Below are positions 1 to 48,906 of a stretch of DNA of 48,906 bases, one piece after another. The notes beneath the pieces were generated by a model that was not told the DNA's origin, ran no database searches, and saw only the letters and a list, made by a program, of their open reading frames with translations. The first letter of the stretch is position 1, and each line of letters opens with the position of its first letter. The stretch is from a virus, in IMG/VR virus record IMGVR_UViG_3300021479_000025, positions 1 to 48,906 of that record. The stretch is one strand, 5' to 3'. A program made the translations under genes and the position numbers.

Positions 1-531
1 CACCCCCCCATCTGGATCACCACCTGGGGCTCCGACACCCTCCACGCCACCTTTCCCAAGGGCAAAATCACCGGCCTCCAACACCGCGACATGGGCGAGT
101 GGCCAGTCACTGACTCCGGCGGCAACACCTACCAGGCCTACCGCGATCACTTCAAATGGGAAATCGGTCTTGTCCTCCGCGACTGGCGCTACGTCGCCCG
201 CATCGGCAACATCGACGTCACTCAGCTCACCGGCGTCTCCGCGGCGAACCTCATCAACCTCCTCGTCCGCGCGCTCTATCGCCTTCCCACGGCCCCGGCC
301 AACGCCACCGCGATCCAGACCTCGGACACCCCCGAAGTCCGCGCCAACATGGGCCGCGTCACCATCCTCTGCAATCGCGTGGTCCGCACCTACCTCGATC
401 TCCAGGCGATGAACAAAACCAATGTGCTTCTCCGATTGGAGGAGTTCGACGGTAAGGTCGTCACCACCTTCCGTGGCATCCCGGTTCGCACCGTGGACGC
501 AATCCTCAACAACGAAGCACAGATCGTATAA
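1..531 (+). CDS. Major capsid protein, C-terminal part (partial, continues from window end)
   Basis: This is the 3' part of the capsid gene whose 5' part lies at 48261-48906. The reading frame is open to base 1, and codons from base 10 (IWITTWGSD...) match the frame at the other end. Joining the repeats gives 1044 bp, 347 residues, with no stop. An internal ATG at 91 is not the true start. The product forms the icosahedral shell, inferred to have an HK97-like fold. It is followed 12 bp later by the cement protein gene, as in BPP-1-like podoviruses. The first three codons (H-P-P) differ from the other copy (N-T-S) and are probably an assembly edge error. Confidence 0.9.
   Translation, partial: HPPIWITTWGSDTLHATFPKGKITGLQHRDMGEWPVTDSGGNTYQAYRDHFKWEIGLVLRDWRYVARIGNIDVTQLTGVSAANLINLLVRALYRLPTAPANATAIQTSDTPEVRANMGRVTILCNRVVRTYLDLQAMNKTNVLLRLEEFDGKVVTTFRGIPVRTVDAILNNEAQIV
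8..133. repeat. Terminal direct repeat, left copy (contig overlap)
   Basis: These 126 bases are identical to 48781-48906. Bases 1-7 differ from 48774-48780 at three positions. The repeat lies inside the capsid gene and restores its frame when the ends are joined, so it marks a circular assembly graph or circularly permuted DNA rather than a biological terminal repeat. Confidence 0.95.
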
Positions 532-543
532 GGAGCACCCATC

Positions 544-1074
544 ATGATCCTCGACGGACAACTCCAGTTCACCGGCGCTCTCGGCACCGGCGACCTTCCC
601 ACCACCGGCACCCAGGTCTCCACCAACGCCATCGACCTCCACATGGCCGGCATCCCCACCCTCGCCAACCTTCAAGGCGCGCGCGATATCGGTATCGGCG
701 ACGATCCTGCTCTCAAAATCCTCATCGAGGTCCTGACCGCTTTCACCGTCGGCACCTCGCTCCAGGTCATGATCCAAGGCGCGCCTGACAATGGCTCCGG
801 TGCCCCTGGCTCCTACACCACTTGGTGGACTTCCCCCGTCTACGCCGAGGCCACCCTCGTCGCCGGCGCCCGTCTCTACGATATGGACATGCCCCGCCCA
901 CCCGCAGGCGTCGGTATGCCCCGATTCCTTCGTCTCCAATACGTCTCCGTCGGCACCCATACCACCGGCGCTCTTCAGGCGTGGATTCTCGGCGATCGCC
1001 ACGACCAAATCTACCAGGGCACCAACAACGCGATCCTCGGCGGCTATCCCGCCGGCATCAACGTCGCGAACTGA
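544..1074 (+). CDS. Bbp16-like capsid cement (decoration) protein
   Basis: A 176-residue protein starting MILDGQLQFTG. Its position directly after the major capsid gene, its length, and the MILD start with a following S-T-N-A-I-D-L segment match the family of Bordetella phage BPP-1 Bbp16, the jelly-roll cement protein that stabilises the capsid. The ribosome binding site AAGGAG sits upstream of the start, and the 12-bp gap after the capsid stop implies co-transcription. The family assignment rests on memory of the N-terminal pattern and gene order, not on an alignment. Confidence 0.75.
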   Translation: MILDGQLQFTGALGTGDLPTTGTQVSTNAIDLHMAGIPTLANLQGARDIGIGDDPALKILIEVLTAFTVGTSLQVMIQGAPDNGSGAPGSYTTWWTSPVYAEATLVAGARLYDMDMPRPPAGVGMPRFLRLQYVSVGTHTTGALQAWILGDRHDQIYQGTNNAILGGYPAGINVAN

Positions 1075-1085
1075 GGAGAACCAAA

Positions 1086-1733
1086 ATGAAACGGCTTCTT
1101 CTCGGCCTCGCCCTTCTCCTCCTGGCGCCGCTTCTGGCGCCAGCCCACGCCCAGGCTCCCGCCAACTGTGGCGTCAACTTCAATCCCGCCATTGGCATCA
1201 ACTGTCTCAATATCCGTCAACCTACCTACTCCGCGATCTCCCGCGCGCTAGTCCCAGCCGCCTCTGCCACCGATATCTTCTGCATCTCCGGCTCCACCAC
1301 AAAGAACATCATCATCTCTCGTATAGAGATCAGCGGCACCGCCGGGACCCTAGTCAATGCACCATTCACCCTTCTTCGGCGTGTCTCCCTCGATACTGGT
1401 GGCACCGCAGCCACCGGCACAGCTCTCCCCGCCGCTTCCCCACACAATACCGGCAACGCTACCTCCACCGCCGTTCTCACCGCCTACACCGCCAATCCGA
1501 CCATCGTCGACTCATCCCCACTCTACTTCCGCTCCACTTGGCTCGCACTTCCCACCACCGCGGCCGGCACAGTCCAAAACTCCGTGATTTGGTTCTTCGG
1601 CTCCGAAGTCGAGGCCTTTGACCAACATCTCGACATCCTCAAGAACACTTCCCAACAAGTCTGTGTCAATCTCAACGCAGTCTCCGTTTCCTCCGGCGTC
1701 CTCGATATCTCTATCCAATGGACGGAGCAATAA
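1086..1733 (+). CDS. Secreted beta-rich phage protein with signal peptide
   Basis: A 215-residue protein starting at MKRLLLGLALLLL behind GAGGAGAACCAAA. A longer frame exists upstream, but this start has the ribosome site and begins a textbook Sec signal peptide: K-R, a leucine/alanine core, then cleavage near A-H-A/Q at residue 22. The mature part is rich in S, T, A and V and contains four cysteines, which suits disulfide formation in the periplasm. The body (S-R-A-L-V-P-A-A-S-A-T-D to D-I-S-I-Q-W-T-E) resembles a beta-sandwich protein common in phage structural regions, usually without known function. It may be a virion surface or host-envelope protein; neither can be proved here. Confidence 0.8.
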   Translation: MKRLLLGLALLLLAPLLAPAHAQAPANCGVNFNPAIGINCLNIRQPTYSAISRALVPAASATDIFCISGSTTKNIIISRIEISGTAGTLVNAPFTLLRRVSLDTGGTAATGTALPAASPHNTGNATSTAVLTAYTANPTIVDSSPLYFRSTWLALPTTAAGTVQNSVIWFFGSEVEAFDQHLDILKNTSQQVCVNLNAVSVSSGVLDISIQWTEQ

Positions 1734-1735
1734 CC

Positions 1736-2329
1736 ATGCGCAAACTCGCAATCACCGCGCTTGCATTCGTCCTTAGTGCGGCGATTGCTTGTGCCCAGGG
1801 CATCACCGGGACCGTCACGACCCAAGTCGTCATCGTCCCCACCTCCACCGCCTACTCCGCTGGCCAATGCTTCGGTAACGCCGGCGCATCCGCAATCCAA
1901 CCACTAGCCAACTTAATCCTTCCATCCGGCCCCGGCGGAACATGGTTCATCGGCGTTACCCTTGTCGACTCCACCGGGTCCGATCCCGCCATTGACTTCC
2001 TTGTCTTCAACAACGCTCCGGTCGGCACCTACACTGACCACGCCAACTGTGTAGTCAACGCCTCGGACCAATCCTATCTCCAAGGCTTCGTATCCATTAC
2101 CTCCACCAATTGCATTCAAGATCAATCCGCTGCCACAGGCATCTGCCAAGTCACGGGCGCCCTGCTCATCCCTCTCACCGCCAACTTCTCCGTCACTGGT
2201 CCATCGGGTGGTGGCACTCGCTCCAACACTATCTGGATCGTCCCAATAATGCGTGGAACTCCGACCTACGGCTCCTCCAAATCTATCTACATCAACTACA
2301 AAGCCTATCCGGATGCGGCTACGCCATGA
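1736..2329 (+). CDS. Secreted phage protein with signal peptide and four cysteines
   Basis: A 197-residue protein. The start at 1736 (MRKLAITALAF) directly follows the previous stop (TAACCATG) with GGAG upstream; an ATG at 1718 lacks these signs. The N-terminus is a Sec signal peptide with likely cleavage after A-C-A near residue 20. The mature part is a low-charge, Thr/Ser/Gly-rich probable beta protein with exactly four cysteines. The frame overlaps the next start by ATGA at 2326. It belongs to a run of exported proteins between the capsid and tail genes. Function unknown. Confidence 0.8.
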   Translation: MRKLAITALAFVLSAAIACAQGITGTVTTQVVIVPTSTAYSAGQCFGNAGASAIQPLANLILPSGPGGTWFIGVTLVDSTGSDPAIDFLVFNNAPVGTYTDHANCVVNASDQSYLQGFVSITSTNCIQDQSAATGICQVTGALLIPLTANFSVTGPSGGGTRSNTIWIVPIMRGTPTYGSSKSIYINYKAYPDAATP

Positions 2330-5127
2330 AATATCTACGCTATCTCCTCTCCCTCATAGCGTGCTTGGCCGTTGTATCTGCGGATGCGGCTATGGTGGGG
2401 ACGCGGAGGGTGTTGCTGGGGGGTGGGAAGGCGGCGGCTGTCAGCGCGCTGTGGGCATCGCAGAATTGGGATGCATCCGGGTCGCTGCCAGCGGGATGGA
2501 CTATCACCCCAAGTGGCGCCGCGATCGGCACGGCTTGGTCGATGTCGGGAACGCGCAGCCTTTCCGTCCCGACCGATAACAACGTTGGTCAATATGCCAT
2601 CTATAACACTAAAGACCCGTTTGGTGGTAATGTCGTCGCCTCGACCTGGGTTTACTTTACGAACGCCAGTTCAAGCGTGTCAAATGTGGCGTATGTATTT
2701 TGTCGAGGAGGGGCTCCAGCATCGCCGAGCACTGGCTATGATGTGCATATCGAGATAGGCGGAAGCACGCGGGGGCTCTATCTAGCTGCGGCCGGTGCTA
2801 CCATTGGATCAGTGCTTAACGCGGGGATATTCTCCGCAAACACTCCATACTACATGGAGGTCACTTGCAACGGCACGACGATCTCAGCGCGCGCGCGCCG
2901 AGGCACCGATGGTTATTGGCTGAACTCTTCGGCCGTTTGGGTTGCAGCGGAAACGACGGCCATCTCGGTGACGAACTCGGCCATCACGGGCGCGGGTTAT
3001 GTCGGAACGGCAGCATTCATCAACACCGGGATGGGGCCGACCTATTACGACGAGTTTGCCGCCTACCAGGTCCCGACGAACCTCGCAATCGCCATCCAGA
3101 CGGAGCCCAGCGGCGCTTCGACCGTAGGCGCAAGCGGAGGGCTTGCTAACCATCGGGGCGTCCCGATCCTCGTTTCTACGGTCGGCGCCATCACGTCGCC
3201 GCTCTCGGTCACGCTGTCGGATGGCGGCGCAGGGGGGCGTTTTGTCTTCGGCCCGACACCAGCAGTTCCGTCTAGTGCGTTTGTTTCTCAGTTCAGCCCT
3301 GCGGCGGCGTCGATACCGGCGAATGCAAAATTCGGGCAGCTCACGGCTTGGTATCTGCCGGCCTTCAATCGCAGCAGCGCCGTCACCATAACGGCGTCGA
3401 GCCCGCTCGGGAGCGCCCCAAGCCTCACTTACACGCCGACGGCTTACGCGACGACCGGAAGCCCGACTCCGACCGGGCTTAGTCTCGATACGGTCGCGAT
3501 GACGCCGTTCAATCAGTTCTGGACATCGTTGCCGCTCGACTTCTCGGGGGGCTTCCCGGCGCTCCCGTTCTCGACCTTCACGGCCTTCAACAATGTGGGC
3601 GGGAGTGGCGCGACCGAGACTGTCACGGCGGGCGTCTACTCTCGCCAGAACACCATCGACAACACGATCGGATATCGCGGGAATAATGTGCTCGTCACGG
3701 GCGGCTATCAGGTCTCGCTTCAGGTCAATGCCTTCGGCGGCGGGGTAACCGACAAGGTAACGATCGGTCTTGCGGTTGATAGCAATAATTACATCGCCCT
3801 GACAGCCGACAATCATGCCGGCACCGTGACCATCACGGTAGTCGCGTCAGGTTCGACCGTTGCCACTCAAGCATTCAGCAGCTTGTCATTTCCGGCCGGG
3901 ACGCAATTTGCCTTGAGGATGGGGATCTACGAGGGCTCTGTCGCGGGAGCTTGGTATAAGCGACCGACCGACTCGGATTTCTATGCTCTGGGATCGACCT
4001 CGACCTTAGGCGGCTTCGACTTTCAACAATCCAGCGTCTTCACGACATTCTATCCGTTCTGGCAAACTGCTCAGTCCGCGAACACCTCGCTGAAAGTGAC
4101 CAATTTCACGGCTGGCCTTCCTGGGTATGAGGCCTCGACAAATCTTGCCGTCGTTAAAGACATCACCACGGGCGCGCCACTCTTATCGACGGATGGAAAC
4201 TCGATCTATGTCGATGGCGAAGTCGGAAGTCCGATGCCTTCGGACGGCAGTAATGCTGTTTGGGCGCTCAACACCAAGACCTTTGTCTTCACAGAAGTCG
4301 CCCGCCTCTTCCTGTCGAACGGGACGAAGTTCGGTGCGGGCGGTCCAATAACGATCGGTTACAATCCAGGGACCAGCACATTTACAGTGCTATCCGAGGA
4401 CTTCGCGAACGTACTCGCGGTCCCTTATTACACCCAGACCACCACGGCTATATTGTCGGGTGTGCATGGTCTGGCTATGACGGCGCTGCCATATCCGGGG
4501 ACGGCAGCATCAGGAGCCGGCACGCCGACCGAGGTCTATGACTGCGACGCGATATTCCAAAGCGCCACCTACTATGTCGCCTGCATGCAGACCGATACGG
4601 GGGCGGCCCATAGATGGGCAGAAATGGCGTCTGCCTCGACGATCGGTGGGACATATACGGCGATCTGGCAGGCGGCCAATACATCGTTTGCGGACGGAGC
4701 GCGCATCAGCCAGGTCGGTGGCACGCAATATGTATTTCAGTCCGTCGGACAGGCGAACGTCTTTGCGTTTCCTTTCAGCGCGTCGCCCCAGCCGTCATTG
4801 GGCAACATCCCGAATGTCACGCTCGATGGCCCAGCTAATAACCTGCTCGTCGACCCAACGACGACCAATATAGCGCATCCATCGCTGGCACCAATTCCTG
4901 GCGAGATTGGAGGGCAGACCCGCTATTTGCTTATTGGGTTTGCGATCTACACTCCTCCTTCGTTCTCCGGGATCATTCCTAATTATGGTATTGGCGTCGT
5001 TCTTGAGGCTTTGCAGCGCTACACGAGCGCAGAGTTTACGTGGGTTCAGTATCCCTATTTGCTAGAGCGCGACCTCGATCCAGCCTCCAACGACAACACC
5101 CCCGCCTTCCTGGCGCACGTCGGATGA
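2326..5127 (+). CDS. Large secreted adhesin or glycan-binding protein (LamG-like plus beta-propeller-like)
   Basis: A 933-residue protein. The start at 2326 is fixed by an ATGA overlap and opens a signal peptide (MKYLRYLLSLIACLAVVSA, cleavage about residue 21). Residues about 40-240 look like a concanavalin/LamG-type beta sandwich: S-L-P-A-G-W and T-P-Y-Y-M-E-V-T-C, ending Y-Y-D-E-F-A-A-Y. The last 300 residues have blade-like repeats with D-G and W-motifs typical of five-bladed propeller sugar-binding or sugar-cleaving proteins. Four cysteines lie in the mature part. Codons end in G (tcg, acg, gcg) far more than the neighbours, which prefer C, suggesting recent acquisition. Likely receptor binding or depolymerisation; catalytic residues were not identified. 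Confidence 0.7.
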   Translation: MKYLRYLLSLIACLAVVSADAAMVGTRRVLLGGGKAAAVSALWASQNWDASGSLPAGWTITPSGAAIGTAWSMSGTRSLSVPTDNNVGQYAIYNTKDPFGGNVVASTWVYFTNASSSVSNVAYVFCRGGAPASPSTGYDVHIEIGGSTRGLYLAAAGATIGSVLNAGIFSANTPYYMEVTCNGTTISARARRGTDGYWLNSSAVWVAAETTAISVTNSAITGAGYVGTAAFINTGMGPTYYDEFAAYQVPTNLAIAIQTEPSGASTVGASGGLANHRGVPILVSTVGAITSPLSVTLSDGGAGGRFVFGPTPAVPSSAFVSQFSPAAASIPANAKFGQLTAWYLPAFNRSSAVTITASSPLGSAPSLTYTPTAYATTGSPTPTGLSLDTVAMTPFNQFWTSLPLDFSGGFPALPFSTFTAFNNVGGSGATETVTAGVYSRQNTIDNTIGYRGNNVLVTGGYQVSLQVNAFGGGVTDKVTIGLAVDSNNYIALTADNHAGTVTITVVASGSTVATQAFSSLSFPAGTQFALRMGIYEGSVAGAWYKRPTDSDFYALGSTSTLGGFDFQQSSVFTTFYPFWQTAQSANTSLKVTNFTAGLPGYEASTNLAVVKDITTGAPLLSTDGNSIYVDGEVGSPMPSDGSNAVWALNTKTFVFTEVARLFLSNGTKFGAGGPITIGYNPGTSTFTVLSEDFANVLAVPYYTQTTTAILSGVHGLAMTALPYPGTAASGAGTPTEVYDCDAIFQSATYYVACMQTDTGAAHRWAEMASASTIGGTYTAIWQAANTSFADGARISQVGGTQYVFQSVGQANVFAFPFSASPQPSLGNIPNVTLDGPANNLLVDPTTTNIAHPSLAPIPGEIGGQTRYLLIGFAIYTPPSFSGIIPNYGIGVVLEALQRYTSAEFTWVQYPYLLERDLDPASNDNTPAFLAHVG

Positions 5128-5198
5128 CCCTCCTCTCCCTCCCCATCCGCCTATGGCTAGCCGAGATAATTGATGACGCGCAAATCCATGCGAACTAA
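5124..5198 (+). CDS. Small 24-residue open frame coupled to the large adhesin gene
   Basis: It starts in an ATGA overlap with the stop of the 933-residue gene and encodes MTLLSLPIRLWLAEIIDDAQ plus IHAN. There is no separate ribosome site, so expression would depend on translational coupling. A further nine-codon frame (5209-5238) then overlaps the next signal-peptide gene by ATGA. Chance is possible; the main support is the exact coupling. Confidence 0.35.
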   Translation: MTLLSLPIRLWLAEIIDDAQIHAN

Positions 5199-5233
5199 GG
5201 CCACAACATGGCAGTCAATAACGGAGACCTAAG

Positions 5234-6196
5234 ATGAAACTCTTCAAATGGCTTGGGCTAGCCTTAGCTCTCCTCGCCACACCAGCCCTCGCCGTTGTCC
5301 AATCCACAGCGATGCGAGATGCCAACTACTCCGCCACGCCCAATGACGTTCGCATCGTCACCGTCAACACCTTCTCCGCAGCGCGGACCCTTACCCTCCC
5401 ACAAGCTGGCGCGACCCAAATTGGCCAAGGCGGCCAATCCAATGGCTACGCCACCGCGCTTGAATTCTTCGACGCAGCCAACGGCATCACCGCCACCAAT
5501 ACCCTAACCATCACCCCTGCCTCCGGTGATCTCATCAACGGTTCCGCCTCATCCATCGTCGTCTCCAACACCGGCGCCAACTTCTGGCTAACCCCCATCA
5601 ACGGTAACAATTGGGTCTTCGCCACCAGCGTAACCGTCAGCCTCCCAATCCCTGTTCCAGTCGCCGATGGCGGCACCAATTGCACCGTCGCCTCAGGCAC
5701 ATGCCTTGACAACATCACCGGCTTTGCTTCTACCGGCTTCCTTCAACGAACTGGCGCGGGCACGTATTCCTTCACAGCTCCAGCGGCAGTTTCCTTCAAC
5801 CTTGGCAATCCTACCCCTACCTCCTCTTCCACCCTGGTAATGATGGGCTTCGGCTCCACCGCCACCATCACTCCTGTAACCACCGGCCGACTACTCATCA
5901 TAATCACCGGGGATGTGTTCAACGTCACCGCAATCGCTGATGGCGCTGCCTTCCGCGGCGGTTATGGCACAGGCTCAGCCCCGGCCAATGGCGCGGCCGT
6001 CTCAGGCGCTCAATGTGGGCCAACCTCGATCAAATTCGTCGCGGCGACCACCGCTGAGAAGGTCCCGTTCACGATATCGTGCATTGTAACAGGGCTAACC
6101 CTGAACTCTCCCTACTGGCTTGACGTTGCCTTATCCAATATCACCGGTGGCAGCGCCGCAATCAACGATGTCAACATATCCGCACATGAACTATAG
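5234..6196 (+). CDS. Secreted tail-fibre-like beta protein with signal peptide
   Basis: A 320-residue protein with signal peptide MKLFKWLGLALALLATPALA, likely cleaved after A-L-A at 20. Residues about 190-320 carry N-P-T-P-T-S-S-S-T-L-V-M-M-G-F-G, then G-Y-G-T-G-S-A-P-A-N-G-A-A: a pattern I know from many uncharacterised phage fibre or appendage proteins. There are four cysteines in the mature chain. Ribosome site GGAGACCTAAG precedes ATG. It is probably a surface appendage protein of virion or host envelope; the enzyme or ligand is unknown. Confidence 0.75.
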   Translation: MKLFKWLGLALALLATPALAVVQSTAMRDANYSATPNDVRIVTVNTFSAARTLTLPQAGATQIGQGGQSNGYATALEFFDAANGITATNTLTITPASGDLINGSASSIVVSNTGANFWLTPINGNNWVFATSVTVSLPIPVPVADGGTNCTVASGTCLDNITGFASTGFLQRTGAGTYSFTAPAAVSFNLGNPTPTSSSTLVMMGFGSTATITPVTTGRLLIIITGDVFNVTAIADGAAFRGGYGTGSAPANGAAVSGAQCGPTSIKFVAATTAEKVPFTISCIVTGLTLNSPYWLDVALSNITGGSAAINDVNISAHEL

Positions 6197-6205
6197 GAGG
6201 CCCTC

Positions 6206-6706
6206 ATGGCCCGATGGAAACTCGTCAACGCCCACCACCTCAACTGCGACGCGGAATGGGAATACCAAGAGATCGACCGGACCACCGGCAAACAGGTCCG
6301 CAAACGGTTCCCCGTTCCGCGATTCCTTAACCCGTTCGATCCCCAGGACTGGAACTACCATTGGGGGAACAAAGACAACGAAGACGGGGAAATCATCGTC
6401 TGCTACGAAGGCAAAGGCGAACCCAAGGACATCATCTTCCGCGGCGACCCGACCCCCGACATGGTCCCCCAAGACGACGAAGCCAAGGTCATCTCCGCGT
6501 CCTTCGAGAAGCGCTGGTCCTACAAACCCGAAACGGATGTCCCTGGCGGTTATTCCCAATCCATGATCGACAAGTTCCAACATGAGATGGCCGAATCTCG
6601 ATCCAAACCCGCCGAAATCCCTGGCCTATCCGACCTCGTCACCGCGATCACCAAGCAATCCGAGAACATCGCGAAGCTTGTTGAATCCAACCTTCGGAGA
6701 ATCTAA
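6206..6706 (+). CDS. Conserved phage protein of unknown function, no signal peptide
   Basis: A 166-residue protein with strong site AGGAGGCCCTC before ATG. It is acidic and aromatic in the first 110 residues (D-W-N-Y-H-W-G), with a C-terminal helix ending N-L-R-R-I. It has no signal peptide or membrane segment, so unlike its neighbours it should stay in the cytoplasm. The final codons CGG AGA ATC supply a ribosome site for the next gene, whose start overlaps this stop as TAATG. Function not recognised. Confidence 0.7.
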   Translation: MARWKLVNAHHLNCDAEWEYQEIDRTTGKQVRKRFPVPRFLNPFDPQDWNYHWGNKDNEDGEIIVCYEGKGEPKDIIFRGDPTPDMVPQDDEAKVISASFEKRWSYKPETDVPGGYSQSMIDKFQHEMAESRSKPAEIPGLSDLVTAITKQSENIAKLVESNLRRI

Positions 6707-7095
6707 TGCCTATCTCCACTGGCCCAGGGTCGCCACAGGTCGTATCCTCGGCCAGTGGCGGGAAGGTCTATGGCTACAACAACATTAACGAAACCACCGC
6801 GCGTGTGGTTGCACAGCCCAACCCTTCTCGGGCCCAAATCACCTTCTGCAATCCAGGCGCGAATGACATGTATATCGCACCGGTCAACGTCCAGAACACC
6901 CTCGGCACAGCGCCAACCACGCCAACGAGCACGCCTCTCACCCCTACCAACGCTGCCCTCGGCGGATGTTGGCCACTCTTCGGCAACGGCGGAATCCTCG
7001 TCTTCACCGGCGAATGCCAAGGCGCCTACCAAGCCCTGGCCAAAACTGGTGCCGGCACCACCAATCCCCTAACCGTCAACGACTCGAACATCTGA
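6706..7095 (+). CDS. Small phage virion-region protein of unknown function
   Basis: A 129-residue protein starting in a TAATG overlap. It is rich in G, T, N and P and probably all-beta; three cysteines; no signal peptide. The segment S-R-A-Q-I-T-F-C-N-P-G-A-N-D resembles small beta-sandwich proteins encoded near phage tail genes. Located between exported proteins. Function unknown. Confidence 0.65.
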   Translation: MPISTGPGSPQVVSSASGGKVYGYNNINETTARVVAQPNPSRAQITFCNPGANDMYIAPVNVQNTLGTAPTTPTSTPLTPTNAALGGCWPLFGNGGILVFTGECQGAYQALAKTGAGTTNPLTVNDSNI

Positions 7096-7103
7096 GATCG
7101 CCG

Positions 7104-8039
7104 ATGCTTCGCCGAATCCTCGCCGCTATCGCACTCATCTTCGCGGTCTATTGCCTCAGCCCGGCGCAGTCCCAGGTCCCACAACCCGGCTTCTGCGCCA
7201 ATCGTCCGCTCAACGACTCCACCAACGCCTGCGCCAACACGCGGTTTGTCCAACAGGCCTTGGCCGGATTCTCCCCCGGCGCGATCTCTCTCACCACCAA
7301 CCACATCCTCGTTGGCGTGGCTAATGTCGCCACCGACACCGCCATGTCTGGCGACTGCACGATCGTCTCCTCTGGCGCCATCACCTGCACCAAAACCTCC
7401 GGCGTTGCCTTTGGCTCCTTCGCTACTTCCACCACCGTCCCTTGGTCCGCGATCACATCCCCACCGACCACCCTTGCTGGCTATGGCATCACCAATGCCC
7501 TGACCAAAACCAACAATCTCTCCGATGTCTCCTCCGTCGCCACGACCATCTCCAACCTCGGCCTTGCCAAGGTCTACCAAACCAAATCCTCCGGCCGACT
7601 CAACACATCCGCTCCGCCCGGCGTTTGGACGCAAATGCAGCGCGTCAACCTTGGCACACTCGTCGCCGGTGATCTCCTCTATGCCTCCGCCTGGAACGAA
7701 CTAACCACCAACGAATCCGTCGGCGGCTCCAACGCCCTTGTCAATGTCCAATTCTTCATCTCCACCACGTCCACCGATGTCAATCCCCCAACCACTTCCT
7801 CCGACTTCGGCAATACCCCTGGCGGCTCCAACACCGCTTGCAATGTCAACAACCTTATCCCAACTGTCCATCACTTCGTCTACAACTGCACCGGCCAGCT
7901 CCTCGTTCCTGCCAATGGCACCTACACCGCCATCTTCTCCGTTCTATGGGACGTAGACCTTACCCTTGCTGGCACCATCGAGAACCAAGGCCAGATCAAT
8001 GTCATCCGCTATTCGCCAACCATAGGGACCATGCCGTGA
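7104..8039 (+). CDS. Secreted tail-fibre-like protein with signal peptide and six cysteines
   Basis: A 311-residue protein. The start at 7104 gives MLRRILAAIALIFAVYCLSP, a Sec signal peptide probably cleaved around residue 23 (A-Q-S/Q). Residues about 110-160 contain T-L-A-G-Y-G-I-T-N-A and N-N-L-S-D-V, a short repeat typical of trimeric tail-fibre shafts. Six cysteines lie in the mature chain. The tail-fibre-type repeat together with an export signal is odd, because fibres normally assemble in the cytoplasm. A longer frame upstream lacks these features. Its stop overlaps the next GTG start. Confidence 0.75.
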   Translation: MLRRILAAIALIFAVYCLSPAQSQVPQPGFCANRPLNDSTNACANTRFVQQALAGFSPGAISLTTNHILVGVANVATDTAMSGDCTIVSSGAITCTKTSGVAFGSFATSTTVPWSAITSPPTTLAGYGITNALTKTNNLSDVSSVATTISNLGLAKVYQTKSSGRLNTSAPPGVWTQMQRVNLGTLVAGDLLYASAWNELTTNESVGGSNALVNVQFFISTTSTDVNPPTTSSDFGNTPGGSNTACNVNNLIPTVHHFVYNCTGQLLVPANGTYTAIFSVLWDVDLTLAGTIENQGQINVIRYSPTIGTMP

Positions 8040-8407
8040 GTCAGCCCAATGACCAAGATCACCTCGCGCGGATAGCCAAGGATATCCAAAAGCTATGCTC
8101 CATGATGACCACAGTCATCAACTATATCACCGAAGCCGAGGCCGAGGTCCCCGAGAAGATACGAAGATTTATGAATTACTTCCATGATCTTCATGATATC
8201 AAATTCATGTATGAAGAACATGGTCAGCCTCCGCCAAAGCATGTTCTCCAAGAGATCGAACGTCTTGACGACCGTTACCGTCACTTACTCGATGATATGA
8301 AGGAGCCTGGGGGCACCCTGGACAAAATCCGCCGCGATATGGCTCAACGCTCCGGCAATCGCCGAGACTACACGAAGCAGCTAACTCAATCGGAGAGATA
8401 CGAATGA
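8036..8407 (+). CDS. Helical, charged phage protein of unknown function
   Basis: A 123-residue protein read from GTG in a GTGA overlap with the previous stop. It has no signal peptide, is strongly helical and charged, and probably forms coiled coils (I-A-K-D-I-Q-K-L and I-E-R-L-D-D-R-Y-R-H-L-L-D). The alternative in-frame ATG starts upstream lie inside the previous gene. It could be a minor virion or assembly factor; not recognised. Confidence 0.65.
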   Translation: MSQPNDQDHLARIAKDIQKLCSMMTTVINYITEAEAEVPEKIRRFMNYFHDLHDIKFMYEEHGQPPPKHVLQEIERLDDRYRHLLDDMKEPGGTLDKIRRDMAQRSGNRRDYTKQLTQSERYE

Positions 8408-8616
8408 AACAAGGCTCAGGCACTTCCAAGGCCGGCGATGGCAAGATCGAACCACGATCTCACGCCATCTCCATCGACAAAGTCTCCGGCATCGGCCTCC
8501 AGCGGGTGCGGACGTTTCCTGAAACCAAATCCCTCCACGCCAGCCGCGGATTCTCTGCTCCATCCCCGGTCTCTGACGACCATCACAAATCCGGATCACA
8601 AGGAAAACACCGATGA
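8404..8616 (+). CDS. Small basic hypothetical protein
   Basis: A 70-residue protein starting in an ATGA overlap and ending in another with the next gene. Low-complexity, Ser/Gly/Lys/His-rich (A-G-D-G-K-I-E-P-R-S-H-A-I-S). Probably disordered. Such small proteins before the tail tube genes are common in podoviruses; function unknown. Confidence 0.55.
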   Translation: MKQGSGTSKAGDGKIEPRSHAISIDKVSGIGLQRVRTFPETKSLHASRGFSAPSPVSDDHHKSGSQGKHR

Positions 8617-9158
8617 CTGATACCACCACAGTTCTACCCGCAGGGCCCGCAAATAGGCCAATGACGGGCCCTAAGTCTGCCCCTTCCCTCGACTTCGCAC
8701 GCATCGCTTCCCTCCTCCACATCGTCACCGCCTGCGCCGAGGCCGCGCCCGGTCAGCTTTCCCACATCTCCGCCGCCGCCATGGCCGAGCTGAAAGCTAT
8801 CCAAGATGATCTCGCACAGGCGTCAGCGGCTGCGGCGAAGGCTGCGGCTGACAAAGCGGCCCAAGATCAAACGGCCCGGCTCGAAGCGGCCAAAGCCGAA
8901 GCGGCCAAAGAGCTAGCGGATCGTGAGGCCGAGGATAAGAAGGCGAAGGAAGTCACCGCCGTCAACGCACTCGCGGCTGAGAAGGTGAAATCCGCGCCGT
9001 CCACGGTCTTCCTCGATGGCGCGTCCGCCGCTAAGGCCGGGAAGAGCAACATTCCTCCCCAGGGCCTCAATCCAACCGAATCCGCGGATTGGGTCAATGG
9101 TTGGAGCAGCGTCTCTGGCCCTGGGGCTACCTCCGCTGACTCCATGAAGAGGATTTGA
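8613..9158 (+). CDS. Ala-rich coiled-coil phage protein
   Basis: A 181-residue protein. Residues about 60-130 form a long Ala/Lys/Glu helix (A-A-A-K-A-A-A-D-K-A-A) of coiled-coil type; the termini are Pro/Gly/Ser-rich. It ends M-K-R-I, with AAG AGG ATT TGA acting as ribosome site for the next gene. Likely a structural or scaffolding accessory; function not recognised. Confidence 0.6.
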   Translation: MTDTTTVLPAGPANRPMTGPKSAPSLDFARIASLLHIVTACAEAAPGQLSHISAAAMAELKAIQDDLAQASAAAAKAAADKAAQDQTARLEAAKAEAAKELADREAEDKKAKEVTAVNALAAEKVKSAPSTVFLDGASAAKAGKSNIPPQGLNPTESADWVNGWSSVSGPGATSADSMKRI

Positions 9159-9161
9159 CCC

Positions 9162-9350
9162 ATGGCCCGCGATATCCTCTCCGACTACGGCCCTGAGTCC
9201 AAATCCGGCTCTCGCCCTTCCAACGGCGGCCAAATGGAGAAAAAGGAAATCCCTTATTCTCCTCCCAAAGGCCCGACCAGTCAGATGCAACAAGGGCCGG
9301 GCCTCCATGGTGACAACTGCGGGAATTGCGGAACGCAAGGAAAACGCTGA
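9162..9350 (+). CDS. Small Pro/Gly-rich hypothetical protein
   Basis: A 62-residue protein with GAGGATTTG upstream. It is disordered-looking and ends with H-G-D-N-C-G-N-C-G-T-Q-G, a C-x-x-C pair that could bind metal. Its stop overlaps the next start as TGATG. Function unknown. Confidence 0.55.
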   Translation: MARDILSDYGPESKSGSRPSNGGQMEKKEIPYSPPKGPTSQMQQGPGLHGDNCGNCGTQGKR

Positions 9351-9547
9351 TGCAACCTTTTCAGGAACGTGTCGTTGCTGAGTTGAAAGACTTAGACGAC
9401 AAAATTTCTAAGCTGCAAGTGTTTATACACGGCGGAATGTTCAACGCTTTACCAAGTCAAGAGCAAGAGCGGATGACACAGCAGCTATCATATATGCAAG
9501 GCTATAGCTCGGTCTTGAAGCAGAGAATTGAGGCGTTTACGCCGTGA
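9350..9547 (+). CDS. crAss001_48-like small helical protein
   Basis: A 65-residue protein (MQPFQERVVAELKDLDDKIS at the start) with heptad-like helices and a final Y-S-S-V-L-K-Q-R-I. The layout resembles the small family annotated in many phages as crAss001_48-related, of unknown function. Base composition is visibly lower in GC than the neighbours, suggesting separate origin. The start is set by TGATG; the following gene begins in GTGA overlap. Confidence 0.55.
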   Translation: MQPFQERVVAELKDLDDKISKLQVFIHGGMFNALPSQEQERMTQQLSYMQGYSSVLKQRIEAFTP

Positions 9548-10629
9548 CCGCCTATGTAGACATCGTCAACCGCGCGCTCCAAATCCCCGGCACTCGCACG
9601 ACCGTCACCGCCGCCGAACTCCTCGCGGGTTCCTCCAACGAAGCTATCCAGGCCAACCTTCTCATTGACCCAATTCGGCGCCAGCTCATCCGCATGGCGC
9701 CGTGGAACTTCGCGCTGCGCACGGCGAACCTTGTCTACATCACGTCATCCCCAGGCACCCCCGAGAACACATCCGCACCAACCACCCTCTGGGCCCCTGG
9801 CCAACCACCGCCGCCATGGAACTACGAATACCAATACCCCGTTGACTGTCTCCGCGCCTGCTTCCTCATCCCCGCCACTCAGACCGGATTCGCCGGGGGA
9901 ATCCCAATCACCACAGCCGTCACCGGCGGAGCCGCCTCGTTCTGGCAAGGTCCACCAGTTAAATTCAAAATCCAAAATGACCAATTCTACACTGTCAACA
10001 CCGCAACCGTCGCCAATGGCGGTTCTGGCTACGCTCAAGGTGATCTCATCACCCTCGCCGTCGGCCCGAACACCGCTCAACCCATTGGCGCACCGGCGAT
10101 CCTCCAGGTCCTCTCCGCAGCTGGAGGCGTAATCACCGGCGTTGGTGTGGTCAATGCGATCAATGGTGAATCTCCACCTCTGGCCGGCTCCTACTTCGCG
10201 CCCCAATCCAACCCCGTCGCCCAAGGCTCCACAACTGGCCTTGGCACAGGCGCGACCTTCAACCTGACCTTCACCGGCCCAGGCCCACAACGCGTCGTCG
10301 TCACCAACCAAGAATTCGCCACGCTTACCTACTGCCAAGACGTCTCCGACCCCAACGTCATGGACGACGAATTCCAGGAAGCTTGGGTCAAAATCCTCGG
10401 CGCTTCCCTCTGTATCCCACTCACCGGGGACAAACGACTCGCGAACATGCGAATCCAAGAAGCCAACGTCATGATCGCCCAGGCTCGAGTCGGCGATGCG
10501 AATGAAGCGCTGTCTGTGAATGACGTAACCCCCGACTGGATTCGCGCCCGCGGAATATCCTTCTCCGAACCCTATTCAGGCCCATTCTCGGGCCTAGACT
10601 GGGGCGGAATGTGGCCGATCTTCGGATAA
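9544..10629 (+). CDS. Tail tubular protein A-like (T7 gp11-like adaptor)
   Basis: A 361-residue protein read from GTG. The N-terminal pattern (I-V-N-R-A-L, then I-R-R-Q-L-I-R-M-A-P-W-N-F-A-L-R-T) and the C-terminal E-A-W-V-K-I-L-G-A-S-L with I-R-A-R-G are those of podovirus tail tube A or adaptor proteins, which join portal to tail. It is much longer than T7 gp11 (196 residues) because residues about 150-245 hold an inserted G-G-S-G-Y-A-Q-G-D module that also occurs in the next gene. Acts in the virion tail. Confidence 0.8.
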   Translation: MTAYVDIVNRALQIPGTRTTVTAAELLAGSSNEAIQANLLIDPIRRQLIRMAPWNFALRTANLVYITSSPGTPENTSAPTTLWAPGQPPPPWNYEYQYPVDCLRACFLIPATQTGFAGGIPITTAVTGGAASFWQGPPVKFKIQNDQFYTVNTATVANGGSGYAQGDLITLAVGPNTAQPIGAPAILQVLSAAGGVITGVGVVNAINGESPPLAGSYFAPQSNPVAQGSTTGLGTGATFNLTFTGPGPQRVVVTNQEFATLTYCQDVSDPNVMDDEFQEAWVKILGASLCIPLTGDKRLANMRIQEANVMIAQARVGDANEALSVNDVTPDWIRARGISFSEPYSGPFSGLDWGGMWPIFG

Positions 10630-10633
10630 CCCG

Positions 10634-13453
10634 ATGACCATCGCCGTCCAGGCATCCTTCAACTCCGGCGAATGGGCCCCATCCCTATACGCGCGCGTGG
10701 ATGTTGCCAAATACAAATCTGGCGCAGCCTTGCTCCAAAACTGGTTCGTCGACTATCGCGGCGGCGCATCCACCCGCGCCGGGACCAAATACGTCATTCA
10801 GGCCCTAAACTCCGCCAAGCCCGTTCGCCTAATCCCCTTCCAAGCCACCTCGACCGTCGGCTATATGCTCGAATTCGGGGACTTCACCATCCGCTTTATC
10901 TTCCAAGGCTCGATGGTGCTGGAGAATTCCTTCGCGGTCTCCGGCGCAACCCAGGCCAATCCCGCCGTCATCACCGTCACCGGGAACAACTTCATCATCG
11001 GCGATGTGATCTTCCTCAAGACCCTTGGCGGGATGACTCAGCTCAACTCCCGATACTTCAAAGTCCTCAACGTCTCCGGCGCATCCGTCACCCTTGGCGA
11101 TCTCAACGGGAACAATCTCAACTCTACGACCTACTCCGCGTATACCTCCGGTGGAACCGCAGCCAGGGTCTACACCTTGGCCTCCCCCTACGCCGCCGCC
11201 GATGTCGCTGGCCTGAAATACGCCCAGGCCACCAACGAGATGATCCTCTGCCATCCCAACTACGCGCCGCAGGTCCTGACCGAAATCTCCGCGACCAGCT
11301 GGACCATCGGCGCGATTGTGTTCGGTAGCACCGCCACAGCCCCAGGCGCACCGGTTATCTCCTCCAGCCTATCCTCCGGCTCAGTCAACTACGCCTACGT
11401 CGTCACATCCGTCGATGGCAACGGCCAGGAATCCCTCGCTTCCCCCGTCGCCAACTACCTCAACGCCGAAGACATCCGCGTCGTCGCTGGGTCCATCTCC
11501 ATCGCCTGGACCGCGGTCCCCGGCGCGATTTCCTACAACGTCTACAAATCCGATGTGTCCTACATCGGCACCGTCCCGACCGGGACAACCTTCGGCTTCA
11601 TCGGCAATTCCACCGGCACGACCTTCATCGACTCCAACATCGCGCCAGACTTCACCGAAACTCCGCCGATCGCCACTAATCCCTTCCAAGGCGCGGGGAT
11701 TTCCGCGATCACCGTCACCGCCGCCGGAACCTACACCGTCGTCCCATCCGCCACAATCGTCGGCACGGCCACCATCGTCGCGTCGGTCTCCCCAGTCCTC
11801 ACCGTCCAAGGCACCCCCACCATCGGCTCCGGCGGTGCTGGCTATGCCATCGGCGACACTGTCCTCTTCTCCAATGGCGTCGTCCTAGTCGTCGCCACCC
11901 TCTCAGGCTCAGCTGTCGCCACATGGCGCGCTGCCTCCTTCGCTGGTGCATCCCCAGGCGCGGTCACCTCTGGCACGGTCCCGGTCAACCCGGTGGCCCA
12001 AATCCGCTCGTCCGGCGCAGGGACCGGCGCCACCGCCAACCTCACCTGGGGCGTTGGCTATGTCTCCATCCTCAACGGCGGCGCGGGCTACACCCCTACT
12101 CCCACTATCACCTTCGGCTCAGGCGCAGCGACCGCCACGGTCTCTCTCCAGCCCACCTCCAATGGCAACCCAACCGTCCCTGGATTCTTCCAACAGCGCC
12201 TTGTCCTCGCGGCCCCTCCCGGAGCGCCGCAGACCTTCTATCTCTCCAAACCCGGCGCGTTCTTCAATTTCAACCAATCCTCCCCGCCCAAAGCTGACGA
12301 TTCTATCCAAGGAACCCTCGTCTCCGGTGTCCTCAACACGATCCAATCCATCGTCTCGTCCACCTCAGGTATGCTCCTCCTCACCGACAAGGGCTCGTGG
12401 ATAGTCAACGGTGGTTCCTCAGGCTCAGCCGTCACGCCATCCTCCATCGTCGCCAATGCCCAATCCTTCAACGGCGCGTCCGCGGTCCGGCCGATTGTCG
12501 CGAACTACGACGTTCTCTACATCCAAGAGAAAGGCTCATCCGCGCGCGATCTCGCGTTCAACATCTACTTCAACGTCTTCACCGGGACCGACATCTCCAT
12601 TCTCCCATCCCATCTCTTCTTCGGCTTCCAAATCCTCGACTGGACCTGGGCCGAGGAGCCGTTCAAGGTGGTTTGGGCCGTGCGGAATGACGGCGCACTC
12701 CTTTCCCTCACCTTCCTCAAGGAACAAGACTTCACCGGTTGGGCGCACTCAATCACCGCCGGCAACTTCAAATCCGTCGCGAGTGTCACCGAAGCCTCAG
12801 GCTCAGTCTTCGTCGATGCTGTCTACGTTGTCGCCCAGCGGACAATCAACGGCAATTCCGTCCAATATGTCGAACGCATGGCCGATCGGATTCTCCAGAA
12901 CAACATCAACAATGCCTTCTGTGTTGATGCTGGTCTCAGCTACTCCGGCTCTCCGTCCACCACATTCACCGGCGCGGAGCAGCTCGCCAATGCTACAGTT
13001 ACTGGCCTTGCTGATGGACTCGTTATCACACCATTCACCATGCCACCCTCGGGCATCTTCACCCTCAACAACTCCGCATCCAACGTCAGCATCGGCCTAG
13101 CTTACACCTGCGATCTCCAAACTCTCGCCCTGGAAATGGGCGAGCCCTCCATCCAAGGCAAGGTCAAGAAGATTCCTTGCGTCGACATCCGCGTCACGGA
13201 AACCCAAGGGATGAAAATCGGCGTGGATTTCAATCACCTCACATCAATCAAAGACCTCATCCCTGGCAATGTCTCCTCCACCCTCACCGGCCAACAATCC
13301 CAAATCGTTTCAGGCCTGATAACTGGCGATGCCAAGACCATTCTCTCCCCCGCCTACACCGTCCCTGGCCAATACTGCATCCGCCAAGACCAACCACTCC
13401 CAGCCACCATCCTCGGCGTGTTCCCAGAATTCGAAATCGAGAATCGGCAATGA
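10634..13453 (+). CDS. Tail tubular protein B-like (T7 gp12-like nozzle)
   Basis: A 939-residue protein beginning Q-A-S-F-N-S-G-E-W-A-P-S-L-Y-A-R, the classic start of podovirus tail tubular B or stabilisation proteins: F-N-x-G-E, then N-W-F-V-D-Y-R-G-G-A-S-T-R-A-G-T. Residues about 235-350 look like an inserted fibronectin/Ig-like domain. Residues about 390-510 carry two G-G-A-G-Y modules like the one in tail tube A. These insertions fit the larger size compared with T7 gp12 (794 residues). The stop overlaps the next start as ATGA. Confidence 0.85.
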   Translation: MTIAVQASFNSGEWAPSLYARVDVAKYKSGAALLQNWFVDYRGGASTRAGTKYVIQALNSAKPVRLIPFQATSTVGYMLEFGDFTIRFIFQGSMVLENSFAVSGATQANPAVITVTGNNFIIGDVIFLKTLGGMTQLNSRYFKVLNVSGASVTLGDLNGNNLNSTTYSAYTSGGTAARVYTLASPYAAADVAGLKYAQATNEMILCHPNYAPQVLTEISATSWTIGAIVFGSTATAPGAPVISSSLSSGSVNYAYVVTSVDGNGQESLASPVANYLNAEDIRVVAGSISIAWTAVPGAISYNVYKSDVSYIGTVPTGTTFGFIGNSTGTTFIDSNIAPDFTETPPIATNPFQGAGISAITVTAAGTYTVVPSATIVGTATIVASVSPVLTVQGTPTIGSGGAGYAIGDTVLFSNGVVLVVATLSGSAVATWRAASFAGASPGAVTSGTVPVNPVAQIRSSGAGTGATANLTWGVGYVSILNGGAGYTPTPTITFGSGAATATVSLQPTSNGNPTVPGFFQQRLVLAAPPGAPQTFYLSKPGAFFNFNQSSPPKADDSIQGTLVSGVLNTIQSIVSSTSGMLLLTDKGSWIVNGGSSGSAVTPSSIVANAQSFNGASAVRPIVANYDVLYIQEKGSSARDLAFNIYFNVFTGTDISILPSHLFFGFQILDWTWAEEPFKVVWAVRNDGALLSLTFLKEQDFTGWAHSITAGNFKSVASVTEASGSVFVDAVYVVAQRTINGNSVQYVERMADRILQNNINNAFCVDAGLSYSGSPSTTFTGAEQLANATVTGLADGLVITPFTMPPSGIFTLNNSASNVSIGLAYTCDLQTLALEMGEPSIQGKVKKIPCVDIRVTETQGMKIGVDFNHLTSIKDLIPGNVSSTLTGQQSQIVSGLITGDAKTILSPAYTVPGQYCIRQDQPLPATILGVFPEFEIENRQ

Positions 13454-13842
13454 ATGGGGAATTAAAGCAAATCTCCGCGGCGACGATGGAGTGTATCGTT
13501 GACCAGCACCTGCGGTTGACTGAGGAGGAACGCGATGTTATAATCCGCATCGGCCAGAAATCTCGACCGTTGTTCTCGGGGATGTTCGATAGGAAGCTAC
13601 TATGCCTGGTCGGCCTAATCCCTGGCAGCCTTCTCTCCGACACCGCCTATATCTGGTGCTACCACACCGACGAAGTCATCCGCCGGCCGATCACCTTCGC
13701 GCGCCACGCCGTTCGCCTTATGACCCGCCTGCGCCAGCAATACCCCAAGATCATCGGCGATTGCCTAGACGAGCAAAGCTGGCGTTGGTTGAGATCGCTC
13801 GGTGCTACCCCAATCTCCCACACACAGTTTGAGATAGCCTAA
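13450..13842 (+). CDS. T7 gp13-like protein (acetyltransferase-like fold)
   Basis: A 130-residue protein starting in an ATGA overlap. The order F-S-G-M-F-D-R-K-L-L-C-L-V-G-L-I-P-G, W-C-Y-H-T-D-E-V, R-L-R-Q-Q-Y-P-K-I-I-G and W-L-R-S-L-G-A resembles the GNAT-like gp13 group (DUF2833 type), found between tail tube B and the internal virion proteins. In T7 gp13 is needed for core assembly. Position supports the call. No evidence of enzymatic activity. Confidence 0.65.
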   Translation: MNGELKQISAATMECIVDQHLRLTEEERDVIIRIGQKSRPLFSGMFDRKLLCLVGLIPGSLLSDTAYIWCYHTDEVIRRPITFARHAVRLMTRLRQQYPKIIGDCLDEQSWRWLRSLGATPISHTQFEIA

Positions 13843-14459
13843 TGGCCGATCCAGTAAGTCTACTTGCACTCGGGAGTATGGCAGCCACCATCGGCGGAGG
13901 TTTGCTCGGTGCGCAAGGCGCGGAGAAAGCCGGGACGGCACAGCTCGAGCAAAACTACTACCAAGCTGGCGTCGCCAAGCTCAACTCATCCATCGCCCTA
14001 CAAAACGCCGACTACGCCCTCAACCAAGGCGAACAACAGGCGATGGAATTCGGCATCGCCGGTGGCCAACGCCTGGGCAATATCATGGCGGCGCAGTCAT
14101 CGTCGGGATTGGATGTGAACACTGGTTCTGCCCCACTCGTCCGCGCTGGCCAAAAGCAGATTATCGATCTCGACACGACCCAAATCCGCTCCAACGCTGC
14201 TAAGACCGCGTATGACTACGACGTTCAATCCACGCAGTTCGAACAACAAGCGACGCTCTACGAAATGGCCGGGACCAATGCAGCGGCTGCGGGCCAGATC
14301 AAAGCCGAATCCTCTATCATCGGCACAGCCGGCGCAGTCTCCAGCCAATGGCTCCAAGGCAGCCAAGTTGGCCTATCCGGCACCGGTGACACCCTATCCA
14401 ACGCCGCCGGTAACCTAGCTAGCTCTATCTCTGGCTTCGATCCGTTCGTAGGCTTGTAA
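13842..14459 (+). CDS. Internal virion protein B-like (T7 gp14-like)
   Basis: A 205-residue protein starting in TAATG. A hydrophobic glycine-rich N-terminus (residues 5-25: L-A-L-G-S-M-A-A-T-I-G-G-G-L-L-G) is followed by long Q/A/N-rich helices. This matches the small internal core or ejection proteins that precede gp15- and gp16-like proteins and form a channel in the outer membrane. It ends in TAATG overlap with the next gene. Assignment from position and composition. Confidence 0.6.
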   Translation: MADPVSLLALGSMAATIGGGLLGAQGAEKAGTAQLEQNYYQAGVAKLNSSIALQNADYALNQGEQQAMEFGIAGGQRLGNIMAAQSSSGLDVNTGSAPLVRAGQKQIIDLDTTQIRSNAAKTAYDYDVQSTQFEQQATLYEMAGTNAAAAGQIKAESSIIGTAGAVSSQWLQGSQVGLSGTGDTLSNAAGNLASSISGFDPFVGL

Positions 14460-16603
14460 TGGCATCGCCAGTTCCATATTCCCCTGATCCGCAGATCGCG
14501 CCGCAAGACCGGCCGATACCTTATCGTGAGGTCAACGCGCCGGTGGCGGCGTTCGGCGGAGCGACTGCGGCTGCCCTCGAATCCCAGGGTCAGGTGGTTG
14601 AAGGCGTTGGCAAGGAACTCTTCTCTCGCGCGCTGGCGATTCAACAACTCAACCAACAGGCCGATGCTTCGGAGAAAGTCGCGGCCTACACCACCAAGCT
14701 GGGGGATGAATACAACAAATTCTCCTCGCTCTCCGGCAAAGCCGCGAGTGACGCATACCAGCCATTCGCGGATAAGATCAATTCCATCCGCGAGGACATC
14801 CGCGGAACACTCACTTCTCCCTTCGCCCAACGCGCGTTCGATCAAGAATCCCGCTCGATGCAGGCGCGGGCGCAATGGACGGCGGGGAGGTATGCTGGGG
14901 ATCAGAATAAGTCTTATCTCAAAGGCGCAGCCCAAGCAGAGCAAGACGGATATTCCAACTATGCCTTGGCCAATCCCACTGACGACGCCTCCTTCCAAGT
15001 CGGTAAGCAGAAGACCATAGACCTCGCCAATCACAAGGCCGACCTAGATAACCTCTCCGCCGATGACCCAATGCGCAAGCAGATGGTTCAACAGGCGACC
15101 TCTACCCTAACCGCCTCTCGCATCCAAGGCCTCGCCAAGGACCAACCCTTCACCGCGGCGAAGATGCTGGACGCAGCGTCCAAGGCTGGGGATATCTCCG
15201 GACAGGACCTCGGCCGGCTAACGGAGTATGTCAATCGCCAGAAGCTCAACGTCGGCACTCGCCAAGGCGCCAGTGACTTCATGGCCGGGAAGGGGACCTC
15301 CTTCGGCGAAGGGAAGGTCTCGATCGACCAAGCCATGGAGGGTATTCACGGCGCCGAAACTCCGGGATATAAAGGCGACGCCGCCTATTCCGCGCGTGGC
15401 CCGGTGGTAAAGGAAGGGCCATACGCCGGACAGCAAGCGATTGGTAAGTATCAAGTCATGCCCGGTAACCTTCCATCATGGCTCAAAGAAGCCGGAATGC
15501 CGGCGATGTCCGAGGATGAATTCGCTGGGTCCAAAGACGCCCAGGAACAACTCTTCAAGACCCGCTTTGGCGGGCTGATGGAGAAGTATGGTTCATTCAA
15601 CAAGGCCGCGAATGTTTGGTTCACCGGCAAGCCCGATCCTGATCCGAACAAGGGGGATGGGTATAACACCCCGCCGCAATACCTCCAAAAGGCCAACGCG
15701 GCCCTTGCCCATGCCTCGTCTGGCGCGGCCCTGTCCACCGCGGCTAGAGGTGAGGCCGAGCGATTGGCCCCAGGCGATGCGCTGTTCGCGGATAACTTCC
15801 AGCAACACGTCGAACTCCTGCGCGCGCGCGAAGAATCCATCCGCCGCCAAGATGAATACAACAACCAAAACACAATCTTCGGCGCGATGGCAGCGGATGA
15901 CCAAGGGAAACTCCCAACGTCGGTCGAGGATATCACCGGGAAATCCCCAGAGGCCAAGATCGCCTGGGATGCGCTGCCTGAGAAGGACCAAGCCACGCAT
16001 CGGCGCGAGCTCATCGCCAACGCCAGCCGTGGTGGCTATGCAGCTACCCCGCAGAACGAGGCCGAATACACACGCCTTCTCGGCATGGCCCTGTCCTCGG
16101 ACCGATCCCCAGAGGAAACCAAAGAACTCCTCGATCTCAACGCCTCGATGTTACCGATGCCCAGGGCTTGGCGCGATGACATCATGAAGCGACAGGCGTC
16201 GATCATGAAGGGTCTAGAGGTCGACCCGCAGATGGGCAAGGCGCTGAAGGCAGCCGCGGGAATGCTTGGCGAAGCCGGAATCAGCCCGAAGAACAAGGAC
16301 GACTACAACCAATTCGTCGGGGCATATCACAATGTCATCCAAGGCTGGGTAGATGAGAACAAGAAACAACCAAAGGATGATGATCTGAAGGAAATCGCAG
16401 GGAATCTCATCAAAGACCGCAGCCAACATTGGTGGAACTCCGCGGATCGGCTCTATGCAACCGAGATGAAACCTGAAGACACCGCCAAGGTCACCGCGGT
16501 CTATCGCAAGGCACATGGCACAGACCCATCCCCCACCGAAATCCATGACATCTGGGTCGCAAGCCAATACCAATACTTCTTCGGCAAGAAGAAGGCGCAA
16601 TGA
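14459..16603 (+). CDS. Internal virion protein with lytic transglycosylase-like domain
   Basis: A 714-residue, mostly helical protein. Residues about 290-395 carry I-H-G-A-E-T-P-G, A-I-G-K-Y-Q-V-M-P-G-N-L and K-A-A-N-V-W-F-T-G-K-P, a goose-lysozyme or SLT-like fold with likely catalytic Glu in H-G-A-E. Such domains in ejected core proteins cut a local hole in peptidoglycan during DNA entry. In T7 the domain sits in gp16; here it is in the gp15-position protein. Flanked by ATGA overlap with the giant core protein. Confidence 0.75.
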   Translation: MASPVPYSPDPQIAPQDRPIPYREVNAPVAAFGGATAAALESQGQVVEGVGKELFSRALAIQQLNQQADASEKVAAYTTKLGDEYNKFSSLSGKAASDAYQPFADKINSIREDIRGTLTSPFAQRAFDQESRSMQARAQWTAGRYAGDQNKSYLKGAAQAEQDGYSNYALANPTDDASFQVGKQKTIDLANHKADLDNLSADDPMRKQMVQQATSTLTASRIQGLAKDQPFTAAKMLDAASKAGDISGQDLGRLTEYVNRQKLNVGTRQGASDFMAGKGTSFGEGKVSIDQAMEGIHGAETPGYKGDAAYSARGPVVKEGPYAGQQAIGKYQVMPGNLPSWLKEAGMPAMSEDEFAGSKDAQEQLFKTRFGGLMEKYGSFNKAANVWFTGKPDPDPNKGDGYNTPPQYLQKANAALAHASSGAALSTAARGEAERLAPGDALFADNFQQHVELLRAREESIRRQDEYNNQNTIFGAMAADDQGKLPTSVEDITGKSPEAKIAWDALPEKDQATHRRELIANASRGGYAATPQNEAEYTRLLGMALSSDRSPEETKELLDLNASMLPMPRAWRDDIMKRQASIMKGLEVDPQMGKALKAAAGMLGEAGISPKNKDDYNQFVGAYHNVIQGWVDENKKQPKDDDLKEIAGNLIKDRSQHWWNSADRLYATEMKPEDTAKVTAVYRKAHGTDPSPTEIHDIWVASQYQYFFGKKKAQ

Positions 16604-19600
16604 TGGACGACCAACCCGCCGATAACCTCTACGACATCGCCGCCAGAATCGGCAATCGCGCGCCTGGAATGGCCGTGGCGAACATCGAGGAAGACCCAGC
16701 GAAAGGCGCAGAGGCGTTTGACCTCAGCCATTCCACGGACCTGCCATCACTCGCGGTCTACCATGATTTCGACAATATCAAACGAAACTACAAAGCCGGC
16801 CTTGCCGCGAGTATGGTGCGGAATTCGCCAGAACTCCGTGATTACGTCAACTCTCACCCACTCGCGTCGATCGCGTCGAATGATGATTATGGGAATCTTA
16901 GTCAATTCTCTGCGGGCGCAAAGGGCACCGCCCAGAAACTCCTCACTCTCCAGACCAAATCTCTTCTCGGTCTCATGGACATCGCCGGCCAGGGTCAGGA
17001 GGCAGCGGTCGAAGGATTTGGGCCTGGGCAGTTAGGGTCAGGCATCCTCGATGATCCTCGCGCTAAGGAGCTTCCAGCGGTCGCGGCAGGTGCGGCAACA
17101 GCCATCGCTCCGTTCGAGCTCGCCTACCGTGGGTCCTCGGCGTTGATCTCAGGCGCGATCGCGGCAGCAGGGGCCACGGCGGAGAAGGCGTATTCCAGTG
17201 TGACCGGTGATGCCTCTGGCGCCAGCCGCTTCGGCCGTGAAATCTCGGCGGTGGCTGAGATGATGGCGGTGCAGAACGCTGGGGAATTGCCAGAGTTCGC
17301 CGAACATTCGCGATTTGTGAAGGATGCCGAGGCGCAGAAGCGGGCGAATGAAGCCTACACCGCCGGCAAGCAATGGCTCGACGCAGGCGTAGATGTGCCA
17401 ACAGGCGTGCATCCACTCTTTGACCAATACAAAGCCATCACCAACGTCGATGCCCTTGCCAATCTCAACGCCGACCTCGCCCGCGCACAGGAGTCCCTCA
17501 CACGTGAACGTTCGCCGGAGCTATTCCAGAAGTTCGTTGAGCAACACTATGGACAGTCCGAGATTGGCATCTCCGGTGATCGAGTGGCCGCCCTTTACGG
17601 CGACGGGACGCCCACGCCTGATGACGGACTCCTTGGTTGGGTCCCAGAAATCGAAGACAAGCTTGCCCTTGCTCGTGAGACTGGCGACGATGTCACCATT
17701 CCGATATCTGATTGGCTCACCAAGGTTGACCCTAAGGTCGCCGCGGACCTAAACGACGACATCCGCGTTTGGCCGGGAGGGATCACGGCGGCCGAAGCAG
17801 CGCCGATCTCGACGATCATCCCTGACACAACTGAGATGGGCGTAGCTGGCGGTCACTCCCCGATTGAATACAAGCCATTCGTCGACTCCCCCCTAGCCGC
17901 AGTCCGCGCTGGCGCCAGCCTCGAGCCGATGTTCTCAATTGGGGATAGGAAGCTCACCCTGGCGCGAATGACGCCGAAGACCAATCTCGATCCAGAACTC
18001 CAAGCGTTCGGGCCAAACCAAGGCTTCCATGACTTCAACCTCGTCGACCAAAACGGGAATACCGTTGGCTATCTCAATCTCTCCGAACAGAAAGGCGGGA
18101 AGCAGGTCTACGTGGATATGGTATCGGGGGTGAATGGTCTTGGCGCCAGGGACTTTGGGCCAAGTCTTGTCTTCGATATGTTCAAGCAGATCGCGGCGGA
18201 GTTCCCAAACGCCGAAACCCTCACCGGTCACCGCGTCTCTGGCGCCAGGGATGTTGCTGGGACCTATAACGAACCCTCCGCGCACCCGGTGATTGATCTG
18301 AATCGGCTTCGGGCGAGGGCTGAGGTTCCTGAGGGATGGGACGTAGCCGAGACCGCGAATGAATTCAGGAAAGTCTTAGAAGGTGGCGAATGGCTCTCCT
18401 TTCATCCAACGGTGGATGGATATCTTCGCCCTTTAACCGATCGACCCGAGGCGCAGATCGCAGCGATTCAGGCCGTCCAGGCAGAGCTGGCGCGGATTGT
18501 GCCAAAGGGAGTGGTGGCAGGGCCCGTTGAGCGGCTAGTCTCGCGCGGTGCGCATGGGCAAGGGGAGCAGGCGATTGAGCCAACGGGGGTGTATATCCCA
18601 CGGCGTGAGGCTAATTCGATCTTGCTCTATGCCTTAGACCATGATGATATCGCTGGCACAGCTCGACATGAAGCCATTCACCACCTACGCAATGCTGGAT
18701 TCTTCGACGAAGGTGAATGGTCCGCGCTTGAGGCCGCCGCGAAGGAGAATGGATGGGTCGAGCGATTCGGGATCAAAGATCGATATCCCCAAGGCGAAGG
18801 CCGCATCCACCTTGAAGAATCCATCGCGGATGCGTATAAGGAATGGGAAGCCGGGCGCGGAGAGGTAGGCCCAACCCTCCACCCGATCTTCCAGAAGATG
18901 AAGGATTTCTTCGACGCAATCCGGAAGCATCTGGCGAATCTCTTTGGGCGTGAACCGACGTGGGAGGATATATTTGAGAAGGTGAGTAGTGGTGAGGTTG
19001 GTGGAAGGGAAGGGACCACGCCACTCCACGAGCGCGCCAGCTTGAGTGTGCCCGAGGATTCTGATAAGATCGCCGACGCCGCACCACGCCCGTCCTTCCA
19101 AGACCAACTCGACCGCCTCCGCGCTAACGCCACAGGCCTTGACCTACCCTCCTACAAACGCCTCCAAGAGCTGATCCAATCCCGCTACGCCGAGGACCTC
19201 GCCAAGGCGCAATCTCGCGCTGAAGCCCAACAGAAGCGTGAGCAGACTCGGGAATGGCGGAATAACAAAGCGGAGATGTCCAAACAAGTCGAGGAAGCCA
19301 CCCGATCTCGCCCAGATGTGGCCGCCGATCTCTTCCTTGGCTCCGGCGAACTCTTCGGGAAGAAGCTCGATACCAAGTATCGCCTCGCCAGAGGGGACCT
19401 CACCGATGAACAAGCCGCATCACTGCCGTCTCACTACCTCGCAAAGTCAGGGTTGCCTGTTGATCAAGTGGCTAAACTCTTCGGCTTTACCTCCGGGGAC
19501 GCTCTTGTTGATGCGGTGTCCAAGTATAATGCGGCCAAGGGTGGTAAGTCGCCACAGGAGGCCTTCGCCCAGATCGTCCGCGATCGAACCAATCAGCAGA

Positions 19601-22458
19601 TGCAAGCGAAGTATGGCGATTTGCAAGGGAATATCCTTGACGAAGCTAAGGACCAAGCACTGAGTGAGACGAATCTGAACCTGCTTGCGGAGGAGATGTA
19701 TGCGGCCGCGAGTATGGCGAAGGTCCAGGCGATTGACAAGGCCACGGCGCTGGAATGGGCCAAGGACCAGTTCTCGAAGATGAGTGTCTCGGCGGTCTCC
19801 GCGGATCGATTCATGGATACCATGGCGAAGCACGGTCGGGACGCGGAGAGATCGTTGATCGCGGGTGACCCAGCGACGGCCCTGGTGAGTATGCAGAAGA
19901 AGTATCTCAATGCGGTCCTTGCGTCCATGGCGCGGACCTTGACGAAGGAGATTGGCCAGTTCGAGAAAACCGCGAAACGCTTTGCTTCGCGAGAGGTGAA
20001 AGGGATCGATCCGGAATATACCACCTTCATCCATCAAATCCTCCAGCAAGTCGGCAAACCAGTTCGGCGATCCGCGGATGATATCGCCAAGCAGATCGCG
20101 GCTGGTGTGAACAAAGACCTTGAATCATTCGTCGCGGATAAGTCAGGGATGATGCGGGAGCTTCCAGTTATGGAAGACCTCTACGATCCAAACTGGAAGC
20201 GGGAGTTCGCCAAGTTGACCACGGATGAATTCCGCGGAGTGGCCGGATCGATCAAGGCCTTGGTTCACAACGGTCGAGACGAGCTGAGGATTGAGAAAGC
20301 CGGAGAATCCGCGGCGCTTGCTGATATCCGTGATCAGATGGTGGAGTCGTTGGAGAGATTCAAGGCGATCTCCCACGATGCCCAAGGCCAACCGATTGGC
20401 GGGATCATGCCGAAGTGGCTATCCTCGAGATTCCGGATGATCAAAGCCGCGCACTTCCAGCTCGAAACCATCTTCAACCGATTCGACCGATATGATCCGC
20501 AAGGTGTGTGGAACCAATACGCCATGCGCGGGCTGGTGGAAGGGGCGAATCAGGAATCGGCATGGCGGAAGGAATACGCGGAGAAGATCAAGGACCTCCA
20601 TGACGGTCTAGATATGGGCAAGCTGGTTGACAACACCATCTTCCGTGAGCCCCAGGGGAATGGCCGGTTTGGCGCGGTGCTATCCCTAAACCGTGGCAAC
20701 CTCCGCGCGATCATGCTCAACACCGGAACCAAATCCAACCTCGTCAAGCTCGCGCGTGGATACGGCCGTGATCCTGCGGATGTGATGAACTGGATTCACA
20801 CCGTGGCGAAGAAAGAGGATTGGGATTTCGTCCAGAAGGTCTGGGATACAGTCTTCAAGGATATCAAATCCAAATCCGATCGGATGTATCGATCGCTGAC
20901 CGGTGGTGTGCCATCGGAGGACATCCCCGCATCGCCAATCTCCACGCCCTTTGGCAACTACGACGGCGGATACTATCCTGTCATCTACCATCCCGAGTTC
21001 GAGGGTGAATCGAAGAAGATGATGGGGAAAGACCCACTCGAACAGGATGGATACAACTCCACCACCACGCCGGCTGGGTATATGAAATCGAGGACTGGCT
21101 ACGTCGCGCCGATCTCACTTGATCTCGACATGCTTCCTGGCCGCGTCTCGCAAATGCTCCATGACATTGCCCTCCGCCCAGCGGTGCTCAACGCCTCGAA
21201 GATATTCTACGACCCAACCATCCGCTCGGCGATGTTCAAGCACTACGGCGGGGAATACCGCGATCTTCTCATTCCCTATCTCCGTGATGTCGCCAACGCC
21301 GCGAACTACATGTCCCGACCGCAGAAGATGATGGCGCAGACTTCAGAATTCATCCGGCAGAATATGATCACGACCCTCGTTGGCCTCAACCCAGGCACGG
21401 TGCTGAAGCATGGGCCAACGGCGTGGGTTCAGTCTATGCAAGAGGTTGGGCCTGGGAGATTCCTCGACGCGGTTAAATCGATGTTCTCGATCAATGAAGA
21501 GACCGGTGAAACAAACTGGGCTTTCGCCAAGAGCAACTCCCAAGAGCTCCAACGCCGGGATGTGAACTGGAAGGAAACCCTGGGTGGCGCTGTGGATCAG
21601 CTCGTGCCGAAGGCCGGGATCATGACTCTGCGCCAGAATATCATCTCCCTCGCGAGCAAGCCTGTGGCACTGTCGGATATGATCTCGGCCGTGCCGACGT
21701 GGCTGGCGAAGTATAAGCAGATGATGGAAGACGGCGCAGCGCCAGGGGATGCGATCTACGAAGCTAACCGAGCCGTGCGTCGAGCCCATGGATCAACCGC
21801 GATCACCAATCGTCCAGGGATCATGCGCGATACCAATCCTTGGCTGACTTCGGTCTACAACTTCTTCAATCATATCATGAATCGACAAGCCGAGATGGTC
21901 TGGCGCGCGGGCGAAGCGATGGATTTGGCGAAGGATGGAGAGTGGAGAAAGGCGAAGGATACCTTCACACCAGTGATCGGTCAGCTATTCTCCTACGTGA
22001 TCGTTCCAGCGATTGTGGAGGAACTCGTATCCCCAATGGCCACCTCTGATGGCGAAAGTTGGGGCAAGAAGGCAGCAAAGGGGCTAGCGTTCACCCTTGG
22101 CGCGAGCTGGGTGGGGGTAAGGGATTTGGTGAATGCGATGCTCCACGGCTCCGACCCATCCGTCGGCCTTGCCACCACCGCCGCGAAGACCATGACCGAT
22201 ATCGTCCGCGACTTTGCGAAGGATCGCCCGTTCAGCCGAGATCATGCTGGACGATTAATCCAAGATGCCACAACCCTCGCTGGGACCATGACTGGCGCGG
22301 TTCCGGCTCAGGTCGGGCGCGTGCTACGCTTCGGCCAGGAAGTCCATTCCGGCGAAGAACGCCCCCGCGGACCTTGGGGCTGGCTCGTCGGCCTGCGCTA
22401 TGGCACCACGGATCACCATTCGAAAACCTGGGACGATTGGATTAGAGGAAGACAATGA
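16600..22458 (+). CDS. Giant internal core/ejection protein with HExxH metallopeptidase-like motif
   Basis: A 1952-residue protein, gp16-position internal virion protein, starting in ATGA. Visible parts: a hydrophobic Ala/Gly stretch (about 160-200); the segment L-A-R-E-T-G-D-D-V-T-I-P (about 360) known from large polyvalent phage proteins; a region about 460-555 ending G-H-R-V-S-G-A-R; and H-E-A-I-H at about 689 with E-E-S-I-A-D-A-Y near 738, the layout of a zinc metallopeptidase (HExxH plus distant Glu). Long helical regions then follow to the end, including N-P-W-L-T-S-V-Y-N-F-F near 1745. Likely ejected with the DNA. The zincin reading is from motif only. Confidence 0.75.
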   Translation: MMDDQPADNLYDIAARIGNRAPGMAVANIEEDPAKGAEAFDLSHSTDLPSLAVYHDFDNIKRNYKAGLAASMVRNSPELRDYVNSHPLASIASNDDYGNLSQFSAGAKGTAQKLLTLQTKSLLGLMDIAGQGQEAAVEGFGPGQLGSGILDDPRAKELPAVAAGAATAIAPFELAYRGSSALISGAIAAAGATAEKAYSSVTGDASGASRFGREISAVAEMMAVQNAGELPEFAEHSRFVKDAEAQKRANEAYTAGKQWLDAGVDVPTGVHPLFDQYKAITNVDALANLNADLARAQESLTRERSPELFQKFVEQHYGQSEIGISGDRVAALYGDGTPTPDDGLLGWVPEIEDKLALARETGDDVTIPISDWLTKVDPKVAADLNDDIRVWPGGITAAEAAPISTIIPDTTEMGVAGGHSPIEYKPFVDSPLAAVRAGASLEPMFSIGDRKLTLARMTPKTNLDPELQAFGPNQGFHDFNLVDQNGNTVGYLNLSEQKGGKQVYVDMVSGVNGLGARDFGPSLVFDMFKQIAAEFPNAETLTGHRVSGARDVAGTYNEPSAHPVIDLNRLRARAEVPEGWDVAETANEFRKVLEGGEWLSFHPTVDGYLRPLTDRPEAQIAAIQAVQAELARIVPKGVVAGPVERLVSRGAHGQGEQAIEPTGVYIPRREANSILLYALDHDDIAGTARHEAIHHLRNAGFFDEGEWSALEAAAKENGWVERFGIKDRYPQGEGRIHLEESIADAYKEWEAGRGEVGPTLHPIFQKMKDFFDAIRKHLANLFGREPTWEDIFEKVSSGEVGGREGTTPLHERASLSVPEDSDKIADAAPRPSFQDQLDRLRANATGLDLPSYKRLQELIQSRYAEDLAKAQSRAEAQQKREQTREWRNNKAEMSKQVEEATRSRPDVAADLFLGSGELFGKKLDTKYRLARGDLTDEQAASLPSHYLAKSGLPVDQVAKLFGFTSGDALVDAVSKYNAAKGGKSPQEAFAQIVRDRTNQQMQAKYGDLQGNILDEAKDQALSETNLNLLAEEMYAAASMAKVQAIDKATALEWAKDQFSKMSVSAVSADRFMDTMAKHGRDAERSLIAGDPATALVSMQKKYLNAVLASMARTLTKEIGQFEKTAKRFASREVKGIDPEYTTFIHQILQQVGKPVRRSADDIAKQIAAGVNKDLESFVADKSGMMRELPVMEDLYDPNWKREFAKLTTDEFRGVAGSIKALVHNGRDELRIEKAGESAALADIRDQMVESLERFKAISHDAQGQPIGGIMPKWLSSRFRMIKAAHFQLETIFNRFDRYDPQGVWNQYAMRGLVEGANQESAWRKEYAEKIKDLHDGLDMGKLVDNTIFREPQGNGRFGAVLSLNRGNLRAIMLNTGTKSNLVKLARGYGRDPADVMNWIHTVAKKEDWDFVQKVWDTVFKDIKSKSDRMYRSLTGGVPSEDIPASPISTPFGNYDGGYYPVIYHPEFEGESKKMMGKDPLEQDGYNSTTTPAGYMKSRTGYVAPISLDLDMLPGRVSQMLHDIALRPAVLNASKIFYDPTIRSAMFKHYGGEYRDLLIPYLRDVANAANYMSRPQKMMAQTSEFIRQNMITTLVGLNPGTVLKHGPTAWVQSMQEVGPGRFLDAVKSMFSINEETGETNWAFAKSNSQELQRRDVNWKETLGGAVDQLVPKAGIMTLRQNIISLASKPVALSDMISAVPTWLAKYKQMMEDGAAPGDAIYEANRAVRRAHGSTAITNRPGIMRDTNPWLTSVYNFFNHIMNRQAEMVWRAGEAMDLAKDGEWRKAKDTFTPVIGQLFSYVIVPAIVEELVSPMATSDGESWGKKAAKGLAFTLGASWVGVRDLVNAMLHGSDPSVGLATTAAKTMTDIVRDFAKDRPFSRDHAGRLIQDATTLAGTMTGAVPAQVGRVLRFGQEVHSGEERPRGPWGWLVGLRYGTTDHHSKTWDDWIRGRQ

Positions 22459-22883
22459 AGACATCAGATCACGGCCGCCAACTCATCGAAGAGCGTGAGG
22501 GCTGCGTCCTTCATGCCTATCACGACAGTGTTGGTGTCCTCACCATCGGCTATGGCCATACATCGATGGCAGGCCCACCACATGTCACGCCGGGTATGCG
22601 CATCACCCAAGCCCAAGCCGACGCCATTCTCACTCACGACCTCAGCAAATGGGAAGCCTACGTTGCCAGCGACCTTCATCGCACACCAACTCAGAATGAA
22701 TGGGACGCGATGATATCCCTCTGCCACAATATCGGCCCTAACGGATTCCGCGGATCGAGTGTGGTGAGGCAATTCAATCTTGGCAACATCGGCGCTGCTG
22801 CGGATGATTTCCTCATGTGGGAGCATCCACCAGCGCTTCGTGGTCGGCGTGAAAGCGAACGGAAGCAGTTCTTAACCCCTTAG
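22455..22883 (+). CDS. Endolysin, phage lysozyme (glycoside hydrolase family 24)
   Basis: A 142-residue muramidase. The N-terminal catalytic block E-E-R-E-G-C-V-L-H-A-Y-H-D-S-V-G and T-I-G-Y-G-H-T carries the Glu, Asp and Thr of T4-lysozyme-type enzymes (about residues 14, 24 and 30). N-E-W-D-A-M-I-S-L-C-H-N-I-G and the terminal E-R-K-Q-F-L are also typical. No signal or SAR segment, so a holin is needed to reach peptidoglycan. Starts in ATGA overlap with the giant core gene and leads the lysis cassette. Confidence 0.92.
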   Translation: MKTSDHGRQLIEEREGCVLHAYHDSVGVLTIGYGHTSMAGPPHVTPGMRITQAQADAILTHDLSKWEAYVASDLHRTPTQNEWDAMISLCHNIGPNGFRGSSVVRQFNLGNIGAAADDFLMWEHPPALRGRRESERKQFLTP

Positions 22884-22892
22884 GAGAATTCG

Positions 22893-23270
22893 ATGAAGAA
22901 ATCCTTAGTTGCCCTCGTCCTTATCCTCGGCGGCTGTGTGTCCTCGGGCACGCCCACCATCCCTGGCGGAGCTCCCTCCACTGGCACAATCGCAGGCGCG
23001 GCCGCGGATATCTCGACCAGCATCAACCTCGCCTGCTCTTCGGCCCAGCAAATCCTCCAACTCCCTGGCACCGCGCAGGGCCTTGCCGCTGGTCTAAGCT
23101 CCGTTGCGAGCAAGGCGGCGACGCTGTCGACGAATATCGGCGCGTATTGCGCACTCGGCCAACTCGCTGGGAGTATCCTCTCTACGGCCCTGACCAAGGT
23201 TAACACCCCTGCCGCTCAGCTCCTTGGCACCGGTGTCGCAACTCCCTCTGGCCCTGTGGTGGCGAAATGA
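22893..23270 (+). CDS. Phage lipoprotein (possible outer-membrane spanin or exclusion protein)
   Basis: A 125-residue protein with a lipoprotein signal: M-K-K-S, a hydrophobic core and lipobox L-G-G-C at residues 12-15. The mature chain is Ala/Ser/Gly-rich. Ribosome site TTAGGAGAATTCG is strong. Its place right after the endolysin suggests an o-spanin or a superinfection-exclusion lipoprotein, but it is longer than many o-spanins and lacks obvious proline-rich character. Stop overlaps the next start by ATGA. Confidence 0.7.
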   Translation: MKKSLVALVLILGGCVSSGTPTIPGGAPSTGTIAGAAADISTSINLACSSAQQILQLPGTAQGLAAGLSSVASKAATLSTNIGAYCALGQLAGSILSTALTKVNTPAAQLLGTGVATPSGPVVAK

Positions 23271-23635
23271 CCTTCGACCAAATCAAATCCACGGCGATCC
23301 CGATTCTTGCGTCGATCGGGACGCTGGGAGCAGCCGCAGGAATCGTCACTCCCGACCAACTCGCCTCACTCAAGGCCAGCTTCGCGGAGATCGGGCAAGG
23401 CCTGTCGCTGTTGATCCACGGCAGCCTCGGCCTTGTTGCGGTTGGGACAGTGGTGTGGACTGGCTTTCGCACATCCAAGGCGGCGCTTGTGGCCCGAGTC
23501 CAAGCCTCACCCACTGAGCAAGTGGTCACCAGTGACCCAGCCGTCAAGACCGCGGTGCCAAGTGTGACGAAGGTGCCTGAGACAGCCGTGGAGGGGCAGG
23601 CGATCTCTGTCCCTGCCCCGGCGAAGCCAGCCTAG
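23267..23635 (+). CDS. Putative holin (two membrane segments)
   Basis: A 122-residue protein with hydrophobic segments at about residues 9-27 (A-I-P-I-L-A-S-I-G-T-L-G-A-A-A-G-I-V) and 47-66 (L-L-I-H-G-S-L-G-L-V-A-V-G-T-V-V-W), separated by a short charged loop, and a long polar, Pro/Val-rich tail. Two-segment topology and position in the lysis cassette suggest a class II holin. The next gene is an alternative candidate. Confidence 0.6.
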   Translation: MTFDQIKSTAIPILASIGTLGAAAGIVTPDQLASLKASFAEIGQGLSLLIHGSLGLVAVGTVVWTGFRTSKAALVARVQASPTEQVVTSDPAVKTAVPSVTKVPETAVEGQAISVPAPAKPA

Positions 23636-23644
23636 GAGCCGCCC

Positions 23645-23911
23645 ATGTCAACAGGCGTTGTCATCCAACTCATGGTCCTCGCGGGATTCCTCGCCAATGT
23701 CCTCGCCGCGTGGATCAACTTTCGCGCGACGAATGACGTCCACACGCTGATCAACTCGCGGATGACGGAGCTATTGGAGCTGACCCGGAAGGCGGCGAAG
23801 GCTGAGGGTCAGCTAGTTGGCGAGGCCAAGCGACAGGCGGATGATGATCATGTCGCGTCCGAGGTGCATAAGGCATCGCCGGATACGAGACCTAAAGGAG
23901 AAACGAAATGA
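23645..23911 (+). CDS. Small membrane protein of lysis cassette (inner spanin-like or holin)
   Basis: An 88-residue protein with one N-terminal membrane helix (V-I-Q-L-M-V-L-A-G-F-L-A-N-V-L-A-A-W) and a charged helical C-terminal half (L-L-E-L-T-R-K-A-A-K-A-E). This single-helix plus coiled-coil layout suits an i-spanin, paired with the upstream lipoprotein, or an antiholin. AGGAGCCGCCC is the ribosome site. Confidence 0.6.
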   Translation: MSTGVVIQLMVLAGFLANVLAAWINFRATNDVHTLINSRMTELLELTRKAAKAEGQLVGEAKRQADDDHVASEVHKASPDTRPKGETK

Positions 23912-24069
23912 GTCCATTGCTTCTAATCATCATCCTGATTATCCTCTTCGGAGGCGGTCTAGGATGGCATTCGGGTTGGGGATATTATGGCGTTGGGCCG
24001 TATGGTGGCCTCGGCCTTATCCTAGTCATCATTGTGGTGATTTGGGCTCTTGGTCGTGGTGGGATTTAG
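23908..24069 (+). CDS. DUF3309-like 53-residue membrane protein
   Basis: Missed by length filters. It starts in an ATGA overlap with strong AAAGGAGAAACGAA upstream. Residues 3-14 and 37-48 are hydrophobic helices (L-L-L-I-I-I-L-I-I-L; L-I-L-V-I-I-V-V-I-W) joined by a Gly/Tyr/Trp loop containing G-P-Y-G-G-L-G-L, the hallmark of DUF3309 proteins found in Proteobacteria. Function unknown; the lysis-cassette position suggests a membrane role. Its end overlaps the convergent ATPase gene by 41 bp. Confidence 0.7.
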   Translation: MSPLLLIIILIILFGGGLGWHSGWGYYGVGPYGGLGLILVIIVVIWALGRGGI

Positions 24070-25288
24070 AGTAGAACTTAATCCCGGTCCGTGAGTTCAA
24101 CCCTCGACAGAATATCTGCCCTGACTTCTCCAGAATCTCTATCACGCGGAGGATAGAGTGGACCGGGACTCGATCGCGTGAGAAGCGGATGATCGCCTGC
24201 TCGCTCACTCCCTGGCCATGATCGTTGATCATAATACTGTGAAGGATTTCATCTAGCGCCTGACCATCAGCGTTCACCGCGCCGGCCTTGAAGACATCGG
24301 TCATGTATGCTTCCGCCTCTAGGAGCCATCCCATTGCTTGGTTGAAGTCGTCTTTGGTCAGGGCCAAGGCGTTGGATCGATCAATCGCTGAGATCATCGA
24401 GAGCTTGTAGAGATTGGTCTTCCTCCGCGAGTTGTAGTGTGTCAGCTTGGGATGGTCTGGGACTGGTGGTTCGCCCAACGCCCGCCAGTCGTTCACCGCA
24501 TTGCGATAGTCCTCGCTGACGTGGAATTCCCCCATAAGATTGTTGATCTGGAGTAGGTCCGAGGCGAGGTCTTCGGACTTGTGGATCACCTGTGGCGCGA
24601 AATCATCGCCGACAATCCGCTCATCCGAGAATACCATAATCACACGCGACATGAACCCCTGGCCCCAAGCGGTTTCGGGGAGGAGCTCGGAAAGGTTTTG
24701 TGGTGTGGACCCAACGATCATATTCAACAAGGGCGATTTGATCTTGATCTTCACATCTCGCGTTCGGCGGACTTGTTCGTAGGTGTCGTTGTCGTAGAAG
24801 GCTGAAAGCCCTGCGGTCATTTCGTTATCATACTTATGCACAAAAGCGCCGAGTTCATCGGCGCAGATATACATTACGTTATACTCAATCGGATCGTCCG
24901 GTGGTCGGATGATATGACGTTTGGATGTGACGAGGGTGTCGACTAGGCTCGCCCAAGTCATCGACACTGGCGCGAGGTGAAACTCGGTTAGCTCGCGGAC
25001 GTAATCTCGACCTGAGCGGATGGAGCGGGTCTTGCCTGTGCCGGGATGGCCGATGAGCATGATGTAGAGATTGGCGAAGAGCGGTGAGGATGTTCGAATC
25101 CAGACCTTTTGCTCCAGCGCCGCGCCGATGATGGATATCGCCACCCATCGGCGCCAAATCTCAGGCGCGTCAAGGTTACTTGTTTGGTCGATGAAAGATT
25201 TTATCCAAGATGTTAACTTGCGGCGTGCGACGGCGGGGATCGTGGCCGAGATAGTCTCGGAGTCCGTCGGGATTCGTCGAAGCATCAT
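24029..25288 (-). CDS. Replicative P-loop ATPase/helicase, DUF3987-like
   Basis: A 419-residue protein. Start M-M-L-R-R at 25288 has AAAGGGAATT before ATG, and overlaps the polymerase gene by 113 bp in another frame. Walker A is G-H-P-G-T-G-K-T near residue 77, Walker B near I-C-A-D-E-L-G-A, and a sensor-like block reads G-S-T-P-Q-N-L-S-E-L-L-P. The last 90 residues look like a winged helix (H-G-Q-G-V-S-E-Q-A-I-I-R-F). Such proteins replace the replicative helicase in phages. No zinc-binding primase part is visible. Last gene of the minus module. Confidence 0.7.
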   Translation of the reverse strand: MMLRRIPTDSETISATIPAVARRKLTSWIKSFIDQTSNLDAPEIWRRWVAISIIGAALEQKVWIRTSSPLFANLYIMLIGHPGTGKTRSIRSGRDYVRELTEFHLAPVSMTWASLVDTLVTSKRHIIRPPDDPIEYNVMYICADELGAFVHKYDNEMTAGLSAFYDNDTYEQVRRTRDVKIKIKSPLLNMIVGSTPQNLSELLPETAWGQGFMSRVIMVFSDERIVGDDFAPQVIHKSEDLASDLLQINNLMGEFHVSEDYRNAVNDWRALGEPPVPDHPKLTHYNSRRKTNLYKLSMISAIDRSNALALTKDDFNQAMGWLLEAEAYMTDVFKAGAVNADGQALDEILHSIMINDHGQGVSEQAIIRFSRDRVPVHSILRVIEILEKSGQIFCRGLNSRTGIKFYSKSHHDQEPKSPQ

Positions 25289-26675
25289 AATTCCCTTTGT
25301 TCCAGCCTACCTTGCAGTCGTAGGGGATGCGTAGAGTTCGGCCGTGTTCGAGGGGGACTGGGATGGTGAGGTGGGACAGGATGAGGGGGATGAGGGTTGC
25401 TTCGGATGCTTCGGGATACATAAAGGTCAGTGCGTCATGGTCGTGCATGGCGATGATGGCGATACCCATCCGCCAGATGTTGAGCATGGCGGTGTTTACG
25501 ATATCCGCAAGGGAGGATTGCGGATCGTAGGCGATGGCTTCGCGGAGGGTGGCTGGGTCATTCCGTCGGCCGAAGAAATATCGCTTTCGGCCGAGGAGAG
25601 AGATGAGATATCCGTGTTTGCGGAGCTGGGTGTCAACCCAATCTTGCCATAGGAGATGGGCGGGGAAGGCGCGGAAGTATTTTGGTTGGAAATCGGAGAC
25701 TACGTTGACGGGAATTTTGGCTTGATCAGCGAGAGTTTGAGGTTTGCCGCCATAGTTCGATCCATGCCCGAGTTTTTTGCACATAAAGCGATAAGTGTAA
25801 TGTCGATAGTATGGTTGCTCGGCCAAGTCTTTATCTCGTGAAATCGAGCCTGTCCACCCAAGATTAGGCCAACAAATCCTTGCAACAGCAGTGTGAGGAT
25901 CGCCGGATTCACAAGCGTCAAGATACCGTCCGTCTCGGAATAGGTTCCATTCGATCCCTCCAACACAGAAGCTCTCTCCGGACTTGGCATCGAATTTGGC
26001 GAATTTGTATCCTGGGTCGGAGATGAGGATAGAGCGTAGAGACTCTTCAATATTCTGGAGATTTCCTCCGGAGCCAAATTCGCTAAGCGAGCTCGAGAAC
26101 CGCCCCGTGCTTGTTCCAGCGATGTTATAAGAAGTCCTAATTCGTCCATCATCATCAATCTCCGTTCGTAGAACTGATATCTTCTTCCCGATATCCGCGA
26201 GAAGGTTCAGGTGGAGGACGATCTGCGACGCGACTTGGTAGACTTCGAGGCGCTCCCTCGCGGCGCGATCCACTGTTGGACGACCCGATCGTCGTATAGG
26301 AGGTATACCAAGTTCTTGGTAGAATAATCTAGCAAGGTCAGCGGGCGAGCGCCAATTGAAACTCGGCATCCCAACACCATCGAGCACAATCTTCTCCAAC
26401 TGCGCCTCGACCTTTTCCATCGTTTGATAGTAACTTTCGATAACATCGGCTTTCCTTGCTTGGTCGATGAGGACTCCGCGTAGGCGCATCTCGAGGGTTG
26501 GGCCTTGGAGGGCTTTGGAGAAGGCGTAGGTGTGAGCGGTGTGGTTGTCGAGTTGGGGGAACATCCCGGTGAATACGTCGTGGGTGATACAAACATCGAG
26601 TGCATTGTAAATTTGATCCTTCTCCCATTGAGTGTAGTCTTTGGGGTCTTCCTCGTGGGTGCGGATGATTCGCAT
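25176..26675 (-). CDS. DNA polymerase I-like (family A) polymerase subunit, split gene part 3
   Basis: A 499-residue protein starting in a TGATG overlap after GGAGG. Residues about 24-28 (Y-N-A-L-D) look like exonuclease motif III, whose partner motifs are in the gene two places upstream. The polymerase motifs are present but altered. Motif A is D-A-K-S-G-E, keeping the metal Asp and the Glu five residues later. Motif B is R-F-M-C-K-K-L-G-H-G-S-N-Y-G, with Arg, Lys and Tyr kept but His where E. coli Phe762 lies. Motif C is M-H-D-H-D, keeping the catalytic Asp with His at the usual Glu. S-T-G-R-F and N-L-Q-N-I are conserved. Acts at the replication fork. Confidence 0.85.
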   Translation of the reverse strand: MRIIRTHEEDPKDYTQWEKDQIYNALDVCITHDVFTGMFPQLDNHTAHTYAFSKALQGPTLEMRLRGVLIDQARKADVIESYYQTMEKVEAQLEKIVLDGVGMPSFNWRSPADLARLFYQELGIPPIRRSGRPTVDRAARERLEVYQVASQIVLHLNLLADIGKKISVLRTEIDDDGRIRTSYNIAGTSTGRFSSSLSEFGSGGNLQNIEESLRSILISDPGYKFAKFDAKSGESFCVGGIEWNLFRDGRYLDACESGDPHTAVARICWPNLGWTGSISRDKDLAEQPYYRHYTYRFMCKKLGHGSNYGGKPQTLADQAKIPVNVVSDFQPKYFRAFPAHLLWQDWVDTQLRKHGYLISLLGRKRYFFGRRNDPATLREAIAYDPQSSLADIVNTAMLNIWRMGIAIIAMHDHDALTFMYPEASEATLIPLILSHLTIPVPLEHGRTLRIPYDCKVGWNKGNYDASTNPDGLRDYLGHDPRRRTPQVNILDKIFHRPNK

Positions 26676-26872
26676 CAATCCTCCGTATAATCTATTGGAG
26701 GCGGATTGATCATGCTATCTATGAGAGATTCTATGAAATCATTGTCAGGCGTTAATTGCTTAAGCCGACTTCGTAGTTGATCGACATTATATATGCCATA
26801 AACGAAGTCTTCTATAAGACGGTAGAAGTTGTTAGCCCATATATTGGGCTTTCCTAGCATTTCCTTTGGCAT
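26675..26872 (-). CDS. Small protein inserted between the two halves of the split polymerase
   Basis: A 65-residue acidic protein starting M-P-K-E-M-L-G-K-P-N-I-W. It overlaps both neighbours by one base (TGATG at each end) and carries its own GGAGGATTG for the next gene. Helical, with no nuclease motif (no HNH, GIY-YIG or LAGLIDADG). It interrupts what would otherwise be one exonuclease domain. It may be an unrelated insertion or a subunit bridging the two chains; function unknown. Confidence 0.7.
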   Translation of the reverse strand: MPKEMLGKPNIWANNFYRLIEDFVYGIYNVDQLRSRLKQLTPDNDFIESLIDSMINPPPIDYTED

Positions 26873-27975
26873 CAATCATCCCTTTTGATCGTCTCGTGCT
26901 TCTTTCTCATATGCTTCCACGCGCCTTCGTCGGAGAAGATCGAACCAAGGTATCCCAATCCCTTCAACCCCTCCGGCTGCTGCGCGTGGGATAGCAGCAT
27001 GGTGTCCTCTGCCGCACCGATCACTTTGATCCCAACGCTTCGCCAGAGGAAGGCGATGTCATAGGCGCCGTTCTGGAAGAGCTTGCGGATGCTTCCATTG
27101 CCAAGAATCGATCGCACAAGTCGCCAGCATTCAGCTTCAGCCGCTGGAGTCGGCCAATAGCTTCCGTTTGTTGATCTTTCGTCATCGAATGGAATAACAA
27201 TCGCAGATCGTGAGCTGGGTGCAAAGCCAATGCAAGTAATTCGCGATCCGGAAGTCTCAATGTCAACAGAAAGCAGGTCGCATCCGTGAATGTAATCCCG
27301 TGTATATCGGTGAATATCATCGAGGGTAGGCTCAATCCAGATTTCACGATAGGGTCTCCTTATCTCGGGGAACTCAGATTCTCGGGCAGCCTTCATAAGG
27401 TCCGCGACTACGGTGGGTCGATTTTCCCATTGTCTGAGGATAGCGGCAGGATGGAAAGTAGGTAGCAGTTTAAAGCCAGAGACAGTATGACTAGACAATA
27501 GAGTGGTGCCCCGCAGCTTGCTAACCCCGACACGGCCAGCCAAAGCCCACAGAGCGCTATTCCCCAGACAAATGATGATATTAGGATCAATTCCCATAAT
27601 CTCATCACGGAGCCTATCTAGTTGTGGTTCGAATTCGCGACGAACGTATTTCGATTTGAGCAGCGGAGGATAGCCAGGGATGCCTTCAGCTTTCGGTCCA
27701 CAAACGTATTCGAGATCATTCCCAGGTGGGTGCAGCTGAAAGACATTCGTTCGGAAGACTTCAGGATGCAGACCCCATACGGCTTCGAGGTTGCAGGGTT
27801 CTTGGGTGGAGTAGTAGCCATGGATGTAATCTCGGTCGAAAGGTGTTAGGGTGATGAGGCTGGATTCGCCAAGAAGGCGGAGGAGTTCGACGCCGGAGGG
27901 GCCGACGAAGCAGGAGTTAATTCGGTCTTCGGCTTCGCCTCGGGCCTCGCCGCAGAGGATTATGGGCTTGGGCAT
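26872..27975 (-). CDS. Uracil-DNA glycosylase domain fused to 3'-5' exonuclease, split polymerase part 1
   Basis: A 367-residue protein. Residues 1-195 match the family 4/5 uracil-DNA glycosylase layout: G-E-A-R-G-E-A-E-D at 9-17, F-V-G-P-S-G-V-E-L-L, T-N-V-F-Q-L-H-P-P-G-N, I-C-L-G-N-S-A, L-R-G-T and F-H-P-A-A near 174-178. Residues 230-367 are a DnaQ-like exonuclease: motif I D-I-E-T at 238-241, motif II Q-N-G-A-Y-D at 301-306. The chain ends (K-R-D-D) before motif III, which lies in the polymerase gene. Probably proofreads and removes uracil at the fork. Start at 27975 has a weak ribosome site and overlaps the previous gene by 16 bp. Confidence 0.8.
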   Translation of the reverse strand: MPKPIILCGEARGEAEDRINSCFVGPSGVELLRLLGESSLITLTPFDRDYIHGYYSTQEPCNLEAVWGLHPEVFRTNVFQLHPPGNDLEYVCGPKAEGIPGYPPLLKSKYVRREFEPQLDRLRDEIMGIDPNIIICLGNSALWALAGRVGVSKLRGTTLLSSHTVSGFKLLPTFHPAAILRQWENRPTVVADLMKAARESEFPEIRRPYREIWIEPTLDDIHRYTRDYIHGCDLLSVDIETSGSRITCIGFAPSSRSAIVIPFDDERSTNGSYWPTPAAEAECWRLVRSILGNGSIRKLFQNGAYDIAFLWRSVGIKVIGAAEDTMLLSHAQQPEGLKGLGYLGSIFSDEGAWKHMRKKHETIKRDD

Positions 27976-28127
27976 TTTAGATCATTAATTAAGTCGCTTA
28001 AATCCTCAATGATATCAGATACAATATCATATTCACGCCGGTCGAATGTCTCAGTGCCGGACATAAGGATCAAATCCACACCTCCATCTGGGTTGCGGAC
28101 TATGACCAATTGATGTAACTCTTCCAT
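27960..28127 (-). CDS. Small acidic hypothetical protein upstream of UDG-exonuclease
   Basis: A 55-residue protein from ATG at 28127, chosen over 28193 because GGAGGATGGA lies just upstream. It begins M-E-E-L-H-Q-L-V-I-V-R-N-P-D-G-G and has an acidic helix I-S-D-I-I-E-D-L-S-D-L-I-N-D-L. It overlaps the next gene by 16 bp. Possibly a small regulator or acidic mimic; not recognised. Confidence 0.6.
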   Translation of the reverse strand: MEELHQLVIVRNPDGGVDLILMSGTETFDRREYDIVSDIIEDLSDLINDLKCPSP

Positions 28128-28147
28128 TCCATCCTCCAAAGGTAAAT

Positions 28148-28168
28148 GGGAGGGATCGCACCCCTCCC
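28148..28168 (-). terminator. Stem-loop GGGAGGG/CCCTCCC between two small genes
   Basis: Seven-base-pair GC-rich stem with a seven-base loop just after the stop of the 46-residue gene. No T-run follows on the minus strand, so it may slow or process transcripts rather than fully terminate. Confidence 0.4.
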
Positions 28169-28173
28169 GAGGG

Positions 28174-28314
28174 TTAGCGCGGGAACATATCAAACATCTT
28201 CGAGAAGATTATGTTCCCACTGATGTCATCGTAATACATCCGCCATATTGTTCCATCACGCGTGAAGATGAATACGCTATCGCGGAATGTTACAGCGGCG
28301 ACGATCTCGTTCAT
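28174..28314 (-). CDS. 46-residue hypothetical protein coupled to SSB-like gene
   Basis: Starts in an ATGA overlap with the end of the SSB-like gene. The protein begins MNEIVAAVTFRDSVFIFTRD and continues with G-T-I-W-R-M-Y-Y-D-D-I. An alternating hydrophobic and aromatic pattern suggests a small beta-sheet protein. Too short for most gene finders. Function unknown. Confidence 0.6.
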   Translation of the reverse strand: MNEIVAAVTFRDSVFIFTRDGTIWRMYYDDISGNIIFSKMFDMFPR

Positions 28315-28757
28315 TCCGCCGGCGCCGTCCGCGCGAGTTCGGCATAAACCGCGGTTCCATCATCACTCGCGCGATGGCGGATGACGGCGGTGACTTGGGC
28401 GTTCACCACTTCCTCGCATCGCTGACGGCGGGAGGCTTCGATGCCTAGGTCGATGCCACAGTGGGAATGGAATTCATCGAGCCGATAAGCCGCGTCCTCG
28501 GTAAGATAGTAAGTCGCGCGGATGGTCTTGCCGTCGATTCCTCCGCAGGCTTCGAGCTCTTCGGCGTCCACGTCCTCGCCAGCATCGATCAGGGCGAGGG
28601 TGAATTCTACGAATGGCGTTTGCTTCTTCGAGGATTTGTCATATCTCGGTTGGCCGCGGACGACGCAGGCGTAGGTGCCAGCGGGGGCGGGCTTGGGTCG
28701 GACGACTTCGGAGGGGGCTTCGTCAAGGATGGTGGCGAAATGTGGTTGGGTGTTCAT
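28311..28757 (-). CDS. Single-stranded DNA-binding-like protein
   Basis: A 148-residue protein with AGGAACTCCAATC before its start. The pattern P-A-P-A-G-T-Y-A-C-V-V-R-G-Q-P, then Q-T-P-F-V-E-F-T-L-A-L-I-D-A, then T-I-R-A-T-Y-Y-L-T-E-D-A is like OB-fold phage SSB-type or DUF669-type proteins that protect single strands. It sits between the Sak4-like ATPase and polymerase genes, the usual place. No acidic tail is present, which is common for such proteins. Confidence 0.6.
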   Translation of the reverse strand: MNTQPHFATILDEAPSEVVRPKPAPAGTYACVVRGQPRYDKSSKKQTPFVEFTLALIDAGEDVDAEELEACGGIDGKTIRATYYLTEDAAYRLDEFHSHCGIDLGIEASRRQRCEEVVNAQVTAVIRHRASDDGTAVYAELARTAPAE

Positions 28758-28948
28758 GATTGGAGTTCCTGGATGGGTTTGTCTTTGAAGGAGTTGATCT
28801 GAGTGGCGATGTGATGGTCGAGTTTGGCGATGGAGTCGTGGACAGGATCAGATCGTGGCAGTCCTAATGCCTTATCCTTCTCTTGAAACTGCGTTAGGGC
28901 CATGCGGATGTTTATGAGATCGGCGATGGTATAGGGTTGTTCCGTCAC
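28754..28948 (-). CDS. Small helical hypothetical protein (GTG start)
   Basis: A 64-residue protein read from GTG at 28948, with AGGAGAGCATAGT upstream overlapping the previous gene's end. Helical; ends P-I-Q-E-L-Q-S. It overlaps the SSB-like gene by ATGA. Function unknown; placed between two recombination genes. Confidence 0.6.
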   Translation of the reverse strand: MTEQPYTIADLINIRMALTQFQEKDKALGLPRSDPVHDSIAKLDHHIATQINSFKDKPIQELQS

Positions 28949-28949
28949 A

Positions 28950-29804
28950 CTATGCTCTCCTAAGCGTGAGCGAGGTTGGTTTCACCGCCTTCGCTGGCTC
29001 ACTCAGCGGAGGGTTGCGGAGAACGGCGAAGAAATCGGCGAGGCCGGTTTCGATTGGGTAGCTCGGCGCCATCGCGAACGGGGCAGGGTTGGCAAGGTCC
29101 ATCAACGGAACAGAGTTGGTCTGGATAGTCCGCTTGCCGTTCTTGTTGGTGAAGAGGACCGCGGATGGGAAGTATTGGGGAATGATCGGGGACAGCTTCT
29201 GGCCGATGCCTTGGGGGAAGCCTTTGATGGTTCCGTCAGGCTGATCTTGGTAGGAGACATGCGCCGTGACGATGACGTTGGTGGCCATGGAGTCGGAAGT
29301 GAGGGAAGCGAGGAACTTCTCCATGTCCTTTTGGGCGTTGCCGTAGACCGCGCGGCCGTCGAAGTCGCCGGATTTCCCACGTGGGATGATCACTTCGTGG
29401 AAATCGAAGCAGGAATCGCAGAGCCGGGATAGAGAGTCAATGACGAGGATGTAGTCAGGTCCCCAGGTAGCTGGATGTCCATGGTCGATCTCACCGTCCT
29501 TCCAGGAGTTGCAGAGATTGAGGGCCGTGATCCAGGCCTTGGGCTTGCCATCAATCATCGTCCCGCCGACGGTAGGCTTATACTTATCACGGACAAGGAT
29601 CGACTCGACATTGTTGATCTTATCCGGACATTCGTGGAGGATGATGTATTTGAGAATGGCGAGTTTGTTGTCGGTGTCGATGATGCGGAGCTTGTAACCA
29701 GCCTTGACGAGGGAGACTAACGCTCCGGTCTTACCGGACATGGATGGACCGACGAGAAGGGCTTTGACGAAGTCGTTGGATTGGTGGTCGGAGAGGGATG
29801 GCAT
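28950..29804 (-). CDS. Sak4-like RecA-fold ATPase (single-strand annealing/recombination)
   Basis: A 284-residue protein. Walker A G-P-S-M-S-G-K-T at 19-26; I-I-D-T-D near 41; Walker B Y-I-L-V-I-D-S-L near 118-125; and V-I-V-T-A-H-V-S-Y. This order fits AAA_24/Sak4-like ATPases that act with phage SSB in recombination-dependent replication. Ribosome site AAGGAACTCCTA. The neighbours are an SSB-like gene and a Cas4/RecB-like nuclease, giving a complete recombination set. Confidence 0.75.
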   Translation of the reverse strand: MPSLSDHQSNDFVKALLVGPSMSGKTGALVSLVKAGYKLRIIDTDNKLAILKYIILHECPDKINNVESILVRDKYKPTVGGTMIDGKPKAWITALNLCNSWKDGEIDHGHPATWGPDYILVIDSLSRLCDSCFDFHEVIIPRGKSGDFDGRAVYGNAQKDMEKFLASLTSDSMATNVIVTAHVSYQDQPDGTIKGFPQGIGQKLSPIIPQYFPSAVLFTNKNGKRTIQTNSVPLMDLANPAPFAMAPSYPIETGLADFFAVLRNPPLSEPAKAVKPTSLTLRRA

Positions 29805-30205
29805 TAGGAGTTCCTTATTTCGAAGTCACAATCACCGGCTGGCGGATCGACAATATGGTCCTTATGATCACCTTGGGGCTTGCCGCATTTGGTGCAGATG
29901 GCGTCATAGTCGGCGCGTTCGCTACATTCAATGCTAAAGCAAGAATTATCAAACTCCATGCCGCGTTCTTGTTCTTCTGCTTGGGTCATGGGCATGTAGG
30001 TGATGCGGGAGCCAATACCAAATGGCCACATCACGCGGCCTGGATGGCGCTCTTCGTAGCAATCACAGATTTCGGAGATGAGATCGACGAGGCGACGTTG
30101 CTGGGATTGGCTGATGTTGACGGGAAGTGGGAAGGTGATCTCGATCGAAGATGTGTCTTCCTTATATCGTGAACCTTGTCGCGGTGCCTTGATCTCTTGG
30201 CGCAT
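29804..30205 (-). CDS. Hypothetical protein with C-terminal cysteine pairs
   Basis: A 133-residue protein starting at M-R-Q-E-I-K-A-P-R (30205), two bases after the nuclease stop and behind GAGGTAATC. Residues about 85-125 carry C-F-S-I-E-C and C-T-K-C-G-K-P, a possible zinc-ribbon, and the end is rich in D. Between two nucleic-acid enzymes, so a DNA-binding role is plausible; not recognised. Confidence 0.6.
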   Translation of the reverse strand: MRQEIKAPRQGSRYKEDTSSIEITFPLPVNISQSQQRRLVDLISEICDCYEERHPGRVMWPFGIGSRITYMPMTQAEEQERGMEFDNSCFSIECSERADYDAICTKCGKPQGDHKDHIVDPPAGDCDFEIRNS

Positions 30206-30207
30206 GA

Positions 30208-31242
30208 TTACCTCGGAATGAGTGGGTTCCATCTCTTGCCCTCTTCGAGTTTCTCGAAATCAGCGCGGAGAAACCTCTCCCTCACCTGCGGACTCTTCGA
30301 GCAGATACCACGAAACTGACATCCGCCGAATTTATCACAGGCGGTATCATTCATCGGCCAATGGTTGGCCTGGGCGTAGGACTCGGCCTGAGCGAGGAGG
30401 ACCTTGAGGTCCCCGAGCCATTCCTCGATCTGGTCTTCGGTTCGGTAGGTCATCCCACGGACGAAGCGATTGGGTGATTCGAGAAGTATTTGGCATCCGT
30501 CGATGATGATGCCTTTGATCATGGTGCCAAGGACCACCCGGCCGGCGAGGATGTAGAGAGTCATCTGATTGTTGGGCTCGAACTGGCGGAAGAAGTATTC
30601 GGTCAGGGTTGTCTGGGTGGTCTTCCGGTCAAGGACCATGAGCTGGTCGTTGAAGTGGACGACGCGATCGAGGTGGCCGCAGAGGAGGTATGGTTGGGAG
30701 AATTCACGGATACCTTGCGGATCATCTAGCTCTTTCATATACTGTTTACCCTGAACCTCTATCCCTGGCCCCCAATCAAGCTCGAAGCGGAAGCTCAATT
30801 CCACCGCTGGAGTCCCGTCCTCTTTGATGAAAGTCACCGCAGGGTCTTCGCCGAAGTGATCGAGATAGTCGATGACAAGCTGGATGAGATTCTCGCGAGA
30901 TTTATACTTCCCAGCTTTAGTGTCAGGAGAAGGATCGAAATCAACAGTGCGGATAAGAAGTTCTCGGACAACGTCGTGGATCGCGTCTTCATGGCGGACT
31001 CCATTGGCGCGAGAGTGGTCGTATTGTTCGAGGGCTGTGTGGAATTCGCCGCCGAAGCGAAGGTGGACGGATTCGTCGCGGGGGGTGTAGCCTTCGAGGA
31101 TGGTGAGTTCGTAGAGACGGGGGCAGGTTTTCAGCAGTCCTAGGCTGGTGCTGTCCCAGGCGAATTGGAGCTTGGTGCCTGGGAGGAGGTGGGAGAGTGA
31201 GGCGGAGACATCGTGATCCGGCTTGAGGAATTCTCCGTCCAT
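30208..31242 (-). CDS. PD-(D/E)XK nuclease, Cas4/RecB-like, with iron-sulfur type cysteines
   Basis: A 344-residue protein. The start ATG at 31242 overlaps the previous stop (TGATG). Features in order: S-T-S-L-G-L-L-K-T-C-P-R-L-Y near 31-44; F-H-T-A-L-E; motif C-G-H-L-D at 188-192; V-L-D-R-K-T at 203-208 (the D-x-K active site); and a C-terminal C-D-K-F-G-G-C-Q-F-R-G-I-C cluster which, with Cys40, makes four cysteines as in Cas4/AddB [4Fe-4S] nucleases. Likely a DNA-end exonuclease serving recombination. No CRISPR genes are nearby. Confidence 0.8.
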   Translation of the reverse strand: MDGEFLKPDHDVSASLSHLLPGTKLQFAWDSTSLGLLKTCPRLYELTILEGYTPRDESVHLRFGGEFHTALEQYDHSRANGVRHEDAIHDVVRELLIRTVDFDPSPDTKAGKYKSRENLIQLVIDYLDHFGEDPAVTFIKEDGTPAVELSFRFELDWGPGIEVQGKQYMKELDDPQGIREFSQPYLLCGHLDRVVHFNDQLMVLDRKTTQTTLTEYFFRQFEPNNQMTLYILAGRVVLGTMIKGIIIDGCQILLESPNRFVRGMTYRTEDQIEEWLGDLKVLLAQAESYAQANHWPMNDTACDKFGGCQFRGICSKSPQVRERFLRADFEKLEEGKRWNPLIPR

Positions 31243-31448
31243 CAAATCCTCCTCGTGATCTTCACCGCTGGCGCAACCGCGGATTTGAGCGTGCCCATGA
31301 TACCGGAGATGTCGACCTTGGGCTTGGTGGTCTTCTCGCCGGCGGCACGTCGGGCGCGTTGGCGACGGTGGTAGAGGACGATGGAGTCGATGTCTTGGGC
31401 GGATAGGTCCATCGGATCGCGGGACATCAGTTCGTCGAGGTCATTCAT
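31242..31448 (-). CDS. Small hypothetical protein, basic, ends KITRRI
   Basis: A 68-residue protein. Acidic N-terminal half, basic middle (R-R-Q-R-A-R-R-A-A-G-E-K), C-terminus A-V-K-I-T-R-R-I. The last codons AGG AGG ATT TGA form the ribosome site of the nuclease gene. The same K-I-T-R-R-I ending occurs in the gene at 36962-37270. Probably a small nucleic-acid-binding protein; inference from charge only. Confidence 0.6.
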   Translation of the reverse strand: MNDLDELMSRDPMDLSAQDIDSIVLYHRRQRARRAAGEKTTKPKVDISGIMGTLKSAVAPAVKITRRI

Positions 31449-31606
31449 GGAGGGGTTCCCTTATAGAAGCAAGCAGCAGTTATGATTGTCCAATTATACT
31501 TTTGCACAATCGCTTTTTGTGCTACGATGCATGCTTCCATTGTGTCAAATTCGGCTGTAGATGTGGATGATTCACGATCGGAATTGCTGAGAAGTATGAT
31601 AATCAT
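31445..31606 (-). CDS. 53-residue hypothetical protein
   Basis: Found from overlaps: stop TGA overlaps the next ATG (ATGA) and TAAGGTAATC precedes the ATG. Sequence starts MIIILLSNSDRESSTSTAEF and ends Y-K-G-T-P-P. AT-richer than neighbours. The T-A-E-F-D-T-M-E-A-C-I-V-A-Q-K-A helix is like small phage proteins sometimes annotated as hypothetical. Function unknown. Confidence 0.6.
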   Translation of the reverse strand: MIIILLSNSDRESSTSTAEFDTMEACIVAQKAIVQKYNWTIITAACFYKGTPP

Positions 31607-31613
31607 GATTACC

Positions 31614-31820
31614 TTAGTCATTCACCGCTCCTGGGTAAATCTTCAATCTATTCCCAACCCGCGTGACGTTGTCGAACGATCCGTTCTCGATCATGCGGGT
31701 GATCTTGCGGATGTAGGTTTCGATATCCCGCGGGTCGCCGGAGAATTCAATCGAAACTGGTTGGGGTTGACGAGGGAACTTTGGGAAGAAATGAATCTGA
31801 TCTTCTGGTAGCTCTTTCAT
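31614..31820 (-). CDS. Small hypothetical protein
   Basis: A 68-residue protein from M-K-E-L-P-E-D-Q (31820), selected over 31850 because it forms an ATGA overlap and has GGAGCTAGA upstream. Contains P-R-Q-P-Q-P-V-S-I-E-F-S-G-D and a helix I-E-T-Y-I-R-K-I-T-R-M-I. Function unknown. Confidence 0.6.
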   Translation of the reverse strand: MKELPEDQIHFFPKFPRQPQPVSIEFSGDPRDIETYIRKITRMIENGSFDNVTRVGNRLKIYPGAVND

Positions 31821-32029
31821 TCTAGCTCCACCGATTTCTTGACCAAGCATATTTGGTCTGGGACTGAGGACACGCAGACTTCAATATCATCAAACCGGCC
31901 TTGGCCGTGGGCGATGCGCCACTGACAGGCGTTGATTTGGAATCGGGTGGCATTGATGACGGTAATGGTAATCCCGAGTTCTTCGGTCTGGGCGCGAGCG
32001 AAGAGGGATTCGTAGGTTTGGGGGGTCAT
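31817..32029 (-). CDS. Small hypothetical protein
   Basis: A 70-residue protein, coupled by ATGA on both sides. Begins M-T-P-Q-T-Y-E-S-L-F-A-R-A-Q-T and has an alternating beta-like centre. Not recognised. Confidence 0.6.
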   Translation of the reverse strand: MTPQTYESLFARAQTEELGITITVINATRFQINACQWRIAHGQGRFDDIEVCVSSVPDQICLVKKSVELE

Positions 32030-32349
32030 AGCTCGCTCAGCGCCTCGATCGTCTTGATATCCTGCCCATGCCGGTCAACATATACCCACCAATCGCCATC
32101 CTCATCCGGGCCTTGGACTCGGCAGCGGAGGCAGTCGAATTCGGATTTCCCATGGCGAAGATCGCTGGCGGGATAGAGCCGTTTGGTCTGGCGACGTTCG
32201 AGGGCCCGCGCTTGGTGCATACGGAGTTGCATTAGTTTGGCTTCTTTGTATGTGTCGAAGCAAGCGCGAGCGCCGACGGAATCCGCGAGCGCTCGCTCAT
32301 ATAGCCCGAGGCAGTCCTCGAAGGCTTCGAGTTGGTCAGGAAGGGACAT
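32026..32349 (-). CDS. Hypothetical protein with cysteine pair
   Basis: A 107-residue protein: an N-terminal helical half (A-F-E-D-C-L-G-L-Y-E-R-A-L) and a C-terminal part with F-D-C-L-R-C-R-V and W-W-V-Y-V-D. Precedes recombination genes and follows the SF1 helicase. Function unknown. Confidence 0.6.
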   Translation of the reverse strand: MSLPDQLEAFEDCLGLYERALADSVGARACFDTYKEAKLMQLRMHQARALERRQTKRLYPASDLRHGKSEFDCLRCRVQGPDEDGDWWVYVDRHGQDIKTIEALSEL

Positions 32350-32361
32350 TGTGGAGGGTTC

Positions 32362-33765
32362 CTATACGATGTAAGAGAGGACTTCTCTTGCCCTCGTGTC
32401 GATTACATACTTCACATTCGGGTCTTGGCCGAAGTCCGTGCAAAGCTCTGGCTGGAGGTGGTAGACGTGATCCCATTCTAATCCCTTCGCCTTGTGCCCG
32501 GTCATGAATTTGATCTCGCCGGATTGTTCGAACATATGCTTCGCATAAGCAATCGCTGAACCTAAGCTCGGCGACTTCCGCGCGAATACGCGCATGCATT
32601 CGGCTGTGTCGCGGGCGGATTTGGAGGAATTCGCGAGCTTCTCTAGTTCCCAAGTGTCGATGGCGGAGAGGGTTTGGGCCCGAGTGAGTTCTTCTGGCCC
32701 GAGCTTGGCCATTTGGCGAACGAGACGGCCGGAGATATCGGTGCCGGAGACGTTGACGGAGGTGCCATGTTGCAGAGCCAACATTGCTTTGTGGATTAAT
32801 GGCGCGTTATTGCGACAAAGGACAGTTGCACCTTCCACATCACGAGGGAGGCATTTCATCATCCTAACAAGTCCACCCTCACGCAACGCCTGGAAGTGCG
32901 GCACGCGCCAGTGGACGTTGCGGACTATGTTCCATGGACACCGAAAGCTCACGCTCAGTCCCATCTCGGCCATTTCGAACTTGGTCTTCGCGTGGGTCAT
33001 CGACCCGCCCTTGGCCCCGCGGAAGGCGTAGATGGATTGGGCGTCGTCGCCTACCCCGATCTGGCGCGAGGATTTGCAGAGTTTCTCGATCATCGCGTGT
33101 TGGACCGGGGAGAGGTCTTGATACTCATCCACTAAGACCAAAGGGAATCGCGGATAGGCCCCGCCGAAGAGGGCTGGCATGTAGCATTGGTCGGGGAAAT
33201 CGATTGTGCCTTCGTAGGCTTGGCGGATGGACTCGGCGAGGACAGAGTCAATCAACGTTCTGGCTAGTGCAGGTGGGCGCGAGTCCATGAGAGTGTAGAG
33301 CGTCTCAGCGCCACACAGGCGCTTGTCCGCGTTGGCGAGATGAGAAGGGATATACCCGATGGACCGTGCGAGGTGGACACCTTCGATGACTTGATCGTAG
33401 ACCTCCCACATCTCTTTCGCTTCGATCCGCGAGACTTCTTCGGTGAGGGCTTTGAAGATGTCGGAGATTTTGCGCTTATTGAGGGAGAGATTCTTCGCGC
33501 AAGCCGCGGCCCAGATTCGGTGGCCACAGGCGTTGAAGGTGCGGACGGTGGTTGTGGAGGGGAATTTGGCGCGGGCTTCTTCGGCGTTGGCGGCATTAAA
33601 CACCAAGTAGAGATGTGGTTGGACCCTGGCGGCCTTGTCGAGGAGCCAGAGCATGGTGGACTTCCCAGTCCCGGCGAGGGCGGAGATCATGAGATTGGCG
33701 CGGGACGTGGCGACGAAGTCGAGGATGGCGAGTTGTTCGGGGGTGAGGGAGAGGTCGGGAGGCAT
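32362..33765 (-). CDS. SF1 DNA helicase, UvrD/Rep-like
   Basis: A 467-residue helicase. Motif I A-G-T-G-K-S-T at 31-37; motif II V-D-E-Y-Q-D near 213; motif III G-D-D-A-Q-S-I-Y-A-F-R-G-A near 237; motif IV S-V-S-F-R-C-P; motif V T-G-H-K-A-K-G-L-E-W-D; motif VI D-T-R-A-R-E-V-L at the end. Shorter than bacterial UvrD (about 720), as in other phage helicases such as Dda-like proteins. Ribosome site AGGATGAAGCCCA. Likely aids replication restart and recombination with the nearby nuclease and Sak4-like protein. Confidence 0.9.
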   Translation of the reverse strand: MPPDLSLTPEQLAILDFVATSRANLMISALAGTGKSTMLWLLDKAARVQPHLYLVFNAANAEEARAKFPSTTTVRTFNACGHRIWAAACAKNLSLNKRKISDIFKALTEEVSRIEAKEMWEVYDQVIEGVHLARSIGYIPSHLANADKRLCGAETLYTLMDSRPPALARTLIDSVLAESIRQAYEGTIDFPDQCYMPALFGGAYPRFPLVLVDEYQDLSPVQHAMIEKLCKSSRQIGVGDDAQSIYAFRGAKGGSMTHAKTKFEMAEMGLSVSFRCPWNIVRNVHWRVPHFQALREGGLVRMMKCLPRDVEGATVLCRNNAPLIHKAMLALQHGTSVNVSGTDISGRLVRQMAKLGPEELTRAQTLSAIDTWELEKLANSSKSARDTAECMRVFARKSPSLGSAIAYAKHMFEQSGEIKFMTGHKAKGLEWDHVYHLQPELCTDFGQDPNVKYVIDTRAREVLSYIV

Positions 33766-33771
33766 TGGGCT

Positions 33772-34017
33772 TCATCCTGCGTTGTAGCTGGCGCAGATGA
33801 TCTCACCAGCTATGATTTCAGGCACTGCCTCGCCAATGAGTGTGGCGGTGACTAGGTCTGGTGATGCGGCCCAGACTCGGTAAAGCGAATCACTCCATTC
33901 AAGGCCTTCACTAGGATAGATTGCCTTAGCATCTGCCTCAGTCTCAGCCGCGACGACTGCTGAGTCGTAGGTGTCATATCCACTCGCGTCAGTCTGTGAA
34001 ATCAACCATAGCTTCAT
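33772..34017 (-). CDS. Conserved small phage protein (MKLWLISQ family)
   Basis: An 81-residue protein. The start MKLWLISQT, the Y-D-T-Y-D-S-A-V-V-A-A segment and the ending I-I-C-A-S-Y-N-A-G are familiar from many phage genomes, always of unknown function. First gene after the promoter at 34047-34075, with AAAGGAGAAGCCC before ATG. It leads the helicase/recombination part of the operon. Confidence 0.7.
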   Translation of the reverse strand: MKLWLISQTDASGYDTYDSAVVAAETEADAKAIYPSEGLEWSDSLYRVWAASPDLVTATLIGEAVPEIIAGEIICASYNAG

Positions 34018-34046
34018 TGGGCTTCTCCTTTGATATTACCTTGCAT

Positions 34047-34075
34047 TATACCCGATATCCTTGGATAAATCAAGG
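34047..34075 (-). promoter_or_regulatory. Sigma70-type promoter with palindromic operator
   Basis: On the minus strand TTGATT (34075-34070), 17 bases, then TATAAT (34052-34047), a perfect -10. The -35 lies in an inverted repeat ATCCTTG-N7-CAAGGAT that could bind a repressor such as the XRE protein at 37096-37485. The expected start site is 20-25 bases ahead of the AAAGGAG site of the next gene. Shares ATCCTTGATTT with the promoter at 40101-40129. Confidence 0.8.
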
Positions 34076-34082
34076 ATTTCGT

Positions 34083-34313
34083 TTACTGAATCGTCCCTTT
34101 CGCCAAGATGATGATATTCTCCCGCGCGCGCTTCATCATCTCCGAGCACATGATCCAGCCGCGAGCCATAGCTTTGTCTTTCTCGCTATCCTCCGTGTTG
34201 TGGAGATGTGAGAGGGTTGCGCACATATCCTGCGCCTCTTCGAGATGGTGAAGGAGTTTGGAGAAGACTTCGCCGCGTGTGACCATGCCAGCGACGGTGG
34301 GGAGACGGGACAT
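34083..34313 (-). CDS. Small helical hypothetical protein
   Basis: A 76-residue protein with helices rich in H, E and M (L-L-H-H-L-E-E-A-Q-D-M-C) and K-D-K-A-M-A-R-G-W. Starts in TAATG overlap. It is the last gene before the internal promoter at 34047-34075. Function unknown. Confidence 0.6.
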   Translation of the reverse strand: MSRLPTVAGMVTRGEVFSKLLHHLEEAQDMCATLSHLHNTEDSEKDKAMARGWIMCSEMMKRARENIIILAKGTIQ

Positions 34314-34975
34314 TAGGAGGGTTCCTTGATCTTGGCGAGGAGGGCGCGTGCCTGCTGGGGTAGCTCTTCCGGTAGATCGAGGCAGACGTGCTTGTGCGTG
34401 TAGGAATGGCCGCGAAGCGTTGTCACCAGGGGCTTGAGCAGCTTGCCCGCCTCAGCGAGCAGCGCTTCGGCGGATGAGGCGCGGGATTCGGCGGCACGCG
34501 ATTGTTCGTGTGCCTTGCGGCTGATCTCATAGACATCGGGGATTTTGCCCTCTTCCATGATGGCGTCCCACTCCCACGCATCCAGATCGTCGACGCACTC
34601 CTTGAACCGATCGGCGTCATTCGTGCTGCCGAAGTAAACGCGGTCGCCCTCGTCTGCGATTTTATCTTTGATGTTGATGAACATCTCGCGAGCCTTGTGA
34701 AGCGCGCGCCCGCGAGCAACGGCTAGGGCTGTCGCGTTATCGCGTTGAGATTGCAAGCCGAGCAGAAGGCGGTCCACCGAAGCGCCTTGGCGAGCTTCAA
34801 CGGCTAGCGCTTCTCGCGCCTCGTCGCGTTCCCGCTCTGCCGTAGCGAGGGCGGCGCGGAGGCGGGTGAGTTCGGATTGCGCGGCGAGGAGTTGTTCACC
34901 GAGGCCGTCCATTCCGCGTTCGGCCGCTTCTGCGCGGTTGCGTAACTGGCGCTCCCATTCCGCGATGGCGCTCAT
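34313..34975 (-). CDS. Coiled-coil hypothetical protein
   Basis: A 220-residue protein from M-S-A-I-A-E-W-E-R at 34975, where ATG overlaps the previous stop; the longer frame from 35062 is disfavoured. Residues 1-95 are a charged coiled coil (E-R-D-E-A-R-E-A-L-A-V-E-A), with a variable middle and A/E-rich helices near the end. No enzyme motif seen. Codon use differs a little from the polymerase end of the operon. Confidence 0.6.
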   Translation of the reverse strand: MSAIAEWERQLRNRAEAAERGMDGLGEQLLAAQSELTRLRAALATAERERDEAREALAVEARQGASVDRLLLGLQSQRDNATALAVARGRALHKAREMFINIKDKIADEGDRVYFGSTNDADRFKECVDDLDAWEWDAIMEEGKIPDVYEISRKAHEQSRAAESRASSAEALLAEAGKLLKPLVTTLRGHSYTHKHVCLDLPEELPQQARALLAKIKEPS

Positions 34976-35547
34976 GGCCCCGGCTCCTGGGGAATGGGCG
35001 GCGCGGGAAGCGGGCGCCAATGAGTGGGTTCGGCAATCATTCCGGTCGCTTGAAACACCCACTTATTGTGAGCGTATTCGCGAAGGTCCGTCCGATGACC
35101 TTGGCCGACGCCCTTGGCAAATCCTGGCTTAGATGGCTGATACAATAGCACAACATCAAAGTTCATCGGCGCCGTCTCGATCGGCTCCCATCCATCCGCG
35201 CTTGGCGAGAGACAGCGCTCGGCCTCCAGTAGTATTGCCTCGACCTCTTCAAGCGTTGCGCCTGAATAGCCGGATGCCTTGCGAGCTAAATGTTGAACGC
35301 GCTGTAACATGGGAACAGGTAGCTTCCATCCGCCTTCGGCATTCTGCCCCGTCGCTCGCGTGAATTGCGCTGCGCTCGGGGAGGCTTGGGCGCGGCGGAT
35401 GAGGGCGAGGGCTTCGCGAGCGATCTCAGCCCCCATCCATCGTCCCCACGCAATATTCGGAGGTCCAGTAGGTTTGACTGTTTGCAGAGCGGCAATGCGC
35501 TCAAGCGCCTCTGCGATCTGCGCGAGTTCGGCGTGGGAGAGGGTCAT
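34972..35547 (-). CDS. Hypothetical protein with DUF551-like C-terminus
   Basis: A 191-residue protein starting M-T-L-S-H-A-E-L-A-Q-I at 35547, just after the stop of a 33-residue gene. Residues 1-40 are helical. The C-terminal 75 residues (W-E-P-I-E-T-A-P, V-V-L-L-Y-Q-P, then P-T-H-W-R-P-L-P-A-P) fit the DUF551 pattern seen in phage accessory proteins, with no known function. Overlaps the next gene by ATGA. Confidence 0.65.
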   Translation of the reverse strand: MTLSHAELAQIAEALERIAALQTVKPTGPPNIAWGRWMGAEIAREALALIRRAQASPSAAQFTRATGQNAEGGWKLPVPMLQRVQHLARKASGYSGATLEEVEAILLEAERCLSPSADGWEPIETAPMNFDVVLLYQPSKPGFAKGVGQGHRTDLREYAHNKWVFQATGMIAEPTHWRPLPAPPIPQEPGP

Positions 35548-35548
35548 G

Positions 35549-35650
35549 TCAGCACCAGTGGCAATGGAGGGCATCAGCGAGCATCCATCCGCACAGAATT
35601 GCTACAATGGAGGCGCTAACGATCATGAGGACTAGCGTCGCATCGCTCAT
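35549..35650 (-). CDS. 33-residue single-span membrane peptide
   Basis: Reading MSDATLVLMIVSASIVAILC then G-W-M-L-A-D-A-L-H-C-H-W-C. A strong GGGAGGACGGG lies before ATG. Residues 5-24 make a membrane helix. The stop lies one base ahead of the next ATG. Small early membrane peptides of phages can alter host envelope proteins; the role here is unknown. Confidence 0.6.
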   Translation of the reverse strand: MSDATLVLMIVSASIVAILCGWMLADALHCHWC

Positions 35651-35700
35651 CCCGTCCTCCCGTCAGGCCGGAGCAGGGCGAGGATGCGATGAGGGTTCAT
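35647..35700 (-). CDS. 17-codon coupled micro-ORF
   Basis: MNPHRILALLRPDGRTG: starts in ATGA overlap with the 62-residue gene and stops in ATGA overlap with the membrane peptide gene. Its main role may be to carry ribosomes across this gap. No separate ribosome site seen, so confidence is low. Confidence 0.35.
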   Translation of the reverse strand: MNPHRILALLRPDGRTG

Positions 35701-35885
35701 TGGCTTTTTGCCCAGCATTCGAGTGTGATCGATGGGTTTATTTTGAGAATTGCTTGGCAAGCCTCAAGTGAGGGCATTTCTATTTTAAGGCCCTGCCAAG
35801 ATTCACAACTGTAATTATAACTTCCTTTGTCGATGCATATCGACTGGGGGTAATTAAGCAAAACCCAAACTAGATACCATTTCAT
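35697..35885 (-). CDS. Small protein with hydrophobic N-terminus
   Basis: A 62-residue protein from M-K-W-Y-L-V-W-V-L-L at 35885, behind AAAGGAGTCGTCACC; the alternative start at 35912 is coupled by ATGA to a seven-codon frame. The N-terminal hydrophobic stretch and four cysteines (I-C-I-D, S-C-E-S, A-C-Q-A, E-C-W-A) suggest export or membrane anchoring. Function unknown. AT-richer than neighbours. Confidence 0.6.
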   Translation of the reverse strand: MKWYLVWVLLNYPQSICIDKGSYNYSCESWQGLKIEMPSLEACQAILKINPSITLECWAKSQ

Positions 35886-35928
35886 GGTGACGACTCCTTT
35901 GCCATGGCTCATGCGATAGCGGCTACGA

Positions 35929-36579
35929 TCATTCGTCTCCCGTCACCATCCTCCCCGGCCCGCGCGAGAGGGCGGATTCGAGGGCGGCATTGTGCGCATC
36001 GACGATCGCCTTGGCATCATGATCTGTCAGGCCGTAGACTGGCAGGTTTATCGTCGGCCCATCCGGCCTGTCGTGCCACACGTCGTCAGTCGACGGTCGG
36101 GGCGGCGCATTGATGATGAAGAGCGCATCGTTCATAGCTCCGAGCCACCAACGATGCCCCTCACTGACGCCCCGCGCCTCTACTGGAGCGGGGGAGGCGG
36201 AGAGCGCACGCTTGATCTCGGCTTTAGCGGCGGCAATACCGGCGGCGCGCGTGTCGAAGCTTGGCACGGCGTCGAGATCGAGATGAATGCCGTCGAACAA
36301 ATCCGAGCAAAGTGAGCGTCCTACATCCCGGCTGTCGGCGAAGTGAGTGTTGCGAAGATGGTTTGCCCATTCGAAGCCGATGTCGAACGCTTGTGCTGGG
36401 TCGACCCCGCCCGTCTCGCCCTTGCGCTGGAGCGATGCGAGATGCACGCGGGCGGCGTCGAGCACGATTGTTTGTGCTTCGTGACGGAGCGTATGCTCGT
36501 GCGGCTCCAGAGCTTTGTTCAAGTTGAGGGGACGATCGCATTCGGCAATCGCGCTCGCCAGCGCCTTCTCGTCGGTCAT
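35929..36579 (-). CDS. Hypothetical protein, 216 residues
   Basis: Starts in ATGA overlap with the previous gene. Features: N-terminal helices; F-D-I-G-F-E-W-A-N-H-L near 65; R-W-W-L-G-A-M-N-D-A-L-F-I-I-N near 145; and Y-G-L-T-D-H-D-A-K-A-I-V-D near 185. No catalytic pattern is recognised. Early accessory gene. Confidence 0.6.
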   Translation of the reverse strand: MTDEKALASAIAECDRPLNLNKALEPHEHTLRHEAQTIVLDAARVHLASLQRKGETGGVDPAQAFDIGFEWANHLRNTHFADSRDVGRSLCSDLFDGIHLDLDAVPSFDTRAAGIAAAKAEIKRALSASPAPVEARGVSEGHRWWLGAMNDALFIINAPPRPSTDDVWHDRPDGPTINLPVYGLTDHDAKAIVDAHNAALESALSRGPGRMVTGDE

Positions 36580-36758
36580 GATTTGGCTCGCTTTCGAAGG
36601 ATGGTAAGGGCTTCGGTGATATCGTTACGAACATCGCCTACTACCTTATAGTCGATGCTAACCCATTGAGTCAGTCGCTCGACTAAGTGTGTTATAAGCC
36701 GGTCCGCGTCCTTCAGCGCACGTTCGATCTTGGCGTCATCGGGGATGTCTTCGGGCAT
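36576..36758 (-). CDS. Small helical hypothetical protein
   Basis: A 60-residue protein with GAGGAAGAAGAA before ATG. Begins M-P-E-D-I-P-D-D-A-K-I and consists of amphipathic helices. Its start lies 46 bp inside the preceding gene in another frame. Function unknown. Confidence 0.55.
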   Translation of the reverse strand: MPEDIPDDAKIERALKDADRLITHLVERLTQWVSIDYKVVGDVRNDITEALTILRKRAKS

Positions 36759-36961
36759 TTCTTCTTCCTCAGTTTGTAGGTTGGATCGGATCGTGGGCCG
36801 GGATGTGGGGAGGTCGCCATCATATGCTCGCGATACCGACGTTCATATTCAGGATCGACTTCGGTCACCCGACGCCCATCCGCGAAGGTGTAGTCGCGGA
36901 TAACTGGCATAGAGGGGTTGAGGTAGTCGATGAGGGGAGGAGGGTGTTTGCGTCGGCGCAT
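36713..36961 (-). CDS. Small basic hypothetical protein
   Basis: An 82-residue Arg/Lys/Pro-rich protein, starting M-R-R-R-K-H-P-P-P after GGAGGATTTGA. Centre reads T-F-A-D-G-R-R-V-T-E-V-D-P-E-Y-E-R-R-Y. The last 15 codons overlap the next gene. Basic charge suggests nucleic-acid binding, without further evidence. Confidence 0.55.
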   Translation of the reverse strand: MRRRKHPPPLIDYLNPSMPVIRDYTFADGRRVTEVDPEYERRYREHMMATSPHPGPRSDPTYKLRKKKCPKTSPMTPRSNVR

Positions 36962-37270
36962 TCAAATCCTCCGTGTGATCTTGATCGGCGGCCGTAGGAG
37001 AGAAGCGAGATTGATCGCAGGTTCGAGGGAATACGAGACCGATGCTCTGTCTATCTCAAGCTTCTCGGCGGTGTGGGTGAGCGCGATCGCCTCGTCTAGG
37101 GCTTCGAACATGGTCGATCCGCGGCCGTAGTCGGTGATTTGCCAATCGGAGTTTCGCAGGTTGGCGACCCAGGAGAGGTCCGCGCATTGGGAGCAGGTAT
37201 AGACGAGCCAGCCAGAATTGGCCAGTTCGGCAAGGATGGTTTCGATGGAATGAGTTTCGCAGGTTGGCAT
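36962..37270 (-). CDS. Hypothetical protein overlapping the XRE gene
   Basis: A 102-residue protein. Starts M-P-T-C-E-T-H-S-I-E-T, contains C-S-Q-C, D-W-Q-I-T-D-Y-G-R-G-S and a repeated-motif codon run L-E-I-D-R, and ends K-I-T-R-R-I. The first 175 bp lie inside the end of the XRE frame. Its composition looks natural, whereas the XRE tail in that stretch looks like out-of-frame sequence. Function unknown. Confidence 0.55.
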   Translation of the reverse strand: MPTCETHSIETILAELANSGWLVYTCSQCADLSWVANLRNSDWQITDYGRGSTMFEALDEAIALTHTAEKLEIDRASVSYSLEPAINLASLLRPPIKITRRI

Positions 37271-37485
37271 AGGGTGATCTCGAGTTCAAGGGAAAGCGCT
37301 TTGGCAAGGCGGGTGAGGTAGTATAGGGTCACGGCGTAGACACCGCGTTCATAGGCGGAGACGGCGTTGCCGGAGATGTGCATTAGCTTGCCGAGCTCGA
37401 CCTGAGTTAGAGCATGGCGAGTGCGGGTTCGGCGGATGAGAGTGCAGAGGCGGGGGTCTGAGTGACGAGGGTTGGAGTGATGCAT
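37096..37485 (-). CDS. XRE-family HTH transcriptional regulator
   Basis: A 129-residue frame. Residues 13-65 form a Cro/C1-type helix-turn-helix: L-I-R-R-T-R, A-L-T-Q-V-E-L-G-K-L-M-H-I-S-G-N-A-V-S-A-Y-E-R and L-T-R-L-A-K-A-L-S. Starts in TAATG overlap. The C-terminal 58 residues overlap the next gene in another frame and are Pro/Ser-rich, so the useful part ends near residue 72. Likely controls early promoters; it is the only recognisable DNA-binding regulator here. Presence of a repressor-like gene without an integrase does not prove lysogeny. Confidence 0.75.
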   Translation of the reverse strand: MHHSNPRHSDPRLCTLIRRTRTRHALTQVELGKLMHISGNAVSAYERGVYAVTLYYLTRLAKALSLELEITLCQPAKLIPSKPSLPNWPILAGSSIPAPNARTSPGSPTCETPIGKSPTTAADRPCSKP

Positions 37486-37760
37486 TACAACGCTCCATTC
37501 TTGCGCAAGCTTGCCAACACTAAATCCGCGGCCTTGTCCGGCTTTGGCACAACCATCATGCTCGGGCCAGCATACTCATACGACTGCGTTCGGAGCATGT
37601 TGAGGGCGCGCCAGAGGCCGCCTTCGTGGAGGGGATAGGAGGTAATGTAGGGAGGAGTGCCAATCGCGGCACTCCCTGGGATTTCGACGTAGATTTCCCG
37701 GCCGTCTGTCCACATGCGGAGTGCGTTGATTGGCGCGGCCGAGGGTGCGAGGGTGGCCAT
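37485..37760 (-). CDS. Hypothetical protein, 91 residues
   Basis: Starts M-A-T-L-A-P-S-A-A-P-I-N, with W-T-D-G-R-E-I-Y-V-E-I-P-G and a helix D-K-A-A-D-L-V-L-A-S-L. Five bases after the previous stop and TAATG overlap with the XRE gene. Not recognised. Confidence 0.6.
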   Translation of the reverse strand: MATLAPSAAPINALRMWTDGREIYVEIPGSAAIGTPPYITSYPLHEGGLWRALNMLRTQSYEYAGPSMMVVPKPDKAADLVLASLRKNGAL

Positions 37761-37765
37761 AGTCG

Positions 37766-37930
37766 TTAGCCTTTCTTAGTCTTGCGCTCGGACTTTGGCA
37801 GACAGAATTCCTTCCAATCCGGCAGGGCTCGAAGGGTTGTGTTGGTTTCAGGGATATATCTGCGAACCCGGACCGAATATCTCCAACCATCTCGGCGGGA
37901 GCCTCGGTAGGAATTAAGATTTCGAGGCAT
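37766..37930 (-). CDS. 54-residue basic hypothetical protein
   Basis: Read from ATG at 37930 with AAAGGGATTTCCCCT upstream. Starts MPRNLNSYRGSRRDGWRYSV and ends S-E-R-K-T-K-K-G; net charge strongly positive. One copy of the 12-mer repeat lies about 20 bases before its start. Could bind nucleic acid. Too short for the usual cutoff, but the ribosome site and spacing support it. Confidence 0.65.
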   Translation of the reverse strand: MPRNLNSYRGSRRDGWRYSVRVRRYIPETNTTLRALPDWKEFCLPKSERKTKKG

Positions 37931-37979
37931 AGGGGAAATCCCTTTCTGTCTATCTCAATGCGGGCCCGTCGGGTAGACT

Positions 37980-38032
37980 CTAACCCTTATCCTGCGAGGG
38001 AGTCGCACTCTCCCTCGCCGACTAAGGGTTAG
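37980..38032 (-). terminator. Two-tier stem-loop containing the stop codon of the upstream gene
   Basis: Outer stem CTAACCCTTA/TAAGGGTTAG (10 bp), 4+4 internal loop, inner stem GCGAGGGAG/CTCCCTCGC (9 bp), seven-base loop. The TAA of the 200-residue gene is in the outer arm. No T-run follows, so it could be an RNase III-type processing site, attenuator or mRNA end stabiliser rather than an intrinsic terminator. Confidence 0.7.
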
Positions 38033-38631
38033 TGGGAGGCGCGGTCTTGATACCAATTGTTGTTATACCAGCCAGGAACCTGCCCACCGCCATCATACCA
38101 ATCTCCCCAAGTCATGGAGTTGGGCTTCTGCCAAGAGGTTCGGCCGGAGTAAGGCTTCGTCTCATCCCCTGCATCGCCTTGGCAAGTAGCGTGGATGGAA
38201 GTGTTGGCGAGGCCAGAATGGAAGCCGGGGTCAGATAGTGGCGCAGGCTCAGGCAGTTGGGTGATCTCACCTTGTGCCTGGGCTGCCTCAACGGGCTTAG
38301 GTGCAGCTTCGCTCACCACTCCGGCAGCCTCGACAGCCTTAGGCACCACAATCCCAAGCGCCGAAGTAACCTTCTCGAGCTTGTCTTCGGCAAGCAAGGC
38401 CCGAAAGCCGGCTTCGTCACGCTCGACCTCCAGCGAGCGGATGGTTCCGCGAAGCTCTGCGTTGGACTCAGTGGACTTGGACAGATCATCGACGAGACGA
38501 TCGGCCGATTGAGTCTTACGCTCAAGAGCATCTTGGAGTTCGCGCACCTTGGCTTCGAGCTCTGGCACTCTCTCCGTTGCGAACTTCGCCGCTTCCATTG
38601 TAGCAAGGATATCGTTGATATTCACGGTCAT
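38029..38631 (-). CDS. Coiled-coil early protein
   Basis: A 200-residue protein: N-terminal coiled coil to about residue 90 (L-E-A-K-V-R-E-L-Q-D-A-L-E-R-K), an Ala/Pro/Glu linker, and a W/Y/N/G-rich tail (W-G-D-W-Y-D-G-G-G-Q-V-P-G-W-Y). GGAG lies upstream. The layout suggests an oligomerising protein with an exposed aromatic tail. Function unknown. Confidence 0.6.
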   Translation of the reverse strand: MTVNINDILATMEAAKFATERVPELEAKVRELQDALERKTQSADRLVDDLSKSTESNAELRGTIRSLEVERDEAGFRALLAEDKLEKVTSALGIVVPKAVEAAGVVSEAAPKPVEAAQAQGEITQLPEPAPLSDPGFHSGLANTSIHATCQGDAGDETKPYSGRTSWQKPNSMTWGDWYDGGGQVPGWYNNNWYQDRASH

Positions 38632-38686
38632 CTGGGCTTAATCTCCGTTACTAAGGGCTTATTCCCGAAGTCTTTAGAGGGTAGTC

Positions 38687-38731
38687 GGAGCGATCCGAGT
38701 GTTGGTGTTAGGCGTCACTCTTGCTCGCTCC
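38687..38731 (-). terminator. Two-tier stem-loop between two early genes
   Basis: Outer stem GGAGCGA/TCGCTCC (7 bp), asymmetric internal loop (3 and 4 bases), inner GAGTG/CACTC, 14-base loop. It sits in the 192-bp gap between the 226- and 200-residue genes. Same architecture as the other two early stem-loops but less perfect. Confidence 0.55.
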
Positions 38732-38823
38732 GGTGGGAGGGATTAGATCAGCGATCCGGTCTGCGCTAGGCACGTGTCCCGATCAATCTTCGCTTCTTCG
38801 TAATCCCCCGCCAAGTTCACGCC

Positions 38824-39504
38824 TTACTGAGCGTGGTGGGTGGTAGGCGCAGTGGCTTTCTTCGGCGGAATCTTCGCCGAGAGCTTGCCGGCCTGAGTCT
38901 TCGAGAGTGGCGCGTTGGCCTTCTCATCAGCCTTCTTCTTCGCAGCCTTCGCAATCAACGTCGGCGACTCAGAGATTAGGCTGGCGATGTCAACCGCCAC
39001 AGGCTTCGCCGCACGGGCTTCGATATTGGCCTTGGCCTGTTCGATGAAGGATGCATCGGCGGCGAGGAGTTCTTTGGCAGCCGCCGTAATCTGCGAAGCC
39101 TCGACCATCGAAACGCGCATCTTCAGGACATTTCGAATGGTGTCCTTAACCTTCGCCTTGGCAAGGCGCAGGGCCTCTGTCATAACGACGCCGGAGACTT
39201 TCTTTCCGTTGGCGTCCACAGTCCCGGCAGTCGTGCGCTTGACATAACTGCCGTCTTTGATCTTGGCAAGCTTCGTCTCGGCCAGGGCCATCGCGTCGGT
39301 CTGGGCTTTGGCAAGCTCGTCGTCGACTAGGTCCTTGGTCTTGATCTTGGCGTTGCCGGCATTGAGAAGGACTTTGAGTCCTTCTGTGTAGATCAGGGCG
39401 ATCATATTGTCGCCTACGTCACCAACAGGGATATCCGTGTCGGTGTTGAAGAGGATATACTTCCCCTTTCCGGCTTTGGTAATGGGAATTCGTAGTTCGG
39501 CCAT
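38824..39504 (-). CDS. Early Ala/Lys-rich protein of unknown function
   Basis: A 226-residue protein with AAGGACGCCAGAA before ATG. Residues 1-60 form a globular part (M-A-E-L-R-I-P-I-T, F-N-T-D-T-D-I-P-V-G-D-V-G-D-N). Helices follow, with a final Ala/Lys/Pro tail like histone H1 (K-A-A-K-K-K-A-D-E-K-A), which could bind DNA non-specifically. Its early place near the start of the operon suggests a host-takeover or nucleoid-like role; inference only. Confidence 0.6.
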   Translation of the reverse strand: MAELRIPITKAGKGKYILFNTDTDIPVGDVGDNMIALIYTEGLKVLLNAGNAKIKTKDLVDDELAKAQTDAMALAETKLAKIKDGSYVKRTTAGTVDANGKKVSGVVMTEALRLAKAKVKDTIRNVLKMRVSMVEASQITAAAKELLAADASFIEQAKANIEARAAKPVAVDIASLISESPTLIAKAAKKKADEKANAPLSKTQAGKLSAKIPPKKATAPTTHHAQ

Positions 39505-39828
39505 TTCTGGCGTCCTTGGTTACAGCTGTCTTAGGTTGGGCGTAAGCCCGGGTTCAGCCTTTGGATACTATCGGCGATAGCAAGGATACGGGCCGAAGCC
39601 TAGTCCTTCCCGATCTATGATCCGCGGCTCGTGTCGAAGAGACACGGAAGGATACATAGCCAACGCTGCATGACGTTGTGGCAGCTTCCCATTCACCAAC
39701 ACGCATGGGTCTTGCATATCCCATTCGCTCCGCTAGTGTGAGTCGCGTCTATGTATCCGTCCCTATCTCTAGTGTCCGTGAATGGGGAGATAGACACAGG
39801 GCTATCTCAATCTCCCCATTGGCTGACA
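39505..39828 (-). other. Structured non-coding region (possible ncRNA or replication origin)
   Basis: No convincing gene in 324 bp. It holds the 39768-39833 stem-loop; a perfect 10-bp inverted repeat GGATACATAG/CTATGTATCC (39650-39659, 39749-39758); small hairpins CGTGTC-GAAGA-GACACG near 39630-39648 and CTATC-GGC-GATAG near 39568; three GGATAC repeats; and several GAATGGGA repeats. The density of complementary segments suggests a folded RNA or an origin. Confidence 0.5.
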
Positions 39829-39833
39829 CTAGA
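39768..39833 (-). terminator. Two-tier stem-loop containing a stop codon and the 12-mer-like repeat
   Basis: Outer stem TCTAGTGTC/GACACTAGA (9 bp), 4+4 internal loop, inner stem AATGGGGAGA/TCTCCCCATT (10 bp), 20-base loop. The stop codon of the 33-residue gene lies in the outer arm. Within the loop CTATCTC can instead pair with GAGATAG, giving two alternative folds. No T-run. Confidence 0.7.
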
Positions 39834-39930
39834 TGAATAGCGGATCGTGCTTAGGCTTGACCACACACCAAGCAATCCGCAATCGACCAATCCGCAACCA
39901 ACGCATTCCGCCGATCTTACGGTAGCTCAT
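39829..39930 (-). CDS. 33-residue basic peptide gene
   Basis: Perfect ribosome site AGGAGG, 8 bases before ATG. The peptide starts MSYRKIGGMRWLRIGRLRIA and ends K-H-D-P-L-F-I; it is positively charged. Its stop is buried in the following stem-loop. Start overlaps the stop of the leader frame by ATGA. Likely real given the ribosome site; function unknown. Confidence 0.6.
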   Translation of the reverse strand: MSYRKIGGMRWLRIGRLRIAWCVVKPKHDPLFI

Positions 39931-40076
39931 AGGCTTATCCTCCTGGTTGATTGTGGGCATATCCTACCACCGACCGCCGCTGGCGTCAATGCGGCGAATT
40001 GTCGCACCAAGGGAGAGGTAGAGGTCATCCCTTGGGCCCTTTGGGTAGACCTCGACGCTTTGGCTATCTCAATCAT
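39927..40076 (-). CDS. Possible 49-residue leader peptide
   Basis: From ATG at 40076 with AAGGA seven bases upstream, M-I-E-I-A-K-A-S-R-S to R-R-I-S-L. An alternative ATG at 40091 lies only about three bases from the predicted transcript start. The last codons carry AGGAGG for the next gene and the stop overlaps its ATG. A second promoter lies inside. Low-complexity composition, so only moderately likely. Confidence 0.4.
   Translation of the reverse strand: MIEIAKASRSTQRAQGMTSTSPLVRQFAALTPAAVGGRICPQSTRRISL
39961..39989 (-). promoter_or_regulatory. Sigma70-type promoter inside leader frame
   Basis: Minus strand TTGACG (39989-39984), 17 bases, TAGGAT (39966-39961). Just upstream (40011-39991) lies the GGTGCGACA-type motif. 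It would drive the 33-residue peptide and downstream early genes. Confidence 0.6.
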
Positions 40077-40100
40077 GTTTCGATCCTTCATTGTCCCTAT

Positions 40101-40129
40101 ATCATACCACAGTTCGTAGTGAAAATCAA
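40101..40129 (-). promoter_or_regulatory. Strong sigma70-type early promoter
   Basis: Minus strand TTGATT (40129-40124), 17-base spacer ending ACTGTGG, TATGAT (40106-40101). The upstream ATCCTTGATTT also occurs at the 34-kb promoter, and ACTGTGGTAT also at the plus-strand promoter 41942-41969. It should start the transcript for the leader, 33-residue peptide and downstream early genes. Confidence 0.8.
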
Positions 40130-40132
40130 GGA

Positions 40133-40351
40133 TTATTTTCCGTGATTTTGTTGGATATAGTCGATCTGTGTCTGGAACGTGTCACGAGCAAGCGCATATC
40201 CTTGGGCATACTCAACGTTGTTGTTCCACTCATTACTGCCAATAGGACATTCGCTGACAACGCTAGAAGTGCGCGATTTGTCTATCTCAACGTTGCAATG
40301 CTTGATAAGATCGTTGAGAACCCATTTGGGAATACGATCAAGCGAGATCAT
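40133..40351 (-). CDS. Small early hypothetical protein
   Basis: A 72-residue protein starting M-I-S-L-D-R-I-P-K-W-V in a TGATG overlap. Contains N-V-E-I-D-K encoded by one 12-mer repeat and a helix Y-A-Q-G-Y-A-L-A-R-D. Ends just ahead of the promoter at 40129. Function unknown. Confidence 0.6.
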   Translation of the reverse strand: MISLDRIPKWVLNDLIKHCNVEIDKSRTSSVVSECPIGSNEWNNNVEYAQGYALARDTFQTQIDYIQQNHGK

Positions 40352-40584
40352 CACACAGTCTCCAACACTCTGTCTATCTCAACACTCTCCCGCCACACTC
40401 CGTCGAACCTATCAACCAACCGTCGGCCGTAGTATAGGGCAATCGCCGTGATATCATATCCTCGCCGAAGCCGGGCGAAGTATCGCTCTTCACACAAAGC
40501 CTTGGCCTCAGCCAATCCTTCTCCTAGGTGAAACCCAGGCACGAACTCATCCGTGGAACGTTCGATGGACATTGTGTAGGGCAT
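40351..40584 (-). CDS. Small early hypothetical protein
   Basis: A 77-residue protein from M-P-Y-T-M-S-I-E-R at 40584 (GAAGGAATAACC upstream), not from the longer frame at 40671, which lies in the preceding gene. Contains L-A-E-A-K-A-L-C-E-E-R-Y and R-R-L-V-D-R-F-D-G-V-W; ends near a 12-mer repeat copy (V-E-I-D-R). Function unknown. Confidence 0.6.
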   Translation of the reverse strand: MPYTMSIERSTDEFVPGFHLGEGLAEAKALCEERYFARLRRGYDITAIALYYGRRLVDRFDGVWRESVEIDRVLETV

Positions 40585-40588
40585 GAGG

Positions 40589-40753
40589 TTATTCCTTCGG
40601 TGTGCAGAATGTGAGGACAACACTGGTGACTGTGGGATAGCTAGCCTTGATATTTGACCATACCATATCAAGGCTTGCAGCTTCTAGCTCTAGATCAATC
40701 TCCTCCTCTTGACCTTCCAGGGTATAGTTGATAGTCACGGAAATCTTGAACAT
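40589..40753 (-). CDS. 54-residue early hypothetical protein
   Basis: From M-F-K-I-S-V-T-I-N-Y at 40753 behind GGGAGATACCC; the longer frame upstream lacks a ribosome site and covers the control region. A beta strand pattern then acidic E-E-E-I-D-L-E-L-E-A. First gene of the minus module. No clear promoter core is seen upstream, although a GGTGCGACA-type motif lies at 40818-40840. Confidence 0.6.
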   Translation of the reverse strand: MFKISVTINYTLEGQEEEIDLELEAASLDMVWSNIKASYPTVTSVVLTFCTPKE

Positions 40754-40902
40754 GGGTATCTCCCTCTGCGATCCCCTATCATCCGCTCCAATTGCGGCCG
40801 AATTGTGACCGATCGGCGCGACCAGATGTCGCACCAAGGATAGGGAAGGACCTAGGCGCTGGTCTCAACCCACCAATCCGACCATCCCACTGCCCTAACC
40901 TT

Positions 40903-41129
40903 GGATAGTCCATGGAACCCCCGCGTATAGTCCATGGAACATCCTTGCATCCACTTAGAACACCGTCAGGGCGGTCATACGGTGCCACATGGGTCTGTGT
41001 CTTGGGGGTTAATAGGGGGGGGGGGGGAGGAAAAAGACCCCTTCCCATGACCAAGTGGCCGAAACGCTGGAATCTCGAGGGATGCAAGGGGAATCCATGG
41101 ACGTTCCACGGAGGTTCCTTGGACTATCC
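40903..41129. repeat. 50-bp imperfect inverted repeat flanking a G13 tract
   Basis: Arm 40903-40952 and the complement of 41080-41129 agree at about 41 of 50 positions, best at the ends (GGATAGTCCA-GGAACC outer, CCTTGCATCC inner). Within the left arm TAGTCCATGGAAC occurs twice. The spacer is 127 bp and includes G13 at 41015-41027. Neither arm encodes a transposase, so an insertion sequence is unlikely. Confidence 0.65.
41015..41027 (+). repeat. Homopolymer of 13 G
   Basis: Uninterrupted G13 followed by AGGAAAAAGACC, in the spacer of the long inverted repeat. Such tracts slip in replication and sequencing, so its length is uncertain. Confidence 0.7.
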
Positions 41130-41348
41130 CAGGAATGGAAATCTTCGCGCGAGATTCGCAGGTAGGGTCGCGTGGGAAGATTAGGGAAGAGTTGGGAAGG
41201 GTCGAGAGCTTGGAGAGTGTGGCAAGGATACAACATAGCCTAGGTGCGACATATTGCCGCATCGATTGCTGCGCTGCACAATGAGATTTCGCTTGATTGT
41301 GCAGTGCGATATGTGCGATTGATTGCTCGCCGAGACGGAGAGACAGCC

Positions 41349-41486
41349 ATGAACGCGGATCACTGCGAACATGTCATCGCCTATCTCAACTACTTGATGA
41401 TGACATGCTTCGATCAAGCCAAGTATCGTGAGTTGCAACGACGCTGGGCTTACTACCGAAACCGCAACGATCAATCGAAAGGCTAA
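41349..41486 (+). CDS. 45-residue small protein
   Basis: From ATG at 41349 with GGAGAGACAGCC upstream; an earlier in-frame ATG at 41244 covers control sequence. Starts M-N-A-D-H-C-E-H-V-I-A-Y-L-N-Y and ends R-N-D-Q-S-K-G. Helical. First plus-strand gene. Function unknown. Confidence 0.55.
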   Translation: MNADHCEHVIAYLNYLMMTCFDQAKYRELQRRWAYYRNRNDQSKG

Positions 41487-41490
41487 CCCG

Positions 41491-41778
41491 ATGACCATCC
41501 TCGCCGACACCTCCAAGCCCTCATACGAGCAACTTGTCGCCATGCTCGCCGACATGAAAGCCCAACAAGCCCAGCGCATCACCTTCAAGATCACCGAGCC
41601 GCGCCTAAACGAGAAGACCGGCAAGACCTCAGTCGGCGGCGGCGTCTCGGTCTACGGCCTTGGCCAATTCCCGGTCACCCTATACGCCAGCCAGTGGGAA
41701 CGCCTCATCGAAGCCATCCCCTCCCTAATCGCCTTCATGCGAGCCAACGCATCCCGCTTGACCCGCAAGGCGAAGTGA
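41491..41778 (+). CDS. Conserved small phage protein (YGLGQFPVTLY motif)
   Basis: A 95-residue protein from MTILADTSK. A helical N-terminus is followed by I-T-F-K-I-T-E, V-S-V-Y-G-L-G-Q-F-P-V-T-L-Y and Q-W-E-R-L-I-E-A-I. The Y-G-L-G-x-F-P-V-T-L-Y-x-x-Q-W motif recurs in small proteins of diverse phages and mobile elements. Function unknown. Followed by a GC-rich hairpin. Confidence 0.65.
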   Translation: MTILADTSKPSYEQLVAMLADMKAQQAQRITFKITEPRLNEKTGKTSVGGGVSVYGLGQFPVTLYASQWERLIEAIPSLIAFMRANASRLTRKAK

Positions 41779-41795
41779 TCGCAGTCTACCGACGA

Positions 41796-41823
41796 TTGGC
41801 CCCGGGCACACCCCCGGGGCCAA
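41796..41823 (+). terminator. GC-rich hairpin (11-bp perfect stem)
   Basis: TTGGCCCCGGG, six-base loop, CCCGGGGCCAA, 17 bases after a stop codon and before the AT-rich region. Followed by AATTTCG, not a clean T-run, so it is a terminator-like structure of uncertain strength. Confidence 0.55.
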
Positions 41824-41849
41824 AATTTCGTCCCTTCGCGCGGGCCATA

Positions 41850-41907
41850 CCCCCTTTCGGTAAAAAATATAATTTTTGGATTTTGGAATTCCCCCTTTCG
41901 ATAAAAA
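41850..41907 (+). repeat. Two 17-bp direct repeats in AT-rich region
   Basis: CCCCCTTTCGGTAAAAA at 41850-41866 and CCCCCTTTCGATAAAAA at 41891-41907 (16 of 17 identical), spaced 41 bp apart, about four helical turns. They lie upstream of the late promoter in the most AT-rich part of the window. Possible regulator sites or iterons. Confidence 0.6.
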
Positions 41908-41941
41908 TTCCCGATTTTGAAAATCCCCAATTCTTGGCCCC

Positions 41942-41969
41942 TTGACTTTCCTAGACACTGTGGTATAGT
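41942..41969 (+). promoter_or_regulatory. Sigma70-type promoter for packaging and structural genes
   Basis: TTGACT (41942-41947), 16-base spacer ending ACTGTGG, TATAGT (41964-41969). ACTGTGGTAT and downstream GGGAC match the minus-strand promoter at 40101-40129. Next start codon at 41994. Likely drives the GIY-YIG-like gene, terminase and beyond. Confidence 0.7.
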
Positions 41970-41993
41970 CGGGACGCAGATGGGAGAAGTGCG

Positions 41994-42350
41994 ATGCGCG
42001 TCGAGAGATGGTTTGATCGGATCGGGATTGAGGCGACCGAGGTGGGGTCGCGGATGGTGGATGGGCGATTGGATCACCGGCCGGTGGCGAAGGAAGAGTC
42101 CTCACCAATCGATGGCCTTGGCATCTACGTGCTCTATCTCAACGGCGAGGTTGTCCACATAGGTAGGGCCAAATCCGTCTCTGCGACCATCCGCGCACAC
42201 GCCGCCCTAGTGGATAAGCCCGTTCCACCCTGGGCCCCGATCAAAGGCATTCGCTTCGACCACGCCGAGTTCTACGCGTCACATCCTGATCGGATCGATG
42301 CAGACTTCGACACGATCTTTCGTTCCTTAGGAAAGTCCAAAGCAGCCTAA
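41994..42350 (+). CDS. GIY-YIG-like nuclease domain protein before terminase
   Basis: A 118-residue protein with GGGAGAAGTGCG before ATG. Residues 43-70 read G-I-Y-V-L-Y-L-N-G-E-V-V-H-I-G-R-A-K-S with R and H after it, the first elements of a GIY-YIG nuclease, but with His in place of the second Tyr (H-I-G). The usual later Glu is not obvious. May cut DNA at packaging or replication, or be an inactive binding derivative. Five bases before the small terminase gene. Confidence 0.55.
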   Translation: MRVERWFDRIGIEATEVGSRMVDGRLDHRPVAKEESSPIDGLGIYVLYLNGEVVHIGRAKSVSATIRAHAALVDKPVPPWAPIKGIRFDHAEFYASHPDRIDADFDTIFRSLGKSKAA

Positions 42351-42354
42351 TCCG

Positions 42355-42933
42355 ATGAACATCCACCGCGACCACCGATCCCCACGCATCTCCGCGGTCC
42401 GCTCCATGACCCGCGAGGACTTGGCTGCGCTTCAGAAGAAGTCCGCCTCGACCCTCGGTCATGTTATGAAACTCCGCGATTCCCACCACAAGGTCGCGCG
42501 CCTGCTGGCCTCCGGGATGAACCAATCCGAAGTCGCGGCGATGACCGGCTACTCCGCCAATCGCATGTCTCTCCTCGCCAATTCCCCGACGATGATCGAA
42601 CTCATCGCCCACTACCGCAATCTCGTCACGGAATCGTGGAAAGAATCCCAAGACGAATACTACGCCTATATCTTCACCAACGGCCTCAAAGCCCAGCGGA
42701 TGATCTCCGACCAACTCGACGAGGCCGACGACTCTGGCGCAACCCCCGTCCCACTCAACCGACTCCTCGCGATCGCCGCCGATTCCGCGGATCGCGTTGG
42801 CTACACCAAGAAGTCGACCACCGTCAACATCAACGTCGACTTCGCGGCCAAGCTCGAAGCAGCTCGGCGGCGCTCGATGAAGGTAATTGATTCACCAACG
42901 GATCAATCCCTCGCCATCACCGACGCCGCCTGA
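42355..42933 (+). CDS. Terminase small subunit-like (HTH)
   Basis: A 192-residue protein. Residues about 42-75 contain a helix-turn-helix (V-A-R-L-L-A-S-G-M-N-Q-S-E-V-A-A-M-T-G-Y-S), then a long helical region suited to ring formation (H-Y-R-N-L-V-T-E-S-W), and a tail with N-I-N-V-D-F. Directly upstream of the large terminase gene. It should recognise the packaging site. Confidence 0.75.
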   Translation: MNIHRDHRSPRISAVRSMTREDLAALQKKSASTLGHVMKLRDSHHKVARLLASGMNQSEVAAMTGYSANRMSLLANSPTMIELIAHYRNLVTESWKESQDEYYAYIFTNGLKAQRMISDQLDEADDSGATPVPLNRLLAIAADSADRVGYTKKSTTVNINVDFAAKLEAARRRSMKVIDSPTDQSLAITDAA

Positions 42934-42940
42934 TGCCCTG

Positions 42941-42972
42941 GAGGGAGATGATCATGGGCTTTCATCTCCCTC
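42941..42972 (+). promoter_or_regulatory. Stem-loop between terminase small and large genes
   Basis: Perfect GAGGGAGATG/CATCTCCCTC stem of 10 bp with a 12-base loop, 20 bases before the large terminase start. No T-run. May tune translation of the large subunit or mark a processing site; packaging-site role cannot be excluded. Confidence 0.5.
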
Positions 42973-42991
42973 TAGTGGGCCAAGGGTCACC

Positions 42992-44524
42992 ATGCTAGAC
43001 AAGGTCAACCCACTCGGCATGGACTCCGGCCTCGTCGACTGGCTCGCCTCGGTCACCGACGACCCGCTCGCCTTCACCCTTGGCGCCTACCCATGGGGCG
43101 AACCCGGCACAGTCTTGGAGAAGTTCGATGGCCCTGACCAATGGTCCCGCGATCTCTTCGCCCAGATCAAAGCCGGAGTCATCGACACCACCCGCGCCAT
43201 CCAGATCGCCACGGCTAGCGGACATGGCATTGGTAAGTCTGCCACAGTGGCATGGATCATCTTGTGGGCATTTTGCACTTTTCCCGACACTCGTGGCGTC
43301 GTCACCGCCAACACCGAAGCCCAGCTGAAGACCAAGACTTGGAGTGAGCTGGGTAAATGGTACAATCTCTGCTGGTTCACCCGCGAGCACTTCACCCTAA
43401 CTGCCACCGCCCTCCTCTCCAAAGACCCCGATCGCGAACGCACTTGGCGCATCGACGCCATCGCTTGGTCCGAGAAGAACCCAACCGCCTTCGCCGGCCT
43501 ACACAACCAAGGCAAACGGATTATCCTGATCTTCGACGAGGCCTCGGAGATTCATGACATGATCTGGGAAACAGCCGAAGGAGCACTCACCGATGCTGAC
43601 ACTCAGATTATTTGGCTTGTCTTCGGAAACCCGACCCGCAACTCTGGCCGATTTCGAGAATGCTTCGCTGGCGGACTACACCACGAGCATTGGCAATGCC
43701 GGCAGATTGACTCTCGATCTGTCGCCGTTACCAACAAAGACCGCTTCGACAAATGGATTCGCACCTACGGCATTGATTCCGACTTCGTCCGAATCCGCGT
43801 TCTTGGCCAATTCCCACGGCGCGGTGAGATGGAATTCTTCTCCTCGATTGAAATAGACGAAGCAATGACTCGCGAAGTTCCCTACGTCGACCGCTCCACT
43901 CCCCTTGCCGTTGGCGTCGACGTCGCCCGCTTCGGCCGGAACAACTCAGTCATCTTCCCCCGCAAAGGCCGCGACGCCCGGACCATCGAACGCCGATCCT
44001 ACAACGGCATCGCCACGACCGAACTAACCAACAACGTCTTCCAAGTCTTCACCCAATATCATCCCGACGGAATCTTCGTCGATGGCGGCGGAGTAGGCGG
44101 CGGCGTGGTCGACCAGTGCCGAGAGCGCCGACTCTACGTGACCGAAGTTCAATTCGGCGGCAAAGACGACATCACTGGCATCGTCTTCGACACCATGGGC
44201 GAACGCTACGCTAACAAACGCGCCGCAATGTATGGCGCCCTCCGCGCATGGCTCAGAACCGGCGCGATCCCGCCCGATCACGAGCTCAAGAAAGCCATGC
44301 TCGCGATCAAATACACCCACAATACCAAAGACCAAATCCAGCTCATGTCGAAGGAAGACCTCCTCGATGACAACCCAGGCCTTGTCCTCGACGACCTCGA
44401 CGCCCTAGCCCTCACCTTCGGCGGCCCAATCGCCAAATCCGCGATCGCCGGCGGGGACTTCCCACATGATGATCTCGTCGTGAGTGAGTATGACCCATAT
44501 GCCCCCGAGCGCATGGTAGCATGA
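42992..44524 (+). CDS. Terminase large subunit
   Basis: A 510-residue packaging motor and nuclease. The start at 42992 (A-A-G-G-G upstream) is chosen because the longer frame runs through the small-subunit gene and the stem-loop. ATPase: Walker A S-G-H-G-I-G-K-S near 76-83; Walker B I-L-I-F-D-E-A near 178-184. RNase H-type nuclease: V-G-V-D-V-A-R-F-G near 307, D-G-I-F-V-D-G-G near 359-366, and D-D-L-D-A-L-A near 467. It docks on the portal and cuts concatemers. Length is normal for the family. Confidence 0.93.
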   Translation: MLDKVNPLGMDSGLVDWLASVTDDPLAFTLGAYPWGEPGTVLEKFDGPDQWSRDLFAQIKAGVIDTTRAIQIATASGHGIGKSATVAWIILWAFCTFPDTRGVVTANTEAQLKTKTWSELGKWYNLCWFTREHFTLTATALLSKDPDRERTWRIDAIAWSEKNPTAFAGLHNQGKRIILIFDEASEIHDMIWETAEGALTDADTQIIWLVFGNPTRNSGRFRECFAGGLHHEHWQCRQIDSRSVAVTNKDRFDKWIRTYGIDSDFVRIRVLGQFPRRGEMEFFSSIEIDEAMTREVPYVDRSTPLAVGVDVARFGRNNSVIFPRKGRDARTIERRSYNGIATTELTNNVFQVFTQYHPDGIFVDGGGVGGGVVDQCRERRLYVTEVQFGGKDDITGIVFDTMGERYANKRAAMYGALRAWLRTGAIPPDHELKKAMLAIKYTHNTKDQIQLMSKEDLLDDNPGLVLDDLDALALTFGGPIAKSAIAGGDFPHDDLVVSEYDPYAPERMVA

Positions 44525-44527
44525 TGT

Positions 44528-44583
44528 TCTACCCGTAGGGCCCTTATTCCATGCGCCCTTCCCTGAGTCTACCCGAAGGGCCC
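44528..44583 (+). repeat. Pair of 16-bp direct repeats after the terminase gene
   Basis: TCTACCCGTAGGGCCC (44528-44543) and TCTACCCGAAGGGCCC (44568-44583) differ by one base, 40 bp apart, in the 88-bp gap behind the large terminase. Each contains the palindrome GGGCCC. Purpose unknown; possibly transcript structure. Confidence 0.5.
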
Positions 44584-44612
44584 AAATCGGCTCGCTAACC
44601 ATAGGCAATCCA

Positions 44613-44849
44613 ATGGCTAATCCACTCCAAATCATCCTCGGCGGGTCCGCCGCCCACCAACAACGCGAAGGCGCGGTCGCCGAAGCCGCGGCCCAATCCG
44701 GGATGCCTCAGGCCCCGCCAGCCCAGGCGGCCCCAGCCACTTCCCCAATCCAAGGCCCATCCGGCGCCGGGAAGCAATCCTTCCTGTCTCAGGCCGCCGT
44801 GGCCCCACAGCAACAGAACACCTCCACCAAGACGCTTCTCGGCTCATAG
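44613..44849 (+). CDS. Small Ala/Gln/Pro-rich protein
   Basis: A 78-residue, low-complexity, probably disordered protein starting M-A-N-P-L-Q-I-I-L-G-G-S-A-A-H, with A-P-P-A-Q-A-A-P-A-T. Typical of small unknown genes between terminase and portal. Weak ribosome site. Confidence 0.5.
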   Translation: MANPLQIILGGSAAHQQREGAVAEAAAQSGMPQAPPAQAAPATSPIQGPSGAGKQSFLSQAAVAPQQQNTSTKTLLGS

Positions 44850-44887
44850 CGAAGCGTGTCCCCCGCAGTCAACAGAAAGCATCTACC

Positions 44888-45163
44888 ATGATCTCTCCTT
44901 CCATCGGCCGAGTTGTTTGGTTCAGGACTGGTTTGCCTGAGCAGGGTGAGCAGGCATTCGCCGCACTTGTCACCTATGTCCACTCCGATACTATGGTGAA
45001 CCTCGCAGTGTTCGACGCCAATGGCGTTCCCTTTGCCGAAACATCCGTGACCCTTGTGCAGGACAACCAACCAGTCCCAGCCGGTCGATATTGCGAATGG
45101 ATGCCCTATCAAAAAGGCCAAGCCGCAAAGACTGAGGCACTTGAGAAGAAGCTTGGATCATGA
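44888..45163 (+). CDS. Small beta-rich phage protein
   Basis: A 91-residue protein. I-G-R-V-V-W-F-R-T, A-L-V-T-Y-V-H-S-D-T-M-V-N-L-A-V-F-D and C-E-W-M-P-Y-Q-K-G are familiar from small conserved proteins beside phage terminase genes. Function unknown; probably virion or packaging accessory. ATGA overlap with next gene. Confidence 0.65.
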   Translation: MISPSIGRVVWFRTGLPEQGEQAFAALVTYVHSDTMVNLAVFDANGVPFAETSVTLVQDNQPVPAGRYCEWMPYQKGQAAKTEALEKKLGS

Positions 45164-45276
45164 GATTCTCCACTCCGCCTTCCATCCCCTTCTCCGAACG
45201 CATCGCCGGGCTGCGCCTACTCCTATCTGCCTTCTCCCTATTCTTCGAGGACTACTTCCGTGCAAGTCCCCGCTAA
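45160..45276 (+). CDS. 38-residue small protein
   Basis: ATGA overlap with the previous stop. Starts MRFSTPPSIPFSERIAGLRL, then L-L-S-A-F-S-L-F-F-E-D-Y. Hydrophobic centre could be membrane-interacting. It provides GAGG for the following GTG start. Function unknown. Confidence 0.55.
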   Translation: MRFSTPPSIPFSERIAGLRLLLSAFSLFFEDYFRASPR

Positions 45277-45451
45277 CTCCAACCGCCCCAAGTCTCGGCT
45301 CCCGCCCATCTCCCCTAAGTTCGTGATGATGGCCGCTGCCGCCATGCATGCCCAAGGCCGACTCGTCAAGCCCAACGAAGTCGAGGTCTCCACTCCGGCC
45401 TCCAACACCGCCACCGATTCCATCCCTTCGGACTCCCGCCCAACCCTATGA
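45260..45451 (+). CDS. Small protein before portal (GTG start)
   Basis: A 63-residue protein read from GTG at 45260 with GAGGACTACTTCC upstream. Begins M-Q-V-P-A-N-S-N-R-P-K-S; contains a helix F-V-M-M-A-A-A-A-M-H-A-Q-G. Overlaps the previous gene by 17 bp and the portal gene by ATGA. Function unknown. Confidence 0.55.
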   Translation: MQVPANSNRPKSRLPPISPKFVMMAAAAMHAQGRLVKPNEVEVSTPASNTATDSIPSDSRPTL

Positions 45452-47184
45452 CCACCGACTCCGACCTCGCTTACCGCCGATATTGCGAAGGTCGCCTCAT
45501 CGGCGAGCGCGTGAACCGCTATTCTTGGTGGGTCCATTGGCGCGAACTCGCCGATTACTACCTTCCACGGAGATATAAATGGATCATAACCCCGAACCAA
45601 ATGGCGCGCGGATCGCCGATCAACCAACACATATTGGACTCTTCTGGGACAATCTACGCACGCAACCTCGCGTCCGGATTAGTATCCGGGAAGAGTTCGC
45701 CAACTCAGCCGTGGTTTCGCATTCGTATTGGTCGCCTAGATTCCACCGAAACCACCCCGGTGTCATTATGGCTAGCCGAATGTGAACGCCTTCTCTACCT
45801 AATCTTCTCCGAGTCCAACTTCTACAACGCCATCGCCATATTCTACTTCGATCTCGTCATCTTCGGCACGGCCTCACTCCTCATCTACGACGACTTCGCC
45901 AACGTCATCAACTGCATCAACCCCTGCCTTGGCGAGTTCTACGTCAACATCGACGGCAAATACCGCCCGGTGATCTTCCTCCGCGAGTTCACCATGTCAG
46001 TCGACGCCTGTGTCGACGAATTCGGCATCGGCAACGTCTCCGACTCCATCCGCCAACTCTACAACGACACCGGCGGCGCCAATCGCACGCGCGAACTAAT
46101 CGTAGCCCATATAATCGAGCCCAACGATGATGGAAAAGCCCGTGACTTTGGATTCTCTCCGCGATTCAAATATCGGGAGGCATACTTTGAGTGGGGCGGA
46201 TCAACTGGGCCCCAGGGCGGAGTCTCAACTCCTCCTGGATTTCTTCGGAGAAAAGGCTATCACGAGCTCCCCGCCATCACAGGTCGGTGGGACGTGGTGT
46301 CTAATGACCCATACGGACGAAGCCCTGGCATGGACGGTCTCGGTGACCAGAAACAAGTTCAGCTAGAAACCCGCCGCAAAGCCCAGGCCATCGACAAAAT
46401 GGTCAACCCTCCGCTCGTCGCGGACATGCAGCTCAAAAACCAACCAGCCAACTTCACCCCAGGCGGAATCACCTATGTCACCGGATTCACCTCTGGCGGC
46501 AAGCCTGGGCTTGCGTCAGTCTACGAAACCAAATTCCCAGTTCAAGAAATCACCGCCGATCTCGAGACCGTCAAGCAGCGCCTATCCCAAATCTTCTTCA
46601 ATGACATCCTACGCGTCGCCTCCCAATACGAGACTCGCTCTAACGTCACGGCTGTGGAATGGGACCTTCGTAAGTCCGAATCTTTGGTCATGCTCGGCCC
46701 CGCCCTTGAACGGATCGACAACGAAGTCCTCAAACCCATAATCGAACGCGTCTGGGGCATCGCCTCTCGCGCCGGAATCCTTCCACCCGCCCCGGCCGAA
46801 ATCCAGGGCAAGATGATGAACATCGAGTTCGTCTCCATGCTCGCCCAGGCCCAACAAGCAACCAAAGCCGCCGGTATCGAACGCCTTCTCTCCCTCGCCG
46901 GCAATCTCGTCGGCGTAGTTCCTGAGATCATGGACAACATCGACACTGACTATTCCCTCGAGAAAATGTCCGATCTCCTCAACAACGACCCCAAACTCAT
47001 CCGCTCGGCCAAAGCCCTCGCCTCCATCCGCCAATCCCGCGCCAAGCAACAGCAACAAGCCGCCCAAGCTCAGCAAGCCGACATCGCCCAGAAGCTCTCA
47101 GTCGGCGCGAAGAATCTATCCCAGGCTGACATGGGCGGCGGCCAGTCTGCCCTTCAACAACTCGCCGGGGGCCAAGGTCAGTGA
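45448..47184 (+). CDS. Portal (T7-like head-to-tail connector) protein
   Basis: A 578-residue protein with the podovirus head-tail connector pattern: W-R-E-L-A-D-Y-Y-L-P-R near 33, H-I-L-D-S-S-G, A-S-G-L-V-S-G, P-W-F-R-I-R, F-G-T-A-S-L-L-I, a long C-terminal helix with F-F-N-D-I-L-R, and a Gln/Ala-rich tail. Forms the dodecameric portal on which terminase and tail assemble. Starts in ATGA and ends in GTGA overlap with neighbours. Confidence 0.9.
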   Translation: MTTDSDLAYRRYCEGRLIGERVNRYSWWVHWRELADYYLPRRYKWIITPNQMARGSPINQHILDSSGTIYARNLASGLVSGKSSPTQPWFRIRIGRLDSTETTPVSLWLAECERLLYLIFSESNFYNAIAIFYFDLVIFGTASLLIYDDFANVINCINPCLGEFYVNIDGKYRPVIFLREFTMSVDACVDEFGIGNVSDSIRQLYNDTGGANRTRELIVAHIIEPNDDGKARDFGFSPRFKYREAYFEWGGSTGPQGGVSTPPGFLRRKGYHELPAITGRWDVVSNDPYGRSPGMDGLGDQKQVQLETRRKAQAIDKMVNPPLVADMQLKNQPANFTPGGITYVTGFTSGGKPGLASVYETKFPVQEITADLETVKQRLSQIFFNDILRVASQYETRSNVTAVEWDLRKSESLVMLGPALERIDNEVLKPIIERVWGIASRAGILPPAPAEIQGKMMNIEFVSMLAQAQQATKAAGIERLLSLAGNLVGVVPEIMDNIDTDYSLEKMSDLLNNDPKLIRSAKALASIRQSRAKQQQQAAQAQQADIAQKLSVGAKNLSQADMGGGQSALQQLAGGQGQ

Positions 47185-47564
47185 CCTACAACGCCTCCTC
47201 CCGCAAGGACATCCGCCGTGTCGAGAAATCCGCAAAGCTCGCCGAAGACAACCGAATCGCCTTCATCAAGGCCGCTATGGACACTCTCCAAGGACGAACT
47301 TTCTTCTACGATCTCCTCTCTTTCTGCCATCTCTTCTCAGACCCATTCACTGGAGATGCTCTTCGCGAAGCGTATAGCAAAGGCGAGCGAAATGTGGGCC
47401 TTCGTCTATTTGCGGATGTCATTGCTCACTGTCCCCAATCCTACATCACCATGATGTCCGAAGCCCAAATACAGGAAATCCTCAATGACCGACGCAACCT
47501 CGACGACGACGACAGCGACCCCGGAGACGACGACCTCTCCGACACCACTGGCGAACTCCGCTGA
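47181..47564 (+). CDS. Bbp19-like head protein
   Basis: A 127-residue protein read from GTG. The block T-L-Q-G-R-T-F-F-Y-D-L-L-S-F-C, D-P-F-T-G-D-A-L-R-E-A-Y-S-K-G-E-R-N-V-G and Y-I-T-M-M resembles the Bbp19-type domain of BPP-1-like phages. Acidic C-terminus. Overlaps the scaffold-like gene by 80 bp. Confidence 0.7.
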   Translation: MTYNASSRKDIRRVEKSAKLAEDNRIAFIKAAMDTLQGRTFFYDLLSFCHLFSDPFTGDALREAYSKGERNVGLRLFADVIAHCPQSYITMMSEAQIQEILNDRRNLDDDDSDPGDDDLSDTTGELR

Positions 47565-48192
47565 AGCCAGAAACGCTGATGGCTCACTCAAAGACCTAGC
47601 CCTAGGGACCAAACCCGATGCCGATACGACGAAGTCGACTGAACCCGACCCGAAATCTCCGACAGACAGCAAAGACGGAAAGACTCCGACCGTCCCCGAA
47701 GCCTACACCTTCAAAGCCCCAGAAGGCTACACCCTCGACGAAAAGCTGATCGCCGATGCAACCCCGATCTTCAAGGAAATGGGGCTAACCCAAGACGCAG
47801 CCCAGCGCCTTGTCGATTGGTATTCCAAAACCCAAATCGCCAACAACAAAGCCATCGACGACACCGTCACCAAGATGCGCAACGAATGGCGCGATACCGT
47901 CTCCAAAGACCCCGAGATCGGCGGCAAGCTCGATGCAGTCAAAGCCAACATCGGCAAAGCCCTTGCCTCAGTCAACGACCCGAAACTCGTCGCCGACTTC
48001 AAATCCGCCATGGACCTCACCGGTGGCGGCGACCATCCAGCGATCATCAAAGTCCTCAACAAATGGGCCGAAGCAGTCAACGAAGGCACCGCAGTCTCCG
48101 GCAAAGGGCCGTCCCCCCACGGTCAGCTCGCCCCCGGTCAAACCGCGAAACCCTCGCCTGCCGCCGCTCTCTACCCCACACTCCCGCACTGA
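47485..48192 (+). CDS. Scaffold-like head assembly protein
   Basis: A 235-residue protein with a Thr/Pro/Asp-rich disordered N-terminus (to about 65), Y-T-F-K-A-P-E-G-Y-T-L-D-E, a helical part (A-Q-R-L-V-D-W-Y), and a Pro/Gly tail. Acidic and helical composition and its place just before the major capsid gene are as expected for a scaffold. No protease motif seen. Start lies in the previous gene, with CAGGAAATCC upstream. Confidence 0.7.
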   Translation: MTDATSTTTTATPETTTSPTPLANSAEARNADGSLKDLALGTKPDADTTKSTEPDPKSPTDSKDGKTPTVPEAYTFKAPEGYTLDEKLIADATPIFKEMGLTQDAAQRLVDWYSKTQIANNKAIDDTVTKMRNEWRDTVSKDPEIGGKLDAVKANIGKALASVNDPKLVADFKSAMDLTGGGDHPAIIKVLNKWAEAVNEGTAVSGKGPSPHGQLAPGQTAKPSPAAALYPTLPH

Positions 48193-48260
48193 GCCACATC
48201 GAGGGCTGAACAGCTAACGCTCAGATCAGTTAGGGCCTCCACCAACCAAAGGAACCTCTC

Positions 48261-48906
48261 ATGGCCACTATTGGTGCTACCGCACTGACGTATGCCGATT
48301 GGGCGAAACGTATGGACGACGGCTACCGCGTTGCCTCCATCATCGAAATCCTATCCCAAACCAACGAAATCCTCGATGACATGCTCGTCGTCGAAGGCAA
48401 TACCCCCACCGGGCACAAAACCACCGTCCGCACTGGCCTACCCCAGGCCACTTGGCGCCTGCTCAACACCGGCGTCCCCAACGCCAAATCCACCACCGCG
48501 CAGATCGTCGACACCTGCGGCAATCTCGAAACCTACGCCGTGATCGACAAAGACATCGCCGATCTCAACGGCAACACCGCAGAGTTCCGCCTCTCCGAGG
48601 TCCGCGCGTTCCTCGAAGGCATGTCCCAGCAGATCGCGTCGACCCTTATCTACGGCAACCAGTTCGTCAACCCCGAGCGCTTCACCGGCCTCGCCCCACG
48701 CTATTCCACCAAAACCACCGCCAACTCCAACACCGCCAACAACGTCCTCGACGGCGGCGGAACCTCCTCCACCAACACCTCCATCTGGATCACCACCTGG
48801 GGCTCCGACACCCTCCACGCCACCTTTCCCAAGGGCAAAATCACCGGCCTCCAACACCGCGACATGGGCGAGTGGCCAGTCACTGACTCCGGCGGCAACA
48901 CCTACC
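48261..48906 (+). CDS. Major capsid protein, N-terminal part (continues at window start)
   Basis: Begins MATIGATALTYADWAKRMDD with AAAGGAACCTCTC upstream. L-S-Q-T-N-E-I-L-D-D-M-L, G-N-T-P-T-G-H-K-T-T-V-R-T-G-L-P and K-S-T-T-A-Q-I-V-D-T-C-G-N-L-E match podovirus capsid proteins of the BPP-1 Bbp17 group. The window ends mid-gene; 1-531 holds the rest. Whole protein 347 residues. Preceded by the scaffold-like gene. Confidence 0.92.
   Translation, partial: MATIGATALTYADWAKRMDDGYRVASIIEILSQTNEILDDMLVVEGNTPTGHKTTVRTGLPQATWRLLNTGVPNAKSTTAQIVDTCGNLETYAVIDKDIADLNGNTAEFRLSEVRAFLEGMSQQIASTLIYGNQFVNPERFTGLAPRYSTKTTANSNTANNVLDGGGTSSTNTSIWITTWGSDTLHATFPKGKITGLQHRDMGEWPVTDSGGNTY
48781..48906. repeat. Terminal direct repeat, right copy
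   Basis: Identical to 8-133. See the left copy for interpretation. Confidence 0.95.

Follow-up and report, generated by a model that had tools for sequence, protein, structure and literature searches.

Here, we report a block of five genes (S1 to S5), lying within the virion operon of a 48.9-kb IMG/VR viral contig of a soil phage (the window, meaning the whole stretch of DNA analysed), that is best explained as a phage receptor-binding and surface module whose products are predicted to be made as Sec precursors. On the more specific reading, to which we assign a probability of about 0.6, Sec-exported and disulfide-stabilised fibre bodies would attach to virions when the cell lyses, a route that dozens of relatives also seem to use. 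The usual view is that tailed viruses assemble their particles wholly in the cytoplasm and that tail fibres, which set the host choice of a phage, fold and are mounted within that reducing compartment. The original prediction, made from this DNA, had remarked on the Sec-export look of the five genes and its oddness for a virion operon, and had listed attachment after lysis among the options; these points stand, but its treatment of the five as one set does not. The genes are better read as a fibre with its anchor (7104 and 6706), a fibre-like gene (5234), a long gene whose product has a C-terminal tag (2326) and two small genes (1086 and 1736).

By homology, the window phage is a BPP-1/epsilon15-type podovirus, since it combines a GP7-family MCP, a Bbp16-family cement protein and a conserved order of tail and internal protein genes. 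Replication genes lie on the minus strand and the virion operon on the plus strand, with TerL, portal and protease at the right end of the contig (42992-48192). The plus-strand order is MCP (C-terminus, 91..531; Pfam GP7, 3e-43; phrog_212; the gene is cut off by the contig end), cement or decoration protein (544..1074; Pfam Bbp16, 1.9e-8; phrog_427), the signal peptide block, tail tubular protein A (9544..10629; phrog_394, 5.5e-30), tail protein B or nozzle (10634..13453; phrog_376, 5.7e-153), internal proteins, a 1952-residue internal or structural protein in the place of BPP-1 bbp10 (16600..22458; phrog_9880, 1.5e-126) and, directly behind it, an endolysin (start 22455; phrog_7). The tail A, tail B and internal protein genes keep the conserved order phrog_394, 376, 308, 418 and 9880. 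With MCP and cement on its 5' side and tail A and tail B on its 3' side (Pfam, PHROGs), the block does lie inside the virion operon, as had been proposed.

BPP-1 and epsilon15 share with the window both the MCP (GP7) and cement (Bbp16) families and the order portal, protease, MCP, cement, tail A, tail B and internal proteins. The gap between cement and tail A, however, spans 8 kb in the window, compared with less than 1 kb in each of BPP-1, epsilon15, Vibrio phage MZH0603 and Pseudomonas phage UFJF_PfDIW6. BPP-1 also carries its fibre gene bbp9 and the gene for receptor-binding Mtd behind bbp10, both without signal peptides, whereas the window has five signal peptide genes and no bbp9 or mtd; the endolysin gene takes the position of that pair, and the window yielded no further fibre-like gene. 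If the window phage has receptor-binding proteins, the block should hold them. The closest MCP relatives lie in metagenome bins of Terriglobia (83%) and Telmatospirillum (87%), followed by Acetobacteraceae prophages (~52%), and our guess for the host is an alphaproteobacterium.

Signal peptides were called with a home-made, sequence-based rule (K/R-rich start, hydrophobic core, A-x-A-type cleavage site) that was fixed before the relatives were examined. Exactly five of the 62 window genes scanned pass it, namely those at 1086, 1736, 2326, 5234 and 7104 for which signal peptides had been claimed, and none of the 57 others does; the rule also rightly rejected a lipoprotein-like gene at 22893. 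By region, signal peptides occur in 5 of 14 genes in the block versus 0 of 54 elsewhere in the window (p = 2e-4). The five ATG starts are correct, each in phase with the neighbouring gene and most preceded by a Shine-Dalgarno-like sequence, and relatives' homologues beginning at the same residue back them (S1 1-215, S4 1-127, S5 2-50). Predicted cleavage sites, with a hyphen marking the cut, are ...APAHA-QAPAN in S1, ...AIACA-QGITG in S2, ...SADA-AMVG in S3, ...PALA-VVQS in S4 and ...PAQS-QVPQ in S5. The mature chains of S1 to S5 contain 4, 4, 4, 4 and 6 cysteines, matching the earlier count, and S2, S3 and S5 have one extra cysteine each within the signal peptide.

All genes of the block are on the plus strand. 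S1 (1086..1733, 215 aa, 4 mature cysteines) belongs to a family conserved among relatives, with 2 or 4 cysteines in all 9 members. Its A22-Q23 cleavage pair is invariant while the h-region varies freely in sequence and length, so the stretch reads as a signal peptide and not as a docking peptide. The predicted structure is a jelly roll (mean pLDDT 77) with uncharacterised phage proteins as its best matches, and Foldseek against the PDB returned weak viral jelly rolls only. S2 (1736..2329, 197 aa, 4 mature cysteines) had no homologue in PHROGs or Pfam, and neither S1 nor S2 found a functional match in these databases. S3 (2326..5127, 933 aa, 4 mature cysteines) ends in the C-terminal tag LLERDLDPASNDNTPAFLAHVG, which also forms the very C-terminus of other phage proteins. 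In IMG/VR, 29 stretches match the tag pattern, and in 28 of them a 20-residue tag of this type is the exact end of a protein; most complete tag-ending proteins there start with a signal peptide. The pattern was absent from 385 genomes of the class to which Bombella belongs and from GenBank phages. S4 (5234..6196, 320 aa, 4 mature cysteines) is fibre-like, with a gp9/10_N-like region, a GGT motif that also occurs in the tail fibre of a Bradyrhizobium phage, and a C-terminal beta domain. The appendage-like sequence noted in this gene holds as a resemblance, but it misses the Pfam cut-off (T4_gp9_10_N, PF07880, 24.5 bits versus 25); the AlphaFold model of S4 has a mean pLDDT of 60 and was left out of the fold search.

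Two genes without signal peptides follow, encoding a conserved 166-aa protein found in 50 relatives (6206..6706) and, directly upstream of S5, a putative fibre anchor of 129 aa (6706..7095, G6706 family). S5 (7104..8039, 311 aa, 6 mature cysteines) is a putative signal peptide-bearing fibre body with the N-terminal motif CANRPLNDSTNACANTRFV, which is common to signal peptide-bearing tail-collar and beta-helix fibres; this N-terminal module is all that S5 itself shares with homologues that have fibre domains. PHROGs and Pfam gave nothing usable for S1 to S3 and marginal matches only for S4 and S5, a PDB sequence search with S3, S4 and S5 gave none, and tblastn searches of GenBank phages with S1, S3 and S5 gave no matches. 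PADLOC returned nothing, and across PHROGs, Pfam and PADLOC the five proteins matched no known exclusion, O-antigen or defence family.

For comparison, 66 related loci (~60 IMG/VR relatives) were gathered via the cement protein; their MCPs are 77-89% identical to that of the window in nearly all, two remote loci excepted. The interval between cement and tail A is hypervariable in these relatives and usually far longer than in BPP-1 and epsilon15, and 124 of its 420 ORFs have signal peptide-type starts, compared with 4 of 278 ORFs in the flanks (p = 5e-26). Clustering of the interval proteins at 60% identity yielded 84 non-redundant signal peptide clusters, in which cleavage is mostly of the A-Q type (66 of 84 have Q at +1). 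Twin-arginine-like signals replace Sec-type ones in three sibling genes, two in L053 and one in L018. Of the four flanking ORFs with signal peptide-type starts, two are copies of a gene that resembles an outer-membrane barrel.

Mature cysteine numbers in the 84 clusters are even and non-zero in 71 and odd in 8 (p = 5e-14), with zero in 5, compared with 50 even, 63 odd and 43 without cysteine among clusters of neighbours lacking signal peptides; cysteine density per 100 residues is 2.0 versus 0.97. Counted by family only, 17 of 19 signal peptide families are even (p = 4e-4). Within families the number shifts by twos, and family F1 has 2 or 4 cysteines in all 40 members, never an odd number. The siblings' long fibres without signal peptides contain 19, 14, 3, 5, 18, 3, 5, 1, 2, 9 and 3 cysteines (odd in 8 of 11). 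A C-terminal domain common to several fibres has 0-1 cysteine in versions without a signal peptide and a cysteine pair at GDWDC...RCRR in two versions with one; in this domain gp19 of Burkholderia phage BcepC6B has a pair elsewhere, and the fibre of Xanthomonas phage PBR31 has none there and two upstream. Because of the even counts and the pair-wise change within families, proteins of the S1 to S5 type are, as judged from their sequences, very probably exported to an oxidising compartment.

The claim of fibre modules in the 7104 gene is supported by signal peptide-bearing syntenic homologues with Tail Collar domains. Some proteins at the S5 position contain Phage Tail Collar PF07484 (1.4e-14, 3.5e-11), and others match pectate-lyase-like beta-helix (PF12708) and tailspike PHROGs. 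Long fibres with signal peptides fall into three classes by mature N-terminus: class A (CxxRPxxDxTNACANTRFV), which includes S5, class B (QCNGVxxxNTxCG) and class C (QDITNHxVPVGGGPG...GPC). Many siblings also have one or two fibres without a signal peptide, one type of which (750-1300 aa) opens with a DLDQSG domain of ~135 residues. Siblings that carry a class B or C fibre encode, immediately before it, a stand-alone DLDQSG protein (136 aa, no signal peptide), which aligns along its entire length with the N-terminus of those long fibres at up to 60% identity. Class A fibres are preceded instead by the G6706 family (116-129 aa, no signal peptide), including the window pair 6706-7095 and 7104-8039. 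Anchor and fibre class match without exception (class A with G6706 7:0, class B/C with DQSG and without G6706 0:11; p ~3e-5 with near-identical loci counted once, p = 8e-6 for 8 and 12), where the fibre classes of L044 and L060/L061 were assigned by eye, the pattern being strict, and the anchor of L065 by tblastn and alignment. The DQSG profile was built partly from the paired proteins, and L013, L020, L032 and L060, which lie outside it, score 105-190 bits. In PHROGs the anchor gave weak tail matches only. A common origin of the two anchor families was rejected (profile comparison probability 0.3%).

Since anchor and fibre are fused in siblings lacking the signal peptide, the stand-alone anchor and fibre body are predicted to bind one another (a Rosetta-stone argument), although neighbouring genes can also be co-inherited without their products binding. 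In prophages of Saccharibacter floricola and Bombella, a signal peptide stands directly before the motif W.QNY.PT..DW, which at the exact same position opens fibres without signal peptides in sister prophages; the Bombella match has weak profile support (i-E 0.005). A Tail Collar survey of 289 genomes found domain matches, at the domain level only.

The sequences show the signal peptides, the even and pair-wise changing cysteines, the fibre domains of syntenic homologues, the anchor/fibre pairing and the fused form; from these we infer that the virion carries the anchor, that docking takes place at lysis and which members of S1 to S4 reach the particle. The precursors would pass through Sec and be freed into the periplasm by signal peptidase, where paired cysteines would form disulfides and the chains would trimerise. 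S5, and probably S4, would be a split fibre, with an anchor lacking a signal peptide and an exported body. The anchor (6706-7095) would be made in the cytoplasm and mounted on the tail while the fibre body (7104-8039) is stored in the periplasm; endolysin and spanin would then open the cell and mix the two pools, and the body would use its conserved N-terminal module to dock on the anchor. In vitro, tailless heads of phage P22 accept added tailspikes, and such established phage biology makes late fibre addition plausible. Attachment after lysis is favoured for the fibre-like members because of their fibre slot, the anchor/fibre split and the lack of another fibre gene; S1, S2 and S3 showed no fibre features. 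We see an even chance that, in a widespread class of tailed phages, a cytoplasmic anchor fixed on the virion receives, at lysis, a fibre body exported by Sec or sometimes Tat and disulfide-bonded in the periplasm. Another group of exported phage proteins ends in the conserved tag LLxRDLDPASNDNxPxxL, which may serve docking or sorting.

Among cultured BPP-1-like phages, BcepC6B (gp19, 4 mature cysteines) and PBR31 (gp35, 2 mature cysteines) have fibres with signal peptides that share a C-terminal domain with S4-like proteins of siblings, and gp19 is the only signal peptide gene among 46 in BcepC6B, apart from an Rz1-type lipoprotein. Unlike the window genes, both sit downstream of a fibre or spike without a signal peptide and before the holin, not in the interval between cement and tail. 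As such a fibre or spike coexists with it, the signal peptide protein need not be the virion fibre in BcepC6B, PBR31 and several siblings. Export of these fibres is not mentioned in the records of either phage nor, for PBR31, in the passages found in PMC10975493. Strain USDA 122 of Bradyrhizobium releases siphophages (PMC10127595), and the Bradyrhizobium siphophage ppBdUSDA122-1 has signal peptides on its tail fibre (865 aa, 18 cysteines) and on the gene before it; the fibre is 77% identical to S4 over 39 aa, but the phage is a siphophage with an unrelated operon. The MAT fibre proteins of Bdellovibrio are phage-fibre-like adhesins with signal peptides (PMC10769870), though they are bacterial predation proteins and not phage genes. 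Phage lambda lom, with a signal peptide, lies between tail spike and tail fibre genes (PMC12309495) but encodes an outer-membrane barrel expressed in lysogens and no fibre, and secreted endolysins with signal peptides such as fOg44 Lys44 use host Sec export before lysis (PMC6116005) but are lysis enzymes, neither virion nor adhesin proteins. No report of a Sec-exported tail fibre of a tailed phage was found in the open-licence literature. Signal peptide endolysins, Lom and Bdellovibrio fibre adhesins are thus already known, and what we propose as new is an unusual assembly route for tail fibres.

Several other explanations fit part of these data. A mixed case, compatible with the best explanation, has a tentative but real claim: S5 and S4 would be virion fibres added after lysis, while S1, S2, the sibling families F1-F3 and S3 would target the host envelope or serve as free lectins. 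It draws on the predicted jelly roll of S1 and on the small signal peptide families, which lie just behind the cement gene without an anchor partner and occur also in siblings whose long fibres all lack signal peptides; a decoration or head-fibre role beside the cement gene would, however, fit equally well, and S1 and S2 are without a functional match in PHROGs or Pfam. It is rather unlikely that none of the exported proteins joins the virion and that they coat the cell or its debris, or bind or modify receptors, and so prevent superinfection or keep progeny from re-adsorbing to debris. Four siblings have O-antigen-ligase-like (Wzy_C) membrane proteins within this interval, which keep envelope coating or receptor hiding alive, especially for the small jelly-roll proteins and S3, and a weak OMP beta-barrel match upstream in two nearly identical relatives, the position of lambda lom and the adjoining fibres with and without signal peptides in BcepC6B and PBR31 speak for it as well. 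Such a role would leave unexplained the fibre-slot position, the constant and matched anchor gene upstream of the exported fibre, the fused anchor-fibre in siblings without the signal peptide and the missing other fibre gene in the window. A weak match of a small sibling protein to Cor-exclusion covered the signal peptide region only and was taken as chance.

There is little to be said for the N-terminal stretches staying on the virion as hydrophobic docking peptides or membrane anchors. The signal peptide calls are made from sequence, and T7-type phages have internal proteins active in membranes, but the strong A-Q pattern, the freely varying h-regions, the Tat-like alternatives in siblings and the even cysteine counts, absent from fibres without signal peptides, all run against such a role. 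Least probable of all, at long odds, is that anchor and fibre are one protein made by programmed frameshifting at a stop/start overlap. Such overlaps (1-16 bases) exist in most loci, but they are usual in translational coupling, the window pair is 8 bases apart, and a signal peptide in mid-protein would be useless and yet is conserved.

If fibre export with docking at lysis is correct, exported fibres can use disulfides and may better withstand soil conditions and escape premature binding in the cytoplasm. Fibres could also pass between the virions of one lysate (phenotypic mixing), and searches for receptor-binding proteins that drop signal peptide proteins as host or moron genes would miss real ones. 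Fibres with signal peptides already sit unremarked in the records of cultured phages, as BcepC6B gp19, PBR31 gp35 and the tail fibre of ppBdUSDA122-1.

S3, the 933-aa protein with a predicted signal peptide encoded at window 2326-5127 (plus strand), ends in a conserved tag, LLxRDLDPASNDNxPxxLxxxA/G (window 5062-5127), which also forms the C-terminal end of long phage proteins that are otherwise unlike each other, many of them with a signal peptide of their own. The tag recurs in loci L106-L134 and at L070 14403-16472, and was found in none of 385 sampled genomes and in no GenBank phages. S3 and the two genes for large internal proteins (window 14459-16603 and 16600-22458) have a third-position usage unlike that of the C3-rich virion genes beside them, with a G3 of approximately 0.3 and no GC skew; these three genes may have another origin or be under another constraint.

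Among the siblings, IMG/VR relatives sharing the interval from the cement gene to tail A, the same slots hold phage proteins with twin-arginine-like signals (L053 7731 and 10666; L018 10430), of which the one at L053 10666 weakly matches a concanavalin-like lectin. Three more families of small signal peptide proteins lie immediately 3' of the cement gene in siblings (L004-L065): F1 (~140 aa; 40 members, with 2 or 4 cysteines), F2 (~160 aa) and F3 (~148 aa). The siblings' virion operon also holds O-antigen-ligase-like membrane proteins with below-cut-off matches to Wzy_C (L017 12668-13738, L044 2176-3222, L065 9998-11098 and L011 2513-3406). A signal peptide gene 5' of the capsid gene, with weak outer-membrane beta-barrel similarity, is found at L013 2949-3734 and again in L014.

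Elsewhere in the window, a lipoprotein-like gene 3' of the endolysin (22893-23270; lipobox LILGGC) possibly encodes an outer-membrane spanin. The DNA polymerase (phrog_17; 25176-27975, minus strand) is split across two ORFs, possibly as a split gene or through an intron or intein; one ORF corresponds to profile positions 547-783 and the other to 794-1232, and a 66-aa ORF separates the two.
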